64,000 nucleotides of DNA, taken from contig NZ_LT907842.1 of NCBI RefSeq assembly GCF_900215245.1, forward strand, positions 5,952,001-6,016,000, read 5' to 3'. Below the pieces are notes generated by a model. It worked only from the letters and a program-made list of their open reading frames with translations, was not told the DNA's origin and searched no databases. The number at the start of each line of letters is the position of its first letter. The stretch's first letter is position 1. The translations under genes were made by a program, and so were the position numbers. The DNA is from Pseudomonas fluorescens. GTDB lineage: Bacteria > Pseudomonadota > Gammaproteobacteria > Pseudomonadales > Pseudomonadaceae. Shown here piece after piece: positions 1-64,000 of the stretch.

Positions 1-7542
<7,542 letters not shown>

Positions 7543-7597
7543 TTCTTGGAGTCCGGAGCAATAGGCAGGAAGCACAAAGGCACGTCGTCCCTATAAA

Positions 7598-7620
7598 ACG
7601 AACCGGGCGGGGAAAAATTA
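7598..7620 (-). promoter_or_regulatory. Candidate PvdS iron-starvation promoter for the NRPS gene
   Basis: On the minus strand, GCTAATT is followed by a C-rich stretch and then CGT, with 15 bases between TAATT and CGT. This lies about 56 bases upstream of the NRPS start codon. The PvdS sigma-factor consensus is TAAAT, about 16 bases, CGT. The match is imperfect in the first half (TAATT) and one base short in spacing, so this is a candidate only. Confidence 0.45.
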
Positions 7621-7701
7621 GCGGGGGGTGGGGGGGCGTGGAGCGAGGTGTCATCAGGGGTTACATCAATCCTGGGAAAGCGACACAAAACCGAGCTAGC
7701 A

Positions 7702-7739
7702 TTGACGGACACCACTTTTTGCAACTACATTTAGTTACA
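7702..7739 (+). promoter_or_regulatory. hicAB promoter with overlapping palindromic operator
   Basis: A -35 hexamer TTGACG (7702-7707) and a -10 hexamer TACATT (7726-7731) are 18 bases apart, upstream of the hicA start at 7753. An inverted repeat covers the -10: TGCAACTA (7720-7727), four bases, TAGTTACA (7732-7739), arms 8 bp with one mismatch. A repressor bound here would block the promoter, as expected for HicB autoregulation through its DNA-binding C-terminus. Confidence 0.6.
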
Positions 7740-7752
7740 CGCAGGGATCGCC

Positions 7753-8004
7753 GTGTCAAAAAATGAAAAGCTGCTCGCCAAACTGCTCAACGAGCACATG
7801 GCCTTTACCTGGCCAGAGCTCGTAACGCTGCTGCATCGCTTGGGCTACACACAGATTGAAGGGGCTGGAAGCCGCGTCAAGTTCGACATCGGCGACCCCA
7901 GTGCAATGATCAGCTTGCACAAGCCTCACCCCGGCAACGAACTGAAACACTACATTCGGCGCCAGATCATCGAACAATTGAAATCAGGAGAACTGATTCA
8001 GTGA
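7753..8004 (+). CDS. hicA: HicA-family toxin (mRNA interferase)
   Basis: This 83-residue protein has the length and pattern of HicA toxins, small ribosome-independent mRNA endonucleases with a dsRNA-binding-like fold. The conserved glycine-rich segment GAGSRVKF (38-45) precedes a SLHKPHPGNEL stretch (54-64), where H56 or H59 is the likely catalytic histidine. The start is GTG 7753, since the nearby ATG at 7763 is out of frame, and an AGGGA ribosome site precedes it. The stop overlaps the start of hicB (GTGA), so the pair is translationally coupled. It is convergent with the MFS gene and divergent from the NRPS gene. Confidence 0.88.
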   Translation: MSKNEKLLAKLLNEHMAFTWPELVTLLHRLGYTQIEGAGSRVKFDIGDPSAMISLHKPHPGNELKHYIRRQIIEQLKSGELIQ

Positions 8005-8366
8005 ACAACCAACTGAAATACAACGGCTACATCGGCTCTATCGAAGCCAGCCTCGAAGACAACTGCCTGTTCGGCAAGATTCTGTTTATCAAGGCGCTGG
8101 TCAGTTACGAAGGGAAAACCGTCGCAGAGTTGGACGCTGCGTTCCGTGAGGCCGTCGATGACTACCTCGCGACATGCCACGCGCTGGGGCAAACGCCAGA
8201 GAAGCCTTGCAAGGGCTCATTCAACGTACGGGTCGGCCATGACCTGCACTTGGCAGCGGCACTGGCGGCCACACGTAAAAAAGTCACGCTCAATGACCTG
8301 ACACGCCAGGCGTTGAATGAGTTTTTGCAACATCACTGCGCAGAACCGCTATCGGTGCTCGGTTGA
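8001..8366 (+). CDS. hicB: HicB-family antitoxin
   Basis: This 121-residue partner of HicA has an N-terminal HicB-like RNase H-fold domain (about 1-85). It contains the family pattern ALVSYEGKTVAEL, then FREAVDDYLATC. A C-terminal ribbon-helix-helix segment follows (about 78-112, FNVRVGHDLHLAAALAA then LNDLTRQALNEFL) and would bind the operator at 7720-7739. It starts at GTG 8001 inside the hicA stop. The 3' end overlaps the 3' end of the convergent MFS gene by 18 bp. Its role is to neutralise HicA and repress the operon; this is family knowledge, not shown here. Confidence 0.9.
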   Translation: MNNQLKYNGYIGSIEASLEDNCLFGKILFIKALVSYEGKTVAELDAAFREAVDDYLATCHALGQTPEKPCKGSFNVRVGHDLHLAAALAATRKKVTLNDLTRQALNEFLQHHCAEPLSVLG

Positions 8367-9539
8367 CGGTCCCAACCGCCGATACCCCAGCGCAGCGGCG
8401 CCCAACACAATTGCACCGGCCGCCAACGCCACCCAAAACCCGCTGGTAGCGCCGAAATGATCAATCATCCAACCGGAGCTGGCAGCGCCAATGGCCACGC
8501 CGATGCTCAGGCCGGTGATCAGCCAGGTCATGCCTTCGGTCAGGCGGCTGGGTGGCACGACCTGCTCGACCAGGGCCATGGAGACGATCAGGGTCGGGGC
8601 GAAGAACAAACCGGAAACAAAGATCGCTACCGCCAACCCGGTGATATTGGTCACCAGCAGTAACGGTAAAGTGGTCAACGCGGTTGCCACGCCGCAGAAC
8701 AGAAACTGGCGGGGCAACGGCGCCTTGAGCTTGAGGGTGCCAAATGCCAAGCCCGCCAGACACGAACCGATGGCATATACCGACAGCACGATGCTTGCCG
8801 CCGCCGGTTGGCCCTGGTGCTGGGCGAACGCCACGCTGACCACGTCCACGACGCCGACGATCACGCCCATGGCCAGCAGCAGGATCATCAGGATCAGCAC
8901 CGAAGGCGAAGCGATCAGCCAACCGCCGTGATGCGTGGTGTGCGCATGCACAGGGGGTTCTGTCGCGCGTTGCAGCACGAAGGTCGTGACCCCCACGGCC
9001 AGCAACACGGCTGCGGCCAACGGCCCGGCCTCCGGAAAAAGCACGACACACAGGCCTACCGAGATCGGCGGGCCGATGATAAAGCACACCTCATCCAGCA
9101 CCGACTCCAGGGCAAACGCGGTTTGCAGCCTCGGCTGACCGCGCAACAACGCGGTCCAACGTGCCCGCACCATGGCCGACATGTTCGGCATACAGCCGGC
9201 CAGGGCGGCGAACAGGAACAAGGTCCAGTTCGGCGCCTGCAAGCGCGTGCACAGCAACAACAGCAACAACGCCCCGCCACCGATCATTGCGGCGATCGGC
9301 AGTACCTTGCCCTGGCTGTGCCGGTCTACCAGCCGCGACACCTGCGGCGCGCAAAACGCCGTTGCCAGGGCGAACACCGCCGCCACCGCGCCCGCCAGGC
9401 CATAGCCACCCTGTACTTGCGAAAGCATGGTAATCAGGCCGATACCGGTCATCGATATCGGCATGCGCGCCAGCATGCCCGCCAAGACAAAAGCCCTGCT
9501 ACCTGGGACCTGGAATAACTCGGCATAGGGATTTGCCAT
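8349..9539 (-). CDS. MFS exporter (drug:proton antiporter type)
   Basis: A 396-residue inner-membrane protein with about 12 hydrophobic segments. The MFS loop after the second helix appears as APQVSRLVDRHSQGKVLP. The start at 9539 (MANPYAELF) is preferred because AGGAAGAGG lies just upstream, while the longer frame to 9635 runs through the operator region. It is divergent from a TetR regulator, with two identical palindromes between them, so it is probably a regulated efflux pump. The substrate cannot be read from the sequence. Confidence 0.85.
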   Translation of the reverse strand: MANPYAELFQVPGSRAFVLAGMLARMPISMTGIGLITMLSQVQGGYGLAGAVAAVFALATAFCAPQVSRLVDRHSQGKVLPIAAMIGGGALLLLLLCTRLQAPNWTLFLFAALAGCMPNMSAMVRARWTALLRGQPRLQTAFALESVLDEVCFIIGPPISVGLCVVLFPEAGPLAAAVLLAVGVTTFVLQRATEPPVHAHTTHHGGWLIASPSVLILMILLLAMGVIVGVVDVVSVAFAQHQGQPAAASIVLSVYAIGSCLAGLAFGTLKLKAPLPRQFLFCGVATALTTLPLLLVTNITGLAVAIFVSGLFFAPTLIVSMALVEQVVPPSRLTEGMTWLITGLSIGVAIGAASSGWMIDHFGATSGFWVALAAGAIVLGAAALGYRRLGPSTEHR

Positions 9540-9599
9540 CCTGCTTAACCTCTTCCTTTGCGCCTTCAAACTTGCTATCTGCAGTGATCGAGGCAAAAT

Positions 9600-9648
9600 A
9601 CATACGGTGCGTATGTGGCAGAGCATGCGTAACATACGCAGCGTATGT
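9600..9648. promoter_or_regulatory. Twin TetR operators between MFS and tetR genes
   Basis: Two identical inverted repeats, ACATACG-N3-CGTATGT, lie at 9600-9616 (spacer GTG) and 9632-9648 (spacer CAG). They are exactly 32 bp (three helical turns) centre to centre, between divergent MFS and tetR-type genes. Two same-face sites of this kind fit cooperative binding by the TetR regulator and control of both promoters. Confidence 0.85.
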
Positions 9649-9681
9649 CAATCACTCAACAGCCCAAGGCGAGCCTTATCG

Positions 9682-10275
9682 ATGAGCCGAGCCCGTACCG
9701 AAATGATCGAAGAAACCCGCGCCCGGCTGATCGCCAGTGCCCGCGAGGCCTTCGCCACGCAAGGGTACGCCAACACGTCGATGGATGATTTTACCGCGCG
9801 CGCCGGCCTGACTCGCGGCGCGTTGTACCACCACTTCGGTGACAAGAAAGGTGTGTTGGCCGCGGTGGTCGCGCAACTCGACAGTGAGATGGACGCACGC
9901 TTGCAGCACATCACCGAACAGGCCCAGGACCCCTGGCGCGGTTTTTGTGATCGCTGCCAAGCCTATCTGCGCATGGCCCAGGAGGGCGAGATCCAACGCA
10001 TTGTGTTGCAGGATGCGCCCGCCGTATTAGGCGACACCGGGTCCCAACACCATTGTGTGGAGTCGTTGCGCCAATTGCTGGAGGCGTTGATGCAGACCGG
10101 TGCCATCCTGCAAGCCCCCAGCGTCGCGCTGGCTCAATTGATCAATGGCAGCCTGGTCAATACCGCGTTGTGGATCGCCCGCGATGAACACCCGGGCGAA
10201 CGCCTGGAAGAAGGCCTGCTGGGCCTGGAGCTTTTGCTGCAAGGCCTGAGGCAGCCGATCAGACTAACCGTTTGA
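9682..10275 (+). CDS. TetR-family transcriptional repressor
   Basis: A 197-residue regulator. The N-terminal TetR helix-turn-helix (about residues 10-55) includes ARLIASAREAFATQGYANTS and the recognition part LTRGALYHHFGDKK. The rest is the variable ligand-binding helical domain. I take ATG 9682 (MSRARTEMIEE); the longer frame from 9607 starts inside the operators and is unlikely. It probably represses itself and the divergent MFS gene through the palindromes at 9600-9648. Its 3' end overlaps the convergent MATE gene by 17 bp. Confidence 0.88.
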   Translation: MSRARTEMIEETRARLIASAREAFATQGYANTSMDDFTARAGLTRGALYHHFGDKKGVLAAVVAQLDSEMDARLQHITEQAQDPWRGFCDRCQAYLRMAQEGEIQRIVLQDAPAVLGDTGSQHHCVESLRQLLEALMQTGAILQAPSVALAQLINGSLVNTALWIARDEHPGERLEEGLLGLELLLQGLRQPIRLTV

Positions 10276-11614
10276 TCTGCTTGTGCCGCCATACCAGCCG
10301 ATAATAGGCGGTCTGCAGCACGAGCATCGCCAGATACGTCACCGGAAACGCCATCCATACCCCTTCGAGGCCGAAGTGCGCATTGAACAGGTACGCCATC
10401 GGCAGCTCCACGCAGAGTACGCAAAAGATCGAAATCGCGACCGGCATCAACACCACGCCGCTGGCGCGCATGATCCCGCCGATCACGGCCTGGAAGCCAA
10501 ATACCAGAACGCTCCACAGCATGATATGCAGCAAGTGCTCAGCCTTGATCCGCGCTGCGTCGTCAGTGATGAACAGGCCCAGCAGCCAGTGCGACAGCAG
10601 GTAACCGAGCAGAATCAGGCCGCCGGTGAGGCAAATGTTGATCAACAACCCGGTGCGCAGGATCGGCCCGATGCGCTCCAGGCGCCCGGCGCCAATCGCC
10701 TGTGCGCCGAGGATCGATGCCGTTATCGCAATCGACAGCGCCGGGAATTGCACATAGTTGACGATCTGCGTCACCGCACCATAGGCCGCTGTAGCCTGGG
10801 AGCCATGACTGTTGACCAAGGCCAGAATGACCAGCTCCGACAGCGACAGCACCACCATCTGTAAACCGGTCGGTAAGCCGATACGCAGGACTTTGCCGAG
10901 GATGACCCGGTCCAGGCGCAATGCCGCAAACAGTTCACGGTCCGGCGCCATCACATGGTGTTTATGGCGCAGGCGCAGGATCAGAAACAGCATGGCCAAG
11001 GCATTACCGACCAGGCCCGCATACACCGCACTCTGGATGCCCATGGGTGGCAGGCCGATCCAGCCGCGAATCAGCGCCGGCGTCAGCAGCAGGCCGACCA
11101 GGGTCGAGACCATCAGCGCCAGCAGCGGTGAAATCGTGTCGCTGACGCCGCGCAGTAGCTGGGTGTAGAGGATGAAGACCAACAGCAGCGGCATGATCAG
11201 CATCATTGCCTGGGCATACCCCACCGCATCGTCGAGTACGTCGACCGGTGTCCCTAACGCCTGCAATGCCGGGCGCGCGAACAAACTCCCGAGAACTGCC
11301 GCGATCAACCCCACCAGCGCTCCGAGTGTCAGGGTTGCACCGGTAATCACCTTGACCAGCCCCGTTTCCTGGGCGCCCCACGCCTGGCCGATCAGCACCG
11401 AAGCCCCTGCCCCGAGGCCTATCACCAAGGCAATAAAGAAAAACACGATGGGGAACATTCCCGACACCGCCGCCAACGCCTGGGTGCCCAGCATTTGCCC
11501 AACATAGATGCCGTTGAGGGTGCCGGAGAAGCTTTGCAGAAAGTTGGACAGCACCATCGGTGCCAGAAAAATCAGGTAGATCTGCCACAGCGGCCGTTGT
11601 TGAGTAACTTGCAT
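10259..11614 (-). CDS. MATE-family multidrug efflux transporter
   Basis: A 451-residue membrane protein with about 12 hydrophobic segments in two homologous halves, as in the NorM/DinF (MATE) family, which exports cationic drugs with Na+ or H+. Family-like segments include the early FLAPMVLSNFLQSFSGTLNG and the later RIGLPTGLQMVV at the start of the second half. The start at 11614 (MQVTQQRPLWQ) is preferred over 11656, which would run into the DUF2239 gene. The stop lies inside the end of the convergent tetR gene. Substrate unknown. Confidence 0.87.
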   Translation of the reverse strand: MQVTQQRPLWQIYLIFLAPMVLSNFLQSFSGTLNGIYVGQMLGTQALAAVSGMFPIVFFFIALVIGLGAGASVLIGQAWGAQETGLVKVITGATLTLGALVGLIAAVLGSLFARPALQALGTPVDVLDDAVGYAQAMMLIMPLLLVFILYTQLLRGVSDTISPLLALMVSTLVGLLLTPALIRGWIGLPPMGIQSAVYAGLVGNALAMLFLILRLRHKHHVMAPDRELFAALRLDRVILGKVLRIGLPTGLQMVVLSLSELVILALVNSHGSQATAAYGAVTQIVNYVQFPALSIAITASILGAQAIGAGRLERIGPILRTGLLINICLTGGLILLGYLLSHWLLGLFITDDAARIKAEHLLHIMLWSVLVFGFQAVIGGIMRASGVVLMPVAISIFCVLCVELPMAYLFNAHFGLEGVWMAFPVTYLAMLVLQTAYYRLVWRHKQIKRLV

Positions 11615-11639
11615 GGTGGTTCGAGTCCCGGAATTATTG

Positions 11640-12212
11640 TTAGACGGGGAAAGCATTGCGCGACAGCCAGGCCAGGTAAGTCTGCACGTCTACCGGCCAA
11701 TGCGCGACCTTGCGCGAAAAGTCGGCCGCATCCTCAGCGAACAGCGCGCGTGAAGCGTCTTCAAAACCCGGCAAGTTACCGCCGATGGCGCTCATGAAAC
11801 GGTAGCTGGCCTCTTTGGCCTGGCGCAGTTGATCACGGGAGGCGCTGGCGGTGCGCGCCTCATCCACCAACCGGCGTAAGGCCGCTGAAGCGCCACCGCG
11901 TTGCTCGCCCAGCCACGCCCAATGGCGAGGCAGCAAAGTGACCTCCCGCGCGACCACGCCCAGCTTTGGGCGACCGACCGAGGGGGCGGTGGGCGGCTCG
12001 TCATCGGTTTCAGCCTGGGCCGGTTGCTCTGGCGCGTAACCGAGTGGCCACGGGTAATCGACCTGGGTGCCGGTAGCGTCGTCGAACACCAGGAAGCTGC
12101 CCATCGGCAGATCAAGGCCTGCCAAAACAGTCGCCACCTCGGGATAACTACCGGTGGCCACGCGCTGCTGGCGGACAAAAGCGGTGCAACGGGGAGTGTT
12201 TTGCGTCGACAT
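11640..12212 (-). CDS. DUF2239 family protein
   Basis: A 190-residue soluble protein that I recognise as DUF2239, a family without known function. It has a beta-rich N-terminal half (about 1-70, FLVFDDATGTQVDYPW), a linker rich in Pro, Ala and acidic residues (about 65-85), and a helical C-terminal half with VTLLPRHWAWL and GGASAALRRLVDEAR, which resembles a small ribbon-helix-helix-like segment. ATG 12212 is chosen over TTG 12215. The promoter region holds a strong inverted repeat (12221-12248). It lies 25 bp upstream of the MATE gene and may be cotranscribed with it. Confidence 0.75.
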   Translation of the reverse strand: MSTQNTPRCTAFVRQQRVATGSYPEVATVLAGLDLPMGSFLVFDDATGTQVDYPWPLGYAPEQPAQAETDDEPPTAPSVGRPKLGVVAREVTLLPRHWAWLGEQRGGASAALRRLVDEARTASASRDQLRQAKEASYRFMSAIGGNLPGFEDASRALFAEDAADFSRKVAHWPVDVQTYLAWLSRNAFPV

Positions 12213-12220
12213 CAATTATT

Positions 12221-12248
12221 ATCCGGGTGTTATTTGTTTTACCCGGAT
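12221..12248. promoter_or_regulatory. Inverted repeat upstream of the DUF2239 gene
   Basis: ATCCGGGT (12221-12228) and ACCCGGAT (12241-12248) are perfect 8-bp inverted arms separated by 12 AT-rich bases, starting 9 bp upstream of the DUF2239 start codon. The surroundings are unusually AT-rich (TATTA flanks on both sides). It looks like an operator rather than a terminator, because there is no T-run. The regulator is unknown. Confidence 0.55.
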
Positions 12249-12252
12249 CATA

Positions 12253-13236
12253 TTAGGCGTCATTTTCCAGCGTGCAAGGCGATTGTCGTGAAACATGCAA
12301 ACGCTCGCCGTGCAGCGTCGCGCGCATCCTTTGCACCGTGGGGTCACTGAGCAAGCACTCGGCAATCGCCGGTTCCAGTTCTACCCGCAGGCGTCGGCCC
12401 AGCGCGCGTGCGCCAAACCGTGCATCGTGCCGGCGACACAGCCACATTCTCGCCGGCGCATCCACGCTTAACGAGCGCTGATGCGCCGCCAAGCGTTGGT
12501 TGAGTTTCTCAAGCTCCACCTCCAACAGCGCGTCCAGCCAGCGGCTGTCGATAGGTTCGAACATCAGGATGCGGTCGATACGGTTGAGAAACTCGGGTTC
12601 GAAGTGGCTGTGCAACGCGTCTTCCAGCACCGCCGCCTCATTCCGCACAAAGACGCGCAGCAAGCGCCGCCAGCCCTGGGCAAACCGCTGACGATGACGA
12701 CGTGCCTGTGGCGCGCCGATATTGCTGGTCATGAAGATCAGGCTGTTGCGAAAGTCCAGGGTGCGCGTGCCACCGGCCAACGTCAGCTGACCGTTTTCCA
12801 GAATGCCGAGCAAGCTGCGCACCACTTCCTGGCTGGCTTTCTCCAGTTCATCGAACAACACGATACCGGGGCGACTGTAGGTGCCTTGGATCAACTCGCT
12901 GTTGAACAGGCTGATGCCTTCCTTGCTGCCTACATACCCCGGTGGCGCGCCAGTGAGCGCGGCGGCGTAATGTTCCTGGGCCAGGGTGTGCATGTCGATC
13001 CGGCAAAAGCCGTCGGTGCGACCGTGCAACGCCTGGGCAAGCAGGCGCACGATTTCAGTTTTGCCGACGCCGGTCGGCCCCATGAACAAGTTGACGCTCA
13101 AGGGGCGGTCACGCTCACCGATATCAGCCTTGACCACCCTGAGCAAGCGCTCAACCTCGGCCAGCGCGGCCTCCTGCCCAACAATACGGCTACGCAGCAA
13201 CGCCATCACCTGGGCCGGTTCAAAGGTAAAGCGCAT
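12253..13236 (-). CDS. amiB: AmiB, ClpB-like AAA+ ATPase of the amidase operon
   Basis: A 327-residue protein equivalent to a single second AAA+ module of ClpA/ClpB. Walker A is GPTGVGKT (53-60), a GYVG pore loop sits at 100-103, Walker B is IVLFDE (125-130), FLNRID carries the arginine finger, and a C-terminal FGARALGRRL segment forms sensor 2. It has no Clp N-domain and no first AAA module. It follows amiE after 3 bp, the same order as amiE-amiB in the P. aeruginosa amidase operon, where AmiB is a Clp-related ATPase. Its action is not established; help with folding or assembly of amidase, or energising uptake, are guesses. Confidence 0.82.
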   Translation of the reverse strand: MRFTFEPAQVMALLRSRIVGQEAALAEVERLLRVVKADIGERDRPLSVNLFMGPTGVGKTEIVRLLAQALHGRTDGFCRIDMHTLAQEHYAAALTGAPPGYVGSKEGISLFNSELIQGTYSRPGIVLFDELEKASQEVVRSLLGILENGQLTLAGGTRTLDFRNSLIFMTSNIGAPQARRHRQRFAQGWRRLLRVFVRNEAAVLEDALHSHFEPEFLNRIDRILMFEPIDSRWLDALLEVELEKLNQRLAAHQRSLSVDAPARMWLCRRHDARFGARALGRRLRVELEPAIAECLLSDPTVQRMRATLHGERLHVSRQSPCTLENDA

Positions 13237-13239
13237 GCC

Positions 13240-14283
13240 CTACCCCGCTGTTTTTTCTGTCCCGCCATGGGGCAACTGCCCCACCGGGCACTCGGCGACG
13301 CCCAGCGTGCTGCGGGTGATTTTCTCGACGTTCTCCTGGGCTTTTTGCGCGTCCAGCACCCAGGTGCGGTAGAACTCGAAGGGGCAGTCGGCCACCCCCT
13401 TGTCGCCATCGCCAGAGGCATGCATACCGGTGTAGCCACGGTGCAACAGCTTGAACAAGTGATTCTGCGACTGGTCGTTGGCCCGCGCATCACGGATCTG
13501 TGACACAGAAAGCTGGGCGTACTGAATGCCCATCTCTTCCTCGCCGCACTCGCCCAATGTGCGCCCATCAAAGCCGATGATCGCTGAGTGACCGAAGTAC
13601 GAATACACCCCGTCGAACCCTGCCGCATTCGCCACCGCCACGTAGCAGTTATTCGCCCAGGCCATGCTCTTGGACATCTGCACCTGCTGCTCCTTGGCCG
13701 GGTACATGTAGCCCTGGCAGCGCACGATCAATTCGGCGCCCTTCATCGCACAGTCGCGCCAGATCTCCGGGTAATTGCCGTCGTCGCAGATGATCAGGCT
13801 GATCTTCATGCCTTTGGGCCCCTCGCACACATAGGTGCGATCCCCCGGATACCAGCCTTCGATAGGGCACCAGGGAATGCACTTGCGGTAACGCTGCACG
13901 ATTTCGCCGAGGTTATTGATCAGCACCAAGGTGTTGTAAGGCGCCTTGCGGGGGTGTTCTTCGTGACGCTCACCGGTCAGGGAAAACACGCCCCACGTAT
14001 TGGCCTGACGGCACGCCGCCGAGAAAATCGCCGTCTCTTCGCCGGGAATACTCGCGGCGGTGGCCATCATCTCGTCGTGGTCGTACATGATGCCCATGGT
14101 GCTGTATTCCGGGAACACCACCAGGTCCATGCCTGGCAGGCCCTGCTTCATGCCGAGAATAATCTCGGCAATTTTCTGCGCGTTATCGATCACCTCGGCC
14201 TTGGCGTGCAGGCGCGGCATCTTGTAGTTCACCACCGCGACACCGACGGTGTCCGGGCTGCTGGAAATATCGCCATGACGCAT
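13240..14283 (-). CDS. amiE: Aliphatic amidase AmiE (EC 3.5.1.4)
   Basis: A 347-residue nitrilase-superfamily enzyme that hydrolyses short aliphatic amides (acetamide, propionamide) to acid and ammonia in the cytoplasm. The catalytic triad sits at the classic positions: E59 (VVFPEYS), K134 (RYRKCIPW) and C166 (LIICDDGN). The length is one residue longer than the P. aeruginosa enzyme as I remember it. It lies 15 bp after fmdB and 3 bp before amiB, so one operon fmdA-fmdB-amiE-amiB is likely. Unlike P. aeruginosa, no amiC, amiR or amiS follows. Confidence 0.95.
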
Positions 14284-14298
14284 AACAACACTCCTGGT

Positions 14299-14646
14299 CT
14301 AGTGACTGATCATCCACGGCCGTGGCCCGGTCCGGGTCTTGAGGCCCAACGGGTTAGCCTTACTCGGTTCCACCGGCTTGCTGGTACCGCAGCAGCTGCA
14401 ACCCGCGGGGTGCCGTCGGCTTTCCTGGTACTCACCGACGGTTTGCGGCGCGTGGGCGCTGCGTTCGTTGCCGGCGATCGCCTTGCGCTGGTTGGCCGAC
14501 AGGGTCTGCAACGCCGGCGCCGACACCCTCAGTTGCCCGCCCGGCCCGTCACAGTAGGGGCACTGGCTGGGTGCGTGGCGCTGGGCGATTGGCCGCAGCA
14601 GGGTGAACGTGCCGCACGCTGGACAAGCGTATTCGTAGGTCGGCAT
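14299..14646 (-). CDS. fmdB: FmdB-family zinc-ribbon protein
   Basis: A 115-residue protein. It starts MPTYEYACPACG and continues with CPYC, giving the CxxC...CxxC zinc ribbon typical of FmdB, described as a putative regulator in the formamidase operon of Methylophilus. A further CSCC motif lies in the C-terminal third, so a second metal site is possible. It starts 2 bp after the fmdA stop and is certainly cotranscribed. Its function in formamide and amide use is not established. Confidence 0.85.
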   Translation of the reverse strand: MPTYEYACPACGTFTLLRPIAQRHAPSQCPYCDGPGGQLRVSAPALQTLSANQRKAIAGNERSAHAPQTVGEYQESRRHPAGCSCCGTSKPVEPSKANPLGLKTRTGPRPWMISH

Positions 14647-14648
14647 GG

Positions 14649-15878
14649 CTACAGGTCCGGGGCGATGGGCAGATCGATACTGCCGTCGAGGAATTTCGTC
14701 GGCCCGTTGGCGTTGGGGTTGATGTCGAACTCGAAGATTTCCGTCGGCAACCACAAGGTGGCGCAAGCGTTTGGAATGTCCACCACGCCGCTGATGTGCC
14801 CCTGCACCGGCGCCGATCCGAGCAATGCGTAACCCTGGGCCGGCGAGTAGCCGAACTTGGTCAGGTAGTTGATCGCATTCAGGCAGGCCTGACGGTAGGC
14901 GACGTTGACGTCCAGGTAGTGCTGCTGGCCTTGCTCGTCCACCGAGATGCCTTCGAAGATCAGATAGTTCTTGTAGTTCGGAGTGATCGGGCTCGGTTTG
15001 AATACCGGGTTCTTGATCCCGTACTTGGCCATGCCGCCCTTGATCAGCTCGACTTTCATATGCACCCAGCCGGCCATTTCGATGGCGCCGCAAAAGGTGA
15101 TTTCGCCGTCGCCCTGGCTGAAGTGCAAGTCACCCACCGACAACCCGGCACCGTTGACATAGACCGGAAAGAAGATCTTCGAACCGCGGGACAAATCCTT
15201 GATATCGCAGTTACCGCCATGTTCACGCGGCGGCACTGTGCGTGCGCCGGTCGCAGCGGCGGCATCGCGCGCCGGGCCCTTGAGCTTGCCCATATGCGCG
15301 GTGGCCGCCAGCGGCGCATTCGCCAGCGGCGGCACGCGGGTCGGGTCGGTGTCGATCAATTGCTGCTCGCGGCGGTTCCAGTCGGCGAGCATCACCGGGT
15401 CGGGCAGGCACCCGATCAGGCCGGGATGGATCAGGCCGGCAAAGTTAACCCCCGGAATGTGCCGCGAGCTAGTGAACATGCCCTTGAAGTCCCAGATGGC
15501 TTTTTGCGCGCTGGGGAAATGATCGGTGAGGAAACCACCGCCGTTCTGCCGCGAGAAGAAACCGTTGAAGCCCCACTGCGAATCGGCCTTGGCGCCGATG
15601 TCGAGCAAGTCCACCACCAGCAGGTCGCCCGGCTCGGCGCCGTGCACACCCACCGGGCCGGAGAGGTAATGCACGGTGGACAGGTCCACATCACGCACAT
15701 CGCTGGCGTCGTCGTTGTTCTTGATCGCACCGGCGGTCCAGTCGTAGGTCTCCAGGATGAAGTCATCGCCGGGCTTGACCCAACAGGCCATCGGGATATC
15801 CGGGTGCCAGCGGTTATGGATATTTTCGTTTTCGGTGACAGGCTGGTTGAGGTCGACTTTGATCAGCGTTTCGGTCAT
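14649..15878 (-). CDS. fmdA: Formamidase/acetamidase FmdA
   Basis: A 409-residue enzyme of the FmdA/AmdA family, hydrolysing formamide or acetamide to the acid and ammonia. Family-typical segments include HNRWHPDIP, GPVGVHGAEPGDLLVVDLLDI and GDLHFSQGDGEITFCGAIE. Length fits the family. It heads the probable operon fmdA-fmdB-amiE-amiB, and its promoter carries TACGT-N6-ACGTA (15946-15963), shared with urtA. With AmiE it would release ammonia from amides imported by the neighbouring ABC transporter. Confidence 0.93.
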   Translation of the reverse strand: MTETLIKVDLNQPVTENENIHNRWHPDIPMACWVKPGDDFILETYDWTAGAIKNNDDASDVRDVDLSTVHYLSGPVGVHGAEPGDLLVVDLLDIGAKADSQWGFNGFFSRQNGGGFLTDHFPSAQKAIWDFKGMFTSSRHIPGVNFAGLIHPGLIGCLPDPVMLADWNRREQQLIDTDPTRVPPLANAPLAATAHMGKLKGPARDAAAATGARTVPPREHGGNCDIKDLSRGSKIFFPVYVNGAGLSVGDLHFSQGDGEITFCGAIEMAGWVHMKVELIKGGMAKYGIKNPVFKPSPITPNYKNYLIFEGISVDEQGQQHYLDVNVAYRQACLNAINYLTKFGYSPAQGYALLGSAPVQGHISGVVDIPNACATLWLPTEIFEFDINPNANGPTKFLDGSIDLPIAPDL

Positions 15879-15945
15879 GGACTGGCTCCTGGACGGATGG
15901 CGTGGTGCGTTCGATCCAGTCTCGTGGAGCCGGGGGAAACGGGGA

Positions 15946-15963
15946 ATACGTTGGATGACGTAT
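15946..15963. promoter_or_regulatory. Candidate response-regulator site upstream of fmdA
   Basis: Inverted repeat ATACGT (15946-15951), six bases, ACGTAT (15958-15963), ending 68 bp upstream of the fmdA start. The same architecture, TACGT-N6-ACGTA, occurs 80 bp upstream of urtA at 21065-21080. Inverted TAC-type half-sites are usual for NarL/LuxR-type response regulators, and such a regulator is encoded at 24646-25311. Confidence 0.65.
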
Positions 15964-15991
15964 GAGTTTTTCAGAGCGGACGCAGAACGAC

Positions 15992-16081
15992 TGTGGGAGC
16001 GGGCTTGCCCGCGAATACGGTGTGTCAGTTAACAGAGATGTCGACTGGCACACCCTATTCGCGGGCTTGCTCGCTCCCACA
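15992..16081. repeat. REPIN (two inverted REP sequences)
   Basis: Starts with TGTGGGAGCGGGCTTGCC and ends with the inverted copy GCTTGCTCGCTCCCACA, about 50 bases between them. It is a typical Pseudomonas REP doublet, non-coding, lying between urtE and the fmdA promoter. Confidence 0.85.
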
Positions 16082-16096
16082 TTTGATCGGTATTGA

Positions 16097-16786
16097 TTAG
16101 ACGGACAGGTAGCGGCTGATGATCGCCTCGTCCACCCGATCCCGGGTTTCTTCGATCACGAAGCGGCCCTTTTCAATCACCAGGAATCGGTCGGCGATTT
16201 CCAGGGTGAACGACAACACCTGCTCGGACACCACAATGGTCAAGTCCCGCAGGTTGCGAATCTCTTTCAACGTGCGCGCAATGTCCTTGATGATCGACGG
16301 CTGAATCCCCTCCGTAGGCTCATCCAGCAACAACACCTTGGGGTTGGTCGCCAGCGCTCGCGCAATCGCCAACTGCTGTTGTTGCCCACCCGAGAGGTTG
16401 CCGCCTTTGCGCGACTGCATGTCATGCAACACCGGGAACAACGCATACAAGTCCTCTGGCACCCTGCCCCGCGCGGACGCCGGCAAACCGGTCTGGATAT
16501 TTTCCAGCACCGTCATGCTCGGGAAAATCATGCGCCCCTGGGGCACATAGGCGATACCGCGCGCCACCCGCTCGTGGGTTTCCAGCGCCGACACATCGTG
16601 CCCGTCCACGCTGACCTGGCCTTTCCACTGCGGCAGGATGCCCATCAGGCTTTTGAACAGGGTGGTCTTGCCCATGCCGTTGCGGCCCATCACCGCGACG
16701 ATTTCACGCTTGGCCACGTTCAGGTCCAGGTCGTGGAGGATCTGGCTCTGGCCGTAGCCGCAGGACAACTGGTCAATCTTGAACAT
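16097..16786 (-). CDS. urtE: Urea/short-chain amide ABC transporter ATPase, UrtE-like
   Basis: A 229-residue ABC ATPase of the branched-chain amino acid/urea importer type. It has Walker A GRNGMGKTT, signature LSGGQQQQ, and Walker B LLLDEPTEGIQP, whose 'EGIQP' is characteristic of the LivF/UrtE group. Start 16786 (MFKIDQLSCGYG) is preferred; the longer frame overlaps urtD. It is the last gene of urtABCDE, 10 bp after urtD. With the amidases next door, the substrate may be formamide, acetamide or similar amides (as FmdDEF) rather than urea. Confidence 0.88.
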   Translation of the reverse strand: MFKIDQLSCGYGQSQILHDLDLNVAKREIVAVMGRNGMGKTTLFKSLMGILPQWKGQVSVDGHDVSALETHERVARGIAYVPQGRMIFPSMTVLENIQTGLPASARGRVPEDLYALFPVLHDMQSRKGGNLSGGQQQQLAIARALATNPKVLLLDEPTEGIQPSIIKDIARTLKEIRNLRDLTIVVSEQVLSFTLEIADRFLVIEKGRFVIEETRDRVDEAIISRYLSV

Positions 16787-16796
16787 GCCGGATTCC

Positions 16797-17555
16797 TCAG
16801 TGGCCCAAATACACTTCGATAACTTTAGGGTTGTTTTGCACCGACTCCATGCTGCCCTCGGCCAGCACCTTGCCCTGGTGCAGCACCGTAACTTTGTGGG
16901 CAATGCTTTTGACGAATTCCATGTCGTGCTCGATCACCAGCACCGAACGCCCCTGGCTGATGCGTTTGAGCAGCTCGGCGGTTTGCGCGCGCTCGTTGAC
17001 GCTCATGCCCGCCACCGGCTCATCGAGCATCAACAACTCGGGGTCTTGCATCAGCAGCATGCCGATTTCCAGCCACTGCTTTTGCCCATGGGACAAGAGG
17101 TCGGCCTGTTGCTGCAGCAAATCGCCAAGGAAGATCTCCCGCGCCACCTCTTCCACCCGCGCGATCACTTGCGCGTTGCGCTTGAAAAACAGTGCGCCCC
17201 AAACCTTGCGGCCGGCGGGATAAGACATCTCAAGGTTCTCAAACACCGTGAGGTTTTCGTAGATCGACGGGTTCTGAAATTTACGCCCCACCCCAGCGCG
17301 CACAATGTTGTACTCGCGCATCCTGGTCAGTTCCTGGCCGTCAAACTGGATGCTGCCGCTGGTGGCGCGGGTCTTGCCGCAGATCAGGTCGAGCACGGTG
17401 GTTTTGCCGGCGCCATTGGGGCCGATCACCACGCGCACTTCGTTACGGTCGATATACAGGTTGAGGTTGTCGACCGCCTTGAAGCCGTCGAACGACACCG
17501 TGAGGCCTTCAATAGCCAGCACCGGTTTATTCATTTCAAAGCCGACGGCGGTCAT
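16797..17555 (-). CDS. urtD: Urea/short-chain amide ABC transporter ATPase, UrtD-like
   Basis: A 252-residue ABC ATPase of the LivG/UrtD type: Walker A GPNGAGKTT, signature LSHGQKQWLEIG, Walker B LLMLDEPVAGMS, and a switch histidine in VIEHDM. The start at 17555 (MTAVGFEMNK) overlaps the urtC stop (ATGA), showing translational coupling; MNKPVLAIEG at 17534 is an alternative. It pairs with UrtE to power import. Confidence 0.88.
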   Translation of the reverse strand: MTAVGFEMNKPVLAIEGLTVSFDGFKAVDNLNLYIDRNEVRVVIGPNGAGKTTVLDLICGKTRATSGSIQFDGQELTRMREYNIVRAGVGRKFQNPSIYENLTVFENLEMSYPAGRKVWGALFFKRNAQVIARVEEVAREIFLGDLLQQQADLLSHGQKQWLEIGMLLMQDPELLMLDEPVAGMSVNERAQTAELLKRISQGRSVLVIEHDMEFVKSIAHKVTVLHQGKVLAEGSMESVQNNPKVIEVYLGH

Positions 17556-18712
17556 GGCTGGGTCTCCAGGATTTTGCTTTCGGTCTTGGGTTTGGCCACG
17601 GCTGCGGCGGCTTTCACCACCGGTTTGCGCCGTAGCAATGTCGCCAGAGCCTGGCGTCCATGGCTCTCCCACAAACCGGCCAAACCGTTGGGAAAGTACA
17701 TGACCACGGCGATAAACAGCCCGCCCATCAGGTACAGCCACAGTTCCGGGAAGGACTCGGAAAAGTAGGTCTTGCCGTAGTTCACCAAGAGCGCGCCATA
17801 CACCGCGCCGAGCAACGACATGCGCCCGCCCACAGCAGCGAAGATCACCATCTCGATCGACGGCACGATGCCGACGAACGACGGCGACATAAAGCCCACC
17901 TGCAAGGCAAACATCGCCCCGCCAATCGCCGAGAACGCGGCAGCCACACAGAACACGAAGATCTTGAAGCTGGCCACGTCATAGCCGGAGAAGCGCACAC
18001 GCTCCTCTTTGTCGCGCATGGCCATCAGCAGCCGGCCGAGCTTGGACGCCAGAATGAAGCGGCCCATAAAGATGCAGCCGAACAGCAAACCGGCGTTGAT
18101 GAAATACAGGATCATTTTCGCGCTGTCGGTGCGCAGGTCCCAGCCGAGCAGGGTCTTGAGGTCGGTGATGCCGTTGACGCCGCCCGTCAGGCCTTGCTGG
18201 CCGACGATCAGCACCGTGAGGATCAGCGCAATCGCCTGGGTAACGATGGAAAAATACACATCGCCCACGCGGCGCTTGAACAGCGCCATGCCGATAATGA
18301 AGGCCAGCAGCACCGGCACCGCAATCACCGCCACCAGGGTAAAGCTGAAACTGTGGAACGGCTGCCACAGCCAAGGCAACTCGGTGATCTGGTTCCAGTC
18401 CATGAAGTCCGGAATGCCCGGCGTGGATTGGATCTTGGTGCTTTCGGGGTCCGAGGCTTCCAGCTTGAGGAACATCGCCATGCAGTAGCCACCCACTCCG
18501 AAGAACACGCCCTGCCCCAGGCTGAGAATCCCGCCATAGCCCCAGCACAGCACCAGCCCCACCGCGACGAACGCGTAGGTCAGGTACTTGCCGACCATGT
18601 TCAGGCGAAACGCATCCAGGGTCAGGGGAAATACCACCAGGATCAGCAGCGCCAACAGCACAATGCCGATCAGGTTTTGCTGGCCGCCCAGCAGCTTGTC
18701 TAAAGCCTTCAT
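17552..18712 (-). CDS. urtC: Urea/short-chain amide ABC transporter permease, UrtC-like
   Basis: A 386-residue LivM/UrtC-type permease with about 9-10 hydrophobic segments. Typical features are GYGGILSLGQGVFFGVGGY and the GGxxGL...TDLKTLLGWD loop. The C-terminal tail is basic and Ala/Val-rich (about 355-386). It follows urtB by 10 bp and overlaps urtD. It forms the heterodimeric membrane channel with UrtB. Confidence 0.9.
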   Translation of the reverse strand: MKALDKLLGGQQNLIGIVLLALLILVVFPLTLDAFRLNMVGKYLTYAFVAVGLVLCWGYGGILSLGQGVFFGVGGYCMAMFLKLEASDPESTKIQSTPGIPDFMDWNQITELPWLWQPFHSFSFTLVAVIAVPVLLAFIIGMALFKRRVGDVYFSIVTQAIALILTVLIVGQQGLTGGVNGITDLKTLLGWDLRTDSAKMILYFINAGLLFGCIFMGRFILASKLGRLLMAMRDKEERVRFSGYDVASFKIFVFCVAAAFSAIGGAMFALQVGFMSPSFVGIVPSIEMVIFAAVGGRMSLLGAVYGALLVNYGKTYFSESFPELWLYLMGGLFIAVVMYFPNGLAGLWESHGRQALATLLRRKPVVKAAAAVAKPKTESKILETQP

Positions 18713-18722
18713 CTGCTCGCCT

Positions 18723-19640
18723 CTACTTGCGCACTTTGATGGAGAACAACCCTTGCGGGCGCAGCATCAGGATCAGAATCACCGACGACAAGGTCAGCAC
18801 CTTGGCCATCGAGCCACTGAGGAAAAACTCCGACAGCGATTGGGTCTGGGCAATCACGAACGCCGAGGCGATGGTGCCGAACAGGCTTTGCGCGCCGCCG
18901 AACACCACCACCAGGAAGGTATCGACGATGTACTGCGAACCCGCCGTCGGCCCGGTGGAACCGATGGTGGTGAAGGCCGCGCCCGCCACACCGGCGACGC
19001 CGCAGCCGAGGGCGAATGTCATACGGTCGACCTTGCGCGTATTGATGCCCACGGCGCGGCTCATCAGGCGGTTCTGTACCGTGGCGCGCACCTGCAAGCC
19101 CCAGCGCGAGCGGTACAGCATGAGGAAGATCGCGGCGGTCAGCAGCAAGGTCAGGCCCATCATGAACAGGCCGTTGCGCGGGATTTCGATGGCGTCGGTG
19201 AAGTTCACCGAGCCCATCAGCCAGGCCGGTGGTTCGGCGCTGACTTCACGGGCGCCAAACACCGAACGGAAGGTTTGCTGCATCACCAGCGACAAGCCCC
19301 ACGTGGCGAGCAAGGTGTCCAGCGGCCGCTTGTACAAACGGCTGATCATCGCCCACTCCACCAGCCAGCCGACGGCGCCGGCGACGAGGAATGACAGGGC
19401 GATGGCGAAGAAGAAGTAATAGGGTTGGAAGCTCGGCGCAAAGTGTGCGGTGAGGCTGGAGCACACGTAGGTGGTGTAGGCGCCGATGGTCAGGAATTCA
19501 CCGTGAGCCATGTTGATCACGCCCATCTGGCCAAAGATGATTGCCAGCCCCAATGCCATCAGCAACAGCACGCAGAACACGGACAGGCCGTTGAACCCCT
19601 GCATTGCCGCGATGGCCCCAAATTCCGATAGCCATTCCAT
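18723..19640 (-). CDS. urtB: Urea/short-chain amide ABC transporter permease, UrtB-like
   Basis: A 305-residue LivH/UrtB-type permease with about 8 membrane segments. Signature stretches are GLAIIFGQMGVINMAHGEFL and NRLMSRAVGINTRKVD. Start 19640 (MEWLSEFGAI) is used; the longer frame runs back through the hairpin at 19691-19735. It lacks the long N-terminal exported domain of true urea UrtB proteins, which favours an Fmd-type amide importer. It lies 136 bp downstream of urtA, across the hairpin. Confidence 0.88.
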   Translation of the reverse strand: MEWLSEFGAIAAMQGFNGLSVFCVLLLMALGLAIIFGQMGVINMAHGEFLTIGAYTTYVCSSLTAHFAPSFQPYYFFFAIALSFLVAGAVGWLVEWAMISRLYKRPLDTLLATWGLSLVMQQTFRSVFGAREVSAEPPAWLMGSVNFTDAIEIPRNGLFMMGLTLLLTAAIFLMLYRSRWGLQVRATVQNRLMSRAVGINTRKVDRMTFALGCGVAGVAGAAFTTIGSTGPTAGSQYIVDTFLVVVFGGAQSLFGTIASAFVIAQTQSLSEFFLSGSMAKVLTLSSVILILMLRPQGLFSIKVRK

Positions 19641-19690
19641 GATGATGGTCTCCTGAGCGGGAGGTTGAGATGCATTCTGCTGTTGATTTA

Positions 19691-19735
19691 TGTGGAAGCT
19701 GGCTGGCCTGCGATGCAGGCCAGCCAGCTCCCACA
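19691..19735. repeat. Strong hairpin (REP-like) between urtA and urtB
   Basis: Perfect 15-bp stem (19697-19711 with 19715-19729) closed by a GAT loop and flanked by TGTGGA and TCCCACA. It is a compacted relative of the local REP sequences. Sitting in the urtA-urtB gap without a T-run, it may stabilise the urtA mRNA or limit read-through, giving more binding protein than permease. Confidence 0.75.
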
Positions 19736-19776
19736 TAAAGCCAGTTGCCACAGTTGGATCAGTGCCGGCCCCGGTG

Positions 19777-20985
19777 TTATTGATAGCCTTTGGGGAACGG
19801 GTTCGGCTCAATCAGATCCGACTCGTAGATCACTTTGAACTGGCCGTTGGGCTGCACTTCACCGATACGCGACTTGCTCCACAGGTGATGGTTCTCGTGG
19901 ATCTTCACGTAGCCTTCCGGCGCGGTTTTCAGCTCGATGCCCGGCGAGGCGGCCACGACTTTATCCACGTCGAAACTGCCGGCCTTCTCCACCGCGGCTT
20001 TCCACAACCATGGGCCGAGGTAGGCCGCCTGGGTCACGTCGCCGATCACCGCATCCTTGCCGTACTTGGCCTTGAAGGCTTCGACGAAGGCTTTGTTGTT
20101 GGGGTTGTCCAGGCTCTGGAAGTACTTCATCGAGGCGTAGAAACCGGCCATGTTTTCGCCGCCAATGCCGAGCAATTCATCCTCGGTCACCGACAGGGTC
20201 AGCAAGGTTTGCTTGGCGGCGTTCACACCCGCCGCATTCAGTTGTTTGTAGAACGCCACGTTGGAACCACCGACCACGGCCGCGAACACCACGTCCGGTT
20301 TCTTCAGCTTGACCTTGTTGATCAGCGAGCCGAACTGGGTATTGCCCAGCGGGTAGTAATCTTCGCCGACCACGGTGCCGTGCAGTACGTTTTCGATGTG
20401 CTTGCGCGCGATCTTCATCGAGGTGCGCGGCCAGATGTAGTCCGAGCCGACCAGGTAGAACGTCTTGGCACCTTTGGTCTTGGCGATCCAGTCGAGGCTG
20501 GCGAGGATTTGCTGGGTAGCTTCCTGGCCGGTGTAGATCACGTTTTTCGACTGTTCCAGGCCTTCATAGAAGGTCGGGTAGTAGAGCAAGCCGTTTTCTT
20601 TCTCGAAGATCGGCAGCACGGCTTTGCGCGAAGCCGAGGTCCAGCAGCCGAATACGGCGGCGACTTTATCGTTGACCAGCAGCTTCTTGGCTTTTTCAGC
20701 GAAGGTCGGCCAGTCGGAGGCGCCGTCTTCCTGGATGACCTTGATCTGCCGTCCCAGAATCCCGCCTGAGGCGTTGATCTGCTCGATAGCCAGACGCTCG
20801 GCCTGAATCGAGCCGGTTTCGGAAATCGCCATGGTGCCGGTGGCCGAGTGCAACTGGCCGACGGTCACTTCGGTAGGGGTCACGGCCAGGCCTTCGTTAT
20901 CAGCCAGCACGCCCTGGCTGAACAGCGCGGCCGCCAGCAATGACAAGGCCAAGAGGGGTTTGGAGCGGATCAATCGTGGTGCCAT
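19777..20985 (-). CDS. urtA: Urea/short-chain amide ABC transporter substrate-binding protein, UrtA-like
   Basis: A 402-residue periplasmic binding protein of the Urt/Fmd type. The start at 20985 gives a signal peptide (MAPRLIRSK, hydrophobic core LLALSLLAAALF, likely cleavage after GVLA). Family segments include VGQLHSATGTMAISETG, IEQINASGGILGR and YYPTFYEGLEQSKNVIYTG. It is the first gene of urtABCDE, with the TACGT-N6-ACGTA site 80 bp upstream. The ligand is inferred from context (fmdA, amiE) to be a short amide or urea. Confidence 0.9.
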   Translation of the reverse strand: MAPRLIRSKPLLALSLLAAALFSQGVLADNEGLAVTPTEVTVGQLHSATGTMAISETGSIQAERLAIEQINASGGILGRQIKVIQEDGASDWPTFAEKAKKLLVNDKVAAVFGCWTSASRKAVLPIFEKENGLLYYPTFYEGLEQSKNVIYTGQEATQQILASLDWIAKTKGAKTFYLVGSDYIWPRTSMKIARKHIENVLHGTVVGEDYYPLGNTQFGSLINKVKLKKPDVVFAAVVGGSNVAFYKQLNAAGVNAAKQTLLTLSVTEDELLGIGGENMAGFYASMKYFQSLDNPNNKAFVEAFKAKYGKDAVIGDVTQAAYLGPWLWKAAVEKAGSFDVDKVVAASPGIELKTAPEGYVKIHENHHLWSKSRIGEVQPNGQFKVIYESDLIEPNPFPKGYQ

Positions 20986-21051
20986 GGGGCGACTCCTCTG
21001 CAATGAGGGTTCCAGCATGGCGGCAGCGCGCCAGCGCGGGTATACGCAGCC

Positions 21052-21081
21052 TGACGTAACGGTGTACGTCATTTGACGTAT
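21052..21081. promoter_or_regulatory. Candidate response-regulator sites upstream of urtA
   Basis: TACGTCA and TGACGTA face each other across two bases (21065-21080), equivalent to TACGT-N6-ACGTA as at fmdA. A third half-site, TGACGTAA, lies at 21052-21059. The cluster starts 67 bp upstream of the urtA start codon, in the gap to the divergent sensor kinase gene. Confidence 0.65.
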
Positions 21082-21138
21082 GCCGCTGCGCACTATTTTC
21101 GAGCAGGATCCCGACCGCCCGGACACCCTCGATCAATG

Positions 21139-21226
21139 CGGGAGCCGGCTTGCCTGCGATGGCGGTGTATCAGGCTGCATCTGCAGGGGTTGACCCAGCG
21201 CTGTCGCAGGCAAGCCAGTGCCTACA
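21139..21226. repeat. Degenerate REPIN
   Basis: GGGAGCCGGCTTGCCTGCGA at the left and the inverted form TCGCAGGCAAGCCAGTG at the right, spaced as in the other REPINs here. Its presence argues against coding before 21288, although the frame is open. Confidence 0.75.
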
Positions 21227-21287
21227 TTTTGAATCGGGGCATGGAACTTGCTCATTTAAACTTGCCCACTCTGCGGAGCCTCCCACC

Positions 21288-24200
21288 GTGCACCCCACCC
21301 CTGGCACTCAGCGCATCGTCAAGATCCGCCGCGACTACAACACCTGGGTCGCCGACGAGACCATGGAAGACTATGCTCTGCGCTACACGCCAAAATCCTT
21401 TCGCAAATGGTCGGAACTGCGCATCGCCAACACCGCCCTGGGCGCCGTGTCGTTCCTGGCGCTGGAAGCCATCGGCGGTGTCCTGGCCTTGAGTTACGGC
21501 TTCACCAACACCTTTTGGGCGATCCTCGCGATCAGCCTGGTGATCTTCCTCACCGGCCTGCCCATCAGCTATTACGCGGCGCGTTACGGCGTGGACATGG
21601 ACCTGCTGACCCGCGGCGCCGGCTTCGGCTACATCGGCTCAACCATCACCTCGCTGATCTACGCCAGCTTCACCTTCCTGTTCTTCGCCCTGGAAGCGGC
21701 GATCATGGCCCTGGCGCTGGAGTTGTATTTTCATATCCCGTTGGCCATCGCCTATGTCATTTGCTCGCTGCTGGTGATTCCGCTGGTGGCCTACGGCGTC
21801 ACCCTGATCAGCCGCCTGCAACTGTGGACGCAACCGGTCTGGCTGCTGTTGCTGGTGCTGCCCTACGGCTTCGTGTGGTGGAAGAACCCCGATGCCTTCA
21901 GCGACTGGACCAGTTTCGTCGGGCGCAGTGGCGACGGCGGTGGTTTCAACCTGTTGGCGTTCTGCGCCGCCTGCACGGTGGCGCTGTCGCTGGTGACGCA
22001 GATTGGCGAACAGGTCGACTACCTGCGCTTTCTGCCGGAAAAAACCGCCGCCAACCGCAAACGCTGGTGGGCCGCGCTGCTCTGTGCCGGGCCCGGCTGG
22101 ATCATCCCCGGGGCGTTAAAAATGTTCGCGGGCGCCTTCCTGGCCTTCCTTGCCCTGCAACATGAAATCCCCATGGAACGCGCCGCCGAGCCGACCCAGA
22201 TGTACCTCGTCGCGTTCCGCTACGTGTTCAGCTCGCCGGAATGGGCGCTCGGCGCGATGGTGCTGTTCGTGTTCATCTCCCAGATGAAGATCAACCTGAC
22301 CAACGCTTACGCCGGCTCCCTGGCCTGGTCGAACTTCTTCGCCCGCGTGACCCACAGCCATCCCGGCCGGGTGGTGTGGCTGGTGTTCAACGTGGCGATT
22401 GCACTGATGCTGATGGAGCTCGGCGTGTTCGATGTCATCGACCAGGTGCTGGGGCTCTACGCCAATATTGCGATTGCCTGGATCGGCACGCTGGTGGCCG
22501 ACCTGGTCATCAACAAGCCCTTGGGCCTGTCGCCCCAACACATCGAGTTCAAGCGCGCCCACCTCTATGACATCAACCCGGTGGGCGTCGGCTCAATGCT
22601 GATCGCTTCATTGCTTTCGATCCTCGCCCACTTCGGTGTGCTCGGCGCACTCGCCCAGGCCGCGCCGCCGTTCGTCGCGCTGGGCACTGCGCTGATCATG
22701 GCGCCGCTGTTGGCCTGGCTGACCCGAGGCAAGTACTACATCGCCCGCACCAGTGATGTCCAACTGATTCATCCGGTGGCGCCTGCCACCCACGCGGTCT
22801 GCGGCCTGTGCAGCAACCCGTTCGAAACCGCCGACATGGCGTTCTGCCCGGCCTACAGCACGCCCATCTGCTCACTGTGCTGCTCGCTGGATGCTCGTTG
22901 CGGTGATCGCTGCAAGCCCCACGCCCGGCTGGTCAGCCAGTTTGAAAGCGCATTGCGCTGGCTGTTGCCGAACACGTTGATGCCCCGCCTGCATACCCGG
23001 CTGGCACATTATCTGGGGTTGTTATTGGTTCTGGTGCTGCTGCTCGCGGGGGCCCTGGCTCTGATCTACGTTCAGGCTGCCCAGGGGCTGCCGCATTCAG
23101 AGACGCTGTATCAGGCGTTCTTCAAGGCGTTTCTCACGCTCTCGGTACTCGCTGCCGTACTCGCCTGGTGGGTGGTGCTGACCCGCGAAAGCCGGCGTGT
23201 CGCCCAGGAAGAATCCGACCGCCAGACCCTGCTTTTGATGCAGGAAATCGACGCCCACAGCCTCACCGACCAAGCCCTGCAACAGGCCAAGGAAGCCTCC
23301 GAAGCGGCAAATGCCGCCAAGAGCCGCTACGTCACCGGGCTGTCCCACGAACTGCGCACGCCGCTCAACAGCATCCTCGGTTTTACCCAAATACTGCAGC
23401 GCGACAACGCTATGCCCGAGCAGCATCAGGACGCCCTGGCGACCATCCTGCGCAGCGGCTCGCACCTGTTGTCGCTGATCGACGGCCTGCTCGACGTGGC
23501 CAAGATCGAGGCCGGCAAGCTGCGCCTGGAACTCACCGAAATCCCCTTCCCGGAGCTGATTCACGACCTGGAGCAGATGTTTACTCCGCAGGCGCAGGAC
23601 AAGGGCCTGCGCTTTCGCCTCGACTGCGTGGGCAAGATCCCGGCCGTGGTGCGTGGCGATGAAAAGCGCGTGCGGCAGATCCTGATCAACCTGCTGGGCA
23701 ACGCGGTGAATTTTACCGACAGCGGTGAGGTGTGCCTGCGGGTCAGCTACATGCGCGAGACCGCCAATTTTGAAATCATCGACACCGGCATCGGGATTGA
23801 TCCGGAGCAGATCGAACGGATTTTCCAGCCGTTCGAACGCGGCGATTTAATGCGCCAGGACAAGGGCGTGGGCCTCGGGCTGACCATCACACGCATGCTC
23901 ACCTCGTTAATGGGCGGTGAACTGCGGGTCTCCAGCGAACTCGACAAGGGCACGTGCTTCCAGGTGCGGCTGTTTCTTTCCCAGGTGCGCGCGCCGCAAG
24001 CGGTGGTGCATGTGGAGCACGACATCATCGGCTATCAGGGTGAGCGCCGACGCATCCTGGTGGTGGACGACCACGTCGACCATCGCAAGATGCTGAGCGG
24101 CATGCTCACCCCTTTGGGTTTTGAAGTGATCCAGGCCAGTAACGGCCAGGAGGCGATTCGCCAGGTGGCGTTGCTGGCACCGGACTTGATCCTGATGGAC

Positions 24201-24671
24201 TTGTCGATGCCGACGTTGGATGGCTTGGAAACCAGCCGTTTGATCCGCCGCAACGCGCTGTCCAGCGCGCCGATTATTGTGATCTCGGCCAACGCCTTTA
24301 CCGACGACCGCGAACGCAGCATCGCCGCCGCCTGCAATGACTACCTGGCCAAGCCGGTGCGCACCCCGGAGCTGCTGGGGCGCCTGCAACAGCATCTGCA
24401 GTTGCAGTGGTTACGCCGCACCAAGACCTCCAGGGCGCCGGCGCCGCCCAGGGTCCTGCCCAGCCCTGAAGACCTCGCCGCGCTCGCCGAACTCAGCGCC
24501 ATCGGCTATGTGCGCGGCCTACACGACAAACTCGACAAGATCCTTGAACACCGCCCGGACACTGAAGCATTCATCAGCAAAGTGCGCGGTTTGCTCAAGG
24601 GTTTCCGCCTGGATGAACTCAACCGAACCCTCAAGGAGGCCGAAGATGAATGCACTCACCCGCAGCACTGA
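21288..24671 (+). CDS. NCS1-type permease fused to hybrid sensor histidine kinase
   Basis: A 1127-residue membrane sensor. Residues about 15-500 resemble an NCS1 (cytosine/purine/hydantoin-type) permease with about 12 membrane segments (DETMEDYALRYTPKSFRKW, then TRGAGFGYIGSTITSLIYA). A cysteine-rich box (about 505-545, CGLC...C...CSLCC...CGDRC, zinc-ribbon-like) follows, then two more membrane helices, a HisKA domain with H687 (LSHELRTPLNS), a HATPase domain (NLLGNAVNF near 800) and a receiver domain with phosphoacceptor near D971 (MDLSMPTLDG). GTG 21288 after CGGAG is chosen; an upstream ATG lies in a REPIN. It is divergent from urtA and overlaps its response regulator, so it probably senses an amide or related compound by transport-like binding. 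This parallels CbrA and MxtR/CrbS, which use an SSS-type transporter domain. Confidence 0.88.
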   Translation: MHPTPGTQRIVKIRRDYNTWVADETMEDYALRYTPKSFRKWSELRIANTALGAVSFLALEAIGGVLALSYGFTNTFWAILAISLVIFLTGLPISYYAARYGVDMDLLTRGAGFGYIGSTITSLIYASFTFLFFALEAAIMALALELYFHIPLAIAYVICSLLVIPLVAYGVTLISRLQLWTQPVWLLLLVLPYGFVWWKNPDAFSDWTSFVGRSGDGGGFNLLAFCAACTVALSLVTQIGEQVDYLRFLPEKTAANRKRWWAALLCAGPGWIIPGALKMFAGAFLAFLALQHEIPMERAAEPTQMYLVAFRYVFSSPEWALGAMVLFVFISQMKINLTNAYAGSLAWSNFFARVTHSHPGRVVWLVFNVAIALMLMELGVFDVIDQVLGLYANIAIAWIGTLVADLVINKPLGLSPQHIEFKRAHLYDINPVGVGSMLIASLLSILAHFGVLGALAQAAPPFVALGTALIMAPLLAWLTRGKYYIARTSDVQLIHPVAPATHAVCGLCSNPFETADMAFCPAYSTPICSLCCSLDARCGDRCKPHARLVSQFESALRWLLPNTLMPRLHTRLAHYLGLLLVLVLLLAGALALIYVQAAQGLPHSETLYQAFFKAFLTLSVLAAVLAWWVVLTRESRRVAQEESDRQTLLLMQEIDAHSLTDQALQQAKEASEAANAAKSRYVTGLSHELRTPLNSILGFTQILQRDNAMPEQHQDALATILRSGSHLLSLIDGLLDVAKIEAGKLRLELTEIPFPELIHDLEQMFTPQAQDKGLRFRLDCVGKIPAVVRGDEKRVRQILINLLGNAVNFTDSGEVCLRVSYMRETANFEIIDTGIGIDPEQIERIFQPFERGDLMRQDKGVGLGLTITRMLTSLMGGELRVSSELDKGTCFQVRLFLSQVRAPQAVVHVEHDIIGYQGERRRILVVDDHVDHRKMLSGMLTPLGFEVIQASNGQEAIRQVALLAPDLILMDLSMPTLDGLETSRLIRRNALSSAPIIVISANAFTDDRERSIAAACNDYLAKPVRTPELLGRLQQHLQLQWLRRTKTSRAPAPPRVLPSPEDLAALAELSAIGYVRGLHDKLDKILEHRPDTEAFISKVRGLLKGFRLDELNRTLKEAEDECTHPQH

Positions 24672-25311
24672 ACCCGGCGTGGTGCTGATCGTCGACGACA
24701 CCCCGGACAACCTCGCCATGCTCTCCGATGCACTCGACGACGCCGGCTACATGGTGCTGGTCGCCCTCGACGGCCTCAGCGCACTGAACCGCGTGCAACG
24801 ACGGCGCCCGGACCTGATCCTGCTGGACGCGATGATGCCCGGCCTGGATGGCTTCGAAACCTGCCGGCGGCTCAAGGCGCAGCCCGCCAGCGCCGACATC
24901 CCGGTGGTGTTCATGACCGGGCTGACCGACAGCAAGCATGTGGTGCAGGGCTTTGAAGTGGGCGGCAGCGACTATGTGACCAAGCCGATCCAGACCGACG
25001 AAGTATTGGCACGGGTGGCAGCGCATTTGCGCACCTCACGCATCTTGCTCTCGGCACGGGCGGCGACGCAGCCGAGTGTGCTGACCCTGGAAGACGCGCC
25101 GGCGCAGCGGCTGTTGTCGGCCAGGTTCCAACTGACCGAGCGCGAGGTGGAAGTGCTGCGCTGGGTGGCGTGCGGCAAGACCAATCGGGATATCGGCGAT
25201 ATTTTGGGGTTGAGCCCCAGGACGGTGAACAAGCACCTGGAGCATGTGTACGTGAAGTTGGGTGTGGAGACTCGCACGGCCGCGACGTCCGTGGCCCTGG
25301 CGGCGATCTGA
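24646..25311 (+). CDS. LuxR/NarL-type response regulator
   Basis: A 221-residue regulator with a receiver domain (VLIVDDTPDN; phosphoacceptor D61 in LILLDAMMP; conserved lysine in DYVTKPI) and a C-terminal LuxR helix-turn-helix (LTEREVEVLRWVACGKTNRD, SPRTVNKHLEHVYVKLG). ATG 24646 lies inside the kinase gene, overlapping its end by 26 bp, so the two are coupled partners. It is the best candidate to bind the TACGT-N6-ACGTA sites upstream of urtA and fmdA. Confidence 0.92.
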   Translation: MNALTRSTEPGVVLIVDDTPDNLAMLSDALDDAGYMVLVALDGLSALNRVQRRRPDLILLDAMMPGLDGFETCRRLKAQPASADIPVVFMTGLTDSKHVVQGFEVGGSDYVTKPIQTDEVLARVAAHLRTSRILLSARAATQPSVLTLEDAPAQRLLSARFQLTEREVEVLRWVACGKTNRDIGDILGLSPRTVNKHLEHVYVKLGVETRTAATSVALAAI

Positions 25312-25316
25312 ACACG

Positions 25317-25403
25317 GTGGGAGCGGGCTTGCTCGCGAAAGCGGTGTGTCAGTTGACCTATCCATAACTGATCTATCGCATTCGCGAGCAAACCCGCTCC
25401 CAC
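25317..25403. repeat. REPIN
   Basis: GTGGGAGCGGGCTTGCTCGC at the left, inverted GCGAGCAAACCCGCTCCCAC at the right. It lies between the response regulator and the convergent iclR-type gene. Confidence 0.88.
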
Positions 25404-25431
25404 ACGGGTGCTTCATCGTGGCGCAGATAGG

Positions 25432-26262
25432 TTACCCACCGAAGGTCTGCGACGGCCTGCGCAGGGTCGGATCAAACGGGTTGATCCTCGGCCCAATCGC
25501 CGCCGCTTCGCGCTTGAGCAACTCAACCACCATTGGCAAGCGGCTCGGCCCCAACCGATCACTGATGGTCGCCACACTCAGCGCCGCCACCGCATGCCCG
25601 TCCCGATTCAGAATCGGCACCGCCACCCCCGCCATGCCTTCCAACACCCCGGTATTGCGCGCTGCATAGCCCAGGCGCCGTACGTTCTCGACCTCCGAGC
25701 GCAGCAGCACTTCGTCATACAGGTGAAAGTCCTTGAGGCGTGGCAGGTTGTAGCGAATCACCGTCTCACGCTCTTCCTCCGGCAAGAACGCCAGAATCGC
25801 CAAGCTGCCCTGCCCCACGCCCAACGCCACGCGCCCACCGATATCGCCGGTAAACGTACGGATCGGATAGGGCCCCTCGCTGCGGTCCAGGCAGATCGCA
25901 TCAAAGCCGCTGCGCGCGAGCAGGAACAGCGAATCGCCGAGGGAAGCACTCAGGCGCAACATGCTCGGCCGTACCAGGTCGCGCAGGTTGCCGGTCTTGC
26001 CCGCGTTGGCTGCCAGCGCGAAAAACTCCAGGCTCAGGCGATAGCGTTTGCTGCGTGCGTCCTGCTCGACCATGCCTTCGTCCATCAGGCTGCGCAGCAG
26101 GCGGTGGGTGGTGGGTTGGGACAAGCCGACCTGTTGCGCGAGTTGGGTCACACGTTCGCCGCCTTCCGGCACCTCGCCCAAGGTGCGCAGCAGCGCGAAC
26201 AGCCGAGACACGCCGCCCGCACCGACTTCTCTACTTGCTTCATTCCGCTCAGTGGAATCCAT
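25432..26262 (-). CDS. IclR-family transcriptional regulator
   Basis: A 276-residue regulator. The N-terminal winged helix-turn-helix (about 15-75) includes RLFALLRTLGEVPEG and LSQPTTHRLLRSLMDEGMVEQ; the C-terminal IclR effector domain (about 90-265) includes GVLEGMAGVAVPILNRDGHAVAALSVA. The start is ambiguous between 26262 (MDSTERNEAS, chosen) and 26280. It is divergent from the ABC transporter and oxidase operon at 26505-32943, which it probably controls in response to the substrate or a metabolite. Confidence 0.88.
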   Translation of the reverse strand: MDSTERNEASREVGAGGVSRLFALLRTLGEVPEGGERVTQLAQQVGLSQPTTHRLLRSLMDEGMVEQDARSKRYRLSLEFFALAANAGKTGNLRDLVRPSMLRLSASLGDSLFLLARSGFDAICLDRSEGPYPIRTFTGDIGGRVALGVGQGSLAILAFLPEEERETVIRYNLPRLKDFHLYDEVLLRSEVENVRRLGYAARNTGVLEGMAGVAVPILNRDGHAVAALSVATISDRLGPSRLPMVVELLKREAAAIGPRINPFDPTLRRPSQTFGG

Positions 26263-26504
26263 AAGGCTAAACCCAGGCATAAATTCTAGTGAATGAATAA
26301 AACTGAAAATAATAGTCCATTCAGTGAAATTCCATCTTCCGCCCATCCTAGTCTTCGTCCTAATCTGCGTCCACAGGGGCGAAATGAACAACAAATGGCA
26401 GCCGACTCGAGATCGAGCGCCAACGCACCCGCAACACTCTTTTCGCATCTGCCCAAAACAAAAAAGCGCGTTTCGACGCGACTCAAAAAAGGTGGAACGC
26501 AGAC
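26263..26504. promoter_or_regulatory. Divergent promoter region of the IclR regulator and ABC/oxidase operon
   Basis: A non-coding gap of about 240 bp. It is AT-rich at 26281-26335 and contains the near-palindrome TTCAGTGAA (26323-26331). A related TCAGTGGAAT lies over the iclR start (26250-26259). These are possible regulator half-sites, but no clear -35/-10 pair or long palindrome was found. Confidence 0.35.
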
Positions 26505-27533
26505 ATGGCATTTCTCCAACTCAACGCCTTGAGCAAACGCTACGGCGCCGTCGACGCGGTGGTCGCTACCGACCTTGCGGTGGAAAAAGGCGAGTTCGTT
26601 TCCCTGCTCGGCCCCTCGGGATGCGGCAAGACCACCACCCTGCAAATGATCGCCGGTTTCGTCGACGTGAGCGGCGGGCAGATTCTGCTCGACGGGCGTG
26701 ACATCACCCACGCTAAGCCCGCCAGCCGTGGCCTGGGTGTGGTGTTCCAAAGCTACGCGCTGTTCCCGCACATGACCGTGCGCGACAACGTCGCCTTCGG
26801 CCTGAAGATGCGCAAAGTGCCGGTCGCCGAGATCGCCAGCAAAGTCAAAACCGTGCTCGAACTGGTGCGCCTGGCGCCCCACGCCGAGCGCTACCCGCGT
26901 GAACTGTCCGGCGGCCAACGCCAGCGTGTGGCCCTGGCCCGCGCCTTGGTGATCGAGCCGCCGGTGTTGCTGCTCGACGAACCGCTGTCCAACCTTGACG
27001 CCAACTTGCGCGAAGAAATGCAGTTTGAAATTCGCCGCATCCAGTGCGCCGTGGGCATCACCACCTTGATGGTCACCCACGACCAGGCCGAAGCGCTGTC
27101 CATCAGCGACCGCGTGGTGGTGATGCAGGCCGGGCGCGTGACCCAGATCGACGCGCCGTACAACCTGTATGAGCACCCGCGCACGCGCTTCATCTCGGAT
27201 TTTGTCGGCAAAGCCAACCTGCTGCCGGGCGACTATGACGAACTCGGCGCCCCCCAGGTGCGTTGCATCAGCGGCGCAGGTGAACTGACCCTGAGCCTGC
27301 GCCCGGAAAAAATCACCCTGGTGGACGCCGGCGCCGGGCGCGTGCAAGGCAAGGTCCTCGACAGTTACTTCTTCGGCAGCCAATGGCTGTACCGCGTCCA
27401 TACCCCTCTGGGTGAAATCACCGTGGTGCGCAGCAACGACGGCAGCGCGCCGCTCGCTTGCGGCGCGGCGGTGGGCCTGGACTGGCACGCCGGCCTGCTG
27501 CGCGTGTTGGCGGCGGATGAGGTGCGCGCATGA
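26505..27533 (+). CDS. PotA-like ABC transporter ATPase
   Basis: A 342-residue ATPase of the spermidine/putrescine (POPT) importer family. Walker A is GPSGCGKTT, the Q-loop FQSYALFPHMT, the signature LSGGQRQRVALARAL, Walker B VLLLDEPLSNLD, and the H-loop VTHDQAEAL. A C-terminal TOBE-like domain follows (about 240-340). It is the first gene of a seven-gene operon and its stop overlaps the next start (ATGA). It energises uptake by the two permeases and the binding protein at 31912. Confidence 0.92.
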   Translation: MAFLQLNALSKRYGAVDAVVATDLAVEKGEFVSLLGPSGCGKTTTLQMIAGFVDVSGGQILLDGRDITHAKPASRGLGVVFQSYALFPHMTVRDNVAFGLKMRKVPVAEIASKVKTVLELVRLAPHAERYPRELSGGQRQRVALARALVIEPPVLLLDEPLSNLDANLREEMQFEIRRIQCAVGITTLMVTHDQAEALSISDRVVVMQAGRVTQIDAPYNLYEHPRTRFISDFVGKANLLPGDYDELGAPQVRCISGAGELTLSLRPEKITLVDAGAGRVQGKVLDSYFFGSQWLYRVHTPLGEITVVRSNDGSAPLACGAAVGLDWHAGLLRVLAADEVRA

Positions 27534-28375
27534 GTCGGGGTTATGTGTTGTCGTTACCGGCCCTGGTGCTGTTTACCGGGCTGTTGATCCTGCCGCTGCT
27601 GATGACGCTGGTGCTGTCGTTCAACGTGTTCGACTACCAGGTCGGCGTGAAGGCCGATGAGTGGACCTTCGCGCATTACCTGTCGCTGTTCAGTGACTCG
27701 TACTTTTACGAGATCTTCTGGCGCACCTTCTGGATCAGTGCCTTGGTGACCTTGTTGTGCGTGGTCATCGGCGTGCCCGAGGCCTACATCCTCAGCCGCA
27801 TGGGCACCCCGTGGCGCTCGATCTTCCTGATCCTGATCCTCACGCCGCTGTTGATTTCGGTGGTGGTGCGCGCCTTCGGCTGGAGCCTGCTGCTCGGTGC
27901 CGACGGGCTGGTGAACCAGGTGATCCAGGCGCTCGGCGGGCGCCCGGTGAAACTGCTGTATACGCCGTTTGCGGTGATCATCGCGCTGGTGCACGTGATG
28001 CTGCCGTTCATGATCATTCCGGTGTGGACCTCGCTGCAAAAGCTCGACCCGTCGGCCGAACAGGCCGCCCTGTCGCTGGGTGCGAGCCAGGCCACGGTCA
28101 TGCGCAAGATCGTGTTGCCGCAGGTCATGCCCGGCGTGCTCTCGGGCACCCTGATCGTGTTCGGCCTGGCCGCCAGTTCGTTTGCGATCCCCGGCCTGCT
28201 TGGCGGGCGCCGCCTGAAAATGGTCGCCACCGTGGTGTATGACCAGTACCTCTCGGAACTCAACTGGCCCATGGGCGCGACCATCGCGGTGGTGCTGCTG
28301 TTGGTCAATCTGCTGATCATGCTGAGCTGGAACCGCATGGTCGAAAGCCGCTACAAAAAGTCCCTGGGGGTTTAA
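27530..28375 (+). CDS. PotB-like ABC transporter permease
   Basis: A 281-residue inner-membrane permease with six hydrophobic segments and the EAA-type loop near residues 180-200 (KLDPSAEQAALSLGASQAT...PQVMPG). It overlaps the ATPase gene by 4 bp and precedes the second permease by 4 bp. It forms the channel with the next gene product. Confidence 0.9.
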   Translation: MSRGYVLSLPALVLFTGLLILPLLMTLVLSFNVFDYQVGVKADEWTFAHYLSLFSDSYFYEIFWRTFWISALVTLLCVVIGVPEAYILSRMGTPWRSIFLILILTPLLISVVVRAFGWSLLLGADGLVNQVIQALGGRPVKLLYTPFAVIIALVHVMLPFMIIPVWTSLQKLDPSAEQAALSLGASQATVMRKIVLPQVMPGVLSGTLIVFGLAASSFAIPGLLGGRRLKMVATVVYDQYLSELNWPMGATIAVVLLLVNLLIMLSWNRMVESRYKKSLGV

Positions 28376-28379
28376 GCGC

Positions 28380-29174
28380 ATGTCCAGAAACGGTCCTTTG
28401 GCCCTGGGTTTCCACGGTTTGGTGGTGCTGTTCATGATGGCGCCGCTGGTGGTGGTGTGCCTGGTGGCCTTCACCCCCGAAAACACCTTGAGCCTGCCGA
28501 CGTCGGGCTTCTCCCTGCGCTGGTTTCGCGCGGTGTTCGAGCGTGCCGACTTCATCCAGGCGTTCTATAACAGCCTGATCCTGGCGTTTACCGCCGCGAC
28601 CCTGGCCACACTGATCGCAGTGCCGGCGGCCTTGGCGATCAGCCGATATCAATTCCCGGGGCGCAATTTTTTCAGTGCGCTGTTCCTGTCGCCGATCATC
28701 ATCCCGCACCTGGTGCTGGGGGTGGCGATGCTGCGGCTGTTTGCCTTGATGGGCGTGAATGGCAGCTTCACCTGGCTGATGCTCGCCCACGTGGTGATCA
28801 TCACGCCGTATGTGCTGCGCCTGGTGCTGGCCGCGGCGATCGGCATTGATCGCAGTGCCGAGCAGGCGGCGGAGTCGCTGGGTGCGAGCCGCTTTACGCT
28901 GTTTCGTCAGATTACCTTGCCGATGATTTTGCCCGGTGTAGCCGGCGGCTGGTTGCTGGCGTTTATCAACAGCTTCGATGAAGTGACCCTGTCGATCTTC
29001 GTCAGCTCGCCGGCCACGCAAACCTTGCCGGTGCGCATGTACGTGTACGCCACGGAGTCCATCGACCCAATGATGGCGGCAGTCTCGGCGCTGGTGATTG
29101 CGCTGACCGCAGCGACCATGATCCTGCTCGACCGGGTCTACGGCCTGGACCGCGTGCTGGTGGGGAAACATTGA
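28380..29174 (+). CDS. PotC-like ABC transporter permease
   Basis: A 264-residue permease with six hydrophobic segments and an EAA loop (IDRSAEQAAESLGASRFT...LPMILPG). It is the partner of the preceding permease. Its stop overlaps the ATG of the iron-sulfur subunit gene (TGATG), which ties transport to oxidation. Confidence 0.9.
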   Translation: MSRNGPLALGFHGLVVLFMMAPLVVVCLVAFTPENTLSLPTSGFSLRWFRAVFERADFIQAFYNSLILAFTAATLATLIAVPAALAISRYQFPGRNFFSALFLSPIIIPHLVLGVAMLRLFALMGVNGSFTWLMLAHVVIITPYVLRLVLAAAIGIDRSAEQAAESLGASRFTLFRQITLPMILPGVAGGWLLAFINSFDEVTLSIFVSSPATQTLPVRMYVYATESIDPMMAAVSALVIALTAATMILLDRVYGLDRVLVGKH

Positions 29175-29464
29175 TGGCATTGTTCAAACGATTGGCCGAA
29201 ACCGCGCGCCCTGCCCTGGCCTTCACCCTGGATGGGCAGCCGGCCACGGGCTTGCTGGGCGACACGCTGCTGACCGCCATGCTGACCTGCGCCGATCACC
29301 TGCGCGGCAGCGATTTCAGTGCCGAGCGGCGTGCCGGTTTCTGCCTGATGGGCGCCTGCCAGGATTGCTGGGTGCGGCTGGACGACGGGCGCCGTGTGCG
29401 GGCGTGTTCGACGCTGTTGGAAGAAGGCCAGGCGATCAGCCGCGATCCGGGGCGCCAGGCATGA
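29174..29464 (+). CDS. Small [2Fe-2S] ferredoxin-like subunit (HcnA/opine-oxidase type)
   Basis: A 96-residue protein with a plant-type ferredoxin fold pattern. The cysteine cluster FCLMGACQDCW and a downstream cysteine (RACST) would ligate one [2Fe-2S] centre. It belongs with HcnA, SoxA/OoxA-type N-terminal parts and the small subunit of D-hydroxyproline dehydrogenase. ATG 29174 overlaps the permease stop, and its own stop overlaps the next start (ATGA). It should carry electrons within the three-subunit flavoenzyme. Confidence 0.85.
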   Translation: MALFKRLAETARPALAFTLDGQPATGLLGDTLLTAMLTCADHLRGSDFSAERRAGFCLMGACQDCWVRLDDGRRVRACSTLLEEGQAISRDPGRQA

Positions 29465-30804
29465 AACCCATCGTGATTGTCGGCGCCGGCCCGGCAGGTA
29501 TCAGCGCAGCGCGTACCCTGCTCGACCATGGCATCCAGCCTTGTCTGGTGGATGAAAGCCTGCGCGGTGGCGGGCAGATCTATCGGCGCCAACCGGCGAA
29601 CTTCCAGCGCTCGCCCAAGCAACTTTATGGGTTTGAAGCGCGCAAGGCCGAGGCCGTGCACCGCACCCTGGATGAGCTGGCGCCATTGATCGACTACCGA
29701 CCGCAAACCCTGGTCTGGAACGCCGAGGACGGTCGGCTGGACATGTTGACTAACCACCGTGCGCAGAGCATCGAGTATGCCCGGATCATCGTCGCGACCG
29801 GCGCCACGGACCGTATCCTGCCGGTGCCCGGCTGGACCTTGCCGGGGGTCTACAGCCTGGGCGCGGCGCAAATCGCCTTGAAATATCAAGGCTGCGCCAT
29901 CGGTGAACGGGTCGCATTGTGTGGCAGCGGGCCGTTGCTGTACCTGGTGGCTTACCAGTACGCCAAGGCCGGCGCCAAGGTGGTCGCAGTGCTCGACAGC
30001 GCGCCGTTCAGCGCACAGTGCCGTGCATTACCGGCGTTACTCGGGCAACCGGCGACCCTGGCCAAAGGTTTGTATTATCGCGCCTGGCTGACAGCCCATG
30101 GCATTCCCGTGCATCAGGGCGCAACGCTCACGCAGATTGACGGCGAACTGCGGGTCACCGGGATTCGCTGGGGTGAGCACCGGTTGGACTGCGACGCCGT
30201 GGCCTTCGCCCATGCCTTGCGCAGCGAGACACAATTGGCGGACCTGCTCGGCTGTGACTTTGCCTGGAGCAGCTTGAACCGTGCCTGGTTGCCGCAGCGC
30301 GACAGCGCCGGGCGCAGCAGCGTAAACAACGTGTACCTGGCGGGCGACGGGGCCGGCATCATGGGCGCCGACGCCGCGCAAGTCGCCGGTGAACGCGCGG
30401 CATTGGCCGTGCTGGAAGATTCAGGCAGCACCATCGATCAGCGCCGCGCTGCCCAACTGGAGCAGCAACTGGCAGGCATCCAGCGCTTTCGCCATGGCCT
30501 GGAAACCGCCTTCCCCTTTCCTCAACAGTGGGCTGCGCAGGCGCCGGATGCACTGATCCTGTGCCGCTGCGAAGAGGTAAGCGTCGGCGAGGTGCGCGCG
30601 GTGGTGGATGAAGGCCATTGGGAACTCAACCGCGTCAAGGCCCATTGCCGGGTCGGCATGGGCCGTTGCCAGGGCCGCATGTGCGGGCTGGCCGCAGCCG
30701 AGATTGTGGCCGAGCGCAGTGGTCGAGGGATTGAAAGCGTAGGCCGCCTGCGTGGCCAGGCACCGATCAAGCCGCTGCCGTTTGGCGTGGAGGTGCAACC
30801 ATGA
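29461..30804 (+). CDS. FAD/NAD(P)-binding oxidoreductase subunit (HcnB/OoxA type)
   Basis: A 447-residue subunit. An N-terminal Rossmann motif VGAGPAGISAA (FAD) and a second, more degenerate one, LCGSGPLLYLVAYQYAKAG (about residues 157-175), mark the pyridine-nucleotide-disulfide oxidoreductase fold. A C-terminal BFD-like [2Fe-2S] region has CRCEE and CRVGMGRCQGRMC (about 365-410). It is the alpha subunit of a heterotrimer like hydrogen cyanide synthase, octopine/nopaline oxidase or D-hydroxyproline dehydrogenase. ATG 29461 is set by overlap with the preceding stop. Confidence 0.87.
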   Translation: MKPIVIVGAGPAGISAARTLLDHGIQPCLVDESLRGGGQIYRRQPANFQRSPKQLYGFEARKAEAVHRTLDELAPLIDYRPQTLVWNAEDGRLDMLTNHRAQSIEYARIIVATGATDRILPVPGWTLPGVYSLGAAQIALKYQGCAIGERVALCGSGPLLYLVAYQYAKAGAKVVAVLDSAPFSAQCRALPALLGQPATLAKGLYYRAWLTAHGIPVHQGATLTQIDGELRVTGIRWGEHRLDCDAVAFAHALRSETQLADLLGCDFAWSSLNRAWLPQRDSAGRSSVNNVYLAGDGAGIMGADAAQVAGERAALAVLEDSGSTIDQRRAAQLEQQLAGIQRFRHGLETAFPFPQQWAAQAPDALILCRCEEVSVGEVRAVVDEGHWELNRVKAHCRVGMGRCQGRMCGLAAAEIVAERSGRGIESVGRLRGQAPIKPLPFGVEVQP

Positions 30805-31898
30805 TCGATGTCATCGTACTGGGCGGCGGCATCGTCGGTGCTTCGGCGGCGCGGACGCTGGCACACAAAGGCCAGCGTGTGGCCCTGGTAGAGCGAGATT
30901 TCTGTGGCTCTCATTCCAGCGGCGTCAACTATGGTGGCGTGCGGCGCCAGGGGCGGCCGGTGCATCAGTTGCCGTTGTCGCAACGCGCCCATCAGTTGTG
31001 GGCCGACTTGCCGGGGTTGATCGGCATTGACGGCGAGTACGTGCGCTGCGGGCATTTGAAATTGGCGCGCAGCCAGGCGGATTTCGCCGCGCTGCAGGCG
31101 TATGCCGAGCAAACCCGGGACTTTGACCTGGGCTTGCAACTGCTGGATTACGCGCAATTGCGCGCACGCTTTCCCTGGGTCGGCGATGTGGCGGTCGGCG
31201 CGTCACTGTGCCCTGAAGACGGCCATGCCAACCCGCGCCTGGTCTCGCCCGCCTTCGCCCGTGCAGCGCAGCGCCTCGGCGCCTCGGTGTACGAGCAGGC
31301 CGAAGTGATTCGCATCGAACATGACAGCCAACGCTTCCACGTGCACTGCGCCAACGGCCTGCACCTGCAAGCAGCCTGGCTGCTCAACTGCGCCGGCGCC
31401 TGGGCCGGTCACGTCGCCGAACAGTTCGGCGAGCCGGTGCCGATCACCGCGGCGCACCCGGCCATGCTGGTCACCGAGCCGCTGCCGGTGGTGATGAACG
31501 TCAGTACCGGGGTTGAAGGCGGTGGGATATACGCGCGTCAGGTCGCCCGGGGCAATTGCATCCTTGGCGGCGGCCGCGGGTTTGCGCTGGGCCCGCAAAC
31601 GGCGCGCCCGGGGCAAGCGGCAGTGCTGGAGATTTTGCGCAATGCCGGCGAGTTGTACCCGTTCCTCAAGGGCGCCCAGGCGATCCGCACCTGGAGCGGC
31701 ACCGAAGGTTACCTCCCCGACCATGAGCCGGTGATCGGCCCAAGCAGCACCCAACCTGGCCTGCTCCACGGTTTCGGCTTTGCCGGCGCCGGGTTCCAGC
31801 TCGGCCCCGCCGTCGGTGAAGCCCTGGCAGAGATCGTCTGCGTCGGGGCCAGCCGCCAACCCATCGAAGCGTTTTCCATCCGTCGTTTCCAAGCCTGA
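30801..31898 (+). CDS. DadA/HcnC-like FAD-dependent amine/amino-acid oxidoreductase subunit
   Basis: A 365-residue DAO-type flavoprotein. The FAD motif is VLGGGIVGASAARTLA at the N-terminus, the typical GVNYGGVRRQG follows the first helix-strand unit, and the C-terminal GFGFAGAGFQLGPAVGE closes the FAD domain. It is the likely catalytic beta subunit oxidising the C-N bond of the substrate. It overlaps the previous gene by 4 bp. Exact substrate unknown; HCN synthesis is unlikely because the operon also encodes an importer. Confidence 0.87.
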   Translation: MIDVIVLGGGIVGASAARTLAHKGQRVALVERDFCGSHSSGVNYGGVRRQGRPVHQLPLSQRAHQLWADLPGLIGIDGEYVRCGHLKLARSQADFAALQAYAEQTRDFDLGLQLLDYAQLRARFPWVGDVAVGASLCPEDGHANPRLVSPAFARAAQRLGASVYEQAEVIRIEHDSQRFHVHCANGLHLQAAWLLNCAGAWAGHVAEQFGEPVPITAAHPAMLVTEPLPVVMNVSTGVEGGGIYARQVARGNCILGGGRGFALGPQTARPGQAAVLEILRNAGELYPFLKGAQAIRTWSGTEGYLPDHEPVIGPSSTQPGLLHGFGFAGAGFQLGPAVGEALAEIVCVGASRQPIEAFSIRRFQA

Positions 31899-31911
31899 GA
31901 GGAAAAACCCA

Positions 31912-32943
31912 ATGAACACACGTATCGCGCTGTCCTGCTTGCCCCTCGCACTGCTCGCCTCCATCGCCCATGCTGCGCCGACGCTGTACCTGGGCATGAA
32001 CGGCGGCACCATGGAACGGGTGTACGCCGACAAGGTGCTGCCCGCCTTCGAAAAAGCCAATAACGTCAAGGTGGTGATCGTGCCCGGCACCTCGTCGGAC
32101 ATCCTCGCCAAGGTCCAGGCCAATAAAGACAACCCGCAGATGCACGTGATGTTCCTCGACGACGGCATCATGTACCGCGCCATCGCCATGGGCCTGTGCG
32201 ACAAGCTGGCGCCGAGCCCGTCGCTGGAGCAGATCCCGGCCAAGGCGAAAATCAAGCAAGAGGCTGTGGCCGTGACGCTGGGCGTTACCGGCCTGGGCTA
32301 TAACGCCAAGATGTTCAAGGAAAAAGGCTGGGCCGCACCCACCTCGTGGATGGACCTGGCCGACCCGCGCTTCAAGGACAAAGTGGTGTTCCAGTCCCTC
32401 GCCTCCTCCACCTTCGGCCTGCACGGCTTTTTGATGTTCAACCGTATCCAGGGCGGCTCCGAAACCAACGTGGAACCGGGCTTCAAGGCCTGGCCGAAGA
32501 CCATCGGCCCCAACGTGCTGGAATACATCGCCAGCTCCGCGAAGATCTCCGAGATGGTGCAAACCGATGAAGCCGCGATCTTCCCCCTGACCCCGACTCA
32601 AGTCACCACTCAGCAACTGCTGGGCATCCCGATGGAATATGCGCAACCGAAGGAAGGCGCGGTGGTGCTCAACGTGGCCGAATGCGTGATTGCCCGTAAT
32701 GACCAACCGGAACTGGCGCAAAAACTCGCGGCGTTTTTGTTGACGGCACAAGCCCAGGCGCCGGCGTTGGAGGACGGCGACCAGATTCCGTCGAACCCAA
32801 CTACACCGACCACCGACAAAACCCGTGCGCGGGTGGAGGCAATGCAGGGTTACCTGCAGACGGCGATTTCAATTGATTGGGACCAGGTCAATCAGGCGCG
32901 GCCGGAGTGGAATGCGCGGTGGAGCCGCTCGATCGAACGCTAA
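31912..32943 (+). CDS. PotD/PotF-like periplasmic substrate-binding protein
   Basis: A 343-residue exported binding protein. The signal peptide is MNTRIALSCLPLALLASIAHA, cut before APTLYLG. Family 1/polyamine-type features include VVIVPGTSSDILAKVQANKD and LGVTGLGYNAKMFKEKGW. A GAGAGG ribosome site precedes ATG 31912. It is the last gene of the operon and delivers the ligand to the two permeases. Polyamine-type proteins bind varied amines and carboxylates, so the ligand is open. Confidence 0.88.
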   Translation: MNTRIALSCLPLALLASIAHAAPTLYLGMNGGTMERVYADKVLPAFEKANNVKVVIVPGTSSDILAKVQANKDNPQMHVMFLDDGIMYRAIAMGLCDKLAPSPSLEQIPAKAKIKQEAVAVTLGVTGLGYNAKMFKEKGWAAPTSWMDLADPRFKDKVVFQSLASSTFGLHGFLMFNRIQGGSETNVEPGFKAWPKTIGPNVLEYIASSAKISEMVQTDEAAIFPLTPTQVTTQQLLGIPMEYAQPKEGAVVLNVAECVIARNDQPELAQKLAAFLLTAQAQAPALEDGDQIPSNPTTPTTDKTRARVEAMQGYLQTAISIDWDQVNQARPEWNARWSRSIER

Positions 32944-32982
32944 CCGCAAAGCCAGCAGCGCTCGCGTGATCTTGCGCGAGCG

Positions 32983-33468
32983 TTACGGGCGGCTCGTGTG
33001 GCGCGATTCGGTGGTTGGGTTATGTGAGTACTTCTTCAAGAGCGCTTGAGTGGCAGTTTTGCGCACGCGAATTTCCGCCAGTTTCAGTTGCATGTCTTGA
33101 TAACGCTGCGTGCTCATCAGAATCAGGCCCAGCAGCGGAAGCACGATACCCAATGCGTAAACCAGCGCGTGGGGCCGGTATTGCAGGGTCGGTGTCACCA
33201 GCAGCAGGCAGAAAATGAAATACCCCAGCTGCAAGCCGGTTGCGCAGCTGCGCCCGCGCGCCAGCATCCAATGGGCAAACGCAGAAAAAGCCGTCAAGCC
33301 GACAAAGAGGCCCAGGCAGCCTCCGGTTTGCAGCGGCGCGGCCACAGAGCACAGGTAGGTCTTTTTAGTCAGCAACGTAACGGTGGCCGCTGAGAACTGG
33401 GCCATGAACACCATGGCGGTCATTTCCGGCAAGCATTGGGCAAGACGGTTAATGGTTGACTCCCTCAC
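32983..33468 (-). CDS. Small membrane protein of unknown function
   Basis: A 161-residue protein, not recognised. There are about four hydrophobic segments (around 18-35, 45-65, 75-95, 100-118), followed by a basic C-terminal tail (about 120-161) rich in Lys, Arg and Gln. The GTG start at 33468 is supported by GGAGG seven bases upstream. It is convergent with the binding protein gene and lies downstream of nadE on the same strand, but a 99-bp gap separates them. Confidence 0.6.
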   Translation of the reverse strand: MRESTINRLAQCLPEMTAMVFMAQFSAATVTLLTKKTYLCSVAAPLQTGGCLGLFVGLTAFSAFAHWMLARGRSCATGLQLGYFIFCLLLVTPTLQYRPHALVYALGIVLPLLGLILMSTQRYQDMQLKLAEIRVRKTATQALLKKYSHNPTTESRHTSRP

Positions 33469-33567
33469 TCTCTAGCCTCCCCAGTCAAGCCGTGGCACGG
33501 ACCGAAGCCGCGGGTGTAAAAACACAGAGAGTAGTGAGTCGCGTCCTGCAAAAATCTAAGAAAGTTC

Positions 33568-34407
33568 TTATTTTTTGACGCGGTGGGTGTTGCCGATCGA
33601 GTCGGGAACCACCGGCAATGCGCGTTTATGCGCCGTATTGGCATAAGCCCGTTCGACAATCGCCCTCACCCGCGCACTCACCGGTTCGCCCATCAGGTAC
33701 GCGTCAATCTCTGCATAGGTGCAGCCATACGCCTGCTCATCCGCCTTGCCTGGCGCCAGGTCTTCGAGGTCGGCGGTGGGTTGTTTGTGGATCAGCTCAG
33801 CGGGCGCGCCCAGAGCGCTGGCAAGCAGGCGTACCTGGGTTTTGGTCAGGCCTGACAGCGGTGCGAGGTCGCAGGCACCGTCACCGAATTTGGTGAAGAA
33901 CCCCATCAGTGCTTCAGCGCCGTGGTCGGTGCCGACCACCAGCCCGTTGTGCAGATTGGCCACGGCGTATTGCGCGATCATCCGCGTGCGGGCCTTGACG
34001 TTGCCTTTGATGAAGTCGACCTGAGCGGCGCCAGCCTCGGTGGCGGTGAGGCTGGCCATCAGGCCGTCGACACTGGCGGCGATGTTCAACGTGTCGACGT
34101 GGTCCGCTGTGATGAAGTTCAGCGAGGCCTGGGCATCACGCTCGTCGGCCTGGGTTTTATAGGGCAGCCGCATCGCGATAAAGCGCGCGGCGTAGCCTTC
34201 GCTACGCAATTGCTCCACCGCCAATTGGCACAGACGGCCCGCGGTCAGCGAATCGACGCCGCCGCTGATGCCCAGCACCAGAGCCTTACAGCCGGAGCTG
34301 CGCAAGGTGGCCTTGATGAAATCGATGCGCCGCTGGATTTCCCGAGGCTCACCGCCACTGACCAACGCGCGGTTGATGTTCAGTTCCTCAGCGGTACGTG
34401 CTTGCAT
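33568..34407 (-). CDS. nadE: NAD synthetase NadE
   Basis: A 279-residue ammonia-dependent NAD+ synthetase converting nicotinate adenine dinucleotide to NAD+. The ATP-pyrophosphatase P-loop SGGVDS is at 48-53, followed by [15 protein letters not shown] and [23 protein letters not shown]. It lacks a glutaminase domain, so it uses free ammonia. It starts one base after the pncB stop, last in pncA-pncB-nadE. It is probably repressed by NrtR. Confidence 0.94.
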
Positions 34408-34408
34408 G

Positions 34409-35626
34409 TCACACCTCCACACTGCCCACGTTGAACACCTTCGCCGCGTACTGCAAGAACGAGGCGTCTTCACAGACGTTCTTGATCGGATCATCGGAAA
34501 ATTTCACCACCGGCTCGCCGTGCACCCGCACCAGCTTCATGACGATGCTCAGCGGTTGCACGCCCTCGACATCGCAGGCCAGGCTGGTGCCCATACCGAA
34601 ACCGAACCGGGCCTTGCCACGCACGTGCCGCAGGATCGGCAGGCATTTTTCGAAGTTCAGGCCGTCGGAAAACATCAGGTCCTTGGTCATCGGGTCGATG
34701 CCCAGTGCTTTGTAGCGCGCCAGGACTTTGTCAGCCCATACGATCGGGTCACCGGAGTCCTGGCGCAGGCCGTCGTAAAGCTTGGCGAAGTACAGGTCGA
34801 AGTCCTTGAGGAAAAAATCGGTGCTGATGCAGTCGGTCAAGGCGATGCCGAGGCGGCCGCGGTATTCACGCACCCAGTTTTCCAGCGCGGCGTTCTGACT
34901 CTCGCGCAAGCGGCCCAGTTGCTGGTGCACCATCAGCCACTGGTGCGCCATGGTGCCGATCAGCGGCAGGTCAAACTCATAGGCCAGGTGCGCGTTGCTG
35001 GTGCCGACAAATTGGCCAGGGAAGTCACGGCGCATGATATCGACCACTTCGCGCTGGGCCTTGAATGACAGCCGCCGGCGCGTTGAAAAGTCGGAGACGC
35101 GCAAGTCGGCCAGCTCATCGCGGCTGAGGTTTTTCTCCAGCCAGTCGAACTTCTGGTAAAGCTTGCGGGTGACGTCTTCGAGGCTTACGTCGGGGTACTT
35201 GTCGCGGTTGCGCAGTTCGCTGACCAGCGCCAAAACCGGCTGTTCGAACATGATGCAGTGCAGCATCGGGCCCACCACGCGGATGTTCAGTTGGCCGTCA
35301 ACCTCGCTGACGTGGATATAGCGCAGATTAAAGCGGAACAACCCCAGAAAACGCTCGTAATCCGCAGTGAGGTATTCGCGAAAGCGTGGGTTGAACAGAA
35401 AGCGCAGCTCGCCTTCGCGCATGTGCAGGCCGGCGAGCTTTTCCAGCTCGTCACGCAGTGCCGGGATCAAGTGGCCAAGCTTTTCCGGCGAGCGGACGAT
35501 GAAGTTGTATTCCACATCGACATTCGGGTGCTGGTGCAATACCGCCTGCATCATGGTGAAGGTGTAGTAATCAGTGTCGAGCAAGCCCTGGATCACCGGG
35601 GATTCATAGTCGTACGCACTTTCCAT
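34409..35626 (-). CDS. pncB: Nicotinate phosphoribosyltransferase PncB
   Basis: A 405-residue enzyme making nicotinate mononucleotide from nicotinate and PRPP with ATP. Typical segments are [15 protein letters not shown] at the N-terminus, the central [23 protein letters not shown], and [12 protein letters not shown]. Length matches the bacterial PncB family. It lies 11 bp after pncA and 1 bp before nadE. Confidence 0.95.
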
Positions 35627-35637
35627 GGTGGTTCTCC

Positions 35638-36285
35638 TTAACGCGTGGCCATCGCGGCCAGTTCTTCGCGGGTGTTGCTGATCACGGCACCGGCCTTTTG
35701 CAATTCACCAACGGCCTGCACGCCGCCCTCCTCGCTGATTGCTCGACACGCAGGCAAGTGCAGGATCACCTCCAGGCCGGCCTTGAGCAGTTGCAACGCG
35801 GTGGTCTTGACGCAGTAATCCAGGGCCAGGCCGCCGACGATCACGCGGGTGACGCCGTGGGCGTTCAGATACTCGATAACGCCGGTGGACAGCTTGTCGT
35901 GCAAGTCGTGGTAGCAGGCACCGTAGGGGTGCAGATCGGGTTCGACGCCTTTCCAGATGAAGTAGTCGTAGTCATACGGAACGGGTAATTCATCCAGCAA
36001 TGTAAAACCGTCGGTGCCCGGTACGCAGTGGCTGACCCAGGTGACATCCGCGTGGGCCAGGCCGGTGGGTTGCAGCATCTCGCTGTGCTGCGTGACCACC
36101 CAGGGCGCGTGCGGGGTGTGCGCGTCTTTGCTGCCGACACGACGGCCGGCCAGGCTGGCCATGTAGTTGAGTTCAGCGCCGATCTGGTCGCCGCCGGCCA
36201 CAGGCAATTCGTTGGGGCACAGTGGCGTGAAGCTTTTCTGGGCATCGACGTCGAATGAAGCAATGGCAGTTTTCGAAAGGGGCAT
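35638..36285 (-). CDS. pncA: Nicotinamidase PncA
   Basis: A 215-residue cysteine hydrolase converting nicotinamide to nicotinate and ammonia. The catalytic triad is D14 (FDVDAQKSF), K112 (FIWKGVEP) and C158 (GLALDYCVKT). D54, H56 and H59 (SKDAHTPH) form the metal site. Start 36285 (MPLSKTAIAS) is used. It is first in pncA-pncB-nadE, with a perfect palindrome 27 bp upstream as the likely NrtR operator. Confidence 0.94.
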   Translation of the reverse strand: MPLSKTAIASFDVDAQKSFTPLCPNELPVAGGDQIGAELNYMASLAGRRVGSKDAHTPHAPWVVTQHSEMLQPTGLAHADVTWVSHCVPGTDGFTLLDELPVPYDYDYFIWKGVEPDLHPYGACYHDLHDKLSTGVIEYLNAHGVTRVIVGGLALDYCVKTTALQLLKAGLEVILHLPACRAISEEGGVQAVGELQKAGAVISNTREELAAMATR

Positions 36286-36311
36286 GGCAGTTCTCCTGTG
36301 GCCTGTAAACA

Positions 36312-36332
36312 AAAGTACACGTCGTGTACTTT
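36312..36332. promoter_or_regulatory. Probable NrtR operator
   Basis: A perfect 21-bp palindrome: AAAGTACACG (36312-36321), a central T, and its exact reverse complement (36323-36332). It sits between pncA and the divergent nrtR gene, 27 bp from the pncA start. NrtR is known to repress NAD genes through such palindromes and to be released by ADP-ribose. Confidence 0.85.
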
Positions 36333-36431
36333 CATTGCAAGAAACATTTATTTAACTAGGCTTGATTCAGTACATGACATGGCTGTTCGATGGGTTAGAC
36401 TGTGCTCCACCGCTGCCTACAAGGATTTCAC

Positions 36432-37124
36432 ATGCCACTTAGCGCTTACCTCCATACCGTCGACCTGTGCGTGCTGTTCTACTGCCGTGCTGCCGGGGAA
36501 TTGAAGCTGCTGCTGAATAAGCGCGAAGCCGAGCCTTTTGCCGGGCACTGGGCATTACCGGGCGTGGTGGTGAACGGCGGCGTGCAAGATCTGAGCCTCA
36601 AGGATGCGGTAGAACGCTTGCGGGCGAGTGACAAGGTAGGTTTCAACCTGGCCTTGAGTGAACAGGTCGGGACGGTGGGCGATGCGTTTCGTGACCCACG
36701 CTGCTGGTCATCCTCCACTTACTACCTGGCCATCGTCGCCGATGAGGTGAGCCTGGGTGAGCATCAAGGCTGGTTTTCGCTGAACGCAGTGGCCGCTGGC
36801 AGTATCAAGCTGCCATTCGATCACAACCTGATCGTGGCGGCGGTGCAGGAGCGGCTGTTGTCCAAGTCGCTGTACAGCAACCTGCCGCTGATGTTCCTGG
36901 GCAATGAATTCAGCGCGCCGGAAGCCACCACGATTTTCTCGCTGGTGCTTTCACGGCCGGTACTGAAGACCAGTATTCGCCAGCGCTTGTTGAAGCTGAC
37001 GGAGGCGGGATATCTGCGCGAGACCGGGCGCAAGAAGCACGGCAATGGCGGCAGGCCGCAGGCGACGGTGCAGAACCTGAAGCCTGGAGAGATTTACTTC
37101 TTTGATCGCAGTTTTGCCGAGTAA
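36432..37124 (+). CDS. nrtR: NrtR, Nudix-related repressor of NAD metabolism
   Basis: A 230-residue regulator with an N-terminal Nudix-like domain (about 5-145) and a C-terminal winged helix (about 150-225; RQRLLKLTEAGYLRETGRKKHGNGGRPQ). The Nudix box is degenerate: the region after GVVVNGG lacks the REXXEE residues, as expected for the ligand-binding, non-catalytic NrtR group. Start 36432 (MPLSAYLHTVD) is preferred to 36402. It is divergent from pncA across the palindrome. Confidence 0.9.
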   Translation: MPLSAYLHTVDLCVLFYCRAAGELKLLLNKREAEPFAGHWALPGVVVNGGVQDLSLKDAVERLRASDKVGFNLALSEQVGTVGDAFRDPRCWSSSTYYLAIVADEVSLGEHQGWFSLNAVAAGSIKLPFDHNLIVAAVQERLLSKSLYSNLPLMFLGNEFSAPEATTIFSLVLSRPVLKTSIRQRLLKLTEAGYLRETGRKKHGNGGRPQATVQNLKPGEIYFFDRSFAE

Positions 37125-37154
37125 CTCGCTATTCACCCACAATGAAAATCAACG

Positions 37155-37242
37155 GTGGGAGCGGGCTTGCTGCCGAAAGCGGCGGGTCAGCCACTGCATT
37201 TGCTGACGGTCATACCGCAATCGGGCGCAAGCCCCCTCCCAC
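37155..37242. repeat. Degenerate REPIN
   Basis: GTGGGAGCGGGCTTGCTGCC at the left; the right arm is GGGCGCAAGCCCCCTCCCAC, which differs from the other copies. It lies between nrtR and the convergent SDR gene. Confidence 0.8.
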
Positions 37243-37263
37243 ACGGTTGATGGGTGCTCGGCT

Positions 37264-38037
37264 TCAGTTCATCCAATTGCCGCCATCGACGTTGTAGGTT
37301 TGGGCAACCACATAGTCGGCCTCTTTCGACGCCAGAAAAATCGCCATCCCGGTCAAATCCTCCGCCGTGCCCATCCGTCCATAAGGCACCTCGGCGCCGA
37401 CCCGCGCTTTTTTCTCACCGGGCGCTAGGCCTTCATGCCTGGCAAACAGTGCATCCACACCGTCCCAATGCTCACCGTCGACTACACCGGGGGCGATGGC
37501 GTTGACATTGATGCCCTGCTTGATCAGGTTCAACCCCGCCGATTGCGTAAGGCTGATCACTGCGGCCTTGGTCGCGCAATAGATGGCCACCAACGGCTCA
37601 CCCCGCCGCCCGGCCTGACTGGCCATGTTGATGATCTTGCCGCCATGGCCCTGGCTGATCATTTGCCGCGCCGCCGCCTGCAAGGTGAACAGCGTGCCGG
37701 CCACGTTGATCGAGAACAGCCGGTCATAGCTGTCACGGGTGATGTCGACGATGGGCGCGAGGTCGAACAGCGCGGCGTTGTTGATCAGAATATCGAGCTT
37801 GCCGGCGTGGGCGACCACGGCGGCAATCGCGCGGTCGATGGAGGCTTGGTCGGTGACGTCCATCGCCACCGCATAAGCCTGTGAGCCCAGCTCTGCCGCC
37901 GTGGCTTGGGCGCGTTGCAGGTTGATGTCGGCGATGGCAACCGTGGCGCCTTCGGCGATATAGGCCTGGGCAAAGGCGCGGCCAATACCGCGCGCCGATC
38001 CAGTGATCAGCGCGCTCTTACCTTCCAGTCGTTTCAT
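37264..38037 (-). CDS. SDR dehydrogenase, sorbitol/polyol dehydrogenase-like
   Basis: A 257-residue classical short-chain dehydrogenase: cofactor motif TGSARGIG (12-19), D37 in the acidic position that favours NAD, NNAA (86-89), catalytic S140, Y153 and K157. The sequence resembles SmoS/PolS-type sorbitol (L-iditol) dehydrogenases. Start 38037 (MKRLEGKSAL). It follows the sugar-binding protein gene by 21 bp, forming a two-gene operon. Substrate is inferred from that neighbour and the MtlR-like regulator. Confidence 0.85.
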   Translation of the reverse strand: MKRLEGKSALITGSARGIGRAFAQAYIAEGATVAIADINLQRAQATAAELGSQAYAVAMDVTDQASIDRAIAAVVAHAGKLDILINNAALFDLAPIVDITRDSYDRLFSINVAGTLFTLQAAARQMISQGHGGKIINMASQAGRRGEPLVAIYCATKAAVISLTQSAGLNLIKQGINVNAIAPGVVDGEHWDGVDALFARHEGLAPGEKKARVGAEVPYGRMGTAEDLTGMAIFLASKEADYVVAQTYNVDGGNWMN

Positions 38038-38058
38038 GGGGTACGTGTCCGTTAACAA

Positions 38059-39384
38059 TTATTTGGGATAACCGGCGCGTTTCATTTCGCGCTCGGTGGT
38101 GGCCTGCGCTTCGAGCAGCGCCTGGTCAACCGTCATGCCGCCGGTGAGCGCTGCCGAAAACAGCTTGCCGACCGAGGTGCCGATGGCCTGGAACTCAGGG
38201 ATGGTCACGTACTGGATGCCCACGTAGGGCACCGGTTTGGCCGACGGGTGCGCGGGGTCCGCGTGTTTCATCATTTCCAGCGTCACCTGGGCAAACGGTG
38301 CGGCCTGCAAATACGCCGCACTGTAGGTGGACTGGCGAGTGCCCGGCGGTACATTGGTGATGCCTTCTTTATCGGCGACCAGTTGGATGTAATCCTTGGA
38401 AGTTGCCCAGCTGATGAAGGCTTTGGCGGCGTCCTTATGCTTGGACGTGGCCGGGATTGCCAGGGACCAGGCGTAGAGCCAAGAAGAGCCTTTGTCGGTG
38501 ACTTCCGTTGGGGCGGCGGCAAAGCCTACATCATCCGCAACCTTGCTCTGGCGCTTGTCGGTGGTGAAAGAGCCGGCGACACTGGCATCCACCCAGATCG
38601 CACATTTGCCGCTGTTGAACAGCGCCAGGGTTTCGTTGAAACCGTTACTGGAGACGCCCGGCGGGCCATAGTGCTTCAGGGTGTTGACGTAATAGTTGGC
38701 TGCTGCGGTCCACTCGGGGCTGGTCAACTCGGGCTTCCACTGTTCGTCGAACCAGCGCGCGCCAAAGGCGTTGGCCATGGTACTGAGCAGCGCAATGTTT
38801 TCACCCCAGCCAGCCTTGCCACGCAGGCACATGCCGTATTGGCCTTGATCTTTTGCGGTGAGCTTGGCGGCGAATTCACCAAGCTGGGTCCAGGTCGGGT
38901 GCGCGGGCATGCTCAGGCCGGCTTGCTTGAACAGGTCGGTGCGGTAGTAAGTGACCGTGCTTTCGCCGTAGAACGGCAAGGCATACAGGGTGTTATTGAC
39001 CGACAGGCCCTGGCGCACCGAAGGGAAGATATCGTCAGCGTCATAGTCAGCCGGCAATTGGCTCAGCGGTTCCAGCCAGTGTTTGGCGCCCCACAGCGGG
39101 GTTTCGTAGGTGCCAATCGTCAGCACATCGAATTGCCCACCTTGGGTGGCGATGTCGGTGGTGAGGCGCTGGCGCAATACGTTTTCTTCGAGCACCACCC
39201 AATTGAGCTTGATGTCCGGGTGCTGCTGCTCGAACACCTTGGACAGGCGCTGCATGCGGATCATGTCACTGTTGTTGACCGTGGCGATGGTGACGGTGTC
39301 GGCGGCGTAGCTGGGCATGGCCAGCGCCAGGCCGGTCATCAGGAACAGCGCTTGCGCAAGTGTGGCGTTGCGGGTCGGGAGCAT
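38059..39384 (-). CDS. Mannitol/sorbitol-type ABC transporter substrate-binding protein (orphan)
   Basis: A 441-residue exported extracellular-sugar-binding protein. ATG 39384 has AGGTGG seven bases upstream and gives a signal peptide ending PSYA. SmoE/MtlE-like segments include VTIATVNNSDMIRMQRLSKVFEQ, TDIATQGGQFDVLTIGTYE and SWLYAWSLAIPATSKHKD. In Pseudomonas mannitol operons this gene is followed by two permease genes and an ATPase gene; here only an SDR gene follows, so it must use a transporter encoded elsewhere or act otherwise. Confidence 0.88.
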   Translation of the reverse strand: MLPTRNATLAQALFLMTGLALAMPSYAADTVTIATVNNSDMIRMQRLSKVFEQQHPDIKLNWVVLEENVLRQRLTTDIATQGGQFDVLTIGTYETPLWGAKHWLEPLSQLPADYDADDIFPSVRQGLSVNNTLYALPFYGESTVTYYRTDLFKQAGLSMPAHPTWTQLGEFAAKLTAKDQGQYGMCLRGKAGWGENIALLSTMANAFGARWFDEQWKPELTSPEWTAAANYYVNTLKHYGPPGVSSNGFNETLALFNSGKCAIWVDASVAGSFTTDKRQSKVADDVGFAAAPTEVTDKGSSWLYAWSLAIPATSKHKDAAKAFISWATSKDYIQLVADKEGITNVPPGTRQSTYSAAYLQAAPFAQVTLEMMKHADPAHPSAKPVPYVGIQYVTIPEFQAIGTSVGKLFSAALTGGMTVDQALLEAQATTEREMKRAGYPK

Positions 39385-39463
39385 GGCGGTTTCCACCTGT
39401 TGTTTTTGTTGTTGAGGGTCGATTACAGCAGCTCGCTCAAGCCCTCACAAACGCATGGCGAAT

Positions 39464-39521
39464 GCCTGGCTGGTACTTTTTTAACCCCGCCCACAGGCGC
39501 AAAAAAGTATCAGTGCCAGGC
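39464..39521. promoter_or_regulatory. Inverted repeat, candidate MtlR-type operator
   Basis: GCCTGGC then TGGTACTTTTTT at the left, and AAAAAAGTATCAGT then GCCAGGC at the right. The arms match except for a two-base length difference and one mismatch. It sits 75-130 bp upstream of the AraC-family gene and 80 bp upstream of the binding protein gene, so it could serve both. Confidence 0.6.
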
Positions 39522-39595
39522 GAAACCGGGGGTAGCGTATTGCTCGCGAGTGCGCGTATTTTGGGGGCGACTCAACCACTAAAAGAGGCATCGCC

Positions 39596-40543
39596 ATGCC
39601 CGTCAGTCGCGCCGAGCTGTTCGAGCACCGCCCCGCCGAACTGGAAGTCATCCTGCCCGAGCCGGACCACTGCTTTCGCTGGTTCGAACATGACTACCCG
39701 TATGACCTGGCACGCTGGAACCACCACCCTGAATTCGAAATCCACCTGATCCGCCGAGGCAGCGGCAAATTGGTGGCGGGCGACTATATCGGTGCGTTCA
39801 GTGCCGGGCATGTTGCGCTGATCGGTCCAGACCTGCCCCATGACTGGATCGGTGACCTGGCGCCCGGCGAATACCTGACCGGCCGCGACGTGGTGCTGCA
39901 GTTCGACGGCGCCGCCCTCCTCGCCCTGCGCAAGACCCTGCCGGAACTCGGCGACCTGCAGCCGCTGTTCGAACAGGCCCGGCGCGGCCTGCAGTTCAGC
40001 GGTGACACGGCCGTGCAGGCGGCAGGCTTGATGGAAAACATCGGCAACGCCCACGGCCTGCAACGGTTGATCCTGTTCCTGCAACTGCTCGACACCCTGA
40101 AAACCGCCCCGCCACCACAGGTGCAGGCCCTGGCCAGCCCCTGCTATGCCCCCACTCTCGACGCACGCAGCGCCGAGCGCATCAATAAAGCCTTCGACTA
40201 CCTGATGCGCGAGCTGACCGGCGACTTGCGCCTGTCGGTCATCGCGCGACAGCTGGAGATGAGCGAGCCGGGCTTCTCACGCTTCTTCAAGCGCAACACC
40301 GGCCACGGTTTTATCGACCTGATGCGCAAATTCCGCGTGCAACGCGCCTGCCGGCTGCTGCTGCAAAGCGAGATGTCGGTGGCGGCTATCTGTTTCGAAG
40401 TGGGCTACGCCAACCTGTCCAACTTCAACCGGCACTTTCGGATCGAAATGAACCAGACACCGAGTGAGTATCGGCGCGAAACCGCGATGCATCTGTTCAA
40501 CCGCACCGCCGATCAGCCATTGCCCTACACCCTCGGCCATTGA
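39596..40543 (+). CDS. AraC-family regulator, MtlR-like
   Basis: A 315-residue regulator with an N-terminal cupin-like sensing domain (about 20-110, FEIHLIRRGSGKLVAGDYIG) and C-terminal double helix-turn-helix AraC domain (about 200-300; LSVIARQLEMSEPGFSRFFKRNTGHGF and VAAICFEVGYANLSNFNRHFR). It resembles MtlR, the mannitol operon activator of P. fluorescens. It is divergent from the polyol-binding protein and SDR genes and probably activates them. Its end overlaps the convergent kinase gene by 19 bp. Confidence 0.87.
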   Translation: MPVSRAELFEHRPAELEVILPEPDHCFRWFEHDYPYDLARWNHHPEFEIHLIRRGSGKLVAGDYIGAFSAGHVALIGPDLPHDWIGDLAPGEYLTGRDVVLQFDGAALLALRKTLPELGDLQPLFEQARRGLQFSGDTAVQAAGLMENIGNAHGLQRLILFLQLLDTLKTAPPPQVQALASPCYAPTLDARSAERINKAFDYLMRELTGDLRLSVIARQLEMSEPGFSRFFKRNTGHGFIDLMRKFRVQRACRLLLQSEMSVAAICFEVGYANLSNFNRHFRIEMNQTPSEYRRETAMHLFNRTADQPLPYTLGH

Positions 40544-41355
40544 GCCAACGCCCGTTGCGCCAGGCGCGCGACTTCAAGGTCAATGGCTGCGCGCTGGCGC
40601 TCTCCATCCTCAAGGAACCACGCTGCGGACAGACCTGCATGGGCCACGACCCATTGCAGCAGGCGCGGGCGTGCGAGGTTGGCCGCCTGGGCAATCACCG
40701 CGACCTGCCGATTGAACCGCACCGGATCGTGGCAGGTCGGCAAATCCGGGTTGCAGAGCAGGTTGGCGTAATCGTAACCACGCTCGCCGATGACCCGCTT
40801 TGGGTCAATCGCCAGCCAACCCCGAGCACCGAAGTCGAGAATGTTGTCGTGATGGATATCACCGTGCAGCACCACCACGTCCTGTGGCGCCGCCACGTCC
40901 TGTGGCGCCGCCAGCAGTGCATGCGCCATCGCTGCGCAGTCGCGCAACACGCCGCCTGTGTCCTCAGCGGCCGTCCACAATGACTGAAACCAGGTGTGCA
41001 GGGGCAGTAACCCTTGCGGTGGCGATGGCCGTGGCGCATGCAGCCGGGCCACCGTGGCGCAGGCAATCCGGCTGGCTTGATCATCCTGCCCATTGAGGGC
41101 CATGCGCATCAGGGAACCCGGGCCGGTGGCCCGCTCCATCAACAACGCCACGTCGTCATGGGCATACACCTGGGCGGCACCCTCGCCCGACCACCAGCTC
41201 ATCAACTGCCCGCCGAGCTGCTCTTCTGAAGTGTGAGCAATTTTCAACATCGCCGGCTGGCCTTGCCAGCGCACGGGCAACAGGTGACTGCCGGGCGTCA
41301 CGACGGGGACGCCATCAACCTTCAGGTTCCAGGATTGCAAATAGCGCTCGAACAT
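40525..41355 (-). CDS. Aminoglycoside/hydroxyurea phosphotransferase-like kinase
   Basis: A 276-residue protein of the APH(6)/streptomycin 6-kinase-like group. The Brenner motif is VVLHGDIHHDNIL, and the following WLAIDPKRVIGERGYDYANLL carries the metal-binding Asp. Start 41355 (MFERYLQSW). An 18-bp tandem duplication (40875-40892 and 40893-40910) repeats AAPQDV just before the Brenner motif without breaking the frame. A perfect inverted repeat lies upstream. Real substrate and any resistance are unknown. Confidence 0.82.
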   Translation of the reverse strand: MFERYLQSWNLKVDGVPVVTPGSHLLPVRWQGQPAMLKIAHTSEEQLGGQLMSWWSGEGAAQVYAHDDVALLMERATGPGSLMRMALNGQDDQASRIACATVARLHAPRPSPPQGLLPLHTWFQSLWTAAEDTGGVLRDCAAMAHALLAAPQDVAAPQDVVVLHGDIHHDNILDFGARGWLAIDPKRVIGERGYDYANLLCNPDLPTCHDPVRFNRQVAVIAQAANLARPRLLQWVVAHAGLSAAWFLEDGERQRAAIDLEVARLAQRALAQWPRV

Positions 41356-41380
41356 GTGAGTGGATCCTCGTAGTGGCCTG

Positions 41381-41405
41381 CAAAAATGACACCCAGTCAT
41401 TTTTG
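41381..41405. promoter_or_regulatory. Perfect inverted repeat upstream of the APH-like gene
   Basis: CAAAAATGAC (41381-41390), five bases, GTCATTTTTG (41396-41405): a perfect 10-bp stem 26 bp upstream of the start codon. It could be an operator, or a weak terminator on the plus strand, since TTTTTG falls within the stem rather than after it. Confidence 0.5.
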
Positions 41406-41475
41406 ATCAAAAGGTCGACTAATTCCGATTTTTTTCATTTTATTCAAGCCATTGAGCAAAGTTGGTACAGCCTGT

Positions 41476-41510
41476 GCAAACGTTTGCGGAACGAACTTGG
41501 CTGCCAAGTT
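41476..41510. promoter_or_regulatory. PurR/LacI-like operator plus second palindrome upstream of tsx-like gene
   Basis: GCAAACGTTTGC (41476-41487) is a perfect palindrome with the central CG of LacI-family sites and matches the core of the E. coli PurR box. Six bases later, AACTTGG-CTG-CCAAGTT (41494-41510) is a second perfect palindrome. Both lie 50-90 bp upstream of the tsx-like gene. Purine-linked repression fits the encoded nucleoside functions. Confidence 0.7.
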
Positions 41511-41561
41511 CACCGTTACCCGAGGTATCGGGTTCAAACCGCGTACGAATAGGGACTTTCA

Positions 41562-42524
41562 ATGCACCCCACCTCAAGGCGTCCTGCTTCCTTTGGTGTT
41601 TCCTTGCTACTGGCTGCCGTTACGGGAGTACTCAGCGCCCCCATTTTGGCGCAGGAAAAACTTGCTGATGATTCAGCACAGGGCGAAACCCTCAGCCCTG
41701 AGACCAAGCGCCCCGACGTCAGCCCCACGAAAAAAGGCGTTTATCTGTCGGAATGGTTTAACCAGGACCTGACTCTGATCGGCAGCAAAGACATCAGCTT
41801 CGGCCCCAAGCCGCAGGATGACGTTTATCTGGAATACGAATACTTCGGCCGCAAAGGCCCGTTCGAATTGTACGGCTATATCGACGTGCCGAAGATTCTC
41901 GGTATCGGTAACAGTAATGACAAAGGCGCGTGGGACCATGGCTCGCCGGTATTCATGGAGCACGAGCCGCGCATCTCCATCGACTACTTGGCCGGCCGCA
42001 GCCTGGCCATCGGTCCGTTCAAGGAATGGTATGTAGCGTTTGACTGGATCTACGACCATGGCAGCAATAAATCCAACCGCGCCAACACCCTGTACAGCGG
42101 CCTCGGCACCGACATCGACACGCACTCGCGGGTCAACCTGTCGGCCAACTTCTATGGGCGCTATCAGTGGGAAAACTATGGCGCGAGCAATGAATATTCG
42201 TGGGACGGCTACCGTGCACAAATGAAGTACATCGTGCCTATCAGCAGTTTCGATAACGGTGCGTCGCTGACCTATATCGGCTTCACCAACTACGATTTCG
42301 GCTCGGACCTGCACAAGGACAACCCGGCGCGCACCGCCAACTCGTTGGTGGCGACTAACGTGCTGCTGTATTCGTTTACCCACCTGCGCTTTACCCTGGT
42401 CGGCCGTTACTTTCACAACGGCGGCAACTGGGAGGACGGCAGCGAGCTGAACTTCGGCGAAGGCAACTTCCGCGCCCGCTCCGATGGCTGGGGCTACTAC
42501 GCCGGTGTCGGCTACCAATTCTGA
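41562..42524 (+). CDS. Tsx-like nucleoside-specific outer-membrane channel
   Basis: A 320-residue exported beta-barrel protein. A long signal peptide (MHPTSRRPASFGVSLLLAAV...PILA) precedes a mature part with alternating aromatic strands and a terminal phenylalanine (GYYAGVGYQF), as in outer-membrane barrels. Tsx/OmpK features include YLSEWFNQDLTLIGS and the FDWIYDH region. It precedes the nucleoside permease gene by 14 bp, so nucleoside uptake across the outer membrane is likely. Confidence 0.85.
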   Translation: MHPTSRRPASFGVSLLLAAVTGVLSAPILAQEKLADDSAQGETLSPETKRPDVSPTKKGVYLSEWFNQDLTLIGSKDISFGPKPQDDVYLEYEYFGRKGPFELYGYIDVPKILGIGNSNDKGAWDHGSPVFMEHEPRISIDYLAGRSLAIGPFKEWYVAFDWIYDHGSNKSNRANTLYSGLGTDIDTHSRVNLSANFYGRYQWENYGASNEYSWDGYRAQMKYIVPISSFDNGASLTYIGFTNYDFGSDLHKDNPARTANSLVATNVLLYSFTHLRFTLVGRYFHNGGNWEDGSELNFGEGNFRARSDGWGYYAGVGYQF

Positions 42525-42538
42525 TAAAGGAGCATTAG

Positions 42539-43570
42539 ATGAAAGCGTTTACCCGTCTCTCGCTGGCCGTTGGCCTGGCCCTGCTGCCTCACGTGGTGCT
42601 GGCGGATGCCCCCGCGCCGATCAAACCCAAAGTGATGCTGATCACCATGTTCGCCCCCGAGGCGCAAACCTGGATCGACCGCCTGGCGCTCAAGCAGGAA
42701 GTCCGCGTGCCGGGCCTGTCGGCTGAATACCCGGTGATTCGCTGCAACACCCAGGATGTATGCCTGCTGGTGACCGGCATGGGCCAGACCAACGCCGCCG
42801 CGTCGACCCTGGCCTTGGCCTTGTCGCCCAAGTTCGACCTGCGCCAGAGCTATTTCCTGATCGCCGGGATTGCCGGTATCAGTCCCAAACACGGCACCAT
42901 CGGCACGGCTGCCTGGGCCCATTACCTGGTGGAATTCGGCACCCAATGGGAGCTGGACTCGCGGGATGCGCCCAAGGATTGGCCAACCGGTTACATCGGC
43001 ATCAACACCAAAAGCCCCAACGAAAAACCGCCGCTGGACTACAAGACCGAAGTGTTTGAGCTGAACCCCAAACTACAAGCCAGGGCGTATGACTTGTCGC
43101 ACAAGGTTGAGCTGACGGAAAGCAAGGAATCCAGCGCCTGGCGCAAACACTACCCGGCCGCCCCTGCCAACCAGCCGCCGCAAGTCACCCGCTGTGACAC
43201 GCTGGCAGGCAACACCTGGTTCTCGGGCACACGCCTGAGCGAGCGCGCCGAGGTCTGGACCAAATTGCTCACCGACAACAAAGGCGAGTACTGCACCACC
43301 CAGCAGGAAGACAACTCCACCTACGAAGCCTTGCTGCGCGCCAGCCGTGAAGGCCTGGTGGATATCCAGCGTTTGGCCGTGGTGCGTGCAGGTTCCGATT
43401 TCGACCGGCCGTACCCTGGCTACAGCGAAGTCGATAACCTGCTCAAATACGCCGACCAGGGTGGGTTCGTACCGGCGCTGGAGAACCTCTACCGCACGGG
43501 TAACCCGCTGGTACAGGCGATTCTGAAGAACTGGTCAGCCTGGGAAAAAGGCGTTCCCGACGCCCAGTAG
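42539..43570 (+). CDS. Purine nucleoside permease (NUP) family protein, exported
   Basis: A 343-residue protein with a signal peptide (MKAFTRLSLAVGLALLPHVVLA). It belongs to the NUP family (IKPKVMLITMFAPEAQTWID, CLLVTGMGQTNAAAS, LIAGIAGISPKHGTIG), which shares the fold of nucleoside phosphorylases. There are no membrane helices beyond the signal, so a periplasmic nucleoside-binding or cleaving protein is more likely than a true permease. RBS AAAGGAG; operon with the Tsx-like channel. Confidence 0.85.
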   Translation: MKAFTRLSLAVGLALLPHVVLADAPAPIKPKVMLITMFAPEAQTWIDRLALKQEVRVPGLSAEYPVIRCNTQDVCLLVTGMGQTNAAASTLALALSPKFDLRQSYFLIAGIAGISPKHGTIGTAAWAHYLVEFGTQWELDSRDAPKDWPTGYIGINTKSPNEKPPLDYKTEVFELNPKLQARAYDLSHKVELTESKESSAWRKHYPAAPANQPPQVTRCDTLAGNTWFSGTRLSERAEVWTKLLTDNKGEYCTTQQEDNSTYEALLRASREGLVDIQRLAVVRAGSDFDRPYPGYSEVDNLLKYADQGGFVPALENLYRTGNPLVQAILKNWSAWEKGVPDAQ

Positions 43571-43579
43571 AGATCAAAC

Positions 43580-43668
43580 TGTGGGAGCGGGCTTGCTCGC
43601 GAATGCGGTGTTTCAGTCAACCTTTCTGTGACTGACCTACCGCTTTCGCGAGCAAGCCCGCTCCCACA
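43580..43668. repeat. REPIN
   Basis: TGTGGGAGCGGGCTTGCTCG at the left and its near-perfect inverse ending CCCGCTCCCACA at the right. It follows the nucleoside gene pair. Confidence 0.9.
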
Positions 43669-43690
43669 TTTTTTGACCGCGCTAAAATCG

Positions 43691-44026
43691 TTAGGCGGTC
43701 GGATGGGCCACGTTCAGTGCCTTATCGACCAACAACTGCACGCCCTCCAGCATTCGGCAGATACCCAGCGCGACATTGCGTTGAGCCCCGTCGATTTCAA
43801 ACGCCAGGTGGTTGGCGATCTCACTGATGGACGCCAAATCCTGGGAAGCATTCACCAGCAAGGTTTCCGTGCCCAGCTCGGCGCGCACGGTGAAGAGCCC
43901 GTCGGTGGGTTCGGGGATGGGCTTGCCGGGGTTGAGGTAATGGTTGATCGCGCGGTAGGCCACGTCGTGCAAGGTGCTGGTATCGAAGTCTTGCTGGCCT
44001 GGGGGGTTTGGGCTGTCTTTAATCAT
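43691..44026 (-). CDS. DUF6124 family protein
   Basis: A 111-residue protein recognised as the Pseudomonas-typical DUF6124 family. The N-terminal MIKDSPNPPG is followed by VAYRAINHYLNP, ETLLVNASQDLASISEIANHLAFEIDGAQRNVALGI and a helical end. Function unknown. ATG 44026 has CAGGAG upstream; a longer frame to 44296 is rejected. It is preceded by a long non-coding, hairpin-rich leader region. Confidence 0.8.
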   Translation of the reverse strand: MIKDSPNPPGQQDFDTSTLHDVAYRAINHYLNPGKPIPEPTDGLFTVRAELGTETLLVNASQDLASISEIANHLAFEIDGAQRNVALGICRMLEGVQLLVDKALNVAHPTA

Positions 44027-44359
44027 GGTGGAACTCCTGGTAGTGGAGCCGCCATCACTCGCGGTCAAACAAAGTGGGGTGGCAGCTGAACGCGGGTTGA
44101 CCGACCGGAACCAGGGATCCGGCATACCCGAAGGTATCCCGCGCACAGCTGCCGCGACACGATACATCAAGCGTAGAAAAAACGCCTGATGTAGGTCTTG
44201 GGTGCTGTAGCGCACTGGTTTAGTCGGACGGTCAAATCCGATCGCTGAATTGGCAGCGACGGCAGCGAGGTTAGTCAGCGCCCTTCCGAACGACAACCTG
44301 AAACCTGTGTGGGAAAGGTCCGAGCCAAGCTCGTTCCCGAAGCTTAGTGAAGATTAAAC
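44027..44359 (-). other. Non-coding leader region upstream of the DUF6124 gene, with hairpins
   Basis: About 330 bp without a convincing gene. It contains a hairpin at 44164-44192 (ACATCA and GCGT arms paired across AGAAAAA with one bulge on each side) and a shorter one near 44130-44149 (ATACCC against GGTAT). The strand and role are uncertain; a structured 5' leader of the minus-strand gene is possible. Confidence 0.35.
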
Positions 44360-44447
44360 TGTGGGAGCGGGCTTGCCCGCGATGAGGGCCTGTCAGTCCG
44401 AGAGGTGTTGGCTGACACACCGCTATCGCAGGCAAGCCCGCTCCCAG
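44360..44447. repeat. REPIN
   Basis: TGTGGGAGCGGGCTTGCCCG at the left, inverted GGCAAGCCCGCTCCCAG at the right. It lies just past the stop of the MDR oxidoreductase gene. Confidence 0.88.
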
Positions 44448-44461
44448 ATTTTTTAACCGCA

Positions 44462-45421
44462 TTAAGGCAGGAAGATGATCTTGTCAGCACTGCCCTGGTT
44501 CACTTCTTCATAGCACTGCACCCCGTCCGCCAGCGCCACTTCGCGCAACCCGGTCGGCAGTGGCAGCAGCCCTTCATCGAAGAAGCGCCCGAACTGTTCC
44601 AGCATCTCCGCGCACTGCTCACAGTTGTAGAGCAACGAATTGATACCCACCACCGAGCCGCCCTTGCGATACAAGGCCAGCGCCGGCAGTTGCACATGGC
44701 CGTCGACCGGTGCGGCGATGATTGCGATGCGCCCGAATGGAGCCAACCCTGCGACAGCGGCCGGCAGCCAGAAGCCGGTCGTGTCGAAGATCACATCGGC
44801 GCCGCCCTTGAACACCGCGTTCACCTGCGCACCCAGCGCGTCCGGCTGGCCCAGTGCAATTGCGTCAAACCCTTGCGCCTGCAACGCCTCAATCTGGTCG
44901 GGTTTACGCACCGCCGCCAACACCTGGGCACCCCGAATTTTGCCCAGGGCCAGCGCTGCACTGCCCACGGCACCATTGGCACCGATCACTAACAAACGCG
45001 TGCCCTTCGCGACACCGCTACGCGCCAGGGCATCCCAGGCGGTGGTGTAGGGCACGCCAAGGCTGGCGGCCTGAGCAAAACTCAGGTGCGTTGGCTTGTG
45101 CGCCACGCCTTTGGCTGACACGGTGAGGTATTGGGCGTGGGAGCCATCGGCGAAAAACCCGAGGTCACGGCCGGTGCCCCACACCTCCTGCCCCACCAAC
45201 GCTGGCGGGCCTTGCACCACCACACCGGCGAAGTCTCGCCCGGGAATCCGCGGCAGCGTGGTGTAGGGAAAGCGGCCGAGCACGTTTTTAACATCGCTGG
45301 GGTTCAAGCCCGCAGCCTTGATCTGTACCAGCACTTCACCGGCGGCCGGTGCCGGCGTGGCGACCTCGACGACACGCAGGGCAGCGAGGTCGCCAGTGGC
45401 GGAAAATTGCAGCGCTTTCAT
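44462..45421 (-). CDS. Zinc-independent MDR alcohol dehydrogenase/quinone oxidoreductase
   Basis: A 319-residue medium-chain dehydrogenase. The GroES-like N-terminal half has AAGLNPSDVKNVLGRFPYTTLPRIPGRDFAG; the NADPH Rossmann motif is LVIGANGAVGSAALALGK (about 143-160). The zinc ligand pattern of alcohol dehydrogenases is missing, so it fits the quinone-oxidoreductase-like group. It lies 30 bp after the XapX gene and is probably cotranscribed with it. Substrate unknown. Confidence 0.85.
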   Translation of the reverse strand: MKALQFSATGDLAALRVVEVATPAPAAGEVLVQIKAAGLNPSDVKNVLGRFPYTTLPRIPGRDFAGVVVQGPPALVGQEVWGTGRDLGFFADGSHAQYLTVSAKGVAHKPTHLSFAQAASLGVPYTTAWDALARSGVAKGTRLLVIGANGAVGSAALALGKIRGAQVLAAVRKPDQIEALQAQGFDAIALGQPDALGAQVNAVFKGGADVIFDTTGFWLPAAVAGLAPFGRIAIIAAPVDGHVQLPALALYRKGGSVVGINSLLYNCEQCAEMLEQFGRFFDEGLLPLPTGLREVALADGVQCYEEVNQGSADKIIFLP

Positions 45422-45451
45422 GGCTAATATCCATCGAAGGGAAAAGAATAC

Positions 45452-45625
45452 TCAGGACAACCAACCACTGACCAACTGCCGCCCCATGGGCCAGAGCTGC
45501 TCACCGAGCAACATGCCCATCAGGCCGACCAGCGCAATCGCGGGCGGCGCGGGCGAGCGGAAGTCCAGCGCACCGTAGAGCACGCCGACAAACAGGCCAA
45601 TGGCAAGGGAAATCAGGTAATTCAT
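45452..45625 (-). CDS. XapX domain small membrane protein
   Basis: A 57-residue protein. MNYLISLAIGLFVGVLYGALDF, then the XapX hallmark RSPAPPAIALVGLMGMLLGEQ, form two hydrophobic segments. The XapX family is small, of unknown function, and often encoded near redox enzymes. GGAG-like spacing (CACCTCCATG on the minus strand) supports ATG 45625. It sits in a probable operon with the MDR dehydrogenase, downstream of an AraC regulator. Confidence 0.85.
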   Translation of the reverse strand: MNYLISLAIGLFVGVLYGALDFRSPAPPAIALVGLMGMLLGEQLWPMGRQLVSGWLS

Positions 45626-45642
45626 GGAGGTGGCGCCTGGTG

Positions 45643-45676
45643 GGTTGATGGGCTCAGTGTAGTGAGCCCATCAACC
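45643..45676. promoter_or_regulatory. Perfect 14-bp inverted repeat upstream of XapX
   Basis: GGTTGATGGGCTCA (45643-45656), six bases, and the exact reverse complement (45663-45676). It lies 18 bp upstream of the XapX start and 38 bp after the AraC gene. There is no T-run on either side, so it may be an operator, or a factor-dependent end for the AraC transcript. Confidence 0.6.
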
Positions 45677-45714
45677 AAGCATCGGCCAAGTGCTTCTGGA
45701 TTTCGGCCAACCCT

Positions 45715-46479
45715 TCAACCGCGGTAGTGCGATGGCGCCACGCCGAGTTCGCGCCGGAACATGTCACTGAAGCTGCTGGGCGAATAGCCTAAAGAGCGGG
45801 CAATGCCGCTGACCGACTGGCCCTGGATCAGCGCCGCCACCGCCGTGGCCAATTGCACCTGACGGCGCCACTCGGCAAAGCCCATGCCGAGGTTATGCTG
45901 GAACAGCCGCGCCAGCGTGCGCACGCTGGCACCGGCCGTCTCGGCGTGTTGCTCAAAGGGAATATCCAGGGAAGGCGCCGCCATCACCGCCTGGCAGGCG
46001 CTGGTCAAGCGGCGGTCCGCTGCCACCGGCATGGCAATGCGGATTTGCGAGCGGCGCGCACGTTGCAGTTCCAACAGGGCCAGGCCGACCACGGCGTCGT
46101 AGTACGCCGAATCGCCGGTATCGCCATGATCGACCAACGTGACAATCAGTTCGCGCAGCAGCCCGCCCACTTCAATCACCTGCACCTGGCTGTCCAGCGT
46201 TGCCGCCAATGCCGGGCGCAGGTAGATATTGCGCATCTGTAAATCAGAAACCACGCGAATCCCGTGCTCCACCCCCGGCGGCAGCCACACCGCGCGTTGC
46301 GGCGGCACGACCAAGGCTTCGCGCGGCGTTTCGACCCACATCACACCGCTCATGGCGTACAGCAACTGGCCCCAGTCATGGCGATGGGGTTCAACATACA
46401 ACCCACGCGGGTAGGTACGCGCCAAGGGTTGCACGGGGACGGCATGATCACTGAGGTCGGGAGGTGCGGCCAGGGCCAT
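45715..46479 (-). CDS. Cupin-AraC family regulator
   Basis: A 254-residue regulator with an N-terminal cupin domain (about 25-100; PHRHDWGQLLYAMSGVMWVETP, LPPGVEHGIRV) and a C-terminal AraC helix-turn-helix (about 150-250; TAGASVRTLARLFQHNLGMGFAEWRRQ and GIARSLGYSPSSFSDMFRREL). These cupin-AraC proteins often control a neighbouring exporter or dehydrogenase; here the likely targets are XapX and the MDR gene downstream. Confidence 0.85.
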   Translation of the reverse strand: MALAAPPDLSDHAVPVQPLARTYPRGLYVEPHRHDWGQLLYAMSGVMWVETPREALVVPPQRAVWLPPGVEHGIRVVSDLQMRNIYLRPALAATLDSQVQVIEVGGLLRELIVTLVDHGDTGDSAYYDAVVGLALLELQRARRSQIRIAMPVAADRRLTSACQAVMAAPSLDIPFEQHAETAGASVRTLARLFQHNLGMGFAEWRRQVQLATAVAALIQGQSVSGIARSLGYSPSSFSDMFRRELGVAPSHYRG

Positions 46480-46555
46480 GAGAGCGCATCGGACAAGGGT
46501 GAACGGCCATGGTAATGACCGTCACCCGATAATCCGAGCGGATTTTCAGGGTTTT

Positions 46556-46726
46556 TTAGCCGTGGGCCGACTTGGCACACTCGCAACCCGTCGACGAAGC
46601 ACACGGCTCGCCATGCGCATGGTGCTCGGCGCAGCCCTGGCAGCAGTAGCCCTTACCGTCTTTCATCACCGCCTCTTTGCCCAGTACGCATTTGCAATGT
46701 GGGCAAGCACAGGTTTGATCAGCCAT
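46556..46726 (-). CDS. Metallothionein (Pseudomonas BmtA/SmtA type)
   Basis: A 56-residue Cys-rich protein with 10 cysteines in the pattern CxCxxCxC (6-13), CCxxC (28-32) and C42, C48, C50, plus several histidines (H10 and a HHAH stretch). The layout matches bacterial metallothioneins with a zinc-finger-like core that bind Zn, Cd or Cu in the cytoplasm. AAAGGAG lies 8 bases before ATG 46726. It is too short for most gene callers. No metal-regulator gene is adjacent. Confidence 0.88.
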   Translation of the reverse strand: MADQTCACPHCKCVLGKEAVMKDGKGYCCQGCAEHHAHGEPCASSTGCECAKSAHG

Positions 46727-46815
46727 GGTCAGACTCCTTTTTTATGGTCGTCCAGGTGCGGCGGGCGCTGCACCTTAAGCAGTGACTCTCGGCAAGACGC
46801 CAAGGTTCAGCGCCG

Positions 46816-47271
46816 TTAATCGGCCTGACGGGTATTGCTGCGGTACATGAACACCAGCGCCAGGGCCAGACAGAGCATCGCCACGATGCGACTGCCCGAG
46901 AGTTCGATGGCGGGGTTGCCGAGCCAGCCGAAGTTGTCGATCAGCATGCCCATGCCCAATTGCCCGACGATCACCGCCACCGTTGCCACTGCCGTGCCGA
47001 CGATGGGCACCGCGCCGACCATGACCATCATGTACACCACGCCGAACAGCGCGCCGGTCAGTTGCCATTTCGGCACATCCAACAGGCTGACAGCCTGCGC
47101 GGGCTCGAAGAAAAAAATCAACAGCGCGGTGCTGAGGGCTCCGACTGCAAAGGTCAGCAAGCTGCTACGCAACACGCCCACCGTCTGCCCCAGGCGACCA
47201 TTGATCGCCGCCTGCACACTCAACACCGCACCGGCGGCAATCACCAGTACCAATAACAGAATCAGATTCAT
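46816..47271 (-). CDS. YdcZ (DUF606) family DMT-type membrane protein, first of a pair by position
   Basis: A 151-residue protein with five hydrophobic segments, recognised as DUF606/YdcZ, the five-helix half of the drug/metabolite transporter superfamily (AAINGRLGQTVG, GALFGVVYMMVMVGAVPIVG, VGQLGMGMLIDNFGW). Start 47271 follows the sister gene by 4 bp. Such genes occur as pairs that probably form a heterodimeric exporter. Confidence 0.85.
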   Translation of the reverse strand: MNLILLLVLVIAAGAVLSVQAAINGRLGQTVGVLRSSLLTFAVGALSTALLIFFFEPAQAVSLLDVPKWQLTGALFGVVYMMVMVGAVPIVGTAVATVAVIVGQLGMGMLIDNFGWLGNPAIELSGSRIVAMLCLALALVFMYRSNTRQAD

Positions 47272-47275
47272 CGCC

Positions 47276-47764
47276 TTACCCTCGAGCAATCAAAACAAGT
47301 GCCGCCACGATCAACGCCAGGGCAATCCAGCGCTCGCCATTGACCCGCTTGCGTGCCGTGCCAAACCAGCCGAAATGGTCGATCAACACGCTCTTGCCCA
47401 CCTGCCCCGACAGGATCGCGATCATCGTCATGGCGATACCGATATGCGGGGTGGCGAGTGTCAGCACCACCACGTACATCGGCCCGAGGAACCCGCCGAT
47501 CAACTGCCAGCGGGGCAAATCGGTGAGGGCCGGGCCCTTTTGTGGGCCGCTGAACAGCAGCAGCAAGAACAGGATGGCGGTGCCGACGCCAAAGATGCTC
47601 AACGTCGCCCACAAATGCCCGACCTGCACACCCAATGGGCCGAGCAAACCGGCCTCCACCGACAAGCCCATGCCCGCCAGAATCACCAACGGCAACAACA
47701 GCAACCGTAGAAGGTTGTTTTTCGGCCTGGCCTGCGCCACGCCCTCGATCGAACTTGCCTGCAT
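47276..47764 (-). CDS. YdcZ (DUF606) family DMT-type membrane protein, second of the pair
   Basis: A 162-residue homologue of the next gene downstream, with the same motifs (GGFLGPMYVVVLTLATPHIG, SGQVGKSVLIDHFGWFG). It has five hydrophobic segments and a polar N-terminal extension of about 17 residues. It is divergent from a LysR regulator gene, which likely controls the pair. Substrate unknown. Confidence 0.85.
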   Translation of the reverse strand: MQASSIEGVAQARPKNNLLRLLLLPLVILAGMGLSVEAGLLGPLGVQVGHLWATLSIFGVGTAILFLLLLFSGPQKGPALTDLPRWQLIGGFLGPMYVVVLTLATPHIGIAMTMIAILSGQVGKSVLIDHFGWFGTARKRVNGERWIALALIVAALVLIARG

Positions 47765-47881
47765 AGATCACCTGCACAACTGGAAAGGAAACATGGCGCG
47801 CATTATCCGGTCGCCGCGCTGTGCGATAAATGGGATCATGCGGATAACACCTTTGCGAAATACGCACAACTCGGAGGCACG

Positions 47882-48814
47882 ATGCAGGGTTTGAATGAGT
47901 TGAGTTTCAAAGCGTTGCGGCTGTTCGTGGCCGTGCTGGACCACGGCAGCTTCTCCGAAGTAGCGCGCCGCGAGAGCCTGGCGCCCTCCTCCATCTCGCG
48001 GCAGATCCAGCTGATGGAACAGGCCCTCGGCCAACAGTTGCTCTACCGCCATACTCGTGCGGTCAGCCCCACGGAGGCCGGGCGCCTGCTCGGGCATCAC
48101 GCCCGGGTGATGCTGGAACAACTGGAAACGGCCGGCCAGGCCCTGCAGGAACAGGAAAGCGAACCCAGCGGCCTGGTGCGGATCAATGCGCCGATGGTGT
48201 TCGGCCAGCGTCACCTTTCACCCTGGCTGGGCGAGTTGTGCCGGCGCTACCCGAAGTTGCAACTGGATATCCAGCAAACCGACACCTTCGTCGACCCGCT
48301 GCAAGATGGCACCGACCTGCTGTTTCGCATCGGCGTGCTGAACGACTCAGGCATGCAGGCGCGCATCTTCGCGCCCCAGCGCTTTCGTATCGCCGCGAGC
48401 CCCGCTTACCTGGCACGCCATGGCACACCGCGCCATCCCGATGAACTGGTCCATCACCAGTGCCTGGCCTACAAAGGCATCACCGGCCAGCAACGCTGGT
48501 TCTTCCGTCGCGACCAGGGCGACTGGACGCCGTACAGCGTCAAAGGCCCCATCACCGGCAACCACGCCGATACCCTCACCCACGCGGCAGAGCAAGGCCT
48601 TGGGCTGGTGGTGTTTCCGTCCTGGTTGATTGGCGAAGGGTTGCGCGCCGGCACCTTGCAGGCGGTGCTGACGGAGTACGAAGTGGCGACCACGCTGGAA
48701 CCGCAGCAGATTGCCGCGTTGTGGCCGGGCAGTCGGCGGCTGTCGTTGAAGGTGCGCACGGTGATTGATTATTTTGTGGCGTGTTTCGGCACGGTGCCCT
48801 ACTGGGATCGGTGA
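47882..48814 (+). CDS. LysR-family transcriptional regulator
   Basis: A 310-residue LTTR with N-terminal helix-turn-helix (about 8-67; FVAVLDHGSFSEVARRESLAPSSISRQIQLMEQALGQQLL) and a type 2 periplasmic-binding-like effector domain (about 95-300). It is divergent from the YdcZ pair; in the gap, TGCG-N5-CGCA (47854-47866) and spaced TTATCCG/CGGATAA half-sites (47803, 47841) are possible binding sites. Probable target: the YdcZ exporter pair. Confidence 0.88.
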   Translation: MQGLNELSFKALRLFVAVLDHGSFSEVARRESLAPSSISRQIQLMEQALGQQLLYRHTRAVSPTEAGRLLGHHARVMLEQLETAGQALQEQESEPSGLVRINAPMVFGQRHLSPWLGELCRRYPKLQLDIQQTDTFVDPLQDGTDLLFRIGVLNDSGMQARIFAPQRFRIAASPAYLARHGTPRHPDELVHHQCLAYKGITGQQRWFFRRDQGDWTPYSVKGPITGNHADTLTHAAEQGLGLVVFPSWLIGEGLRAGTLQAVLTEYEVATTLEPQQIAALWPGSRRLSLKVRTVIDYFVACFGTVPYWDR

Positions 48815-48907
48815 GCGCGCTGCGTTTACGGGTTGCTGCTGCGCCGGCCTGTTCTGCTCTGGAGTGGCGGTGCGGGTTTGGGTCGCCGCGCAGCACGCAC
48901 GTTGGGA

Positions 48908-50227
48908 TCAAAACAACCACTGCCCAATCAGCCACGCATTCGCGCCACTGATCAGCGCGAACAGAAACCACGCCAGCAACCGCGTCGGCAGTCGGTTTAC
49001 GAATGGCCCCATCAGGTGTTTGTCGTCGGTCATGCGGATCAGTGGATAGAGCGCAAACGGCAACTGCAGGCTCAGCACCACCTGGCTGAGAATCAGCAGC
49101 TTGCCGATGGCATCGTCGCCCATCAACCACACCCCGAGAAACGCCGGTATCAGCGCAAGCCCGCGGGTTATCAGACGGCGCTGCCAGCACGGAATGCGCA
49201 GGTTGAGGTAACCCTCCATGATCACTTGCCCGGCAATCGTGCCGGTAAAGGTCGAACTCTGCCCCGAAGCCAGCAAGGCGATGCCGAACAGGATGCTGGC
49301 GAACGCACCACCCACCAGCGGATCAAGCAGGTGGTAGGCGTCCTGGATTTCGACCACATCGGTGTGACCGGTCTTGTAGAACGCCGCCGCTGCCAACACC
49401 AGGATCGCAGCGTTGACCAGCAACGCCAGGGCCAGGGAGCCGATGGTGTCGATACGCGCCAGCTTGACCGCGTCCTGCTTGCTGGCGAGGTCTTTGCCGA
49501 TCAGGCGAGTCTGCACAATCGAGGTGTGCAGGTAGAGGTTATGCGGCATCACCGTGGCGCCGAGAATGCCGATGGCCAGGTACAACGGCGCCGCATCGCT
49601 GATCGCCGACAATGACGGGGTGAAGCCACTGAGTACGTCCGGCCAATACGGTTTGATCAGCACCAACTCGATAAAGAAGCACACGCCAATGGTCGCCACC
49701 AGCGCCAGCATGATCGCTTCAAGGCGGCGGAAGCCTCGGTTCTGCAGGGCCAGGATCAAGAGCGTGTCAAAGGCGGTGATCACGATGCCGGTGGTCAGTG
49801 ACACGCCGAGCAGCAAGTGAAATGCCAGGGCGCAACCGAGCACTTCGGCGAGGTCGGTGGCGATGATGGAGATTTCCGCCAGCACCCACTGCGTGCGCGA
49901 GGCGCGCTGGCTGTAGCGCTCGCGGCACAGTTGCGCCAGGTCTTTGCCGGTGGCGATGCCCAGGCGCGAGCACAGGCATTGCACCGCCATCCCGGCCAGG
50001 CTGGCCAGCAGCACCACAAATAACAGGCTGTAGCCGTAACGTGAACCGGCTTCGATGGCCGTGGCCCAGTTGCCCGGGTCCATGTAGCCGATGGAGATCA
50101 GCAGGCCGGGGCCGGCGAACATCAGCGCCCGTTTGAAAAACGACGCCGTGGGGTCAACGACAACGGAGCCGGCCACTTCCGGCGGACAGAACGGGGCGGT
50201 AGCGATTTTCGGCAGGCTGAATTTCAC
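48908..50227 (-). CDS. mntH: MntH, Nramp-family divalent metal:proton symporter
   Basis: A 439-residue membrane transporter with 11 hydrophobic segments, importing Mn2+ (and Fe2+). The family motifs GYMDPGNWATAIEAGS (metal ligands Asp and Asn) and GATVMPHNLYLHTSIVQTR (H-motif) are present. GTG 50227 (VKFSLPKI) is preferred; the frame opens further to ATG 50251. No MntR or Fur box was recognised in the 41-bp gap upstream. Confidence 0.93.
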   Translation of the reverse strand: MKFSLPKIATAPFCPPEVAGSVVVDPTASFFKRALMFAGPGLLISIGYMDPGNWATAIEAGSRYGYSLLFVVLLASLAGMAVQCLCSRLGIATGKDLAQLCRERYSQRASRTQWVLAEISIIATDLAEVLGCALAFHLLLGVSLTTGIVITAFDTLLILALQNRGFRRLEAIMLALVATIGVCFFIELVLIKPYWPDVLSGFTPSLSAISDAAPLYLAIGILGATVMPHNLYLHTSIVQTRLIGKDLASKQDAVKLARIDTIGSLALALLVNAAILVLAAAAFYKTGHTDVVEIQDAYHLLDPLVGGAFASILFGIALLASGQSSTFTGTIAGQVIMEGYLNLRIPCWQRRLITRGLALIPAFLGVWLMGDDAIGKLLILSQVVLSLQLPFALYPLIRMTDDKHLMGPFVNRLPTRLLAWFLFALISGANAWLIGQWLF

Positions 50228-50268
50228 GCGGTATCCCAGGCAAACACACAAGTCAGAACCGCAGCTTA

Positions 50269-51822
50269 TCAGTCCGACGCGACCGTGCGCATCACCGTTT
50301 CCCGGGGCAAATCAAACGCTTCGACGACTTGCACCACCAGGTCCATCTCCTGGTTCAGCGCTTCGCGCTCCATGCGCTGGCGAATCACACCAATCACCAG
50401 TACCGCCAAGGTGGTGATCGAAAAAGCCGGGCCGGAAAACGCCCGCACGCCCGTCACCAGCAACATTGCCGCCGCCAGCGCCTGGCCCACCACCGGAATC
50501 GCCGTGGCCGCGCCGCGGCGCAGGATAAACCCGGTCAACCCCGCCAACGCCGTGCCGCTCAGCGCGGTGGTGGCCGAGCGGCCAATGTCGATTCGATTGA
50601 ACAACCCCTGCTCTTTTTGCGCGGCGGCCTTGAGCTCGGCGTCGAAGGCCTGCCGGTCGGCGCTGCTGAGTTTGTGCGTGTACTGCTCGATCAGTTTTTC
50701 CGCGACCTGCGCCTCGATGTCTGCCAGCGCCACGGTTTCAAGCGGCGCGTCAAACTTGATTGCGAGCTTTTGCGCGACATCTTCGGCGATCTGCCGATAA
50801 CTCACGCCATGGCCACGGGCGAGGTTCATGAAGCTGTCACCGCCCATACGCTGCAACTCGATGGCCAGCTTCAGCGGCTCGCGCACGCTGGCATCAATCG
50901 AGGCACTGCGCTTTTGCGCCATCAATTCGGCGAGAAACTTCAGCTCTTCCGGACGCGCCTGCATCAGTGCAGGGAACAGGTGCGCGTCTTCCTCGGCAAA
51001 ACGCACTTCACTGCTGCGCAGATCAGAGCGAATCAGGCCGCGCCGCTCCTGCAACAGGTCGGTGTACTGCACCACCGTCTTCAATTGCGGCCAATAGGCG
51101 GCATGGTCAAAGGTGGCCAGGTGCACATTGGTGACCTTGGCCTTGAGCGCCGGCGTGACATCAATCGCATAACGGCCAATGCAGCGCTCGGTATCCGGCT
51201 TGATGGCCAGTGCCCAGTCCTTGCTGGAGTGGCAATTGATCACGCGCCCCTTGAGCGGCGCCGACACGTCATCCCACGGGCTGGACGTACAGATCGCGCC
51301 GCCCATCAGCAGCAAGTTATTCAACGGCAGTTCGCGGGCGATCTCGGGGCTGGCCAGCAAACTTTTAACCAGGATACGTGCGCCGAGGGAATGGCCGATC
51401 AGGTTGATGCGCCTGACGGGCAGCGATTCGGCGTGCAGGTAACTGGCCAACTCCGGCAATAACGTCTTGGCCACTTCATCGACACGCGCCTCGACGCTTT
51501 TGTAATGATCAAGAAAGTACGCAATCGCCTTGCCCACGCCCACCGTCGCCGCGCCCAGGCCGCCACCGCCGAGCATCGAGGTGATCACATCCTTGACGGG
51601 CGCGAACAGGTTTTCCAGAAAATGCCCCGCCGGCCAGAACAGCATCAGGTTGGTCGAGCCTTCGATACCTGCCAGTTGTGCCTTGAAATTGCCCAGTTGC
51701 TGGCGGTTGAAAAAGGCCGAGTAACCGTGAACATAGAGATTGAGCACATCCCCCTGAGGCTCGCCGCACAGTAAGAACGTGGGCTTGCGGGTGCGGTGCA
51801 TTTCATCCCACTGGTGTTGCAT
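50269..51822 (-). CDS. DUF726-type alpha/beta hydrolase with membrane segment
   Basis: A 517-residue protein. The N-terminal half has an alpha/beta-hydrolase core (VLNLYVHGYSAFF, nucleophile S145 in LIGHSLGAR) resembling DUF726/TMCO4-like hydrolases. The C-terminal half has a helical region and two hydrophobic stretches (about 420-470, ALAGLTGFILRRGAATAIPVVGQALAAAMLL and the following ITTLAVLVIGVI). Start 51822 (MQHQWDEMHR) is chosen; the frame continues upstream without good evidence. Substrate unknown, possibly lipid. Confidence 0.75.
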   Translation of the reverse strand: MQHQWDEMHRTRKPTFLLCGEPQGDVLNLYVHGYSAFFNRQQLGNFKAQLAGIEGSTNLMLFWPAGHFLENLFAPVKDVITSMLGGGGLGAATVGVGKAIAYFLDHYKSVEARVDEVAKTLLPELASYLHAESLPVRRINLIGHSLGARILVKSLLASPEIARELPLNNLLLMGGAICTSSPWDDVSAPLKGRVINCHSSKDWALAIKPDTERCIGRYAIDVTPALKAKVTNVHLATFDHAAYWPQLKTVVQYTDLLQERRGLIRSDLRSSEVRFAEEDAHLFPALMQARPEELKFLAELMAQKRSASIDASVREPLKLAIELQRMGGDSFMNLARGHGVSYRQIAEDVAQKLAIKFDAPLETVALADIEAQVAEKLIEQYTHKLSSADRQAFDAELKAAAQKEQGLFNRIDIGRSATTALSGTALAGLTGFILRRGAATAIPVVGQALAAAMLLVTGVRAFSGPAFSITTLAVLVIGVIRQRMEREALNQEMDLVVQVVEAFDLPRETVMRTVASD

Positions 51823-51904
51823 GGGCCGGTGACTCCTGGTGACGAGGGACAGCGATAGTAACAAAGCATGATTACAAACACGGTGAATCCTGACCGACGT
51901 GGGC

Positions 51905-52687
51905 TCAGAACAATGACCCGGCCCTGGATTTGGCCAGGTAGCGCGCCGGGGAATCCCCCAGGTTGCGCCGAAACACCGAGGTAAAGGCGCTGGAACTGCT
52001 GAACCCCAATTCGAACGCCACTTGCGTGATCGATGCACCATGACTGAGCCGTGCGGTGGCCTCCAGCAAACAGACCTGCTGGCGCCAGGCCACAAATGTC
52101 ATGCCGGTGCTGTCCTGAAAATGGCGGGTGAAGGTCCGTCGACTCATGCTCGCCCACGTGGCCATCTCGTCGAGGGAAACGGTTTGCGTAGGCGCGTCCA
52201 GAAAGCGCTGGCAAGCACCGGCCAGGCGCGGCTCAGCGGGCAGCGGCGCACTGAGGGGCAATGCACGCATGCTGCCTATCTCATCGATCAGCAGCGTCAA
52301 CACGCAGTGCCGCCGGGTATCAGACGCTGCCGATGGGCCAATAGCCAACGCCGCTTCCAATAGATGCCGGAGCAGTGGCGACACCTCGACGACCTGGCAA
52401 CGCTCGCGCAGCCCGGCCCGCTCGGCCGCCTGGGCATCGAGGTAGGTATTCAACATGACCACGTCGCCACGCATGTGCATTTCGTGGGCAATGCCACCCG
52501 GCACCCAGATCGCCCGCTGTGGCGGTACCACCCAATTGCCTAGGTCGGTGAACATTTTCAGCGTGCCGGTGGAGGCGTAGGCGAACTGCCCGCGCGGGTG
52601 GGTATGCCGCTCGAACACGGTGCCGGACGGGTACTCACGCAGGGTGACCAGCGCTTCGGGGGCATTATCGTCAAAGGTCGGAATCAT
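51905..52687 (-). CDS. Cupin-AraC family regulator
   Basis: A 260-residue regulator with a cupin domain (about 20-90; FERHTHPRGQFAYASTGTLKM, WVPGGIAHEM) and a C-terminal AraC domain (about 165-255; MATWASMSRRTFTRHFQDSTGMTFVAWRQQ and QVAFELGFSSSSAFTSVFRRNLG). It is divergent from the EamA exporter gene, which it probably controls. Same type as the regulator at 45715-46479. Confidence 0.87.
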   Translation of the reverse strand: MIPTFDDNAPEALVTLREYPSGTVFERHTHPRGQFAYASTGTLKMFTDLGNWVVPPQRAIWVPGGIAHEMHMRGDVVMLNTYLDAQAAERAGLRERCQVVEVSPLLRHLLEAALAIGPSAASDTRRHCVLTLLIDEIGSMRALPLSAPLPAEPRLAGACQRFLDAPTQTVSLDEMATWASMSRRTFTRHFQDSTGMTFVAWRQQVCLLEATARLSHGASITQVAFELGFSSSSAFTSVFRRNLGDSPARYLAKSRAGSLF

Positions 52688-52697
52688 GGCCCGATAT

Positions 52698-52717
52698 TGT
52701 CAAAAGATGACCTGACA
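52698..52717. promoter_or_regulatory. Short inverted repeat between AraC and EamA genes
   Basis: TGTCA (52698-52702), ten bases, TGACA (52713-52717). Arms are only 5 bp, so chance is possible, but the position next to the regulator start fits an operator. Confidence 0.3.
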
Positions 52718-52786
52718 TAGCAAGCGGGCCAACCCTGCGCGCCCTACCCTGGATGCCTTTAAAGCAGCGTGCTCAAAGGAATTCCC

Positions 52787-53683
52787 ATGCAAAAGAAACA
52801 TCTGGCACTGGCCCTGCTCGTCACCCTGGTCTGGGGGCTGAACTTTCCCATTACCAAGCTGGGCCTGCGTGCCATCGACCCGTTCGTGCTGACAGGCATG
52901 CGCTTTGCCCTCGCCGCCTTGCCGCTGGTGTTGTTCATCCAGCGCCCCGGCGTCAAGTTCCGCTATGTGGCCGCCTACGGCATTATTTTCGGGTTGGGCA
53001 TGTGGGGCGTGATCAACTATGGCATTCAGGCTGGCGTGAGCCCGGGAATCGCCTCGTTGCTGATTCAGTGCAGCGTGTTTTTTACGCTGGGCTGGGGCTA
53101 CCTGTTGTTCAAGGAAAAAATCCGCCGCGCACAATGGCTCGGCGCCGTCATGGCATTGATCGGGCTGGCGGGCATCATCTCTGCCCAAGAAGGCGAGCAT
53201 GCGGTAGTTGGGGTTGTGTTGATCGTGTTCAGTGCGTTGGCCTGGAGTGTCGGCAACGTCATCATCAAGGCATCGGGCGTGAAGGAAATTTTCTCGTTCA
53301 TGGTCTGGGCCAGCCTGTTTCCACCAATCCCACTGTGGCTGATGGCCTGGTGGATGCACGGCAACGCGGCGTTCGACGGCCTGCCGACCCGCCTCGACCT
53401 GACCGCCGTGTGGTCCCTGCTGTTTCAGGTTTACCTGGCCACGCACTTCGCCTATTGGGGCTGGAATACGCTGCTCAAGGCATACCCCGTGTCAACTGTG
53501 GCGCCGCTGTCGTTATTGATCCCGGTGTTCGGGATCACCAGTTCAATGCTGATACTCGGCGAGCGCATTTCCCCAGCCAATGGGCTTTTCATCAGCATCA
53601 TTATCATCGGCCTGGCGGTCGGGCTTTACCGCAAACCGGTGGTGCATGACGCCGCAAAAAAAACCGCCCTTTCGGGCGGTTAA
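52787..53683 (+). CDS. EamA-family DMT exporter
   Basis: A 298-residue inner-membrane protein with ten hydrophobic segments in two EamA halves (TLVWGLNFPITKLGLR; VFSALAWSVGNVIIKASG). It resembles the E. coli cysteine/O-acetylserine exporter EamA. ATG 52787 follows AAAGGA. The last codons (KKTALSGG) coincide with a hairpin that forms a terminator on the other strand. It is probably controlled by the divergent AraC regulator. Confidence 0.88.
   Translation: MQKKHLALALLVTLVWGLNFPITKLGLRAIDPFVLTGMRFALAALPLVLFIQRPGVKFRYVAAYGIIFGLGMWGVINYGIQAGVSPGIASLLIQCSVFFTLGWGYLLFKEKIRRAQWLGAVMALIGLAGIISAQEGEHAVVGVVLIVFSALAWSVGNVIIKASGVKEIFSFMVWASLFPPIPLWLMAWWMHGNAAFDGLPTRLDLTAVWSLLFQVYLATHFAYWGWNTLLKAYPVSTVAPLSLLIPVFGITSSMLILGERISPANGLFISIIIIGLAVGLYRKPVVHDAAKKTALSGG
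53656..53681 (-). terminator. Intrinsic terminator acting on minus-strand transcription
   Basis: ACCGCCC (53663-53669), TTTC loop, GGGCGGT (53674-53680); on the minus strand the stem is followed by a run of eight T. On the plus strand no T-run follows, so it works against a transcript coming from about 53700-54000. Confidence 0.85.
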
Positions 53684-53739
53684 GGGTGCTCGGCTTTGAT
53701 CAGAAACCGAGGGAGAAACTGCTCGTCATCGCATGGTCC

Positions 53740-53961
53740 TTATCGTTTTGCTTTCGATGTCATGCCAGCTGTAGGCCACGCCCCTACGCGCCACGGTTGC
53801 ATCCGAGGTAAGCAGCGCATTCTGCGCAGCAGCACCACCGACAGCGGTGCCGCTGTCCAACGCTGCCGCAATTGACTCACACGCATTGAGTGCGAAATAC
53901 CTGACCACGGTGACAACTGATCTGGTTTTTCGAAACGGTAGTCGAACCTCAGCGAAGTCAT
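53740..53961 (-). CDS. Possible small gene ahead of the minus-strand terminator
   Basis: A 73-codon frame starting MTSLRFDYRFEKPDQ, not recognised. A second frame over the same stretch (GTG 53908 to 53726) reads VRYFALNACESIAAALDSGTAVGG, which looks more protein-like but lacks a good start. A frameshifted remnant or a non-coding RNA is as likely as a gene. The reason to note it is the strong terminator downstream at 53656-53681. Confidence 0.3.
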   Translation of the reverse strand: MTSLRFDYRFEKPDQLSPWSGISHSMRVSQLRQRWTAAPLSVVLLRRMRCLPRMQPWRVGAWPTAGMTSKAKR

Positions 53962-54052
53962 TGAATTAAATGGTATTAATACTTTCGTAAACGCCGTGTA
54001 AGAATGGGATCACAGCCAGCAGCCATTGCCTTTCGCATCAAAAATACAAGTT

Positions 54053-54058
54053 TATAAT
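54053..54058 (+). promoter_or_regulatory. Candidate -10 box for kefC
   Basis: TATAAT at 54053-54058 in an AT-rich stretch, 60 bp upstream of the antiporter start. A weak TTTCGC (54031-54036) lies 16 bases upstream as a possible -35. No other obvious promoter was seen in the gap. Confidence 0.4.
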
Positions 54059-54117
54059 TGTAAAAAAGCGCTCTAATAGCCCCCTGTTGATTCGTTTTAA
54101 AGATTCTGGAGTTCGCA

Positions 54118-55926
54118 ATGCCCCATGAAGGCAACCTGTTACAAGCAGCCGTGGTGTTCCTGCTCGCCGCCGTGCTGACGGTGCCCCTGGCCAAGCGCCT
54201 GCAACTGGGCGCGGTGCTGGGCTATCTGTTTGCCGGCGTGATCATCGGCCCGTCGGTCTTGGGCCTGGTGGGCAACCCGCAAAGCGTGGCGCAGTTCTCT
54301 GAGTTGGGCGTGGTGTTGCTGCTGTTTATTATCGGCCTGGAGCTGTCGCCAAAGCGCTTATGGGTGATGCGCAAGGCAGTATTCGGTGTCGGCTTGGCCC
54401 AGGTGTTGCTGACAGGTTTGGTGATGGGCGCGGTGGCGCTGTGGCTGTTTGGCCAAACCTGGAACAGCGCGATTGTGCTGGGCCTGGGCCTGGCGTTGTC
54501 CTCCACTGCCTTTGGCCTGCAAAGCCTGGCCGAGCGCAAGGAACTGAACCAGCCGCATGGGCGTCTGGCCTTTGCGATTCTGCTGTTCCAGGACATCGCC
54601 GCGATCCCGCTGATTGCGATGGTGCCGCTGCTGGCCGGCAGCGACCACCCGACCACCGAAGCCCAAGGCCTGCAACACGTCTTGCAGATCCTCGGCAGCA
54701 TCGCCGTGGTGATCATCGGCGGGCGCTACCTGTTGCGCCCGGTGTTTCGCATCGTCGCCAAGACCGGCCTGCGCGAAGTGTCCACCGCCACCGCGTTGCT
54801 GGTGGTGATCGGCACCGCCTGGCTGATGGAGCTGGTGGGCGTATCCATGGCCCTCGGTGCATTCCTCGCCGGGCTGCTGCTGGCGGATTCGGAGTACCGT
54901 CACGAACTCGAATCCCAGATCGAGCCGTTCAAGGGCCTGCTGCTCGGGCTGTTTTTTATCAGTGTGGGCATGGGCGCCAACCTCAGTCTGCTGCTCAGCT
55001 CGCCGCTGGTGGTCATCGGCCTGACCCTGCTGTTGATCGGTTTGAAATTGCCGCTGCTGTACGCGGTCGGCCGCCTGGTAGGCGACCTGAATCGCGAAAG
55101 CGCGCTGCGCCTGGGCGTGGTGCTGGCGGCAGGCGGTGAATTCGCCTTCGTGGTGTTCAAGATCGGCCGCGACCAGGGCTTGTTCGAGCCGCATCTTTAC
55201 GATGTGCTGGTGCTGACCATTACCCTGTCCATGGCCGTGACCCCGCTGCTGTTATTGATTTGCCCGAAGCTGTTCAAGTCCAAGGCCAAACCCGTGGAAG
55301 TGCCCGATGAATACCGCGCCATCGAAAGCGATGCGCCGCGCGTAGTGATTGCCGGCATGGGCCGTATGGGCCAGATCGTGGCGCGGATTCTGCGCGCGCA
55401 GAACATCTCGTTCATCGCCCTCGACACTTCGGTCGAAACCATCGAACTGACCCGCAGTTTCGGCGGCATGCCGGTGTTTTATGGTGACCCGCAGCGCCCG
55501 GAAATCCTGCACGCCGCCAAGGTCGATCAGGCAGAGTTCGTGGTGATCGCCATGGACGACCCGGAGATCAATATCAAGACCGCCGAATTGGTGCGCACGC
55601 TCTACCCGCACATGAACATCATCGCCCGCGCACGTAACCGCCAGCACGTGCACCGCCTGGTGGACCTGGACGCCTCACCCGTACGCGAAACGTTCTACTC
55701 CAGCCTGGAAATGAGCCGCCGTACCCTGGTCGGCCTCGGCTTGAGCCAGGCCCAGGCCGATGCGCGTATCACCCGCTTCAAAAATCACGACCTGCAGTTA
55801 CTCGCCGCCCAACACGCGGTGTATGACGACGCAGCCAAAGTGATGCAGTCCGCCCAGGAAGCCCGTACGGAACTGGCGCGGCTGTTTGAGATGGACCGCC
55901 TCGAAGAAGAGTCCGACAAGGTGTGA
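54118..55926 (+). CDS. KefB/KefC-type potassium:proton antiporter
   Basis: A 602-residue protein of the CPA2 family. The N-terminal membrane domain (about 1-380, 12 or so segments) includes FIIGLELSPKRLW and the ion-path region ALSSTAFGLQSL...LLFQDIAAIPL. A C-terminal RCK/TrkA-N domain (about 400-520) has the nucleotide motif VVIAGMGRMGQIVARIL. In E. coli Kef proteins export K+ when activated by glutathione adducts. No KefF/G-type partner gene is adjacent. Confidence 0.9.
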   Translation: MPHEGNLLQAAVVFLLAAVLTVPLAKRLQLGAVLGYLFAGVIIGPSVLGLVGNPQSVAQFSELGVVLLLFIIGLELSPKRLWVMRKAVFGVGLAQVLLTGLVMGAVALWLFGQTWNSAIVLGLGLALSSTAFGLQSLAERKELNQPHGRLAFAILLFQDIAAIPLIAMVPLLAGSDHPTTEAQGLQHVLQILGSIAVVIIGGRYLLRPVFRIVAKTGLREVSTATALLVVIGTAWLMELVGVSMALGAFLAGLLLADSEYRHELESQIEPFKGLLLGLFFISVGMGANLSLLLSSPLVVIGLTLLLIGLKLPLLYAVGRLVGDLNRESALRLGVVLAAGGEFAFVVFKIGRDQGLFEPHLYDVLVLTITLSMAVTPLLLLICPKLFKSKAKPVEVPDEYRAIESDAPRVVIAGMGRMGQIVARILRAQNISFIALDTSVETIELTRSFGGMPVFYGDPQRPEILHAAKVDQAEFVVIAMDDPEINIKTAELVRTLYPHMNIIARARNRQHVHRLVDLDASPVRETFYSSLEMSRRTLVGLGLSQAQADARITRFKNHDLQLLAAQHAVYDDAAKVMQSAQEARTELARLFEMDRLEEESDKV

Positions 55927-55998
55927 GGCTACGGATGAACGATCTTGCGAATTTTCTGACAGAATACGCCGCAATTTCGTTCATCTCTGGAGCGCTTC

Positions 55999-56556
55999 AT
56001 GGCCACTTTCACCAAGACCGCCGTCCTGCTGGCCCTTGCGCTTTGCGCCGGTAGCGTGTTCGCCGCCAACAAGCCCGCCGCCACACAGACCATCTCGACG
56101 CTGGGCGGCAAGTTCACCTTTAACCTGCCCAAGGCCTACACCGCCGACACGCTGCCAACCGGCAAGGCCGAGGACGGCACCGCCGACACCCAAGGCACGC
56201 TGTACGCCAACTCGGCGACTAAAAGCGTGGTGATCGTCGCCGAAACCGTACGTAACGACGGGGCAACCATCAAAGACAATGACCCGCAGTTCCTCGACGG
56301 CGCCGTGGCTGGCTTCGTCGAGGACCAGAGCGCTGCCCTGCCCGACTTCAAGAAGCAAAACGAGAAAAAACTGACCTTCAAAGGCCTGGGCCTGCGCCAG
56401 GTGGACAGCACCGCCACCCAGGGCGGCGGCAAGACCTTGAACTCCACGTTCCTGGGCGGTTCCGGCAAGCACTTGCTGGTGATCCAGGCTATTTCGCGGG
56501 CGGATGATGTGAAGGGGCATGCCGAACTGGTGAAGCAGATTACCGGCGGCAAGTAA
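55999..56556 (+). CDS. Exported DcrB-like protein of unknown function
   Basis: A 185-residue protein with a clear signal peptide (MATFTKTAVLLALALCAGSVFA, cut before ANKPA). The mature part (FTFNLPKAYTADTLP, LYANSATKSVVIVAE) resembles the DcrB/PsbP-like fold, a small periplasmic family. No cysteine at the cleavage site, so not a lipoprotein. It is preceded by the antiporter gene with a 72-bp gap that probably holds its own promoter. Confidence 0.65.
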   Translation: MATFTKTAVLLALALCAGSVFAANKPAATQTISTLGGKFTFNLPKAYTADTLPTGKAEDGTADTQGTLYANSATKSVVIVAETVRNDGATIKDNDPQFLDGAVAGFVEDQSAALPDFKKQNEKKLTFKGLGLRQVDSTATQGGGKTLNSTFLGGSGKHLLVIQAISRADDVKGHAELVKQITGGK

Positions 56557-56584
56557 GCCTCATCCCTGACAACACAAATCAAAT

Positions 56585-56671
56585 CTGGGAGCGGGCTTGC
56601 TCGCGAATACAGTGGATCCGTTAACGATGAGTTGACTGACACAGCGCATTCGCGAGCAAGCCCGCTCGCAC
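56585..56671. repeat. REPIN
   Basis: CTGGGAGCGGGCTTGCTCGC at the left and inverted GCGAGCAAGCCCGCTCGCAC at the right, between two convergent genes. Confidence 0.88.
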
Positions 56672-56685
56672 ATTTTTGATCGCGC

Positions 56686-57405
56686 TTACTTCAAGGTTTT
56701 CTCTAGCCACGCCTTCAGGTCCTGCACTTCTGCCGCACTCACGGTATGCGGCATTCCCGGATACCCGTGGAACTCCGGCTTCAACCCCAGGCCCACCAAC
56801 ACCTCGTTCGCGCGCGTCGCCGACCCATACGGCAGCGCCTGGTCCAGCGTGCCATGGCCAATGAAGATCGCCAACTTGCCCAGCGATTCGTTGGGCTTGA
56901 GCTCAGCCTTGAGCACCGGCAAGACACTGCCGCTCAAGGCCGCGATCCCGCGCACCAACGCGGGCTGACGCAAGCCGACTTCGTAAGACATGATCGCGCC
57001 CTGGCTGAACCCCACCAGGAACACCCGATCGCTTTGCGTGTGGTATTTGGCCGTGGCCTTGCCGACAAAGTCTTCGATCAGCGTCGCGCTGCGTTGCAAG
57101 TCGGCGGTCTCGCCGTTGTACTCGGCGTCACCCGAGGTCTTGGTAAACCAGCGATAGCCGTTCGGGTCCACCGGCATCGGCGCACGCGCCGACAGGTACG
57201 TCCAGGTGGAGGGCAGCGCGTCCTTGATGCCGAACAGGTCTTGCTCGTTGCTGCCGAACCCGTGCAGGAAAATCACCAACGGTTGGTTGCGTGAATCGCT
57301 CTGCGTCTGTTCCAGGTAAGCCAACGGCAAGTCGGTGTGCAGCGTGGCGTCGGCATGGGCGACACCGGCCATCAGGGTCAGCGCCAGGGCAAACAGCTTG
57401 AACAT
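56686..57405 (-). CDS. Periplasmic phospholipase/carboxylesterase-type hydrolase
   Basis: A 239-residue alpha/beta hydrolase of the carboxylesterase 2 family. The signal peptide ends near AHA-DA. Oxyanion motif FLHGFGSN (47-54), nucleophile S134 (GFSQGA), D188 (GHGTLDQALP) and H220 (GMPHTV) complete the triad. It starts 12 bp downstream of cobF and may be cotranscribed with it, although no functional link is obvious. Confidence 0.87.
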   Translation of the reverse strand: MFKLFALALTLMAGVAHADATLHTDLPLAYLEQTQSDSRNQPLVIFLHGFGSNEQDLFGIKDALPSTWTYLSARAPMPVDPNGYRWFTKTSGDAEYNGETADLQRSATLIEDFVGKATAKYHTQSDRVFLVGFSQGAIMSYEVGLRQPALVRGIAALSGSVLPVLKAELKPNESLGKLAIFIGHGTLDQALPYGSATRANEVLVGLGLKPEFHGYPGMPHTVSAAEVQDLKAWLEKTLK

Positions 57406-57417
57406 GGGGAAGTTTCC

Positions 57418-58173
57418 TCAGGGTTTGCGCAACAGATAAGTGTCCATGATCCAACCATTTTCCAGGCGTGCGGCCTTGCGCACCCGTTCGATTTCTTCCG
57501 CCACGTCACTGACTTTGCCGCTGATCAGGATTTCATCCGGTGTGCCCAGGTAGGCGCCCCAGTAGATATCCAGGTCTTGATCAGCCACGGTACGGTAGGA
57601 ATCTTCGGCATCGAGCATCACCACCAAGGTGTCCGCATCACTCGCCTGCCCCGCCGCCAACCGGCGCCCGGTGGTGATCTCGATGGAGCGGCCAATGCGG
57701 TTCAGTGGCACCTTGTGCTGGGCCGCCAGGGCCTGCACGCTGGTGATGCCGGGTATCACTTCGAACTCGAACGCACAGCGGCCACTGGCGAGAATCGCCT
57801 GCAGGATACGGATGGTGCTGTCGTACAACGCAGGGTCGCCCCAGGCCAGGAAGGCGCCGACTTCGCCATCCGCCATGTGCTCGTTGATCATGCGCTCGAA
57901 GGTGTGCTGCTTGTCGCGGTTGAGGTCCTGCACGGCGGTGGTGTAGTCGATGTCGCCGCGCACCCGCTCGGGGCAATCGGCCTCGACGAAGCGGTAGCCG
58001 GGCTCGGTGATGTAGGTCGCGCAGATCTCGCGGCGCAGGTCGATCAGCTTGTCTTTGCTCTGGCCCTTGTCCATCAGGAAAAACACGTCGGTGCGGTTCA
58101 GCGCCTTCACGGCCTGCATCGTGATGTAGTCAGGGTTGCCGGCGCCAATGCCGATGATCAGGATGCGTTTCAT
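57418..58173 (-). CDS. cobF: Precorrin-6A synthase (deacetylating) CobF
   Basis: A 251-residue tetrapyrrole methylase of aerobic cobalamin synthesis, methylating C1 of precorrin-5 with loss of acetate. The SAM-binding start is MKRILIIGIGAGNPDYIT, then FLAWGDPALYDST and FEVIPGITSVQALAA. Length fits CobF. It is separated from other cob genes, which are not in the window. A histidine phosphatase gene lies 45 bp upstream on the same strand. Confidence 0.93.
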   Translation of the reverse strand: MKRILIIGIGAGNPDYITMQAVKALNRTDVFFLMDKGQSKDKLIDLRREICATYITEPGYRFVEADCPERVRGDIDYTTAVQDLNRDKQHTFERMINEHMADGEVGAFLAWGDPALYDSTIRILQAILASGRCAFEFEVIPGITSVQALAAQHKVPLNRIGRSIEITTGRRLAAGQASDADTLVVMLDAEDSYRTVADQDLDIYWGAYLGTPDEILISGKVSDVAEEIERVRKAARLENGWIMDTYLLRKP

Positions 58174-58218
58174 GGGTTGCTCTCATTGCGGGGCGTGGAT
58201 TTTGCCATGTTCGCCGGG

Positions 58219-58773
58219 TCAGGCGTGAGTTTCCAGGCGCAGGCGCCAGACAGTATTGAAGCGCAGCTCGGTGGCGGACAGTGGCTCAATGTCGATCCGG
58301 TAGAACATCGACACCGGGAACTGCATGACATAGAGCAAGGCGGCGCGAATCACCAACGGGTGGGTGATGGCCAACACATGACCGGGTTGGGTTTCGAGGG
58401 ATTGCAGCCACTGCCCGACCCGCGCGCAAACCTGCTCCACCGACTCGCCGCCGTGGGGCGTGCTGGTGCTGTCGGTGGCCCAGGCCATCAACGCAGCGCT
58501 GTCCAACTGGTTGATCGCCTGGCCTTTCCAGGCGCCCAAATCAGCATCGCGCAAGGCATCTTCGACGTGTGCGTCAGCGCCGAACAGCTCGGCCGTCTGG
58601 CGGGTCCTGGCCTCAGGCCCGCACACCAGGCGCAGGTTTTTCTGGTAGCGCCCGGCCAGGGACAACGCTGCGTTTTGCCAATCCATGCTCACAGACTCGT
58701 CATCGGCAAACCGCCCCAGCTTTTGCGACGCCGTAGCGGCATGGCAGATCAGTGTCAAACGCGTGGCTGGCAC
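58219..58773 (-). CDS. Histidine phosphatase family protein
   Basis: A 184-residue phosphoglycerate-mutase-like protein. The catalytic RHG motif is altered to CHAA (LTLICHAATAS), keeping the histidine but losing the arginine; CGPEARTRQTAELF and the second histidine (LAITHPLVIRAA) are present. GTG 58773 is used because GGAG lies 8 bases before it; the open frame reaches 58929. Next to cobF it might be a CobC-like alpha-ribazole phosphatase, but the changed RHG motif makes this uncertain. Confidence 0.72.
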   Translation of the reverse strand: MPATRLTLICHAATASQKLGRFADDESVSMDWQNAALSLAGRYQKNLRLVCGPEARTRQTAELFGADAHVEDALRDADLGAWKGQAINQLDSAALMAWATDSTSTPHGGESVEQVCARVGQWLQSLETQPGHVLAITHPLVIRAALLYVMQFPVSMFYRIDIEPLSATELRFNTVWRLRLETHA

Positions 58774-58826
58774 CGCAGATCGCTCCGGTAACGAGTTAGA
58801 AGCCTGCAAGACTGGCGCAGTTGACG

Positions 58827-59378
58827 CTATCGCGCAACGCCTTGCGCCAGATAGAGCACCTGGTAACCCGTGCCCGGGTGGTCCATCTGCAGCGGCTTGG
58901 CCGACAGTGTGATCCGCACCAGGCGCCACGCCTGCACATCCAGCGCCAGGAAGACCGCGAATGTCTCCGGGCTGTCAGCCAACTGCTGGTTACGTTGTTT
59001 TTCCTCGGCCAATATCCCGGCTCGATCCGCCCCTGGCGCCAACGACCATTGCTCGCGGTACAAACTCAACGCGTGCCGGGCGGGCCCTTGCTGCACGTCC
59101 AGCGGCAACCAACTTTCGATGTGCGGGCGGCCAAAGCTGTCGAGCACCTTCTGGAAACCCTCGCCCAACAAGAAATCGGCGGCCTTCAAGGGGTCTGCCC
59201 ACAGGTACACGGACGCATAGACATTGCCCGTCGCTAGCCCGCGCTCCTGGGCAATAAATGCCTTGAACAGCAGCCCTTCGGCGCGATCCCACAACGGCCC
59301 CAATTGCTCAGCGCGGCGGCGGATAACAGCCATGTCGTAATCGGCAGGCAGGCGGTGGGAATACTGTTTGGCAAACAT
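58827..59378 (-). CDS. DUF4865 family protein
   Basis: A 183-residue protein with the DUF4865 opening MFAKQYSHRLPADYDMAVIRRRAEQLGPLWD, then LFKAFIAQERG and VYLWADPLKAADFLLGEGFQ. This resembles monooxygenase-like (ABM) or NIPSNAP-type folds, but the function is unknown. Start 59378 is chosen. It is divergent from a LysR gene, the usual arrangement of a regulator and its target. Confidence 0.78.
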   Translation of the reverse strand: MFAKQYSHRLPADYDMAVIRRRAEQLGPLWDRAEGLLFKAFIAQERGLATGNVYASVYLWADPLKAADFLLGEGFQKVLDSFGRPHIESWLPLDVQQGPARHALSLYREQWSLAPGADRAGILAEEKQRNQQLADSPETFAVFLALDVQAWRLVRITLSAKPLQMDHPGTGYQVLYLAQGVAR

Positions 59379-59471
59379 GGCGAAGCTCCTGTGCAAGATG
59401 AGCGTTGAGCTTGCGCAGCGGCAATGATTTCAACAAGATATCAGCAGATATATGTGCGATAAGGATTTGAT

Positions 59472-60338
59472 ATGACTGATGCGCTCAAACCCCTGGACAT
59501 CGACACCGTGCAGGCCTTCGTCCGGGTCGCCGACTTCGCCAGTTTCACCCGTGCCGCCGAGGCCCTCGACACGTCCCAGGCGGCCATCAGCCTCAAGCTC
59601 AAGCGCCTGGAAGAACGCCTCGGTTATCGACTGCTGGAGCGCACGCCCCGCCATGTAAGGCTGTCGCCCCAGGGCGAGCAGTTCATCGTGGCCGCCCGCG
59701 CCCTGCTCAACGCCCATGAACGCGCGTTGGGCGACATGGGCGCCCAGCCCTCGCGGCGCCTGGTAATCGGCATCAGCGACCACGTGGCCGGGCCCGACTT
59801 GCCCACCTGGCTCGGCCGCCTCGCCGCGTACGACCCGTTGCTGGTCCTCGAAATCCGCATCGCCTCCTCCCGCGACCTGGTGGCCGCGTTCGACCGCAGC
59901 GAGTTGGACGCGGTGATCGTGCGCAACGAAGGCGACCGCCAGGACGGCGAAGTGTTGGCCGTGGAGCGCTTTGGCTGGTTCGCCGCGCCGACCTGGCAAC
60001 ACACCCCCGGCCGGCCCTTGCGCCTGGCAACCATGGCGCCGCCGTGTGGGGTTCGGCATCTGGCGGTCAGGGCGTTGGATGAGGCCCATATCGACTGGAC
60101 TGAAGTGTTTGTCGGCGGTGGTGTGATGGCGGTGGGTGCGGCGGTGAGCGCCGGGTTGGGTGTTGCCGCCCTCGCCCACCGTGTGGCCCCGGCCGGGGCG
60201 GTGGACGTGAGCGAGCAATACGGTTTGCCCGCATTGCCCGTCAGTGAAGTGGTGCTGTACAGCCGCATCAGTGACCTGCGGTCCCGCGAAACAGTGCGCA
60301 CGTTGAGCGCAACGTTTCGCGGCGTGTTGCCGCGCTGA
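59472..60338 (+). CDS. LysR-family transcriptional regulator
   Basis: A 288-residue LTTR with N-terminal helix-turn-helix (about 10-70; FVRVADFASFTRAAEALDTSQAAISLKLKRLEERLG) and effector domain (about 95-285). It is divergent from the DUF4865 gene over a 93-bp gap with AT-rich TATCAGCAGATATATG (59440-59455). It is convergent with the MHS transporter gene, 3 bp apart. Confidence 0.87.
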   Translation: MTDALKPLDIDTVQAFVRVADFASFTRAAEALDTSQAAISLKLKRLEERLGYRLLERTPRHVRLSPQGEQFIVAARALLNAHERALGDMGAQPSRRLVIGISDHVAGPDLPTWLGRLAAYDPLLVLEIRIASSRDLVAAFDRSELDAVIVRNEGDRQDGEVLAVERFGWFAAPTWQHTPGRPLRLATMAPPCGVRHLAVRALDEAHIDWTEVFVGGGVMAVGAAVSAGLGVAALAHRVAPAGAVDVSEQYGLPALPVSEVVLYSRISDLRSRETVRTLSATFRGVLPR

Positions 60339-60341
60339 CGT

Positions 60342-61709
60342 TTACGCCACCGGGGCTTCTGCACTCACCGTGGCGGCAGCAGCTCGGGCCTGTAACTGTG
60401 TGGCGCCCACCGGCGGCACGACCGGGCTGCCGCTGGCGACAAAATCCGCTTTGCGCAGCGCCACCAGGGCAATCAGCGACACCACACCGGTGGCCACGTA
60501 GAAATACCACGGCGAGGTGATATCGCCCGTCACCTTGATCAGCCAGGTGGAGATCAGCGGCGCACTGCCGCCAAACACGGCGACCGGCACGTTGTACGCC
60601 ACCGCAATGCCGGTGGAGCGGATGCGGGTCGGCAGCAGTTCGCTCATCAGCGCATAGGTCGACGAGGCATACAGCCCGAACAGAATCGCCACCGCCATCA
60701 ACGGTGCGAAGAACGACGCGGCCGTTGCGGTCGGCGCCGACTTGAACAGCCAGAACATCGCCAACGTGGCCAACGTGCCAATCACCATCAGGAACGGCTT
60801 GCGCCCGTATTTATCGGTAAACGCGCCGCCGAACGGCATCACGAAGGCCGCCGAAAAACTCGCGACGAAGACGTAGAGCAACGTGGTACCGCTGTCGAAC
60901 TTGAGGATCTTGGCCATGTAGGTCGACGCGAAGGTCAGCACCAGGTAAAAGATCGAGCTGTGCAAGGTGATGATAAAGAACACCAGGGCAATCGCCCGCT
61001 TCCATTGCCAGACCTCACGCAGCGGTGCGCGGGAGGTCTGGCCGGCACGTTGCAGGGCGAGAAACTCGGGGCTGTCTTCCAGCTTGAGGCGGATGTACAT
61101 GGAGATAAAGCCCAACGGTGCGGCGATCAGGAACGGCACGCGCCAGGCCCATTCTTGCATCACGTCGGCGCCGAGGATCCAGGTCATGCCATTGGCCACG
61201 GCGCCGCCCAGCAGCAGGCCGAGCACGGCGGTGACCATCAACCAGCAGGTCGCAAACCCGCGTCGACCCGGCCCGGCGTATTCGGAGATAAAACTGGTGA
61301 CGGTGCCGATTTCACCGCCCGCCGAAAAGCCCTGCACGCAGCGCACCAGGATCAGCAGGATCGGCGCCGCAATGCCCAGCGTCGCGTAGGTCGGCAACAC
61401 GCCGAGCATCACCGTCGAGCCGGTCATCATCACCAGCGCCATGATCAGGGTTTTGCGGCGGCCGATCTTGTCCGCCAGCGGGCCGAAGAACAGCCCACCC
61501 AACGGCCGGATAAAAAAGCTCAGGGCGAATGCGGCAAAGCTGGCAAGCAGGCTGGTGGTGGGATCATCGGAGACGAAAAACGCCTGGCCGATGTACACGG
61601 CGAGAAAGCCGTAGACGCCGTAGTCGTACCACTCGATCAAGTGGCCGGAGGTGGCACCGAGAAATGCACGGCGCCGCTTGCGGACCGTGTCTTGCGCTTG
61701 ATTGCCCAT
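60342..61709 (-). CDS. MHS-family (MFS) carboxylate:proton symporter
   Basis: A 455-residue MFS transporter of the metabolite:H+ symporter family (as KgtP, ShiA, ProP). Features are the N-terminal GATSGHLIEWYDYGVYGF, the loop GPLADKIGRRKTLI, and CVQGFSAGGEIGTVTSFISEYA. Twelve hydrophobic segments. It lies 43 bp after the acyl-CoA synthetase gene in the same orientation, so it probably imports the carboxylic acid that the synthetase activates. Confidence 0.9.
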   Translation of the reverse strand: MGNQAQDTVRKRRRAFLGATSGHLIEWYDYGVYGFLAVYIGQAFFVSDDPTTSLLASFAAFALSFFIRPLGGLFFGPLADKIGRRKTLIMALVMMTGSTVMLGVLPTYATLGIAAPILLILVRCVQGFSAGGEIGTVTSFISEYAGPGRRGFATCWLMVTAVLGLLLGGAVANGMTWILGADVMQEWAWRVPFLIAAPLGFISMYIRLKLEDSPEFLALQRAGQTSRAPLREVWQWKRAIALVFFIITLHSSIFYLVLTFASTYMAKILKFDSGTTLLYVFVASFSAAFVMPFGGAFTDKYGRKPFLMVIGTLATLAMFWLFKSAPTATAASFFAPLMAVAILFGLYASSTYALMSELLPTRIRSTGIAVAYNVPVAVFGGSAPLISTWLIKVTGDITSPWYFYVATGVVSLIALVALRKADFVASGSPVVPPVGATQLQARAAAATVSAEAPVA

Positions 61710-61752
61710 CGAAGGGACTCCTTGTCTGATGATCTGTCCATGAATAGCGGGT

Positions 61753-63288
61753 CTAGGGAAGCGCGGCGATACTCGCTGCTTTCAACCACTGCCGCAAGTC
61801 GGTCTTGAGGATCTTGCCGTAGCTGTTTTTCGGCAACTCGTCGCGGAACACGTATTTCTTCGGCTTCTTGAACGAGGCCATGCGTTCGACAAACCACGCC
61901 GTGAGCCCGGCTTCGTCCAGTGCCTGCCCGTTGCGCGGGACCACAAAAGCCACCACCGACTCTCCCCATTGCGCATCCGGCTCACCGACCACACACACCT
62001 CGAATACCTCGGGATGCTGCGCCAGCACTTCCTCGACTTCGCGCGGGTACACGTTGCTGCCGCCGCTGATGATCACGTCCTTGGAGCGGTCTGTCAGGGT
62101 CAGGTAGCCGGCCGGGTCGAGAAAGCCGATATCGCCGGTCATCAGCCAGCCATCGATCAGGGTCTGGCGCGTGGCTTCAGGGTTGCGCCAGTAGCCTTGC
62201 ATCACCGTGGCACCGCGCACGGCAATCTCACCGCGCTGCCCCGTCGGCAGCGGTTGGTGCTGCGCGTCGAGAATGCGAATTTCGACACAGGCGTGCGCTT
62301 GCCCGACCGAGGCGGCCAGGCTTGACCAATCCTCGCGTTGACGGTCGGCGATCAGCGCACGGGGCAACACGCTGATGGTCATCGGGCTTTCGCCCTGGCC
62401 GTAGATTTGCACCAGGCGCGGGCCAAACGTATCGACGGCCGCGCACAGGTCAGCCAGGTACATCGGGCCGCCGCCGTAGACGAGGGTCTTGATGCCTTCG
62501 CCGCGATAACCCTGGCGCTGCGCCTGTTCGACCATGCGCTTGACCATGGTCGGCGCGGCAAACAGCGATACATCGCCCAGCTCGACGGCCAGGCCGAACA
62601 GCTCGGCGGCATCAAAACCGTGGGACGCAGGCACCACATGCCGCGCGCCACAGCGCACATGAATAAAATTGTAGAGCCCCGCGCCATGGGACATTGGCGC
62701 GGCATACACCACCGCGTCAGCGCCGCTCACCGGGTCGACATCCGTGGCGTAACACAGCGACATAGCGACCAGATTGCCGTGCGTCAGCATCACCCCCTTG
62801 GAACGCCCGGTGGTGCCGGAGGTGTAGAACAGCCAGGCAAGGTCCTGATCCTGACGTGCCGCCGGCTGCTCCAGCGTCGGCCAGCCGCGGGTCGGCGGCA
62901 GCGTGTGGCCGTCCAATTCCTTACAGCGCTGAGGCAAGTCGCGCGATGAGGAAAAGACCCGGCCGCCGTCGGTAAAGATCAGCCGCGCCTGGGCGTCATC
63001 CGCGATCCAGGCCGCTTCGCTCGGATGCAGCTTGGCGTTGATCGGCACGACCACTGCGCCCACCCACCAGATGGCGTAGAGCAACTCCAGGTAGTCACAG
63101 CTGTTTTTCATCAGCACCGCGACGGCATCACCCGTCGTCACGCCGTGCTGGTCCACCAGGTACGCGGCGCGTTGACGAACATGGGCCGCAAAGGTGGCGT
63201 AATCGGCGATTTGCCGGGTGCCTTCGAACAGCGCCGGGCGCTGCGGCTCACGGCGCTGGGTGTCGTGCAGCCAGTTGGCAATGTTCAT
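61753..63288 (-). CDS. Acyl-CoA synthetase (AMP-forming)
   Basis: A 511-residue ANL-superfamily ligase. The ATP motif is FYTSGTTGRSKGVMLTHGN (about 153-171), then YGQGESPM, GDIGFLDPAGYLTLTDRSKDVIISGG and the C-terminal catalytic lysine in PKNSYGKILKTDLR. It joins a carboxylic acid to CoA through an acyl-AMP. It follows the thiolase gene by 3 bp and precedes the MHS transporter. The acid is unknown. Confidence 0.9.
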   Translation of the reverse strand: MNIANWLHDTQRREPQRPALFEGTRQIADYATFAAHVRQRAAYLVDQHGVTTGDAVAVLMKNSCDYLELLYAIWWVGAVVVPINAKLHPSEAAWIADDAQARLIFTDGGRVFSSSRDLPQRCKELDGHTLPPTRGWPTLEQPAARQDQDLAWLFYTSGTTGRSKGVMLTHGNLVAMSLCYATDVDPVSGADAVVYAAPMSHGAGLYNFIHVRCGARHVVPASHGFDAAELFGLAVELGDVSLFAAPTMVKRMVEQAQRQGYRGEGIKTLVYGGGPMYLADLCAAVDTFGPRLVQIYGQGESPMTISVLPRALIADRQREDWSSLAASVGQAHACVEIRILDAQHQPLPTGQRGEIAVRGATVMQGYWRNPEATRQTLIDGWLMTGDIGFLDPAGYLTLTDRSKDVIISGGSNVYPREVEEVLAQHPEVFEVCVVGEPDAQWGESVVAFVVPRNGQALDEAGLTAWFVERMASFKKPKKYVFRDELPKNSYGKILKTDLRQWLKAASIAALP

Positions 63289-63291
63289 GGC

Positions 63292-64000
63292 TCAGCACCG
63301 GCGTGCGTGCAGGACCGAGGCGTAGTTGGCCACCGCCATGCCGCCCATGTTGAACACCAGGCCGAACTCCGGGTCTGGCACCGCCAGGCCAATTGGCTCG
63401 CCGGTCAATTGCCGAAACGCCAGGGCATGCATCGATACCCCCGTGGCGCCCACCGGATGCCCCTTGGCCTTGAGCCCACCGGAAAGGTTCACCGGCAGCC
63501 GCCCACCGGCGCGCACCACGCCGCTGTCGAGCACACGATGGCCCTCACCTTTGGGCGCCAGGCCCATGGCTTCGTAGATCAGCAGTTCGGCGATGGTGAA
63601 GCAGTCATGCACCTCGGCGAAACTCAAGTCGGCCAGGGTGATATTTGCACCGCGCAATGCCGTGTGGATCGCCCTTTGCGGGCCCTCAAAGGCCAGGATG
63701 TCGCGCTGGGCGATGGGCAGGCAATCGTTGACCTGGGTCATCGCGCAGATCTGCACATCACGGCGAAACGCCCGCGCGCGTTTGGGCGAGGCCAGGATGA
63801 TCGCGGCGGCGCCGTCGCTGATCAGTGAGCAGTCGGTCAGGCGCAATGACTCGGCCACAAACGGGTTGCTCTTGGACACGTTGTTACAGTGTTCGAAATC
63901 CATCACCCGGTGCATCTGCGCCAACGGGTTGGCCATGGCATTGGAGTGGTTCTTGGTAGCGATGGCCGCCATCGAGCCCAGTGGGCAGTGGTAGCGTTCG
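63292..64000 (-). CDS. Thiolase family protein (SCP-x type), N-terminal part beyond right edge
   Basis: The frame is open to base 64000, so only the C-terminal 235 or so residues are seen. Thiolase features: LISDGAAAIILAS, AEVHDCFTIAELL (catalytic HDCF-type histidine), and GGLKAKGHPVGATGVS with the GHP-GATG motif. The nucleophilic cysteine lies outside. The pattern fits the SCP-x/acetyl-CoA acetyltransferase group. It is operonic with the acyl-CoA synthetase, 3 bp apart. Confidence 0.85.
   Translation of the reverse strand, partial: ERYHCPLGSMAAIATKNHSNAMANPLAQMHRVMDFEHCNNVSKSNPFVAESLRLTDCSLISDGAAAIILASPKRARAFRRDVQICAMTQVNDCLPIAQRDILAFEGPQRAIHTALRGANITLADLSFAEVHDCFTIAELLIYEAMGLAPKGEGHRVLDSGVVRAGGRLPVNLSGGLKAKGHPVGATGVSMHALAFRQLTGEPIGLAVPDPEFGLVFNMGGMAVANYASVLHARRC

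Follow-up and report, generated by a model that had tools for sequence, protein, structure and literature searches.

Within the window (the whole 64,000-nucleotide stretch of Pseudomonas fluorescens DNA analyzed here), the plus strand encodes an 1127-residue hybrid sensor kinase with a GTG start (21288..24671). Its N-terminal part is an NCS1-like permease domain (residues 26-490; 21363..22757) with a predicted LeuT-type fold and a break in the TM1 helix at residues 53-57. This is followed by a box of eight Cys residues (residues 505-542; 22800..22913), two extra hydrophobic helices that run into the kinase coiled coil (residues 571-632; 22998..23183), HisKA with phospho-acceptor H687 (23316..23516), a HATPase_c domain match (23655..23978), a receiver with D971 (24054..24386), and a small C-terminal part. 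Pfam matched the HisKA, HATPase, and receiver domains, and all features of a hybrid histidine kinase are present, including the His of HisKA and the Asp of the receiver, both conserved in 57/57 representatives (L168 and L177 excluded). The sensor overlaps by 26 bp (24671 versus 24646) a plus-strand response regulator (24646..25311) whose receiver and GerE DNA-binding domain fit the definition of the NarL/FixJ (LuxR) type. In 54 of the 56 further fused loci sampled, the regulator likewise follows the sensor in the same orientation. No Hpt domain was found for sensor-to-regulator phosphate transfer; the sensor's C-terminal part (about residues 1048-1114) was considered for this role and rejected, having no well-kept His. 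A search of the same genome at E ≤ 10 returned no further copy of the sensor.

Divergent from the sensor, the minus strand carries a set of putative uptake and hydrolysis genes: a urtA-type substrate-binding protein (19777..20985; passes TIGR03407), a urtB-type permease open frame of uncertain start (18723..19811), urtC (17552..18712; passes TIGR03408), open frames for urtD (16797..17741; passes TIGR03411) and a urtE-type protein (16097..16903; ABC_tran), both of whose true starts are probably internal, fmdA formamidase (14649..15878; passes NF045496), an fmdB-like zinc-ribbon protein (14299..14646; Zn_ribbon_8), and amiE aliphatic amidase (13240..14283; passes NF009802). The first-pass annotation, made from the sequence alone, had described a fusion of permease, Cys-rich box, two helices, HisKA, HATPase, and receiver, overlapping its regulator and divergent from an amide importer and amidases; the domain and fold analysis, the coordinates, and the strands of these genes confirm each of these points.

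Fold and profile comparison place the permease domain in the NCS1 family. Its predicted structure has the NCS1 variant of the LeuT fold; the best PDB matches were CodB and Mhp1, at 15-17% identity in the structural alignments, and hhalign aligned the domain to an NCS1 profile over 387 columns (probability 98, E 1.3e-13). An intermediate sequence (L180), 30% identical, passes PF02133 (Transp_cyt_pur), and the CodB model NF008241 matched the permease with an E value of 3.9e-7, yet far below the model cut-off. The permease itself did not reach the PF02133 gathering score, which is a detection limit rather than a biological feature, had no match to this model even at E ≤ 10, and was absent from the eight PF02133 places found in its own genome. 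Sequence searches of the PDB likewise returned nothing, whether the query was the single permease sequence (E ≤ 1) or its profile (E ≤ 10). Since both approaches came back empty, the NCS1 assignment rests on fold and profile comparison; the first-pass claim of NCS1 similarity in the N-terminus therefore holds by that route, while the Pfam search proposed as its check gave no match. When TM8 was aligned with Mhp1 residue by residue, the position matching the substrate Asn was ambiguous by one gap, and no equivalence is claimed.

The fusion recurs widely. Our sample of 398 Pseudomonadota genomes contained 56 further fused loci, and 52 of the 398 genomes carry the sensor, which rules out an assembly error, the artefact raised in the first-pass annotation, as its origin. 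Fused sensors were also found in Cyanobacteria and on Klebsiella plasmids, and two fused rows (L168 and L177) carry another kinase type. Before counting, we removed G236, which is a fragment of 55 residues, along with 13 weak matches of 23-30% identity (the NCS1 example L180 being one of them), and the truncated L179 was excluded from the representatives; the 146 fused rows include three that are the same sequence taken twice. The NCS1 version had been thought much less familiar than its SSS-type counterparts: it is in fact not rare in sequence databases, but among the matches listed in the open-licence PMC literature we found no NCS1-sensor kinase, nor any urea or amide sensor kinase.

Genome context links the sensor to amides and urea. 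Genes for urt, fmdA, amiE, or urease lie within about 20 kb of 54/56 sampled loci, the other two being at contig ends, whereas control stretches from the same genomes at the same thresholds had such genes in 0/20 cases. The sensor is present in 39 of 40 fmdA genomes versus 13 of 358 others (Fisher p 1.4e-41, uncorrected for kinship). One of ten plasmid loci with the fused gene, in Tistrella (L005), had no metabolic marker gene in the 24 kb around it. Alternatively, the signal could be one of the compounds usually carried by NCS1 transporters (a nucleobase, allantoin, or hydantoin), which release urea or ammonia when degraded. The solved NCS1 relatives carry cytosine or hydantoins according to their PDB titles, and databases call unfused relatives allantoin or cytosine permeases, names given by similarity. 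We nevertheless consider such a signal unlikely, given the partner genes at nearly all sampled loci and the urease and amidase genes beside unfused relatives; no purine, allantoin, or hydantoin genes were seen in the annotated stretches read.

These unfused versions occur in Actinomycetota, Acinetobacter, and Moraxella, and one closes a Klebsiella urease cluster. Eight loci were read from the 18 records classed as unfused or probably so, and in six of them the permease lies beside urease, formamidase, or amidase genes. Three residues mark the fused rows: F56 and E60 (in or near the TM1 break) and A342 (TM8) are fixed among them, apart from one row with gaps at the first two positions, and occur neither in the eight unfused loci nor in the best 120 listed matches of an Arthrobacter query. 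Position 55 is Ser in 139/146 fused rows (Ala in five, Thr in one, one gap) and in no unfused row; together, the three fixed and one nearly fixed residues separate sensors from unfused permeases. In a bootstrapped tree built without the four signature columns, rooted on other unfused permeases and leaving out the long-branch rows L184 and L185, the unfused Methylovirgula permease, a single row, is sister to all sensors in the tree, and the TM1/TM8 substitutions map to the branch on which the kinase was acquired. An earlier quick tree, which grouped the Methylovirgula permease with other unfused permeases (a group of ten), was set aside in favor of the bootstrapped one.

The signature bears on whether the sensor could be a true transceptor, in which transport through the permease domain persists and its flux is what the kinase reads. 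Such a mode would resemble CbrA, an SSS-kinase fusion reported to transport histidine (PMC7918813). The permease core is also well preserved: among 85 positions invariant in the compared sensors, 59 are identical in all seven unfused permeases compared. The substitutions restricted to fused rows point instead to a domain that may no longer serve as a transporter, as does Methylovirgula, which holds the sensor and a separate unfused permease side by side in one locus. We give the transceptor a substantial minority share of the probability and favor a non-transporting receptor.

The eight Cys of the box are kept in all 146 fused rows, and the box is probably a double metal site. In RING/FYVE-type cross-brace domains, eight ligands bind two metals within a treble-clef fold, and the box may resemble these, though we hold this likeness with low confidence: the best Foldseek match was a RING, at an E value of 0.3, and Prok-RING_1 matched weakly in 9/55 members (best E 0.0097). 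The conservation of the box could mean that the sensor reads redox state or a metal through it, or general nitrogen status, rather than a solute; for instance, ubiquinone reportedly inhibits MxtR phosphorylation in vitro (PMC7918813). However, the box is not tied to the kinase, since several unfused permeases have four of its Cys and the unfused Methylovirgula permease has the full set of eight. Furthermore, conservation is higher in the permease than in the kinase core (median identity among members 63% versus 53%, with L168 and L177 left out). A redox, metal, or nitrogen-status sensor thus seems to us the least probable of the alternatives, marginally behind a nucleobase signal.

A candidate site for the regulator lies between urtA and the sensor. 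NarL and NarP bind 7-2-7 inverted repeats of TAC-type heptamers, and a conserved repeat of this architecture is present here. The predicted primary operator (21065..21080) is a perfect palindrome, TACGTCA-TT-TGACGTA, and the sole perfect copy of TACGTCA-N2-TGACGTA in the 6.5-Mb genome; a second, weaker site (21043..21058; three mismatches) lies 22 bp away and is also found in Pseudomonas relatives, and a predicted fmdA operator (15947..15962; two mismatches) lies 69 bp before fmdA. At up to two mismatches, the palindrome occurred in 31/50 dereplicated intergenic regions (window included), versus none in five rounds of shuffles and none in 398,020 control bases. It was missing at that threshold from 19/50 regions, including all seven ureA-divergent representatives and several from alphaproteobacteria. 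The fmdA site was found in 42/101 loci (9/41 after dereplication), and none was found before amiE (0/57) or ureA (0/15). Across the P. fluorescens genome, matches with up to two mismatches were no commoner than those of the reversed control pattern (nine versus 11). The conserved palindrome is thus a predicted regulator site that would connect the regulator with the urtA promoter and, less widely among species, with fmdA. Upstream of urtA, a sigma-54-like site (20999; one mismatch) is taken as chance because it is not kept in most relatives (one mismatch or fewer in just 2/118 regions). Simple scans of both promoter regions for sigma-70 found nothing, and a search for a common motif in urease-linked intergenic regions gave only a weak excess (5/7 versus a shuffle maximum of four).

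Taken together, our data suggest, with a probability of roughly 0.7, that an NCS1-fold permease for amides or urea was turned into a receptor that activates a regulon of its own for uptake and hydrolysis. In this model, a short-chain amide or urea would bind the TM1/TM8 pocket, and the resulting conformational change would pass through the putative metal-binding 8-Cys box, the two extra helices, and the coiled coil to the HisKA/HATPase kinase. Phosphate may then move to the internal receiver and on to the co-encoded NarL-type regulator, which would bind the tandem 7-2-7 sites between urtA and the sensor and the one before fmdA, switching on urtABCDE and fmdA-fmdB(-amiE) and thereby enabling import and hydrolysis of the compound. 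The ligand is presumably formamide, acetamide, or urea; the direction of control, the phosphate route, the metal content, and the loss of transport are likewise inferred. The first-pass proposal that the fusion senses amides, urea, or a related nitrogen compound gains support from the locus context, the co-occurrence with fmdA, and the conserved palindrome.

More tentatively, and at somewhat less than even odds, these observations could be joined into one evolutionary account: an unrecognized NCS1 family of urea and short-chain amide permeases, one branch of which, already equipped with an 8-Cys double-metal tail, became a dedicated receptor on fusion to a kinase. F56, E60, A342, and mostly S55 would have traded transport for signaling, with the RING-like metal box as the coupling element, and the sensor module would also have been coupled to one or more clearly different kinases and have switched on several occasions between amide and urease loci. 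Since the same permease occurs both with and without the kinase, the question of what alterations make a receptor out of a transporter can be tested directly.

If our reading is correct, bacteria have in this sensor a receptor dedicated to formamide, acetamide, or urea, a substrate class not represented among the solved NCS1 transporters encountered in this analysis, and the sensor's 8-Cys box is a possible new metal-binding coupling element. Among the open-licence PMC papers searched, none was found to name a local regulator of this nitrogen pathway. New here are the predicted regulator palindrome, the unfused relatives, and the TM1/TM8 substitutions on the fusion branch.

Among known systems, AmiC-AmiR makes an aliphatic amidase operon respond to amides and consists of a soluble ligand-binding protein and an RNA-binding antiterminator rather than a two-component system. 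One report describes it as an amide sensor of amidase operons (PMC13209695). Amide-responsive control of amidases would be common to it and the locus described here. Ks-Amt5, from an anammox bacterium, is, as proposed here, a transporter of a nitrogen compound turned kinase receptor; it reportedly no longer transports and has acquired a binding site; it differs in its trimeric Amt/Rh fold and in having only DHp and CA domains, and the accessible text mentions no Cys box (PMC5764959). CodB and Mhp1 are NCS1 transporters without a kinase. The closest architectural parallels are the SSS/SLC5-STAC kinases (CbrA, MxtR/CrbS, RpuS, and PrlS), which likewise place a LeuT-fold transporter N-terminally and a kinase C-terminally; CrbS/MxtR and PrlS are also hybrid kinases with LuxR-type regulators, as here. 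Examples of the CrbR ACTU motif (e.g., TACTACCATCGTCGAAT) are unlike TACGTCA-N2-TGACGTA. No STAC domain was matched by Pfam between transporter and kinase, although Pfam may hold no STAC model. Relative to the SSS/STAC kinases, NCS1 appears to replace SSS in this sensor, the 8-Cys box and two helices seem to stand in the place of STAC/PAS, and the gene neighbors are those of amide and urea use.

The first-pass annotation had described an NCS1-like permease fused to a kinase with a coupled LuxR-type regulator, and this object holds: the 1127-residue reading frame (21288-24671, + strand, GTG start) contains HisKA, HATPase_c and receiver domains recognised by Pfam, and 398 sampled Pseudomonadota genomes hold 56 loci beyond the window's own, with permease identities of 55-86%. 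Counting the window's genome, 52 of the 398 encode the sensor. The response regulator gene (24646-25311; receiver and LuxR-type GerE domains) shares a 26-bp overlap with the sensor gene and is preceded by a ribosome site of its own, AAGGAGG. The opposite strand carries urtA-E, fmdA, an fmdB-like zinc ribbon gene and amiE; UrtA, UrtC, UrtD, FmdA and AmiE pass curated NCBIfam cut-offs.

Elsewhere in the window, 1-7575 (- strand) encodes one portion of a large non-ribosomal peptide synthetase (condensation, AMP-binding and carrier domains) that extends beyond the window. At 26505-32943, ABC importer genes similar to 2-aminoethylphosphonate systems, though scoring below cut-offs, stand with two sarcosine/glycine oxidase-like oxidoreductases, and an IclR-type regulator (25432-26511) adjoins them. 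An NAD salvage group (34409-37124) has a nicotinate phosphoribosyltransferase above its model cut-off, with nicotinamidase-like and NrtR-like regulator matches below theirs. Within 41562-43570, a Tsx nucleoside channel (model passed) adjoins a protein named by no NCBIfam model at E<=1e-15.

The function proposed for the fusion, amide or urea sensing, is probably also correct, as judged from its partner genes and co-occurrence with fmdA. Each of the 56 loci was surveyed, over as much as 20 kb of surrounding sequence, for the sensor, the regulator and 13 metabolic markers, 15 proteins in all. Genes of the urt, fmdA, amiE or urease kinds lay near 54, and the two marker-free loci (L149 and L179) are cut by contig ends. 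At the same score thresholds, 0/20 control stretches from the same genomes held any of the 15. The 80 nearest relatives in another collection all have such genes, though most are Pseudomonas and so not independent. Where sampled loci have urtA, it is divergent from the sensor and less than 3 kb away in 42/45. The sensor is found in 39/40 genomes with close fmdA versus 13/358 without (Fisher p 1.4e-41, kinship ignored). Among ten fused loci on plasmids, nine have metabolic markers; the exception, a Tistrella mobilis plasmid (L005, sensor from 11953), has sensor and regulator only, with no urt, fmdA, amiE or urease markers within 24 kb. In Klebsiella, 342 plasmid-collection records match the permease, and the matches listed are fused, judging from their identity and annotation; at least two others (H85 and H86) are unfused, and the Klebsiella gene is matched in 6/5426 complete E. 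coli genomes.

Loci are of two kinds. One has fmdA/amiE and a window-like Urt transporter; the other, the urea kind, has urease genes, a more distantly related Urt (~40% identity) or both. Four genomes (G246, G379, G225 and G158) have one of each. On the tree, these labels (44 amide and 15 urea rows) need at least five changes, which suggests that the sensor has probably been retargeted several times. More than one kinase has acquired the sensor module, since L168, L177 and the Paracoccus locus L184 carry it on a shorter kinase that is clearly different and has no in-frame receiver. Related cyanobacterial proteins have kinase parts, going by search names and sequences. Across 43 diverged representatives compared with L049, a close relative of the window, median identities were 66% (short Cys box), 63% (permease), 53% (kinase core), 39% (receiver) and 35% (residues 546-640); by this measure, the permease is more conserved than most other parts.

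Unfused relatives, ~46% identical to the sensor's permease, also occur. Eight unfused loci, picked from 18 listed and all from plasmid-collection records, were examined, and six lie close to genes for urease, formamidase or amidase: urease in Acinetobacter and Klebsiella, fmdA in Moraxella and Tsukamurella, an aliphatic amidase in Arthrobacter U41, and fmdA plus amidase in Methylovirgula, beside a fused sensor and regulator. No such genes were seen at the Streptomyces and Arthrobacter NicSoilB11 loci. One Klebsiella pneumoniae 'cytosine permease' gene following urease genes (L212:5956-7563) is such an unfused relative and may encode a urea transporter.

F56, E60 and A342 divide sensors from permeases in all rows compared, gaps aside. 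F56 and E60 occur in 145/146 fused rows (one gap), A342 in 146/146 and S55 in 139/146 (otherwise five Ala, one Thr and one gap); all eight unfused loci have A55, Y56, F60 (Q in Methylovirgula) and S342. The unfused pattern recurs in 120/120 of the best matches listed (of 4821, many actinobacterial) to an Arthrobacter query, close kin of each other. Residues 55-56 fall inside the predicted TM1 helix break (53-57), 60 directly past it and 342 in TM8; in LeuT-fold proteins, the TM1-break/TM8 region is where substrate and sodium bind. Also in TM8, T338 is Thr in 40/40 amide-type representatives, and Ala or Met takes its place in nine fused rows, all from loci with distant urea-type Urt. In a bootstrapped 40-row tree, with the four signature columns removed and other unfused permeases as root, the Methylovirgula unfused permease branches as sister to the whole set of fused sensors (100/99); its own residues at the four positions (A55, Y56, Q60, S342) all differ from those of the sensors. 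The simplest history would place residue changes and kinase fusion on one branch, which this single intermediate can only suggest. On the Methylovirgula sp. HY1 plasmid (L217:1257-7590), fused sensor, regulator, unfused eight-Cys permease, formamidase and aliphatic amidase are clustered, a natural pair for comparing transporter and receptor.

All eight Cys of the box are kept in 146/146 fused rows (143 distinct). The unfused Acinetobacter, Klebsiella and Moraxella permeases have C505, C508, C528 and C531, that of Streptomyces adds C520, and that of Methylovirgula has all eight; C-x2-C occurs in the last 90 residues of 0/120 actinobacterial proteins. This distribution among unfused permeases suggests two sites, a probably older four-Cys one and a second made of C520, C532, C538 and C542. 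The isolated box gave a modest model (pLDDT 70, pTM 0.44) whose top Foldseek hits, RING, PHD and FYVE domains among them, are not significant (best E 0.3), and Pfam Prok-RING_1 matches 9/55 members weakly. Our guess is a double-zinc treble-clef domain; an Fe-S cluster site is a possible alternative to zinc.

A candidate operator would connect the regulator to these genes. The top 7-mer, TACGTCA, is present in 33/50 dereplicated intergenic regions, window included (shuffle maximum 20), and it builds the palindrome TACGTCA-N2-TGACGTA, a layout in agreement with the 7-2-7 rule of NarL-family regulators. With up to two mismatches, the palindrome occurs in 31/50 regions (99/126 before dereplication), and in none of five shuffle rounds or 398,020 control bases; it is missing from 19/50, among them all seven ureA-divergent regions. 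The predicted primary operator (21065-21080) is the sole perfect copy in the 6.5 Mb genome, with a weaker copy 22 bp away; genome-wide, at up to two mismatches, there is no excess (9 versus 11 for a reversed control pattern). Across ten aligned Pseudomonas-family regions, the palindrome is the best-conserved block in otherwise poorly aligning DNA. The one fused-sensor Klebsiella plasmid examined, from Klebsiella michiganensis (L183), carries urtABCDE, formamidase and a one-mismatch version before urtA. A predicted fmdA operator (15947-15962, two mismatches) lies 69 bp before fmdA; such sites precede fmdA in 42/101 regions, or 9/41 once dereplicated, confined to Pseudomonas and its order, and none precedes amiE (0/57) or ureA (0/15). 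We infer that the sensor is an amide/urea receptor controlling uptake and hydrolysis genes, with a probability of about 0.70, lowered to this value because the fmdA site is rarer once dereplicated and one locus has no partner genes.

What makes this sensor unusually testable is the predicted operator, together with the paired unfused permeases. Searches of open-licence PMC papers turned up no publication on it, and the term NCS1 is absent from the available portions of PMC11109136, PMC13022988, PMC5764959, PMC7918813 and PMC5715377. Fusions of SSS transporters to kinases are established for CbrA, MxtR/CrbS and PrlS, as is the Amt-kinase fusion Ks-Amt5, in the available portions of PMC7918813, PMC5715377, PMC5764959 and PMC13022988; RpuS is a further SSS-kinase fusion (PMC9100948, in part). 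Transporter-kinase fusion is a known arrangement, of which the NCS1 variant appears, as far as the literature searched extends, to be a new form.
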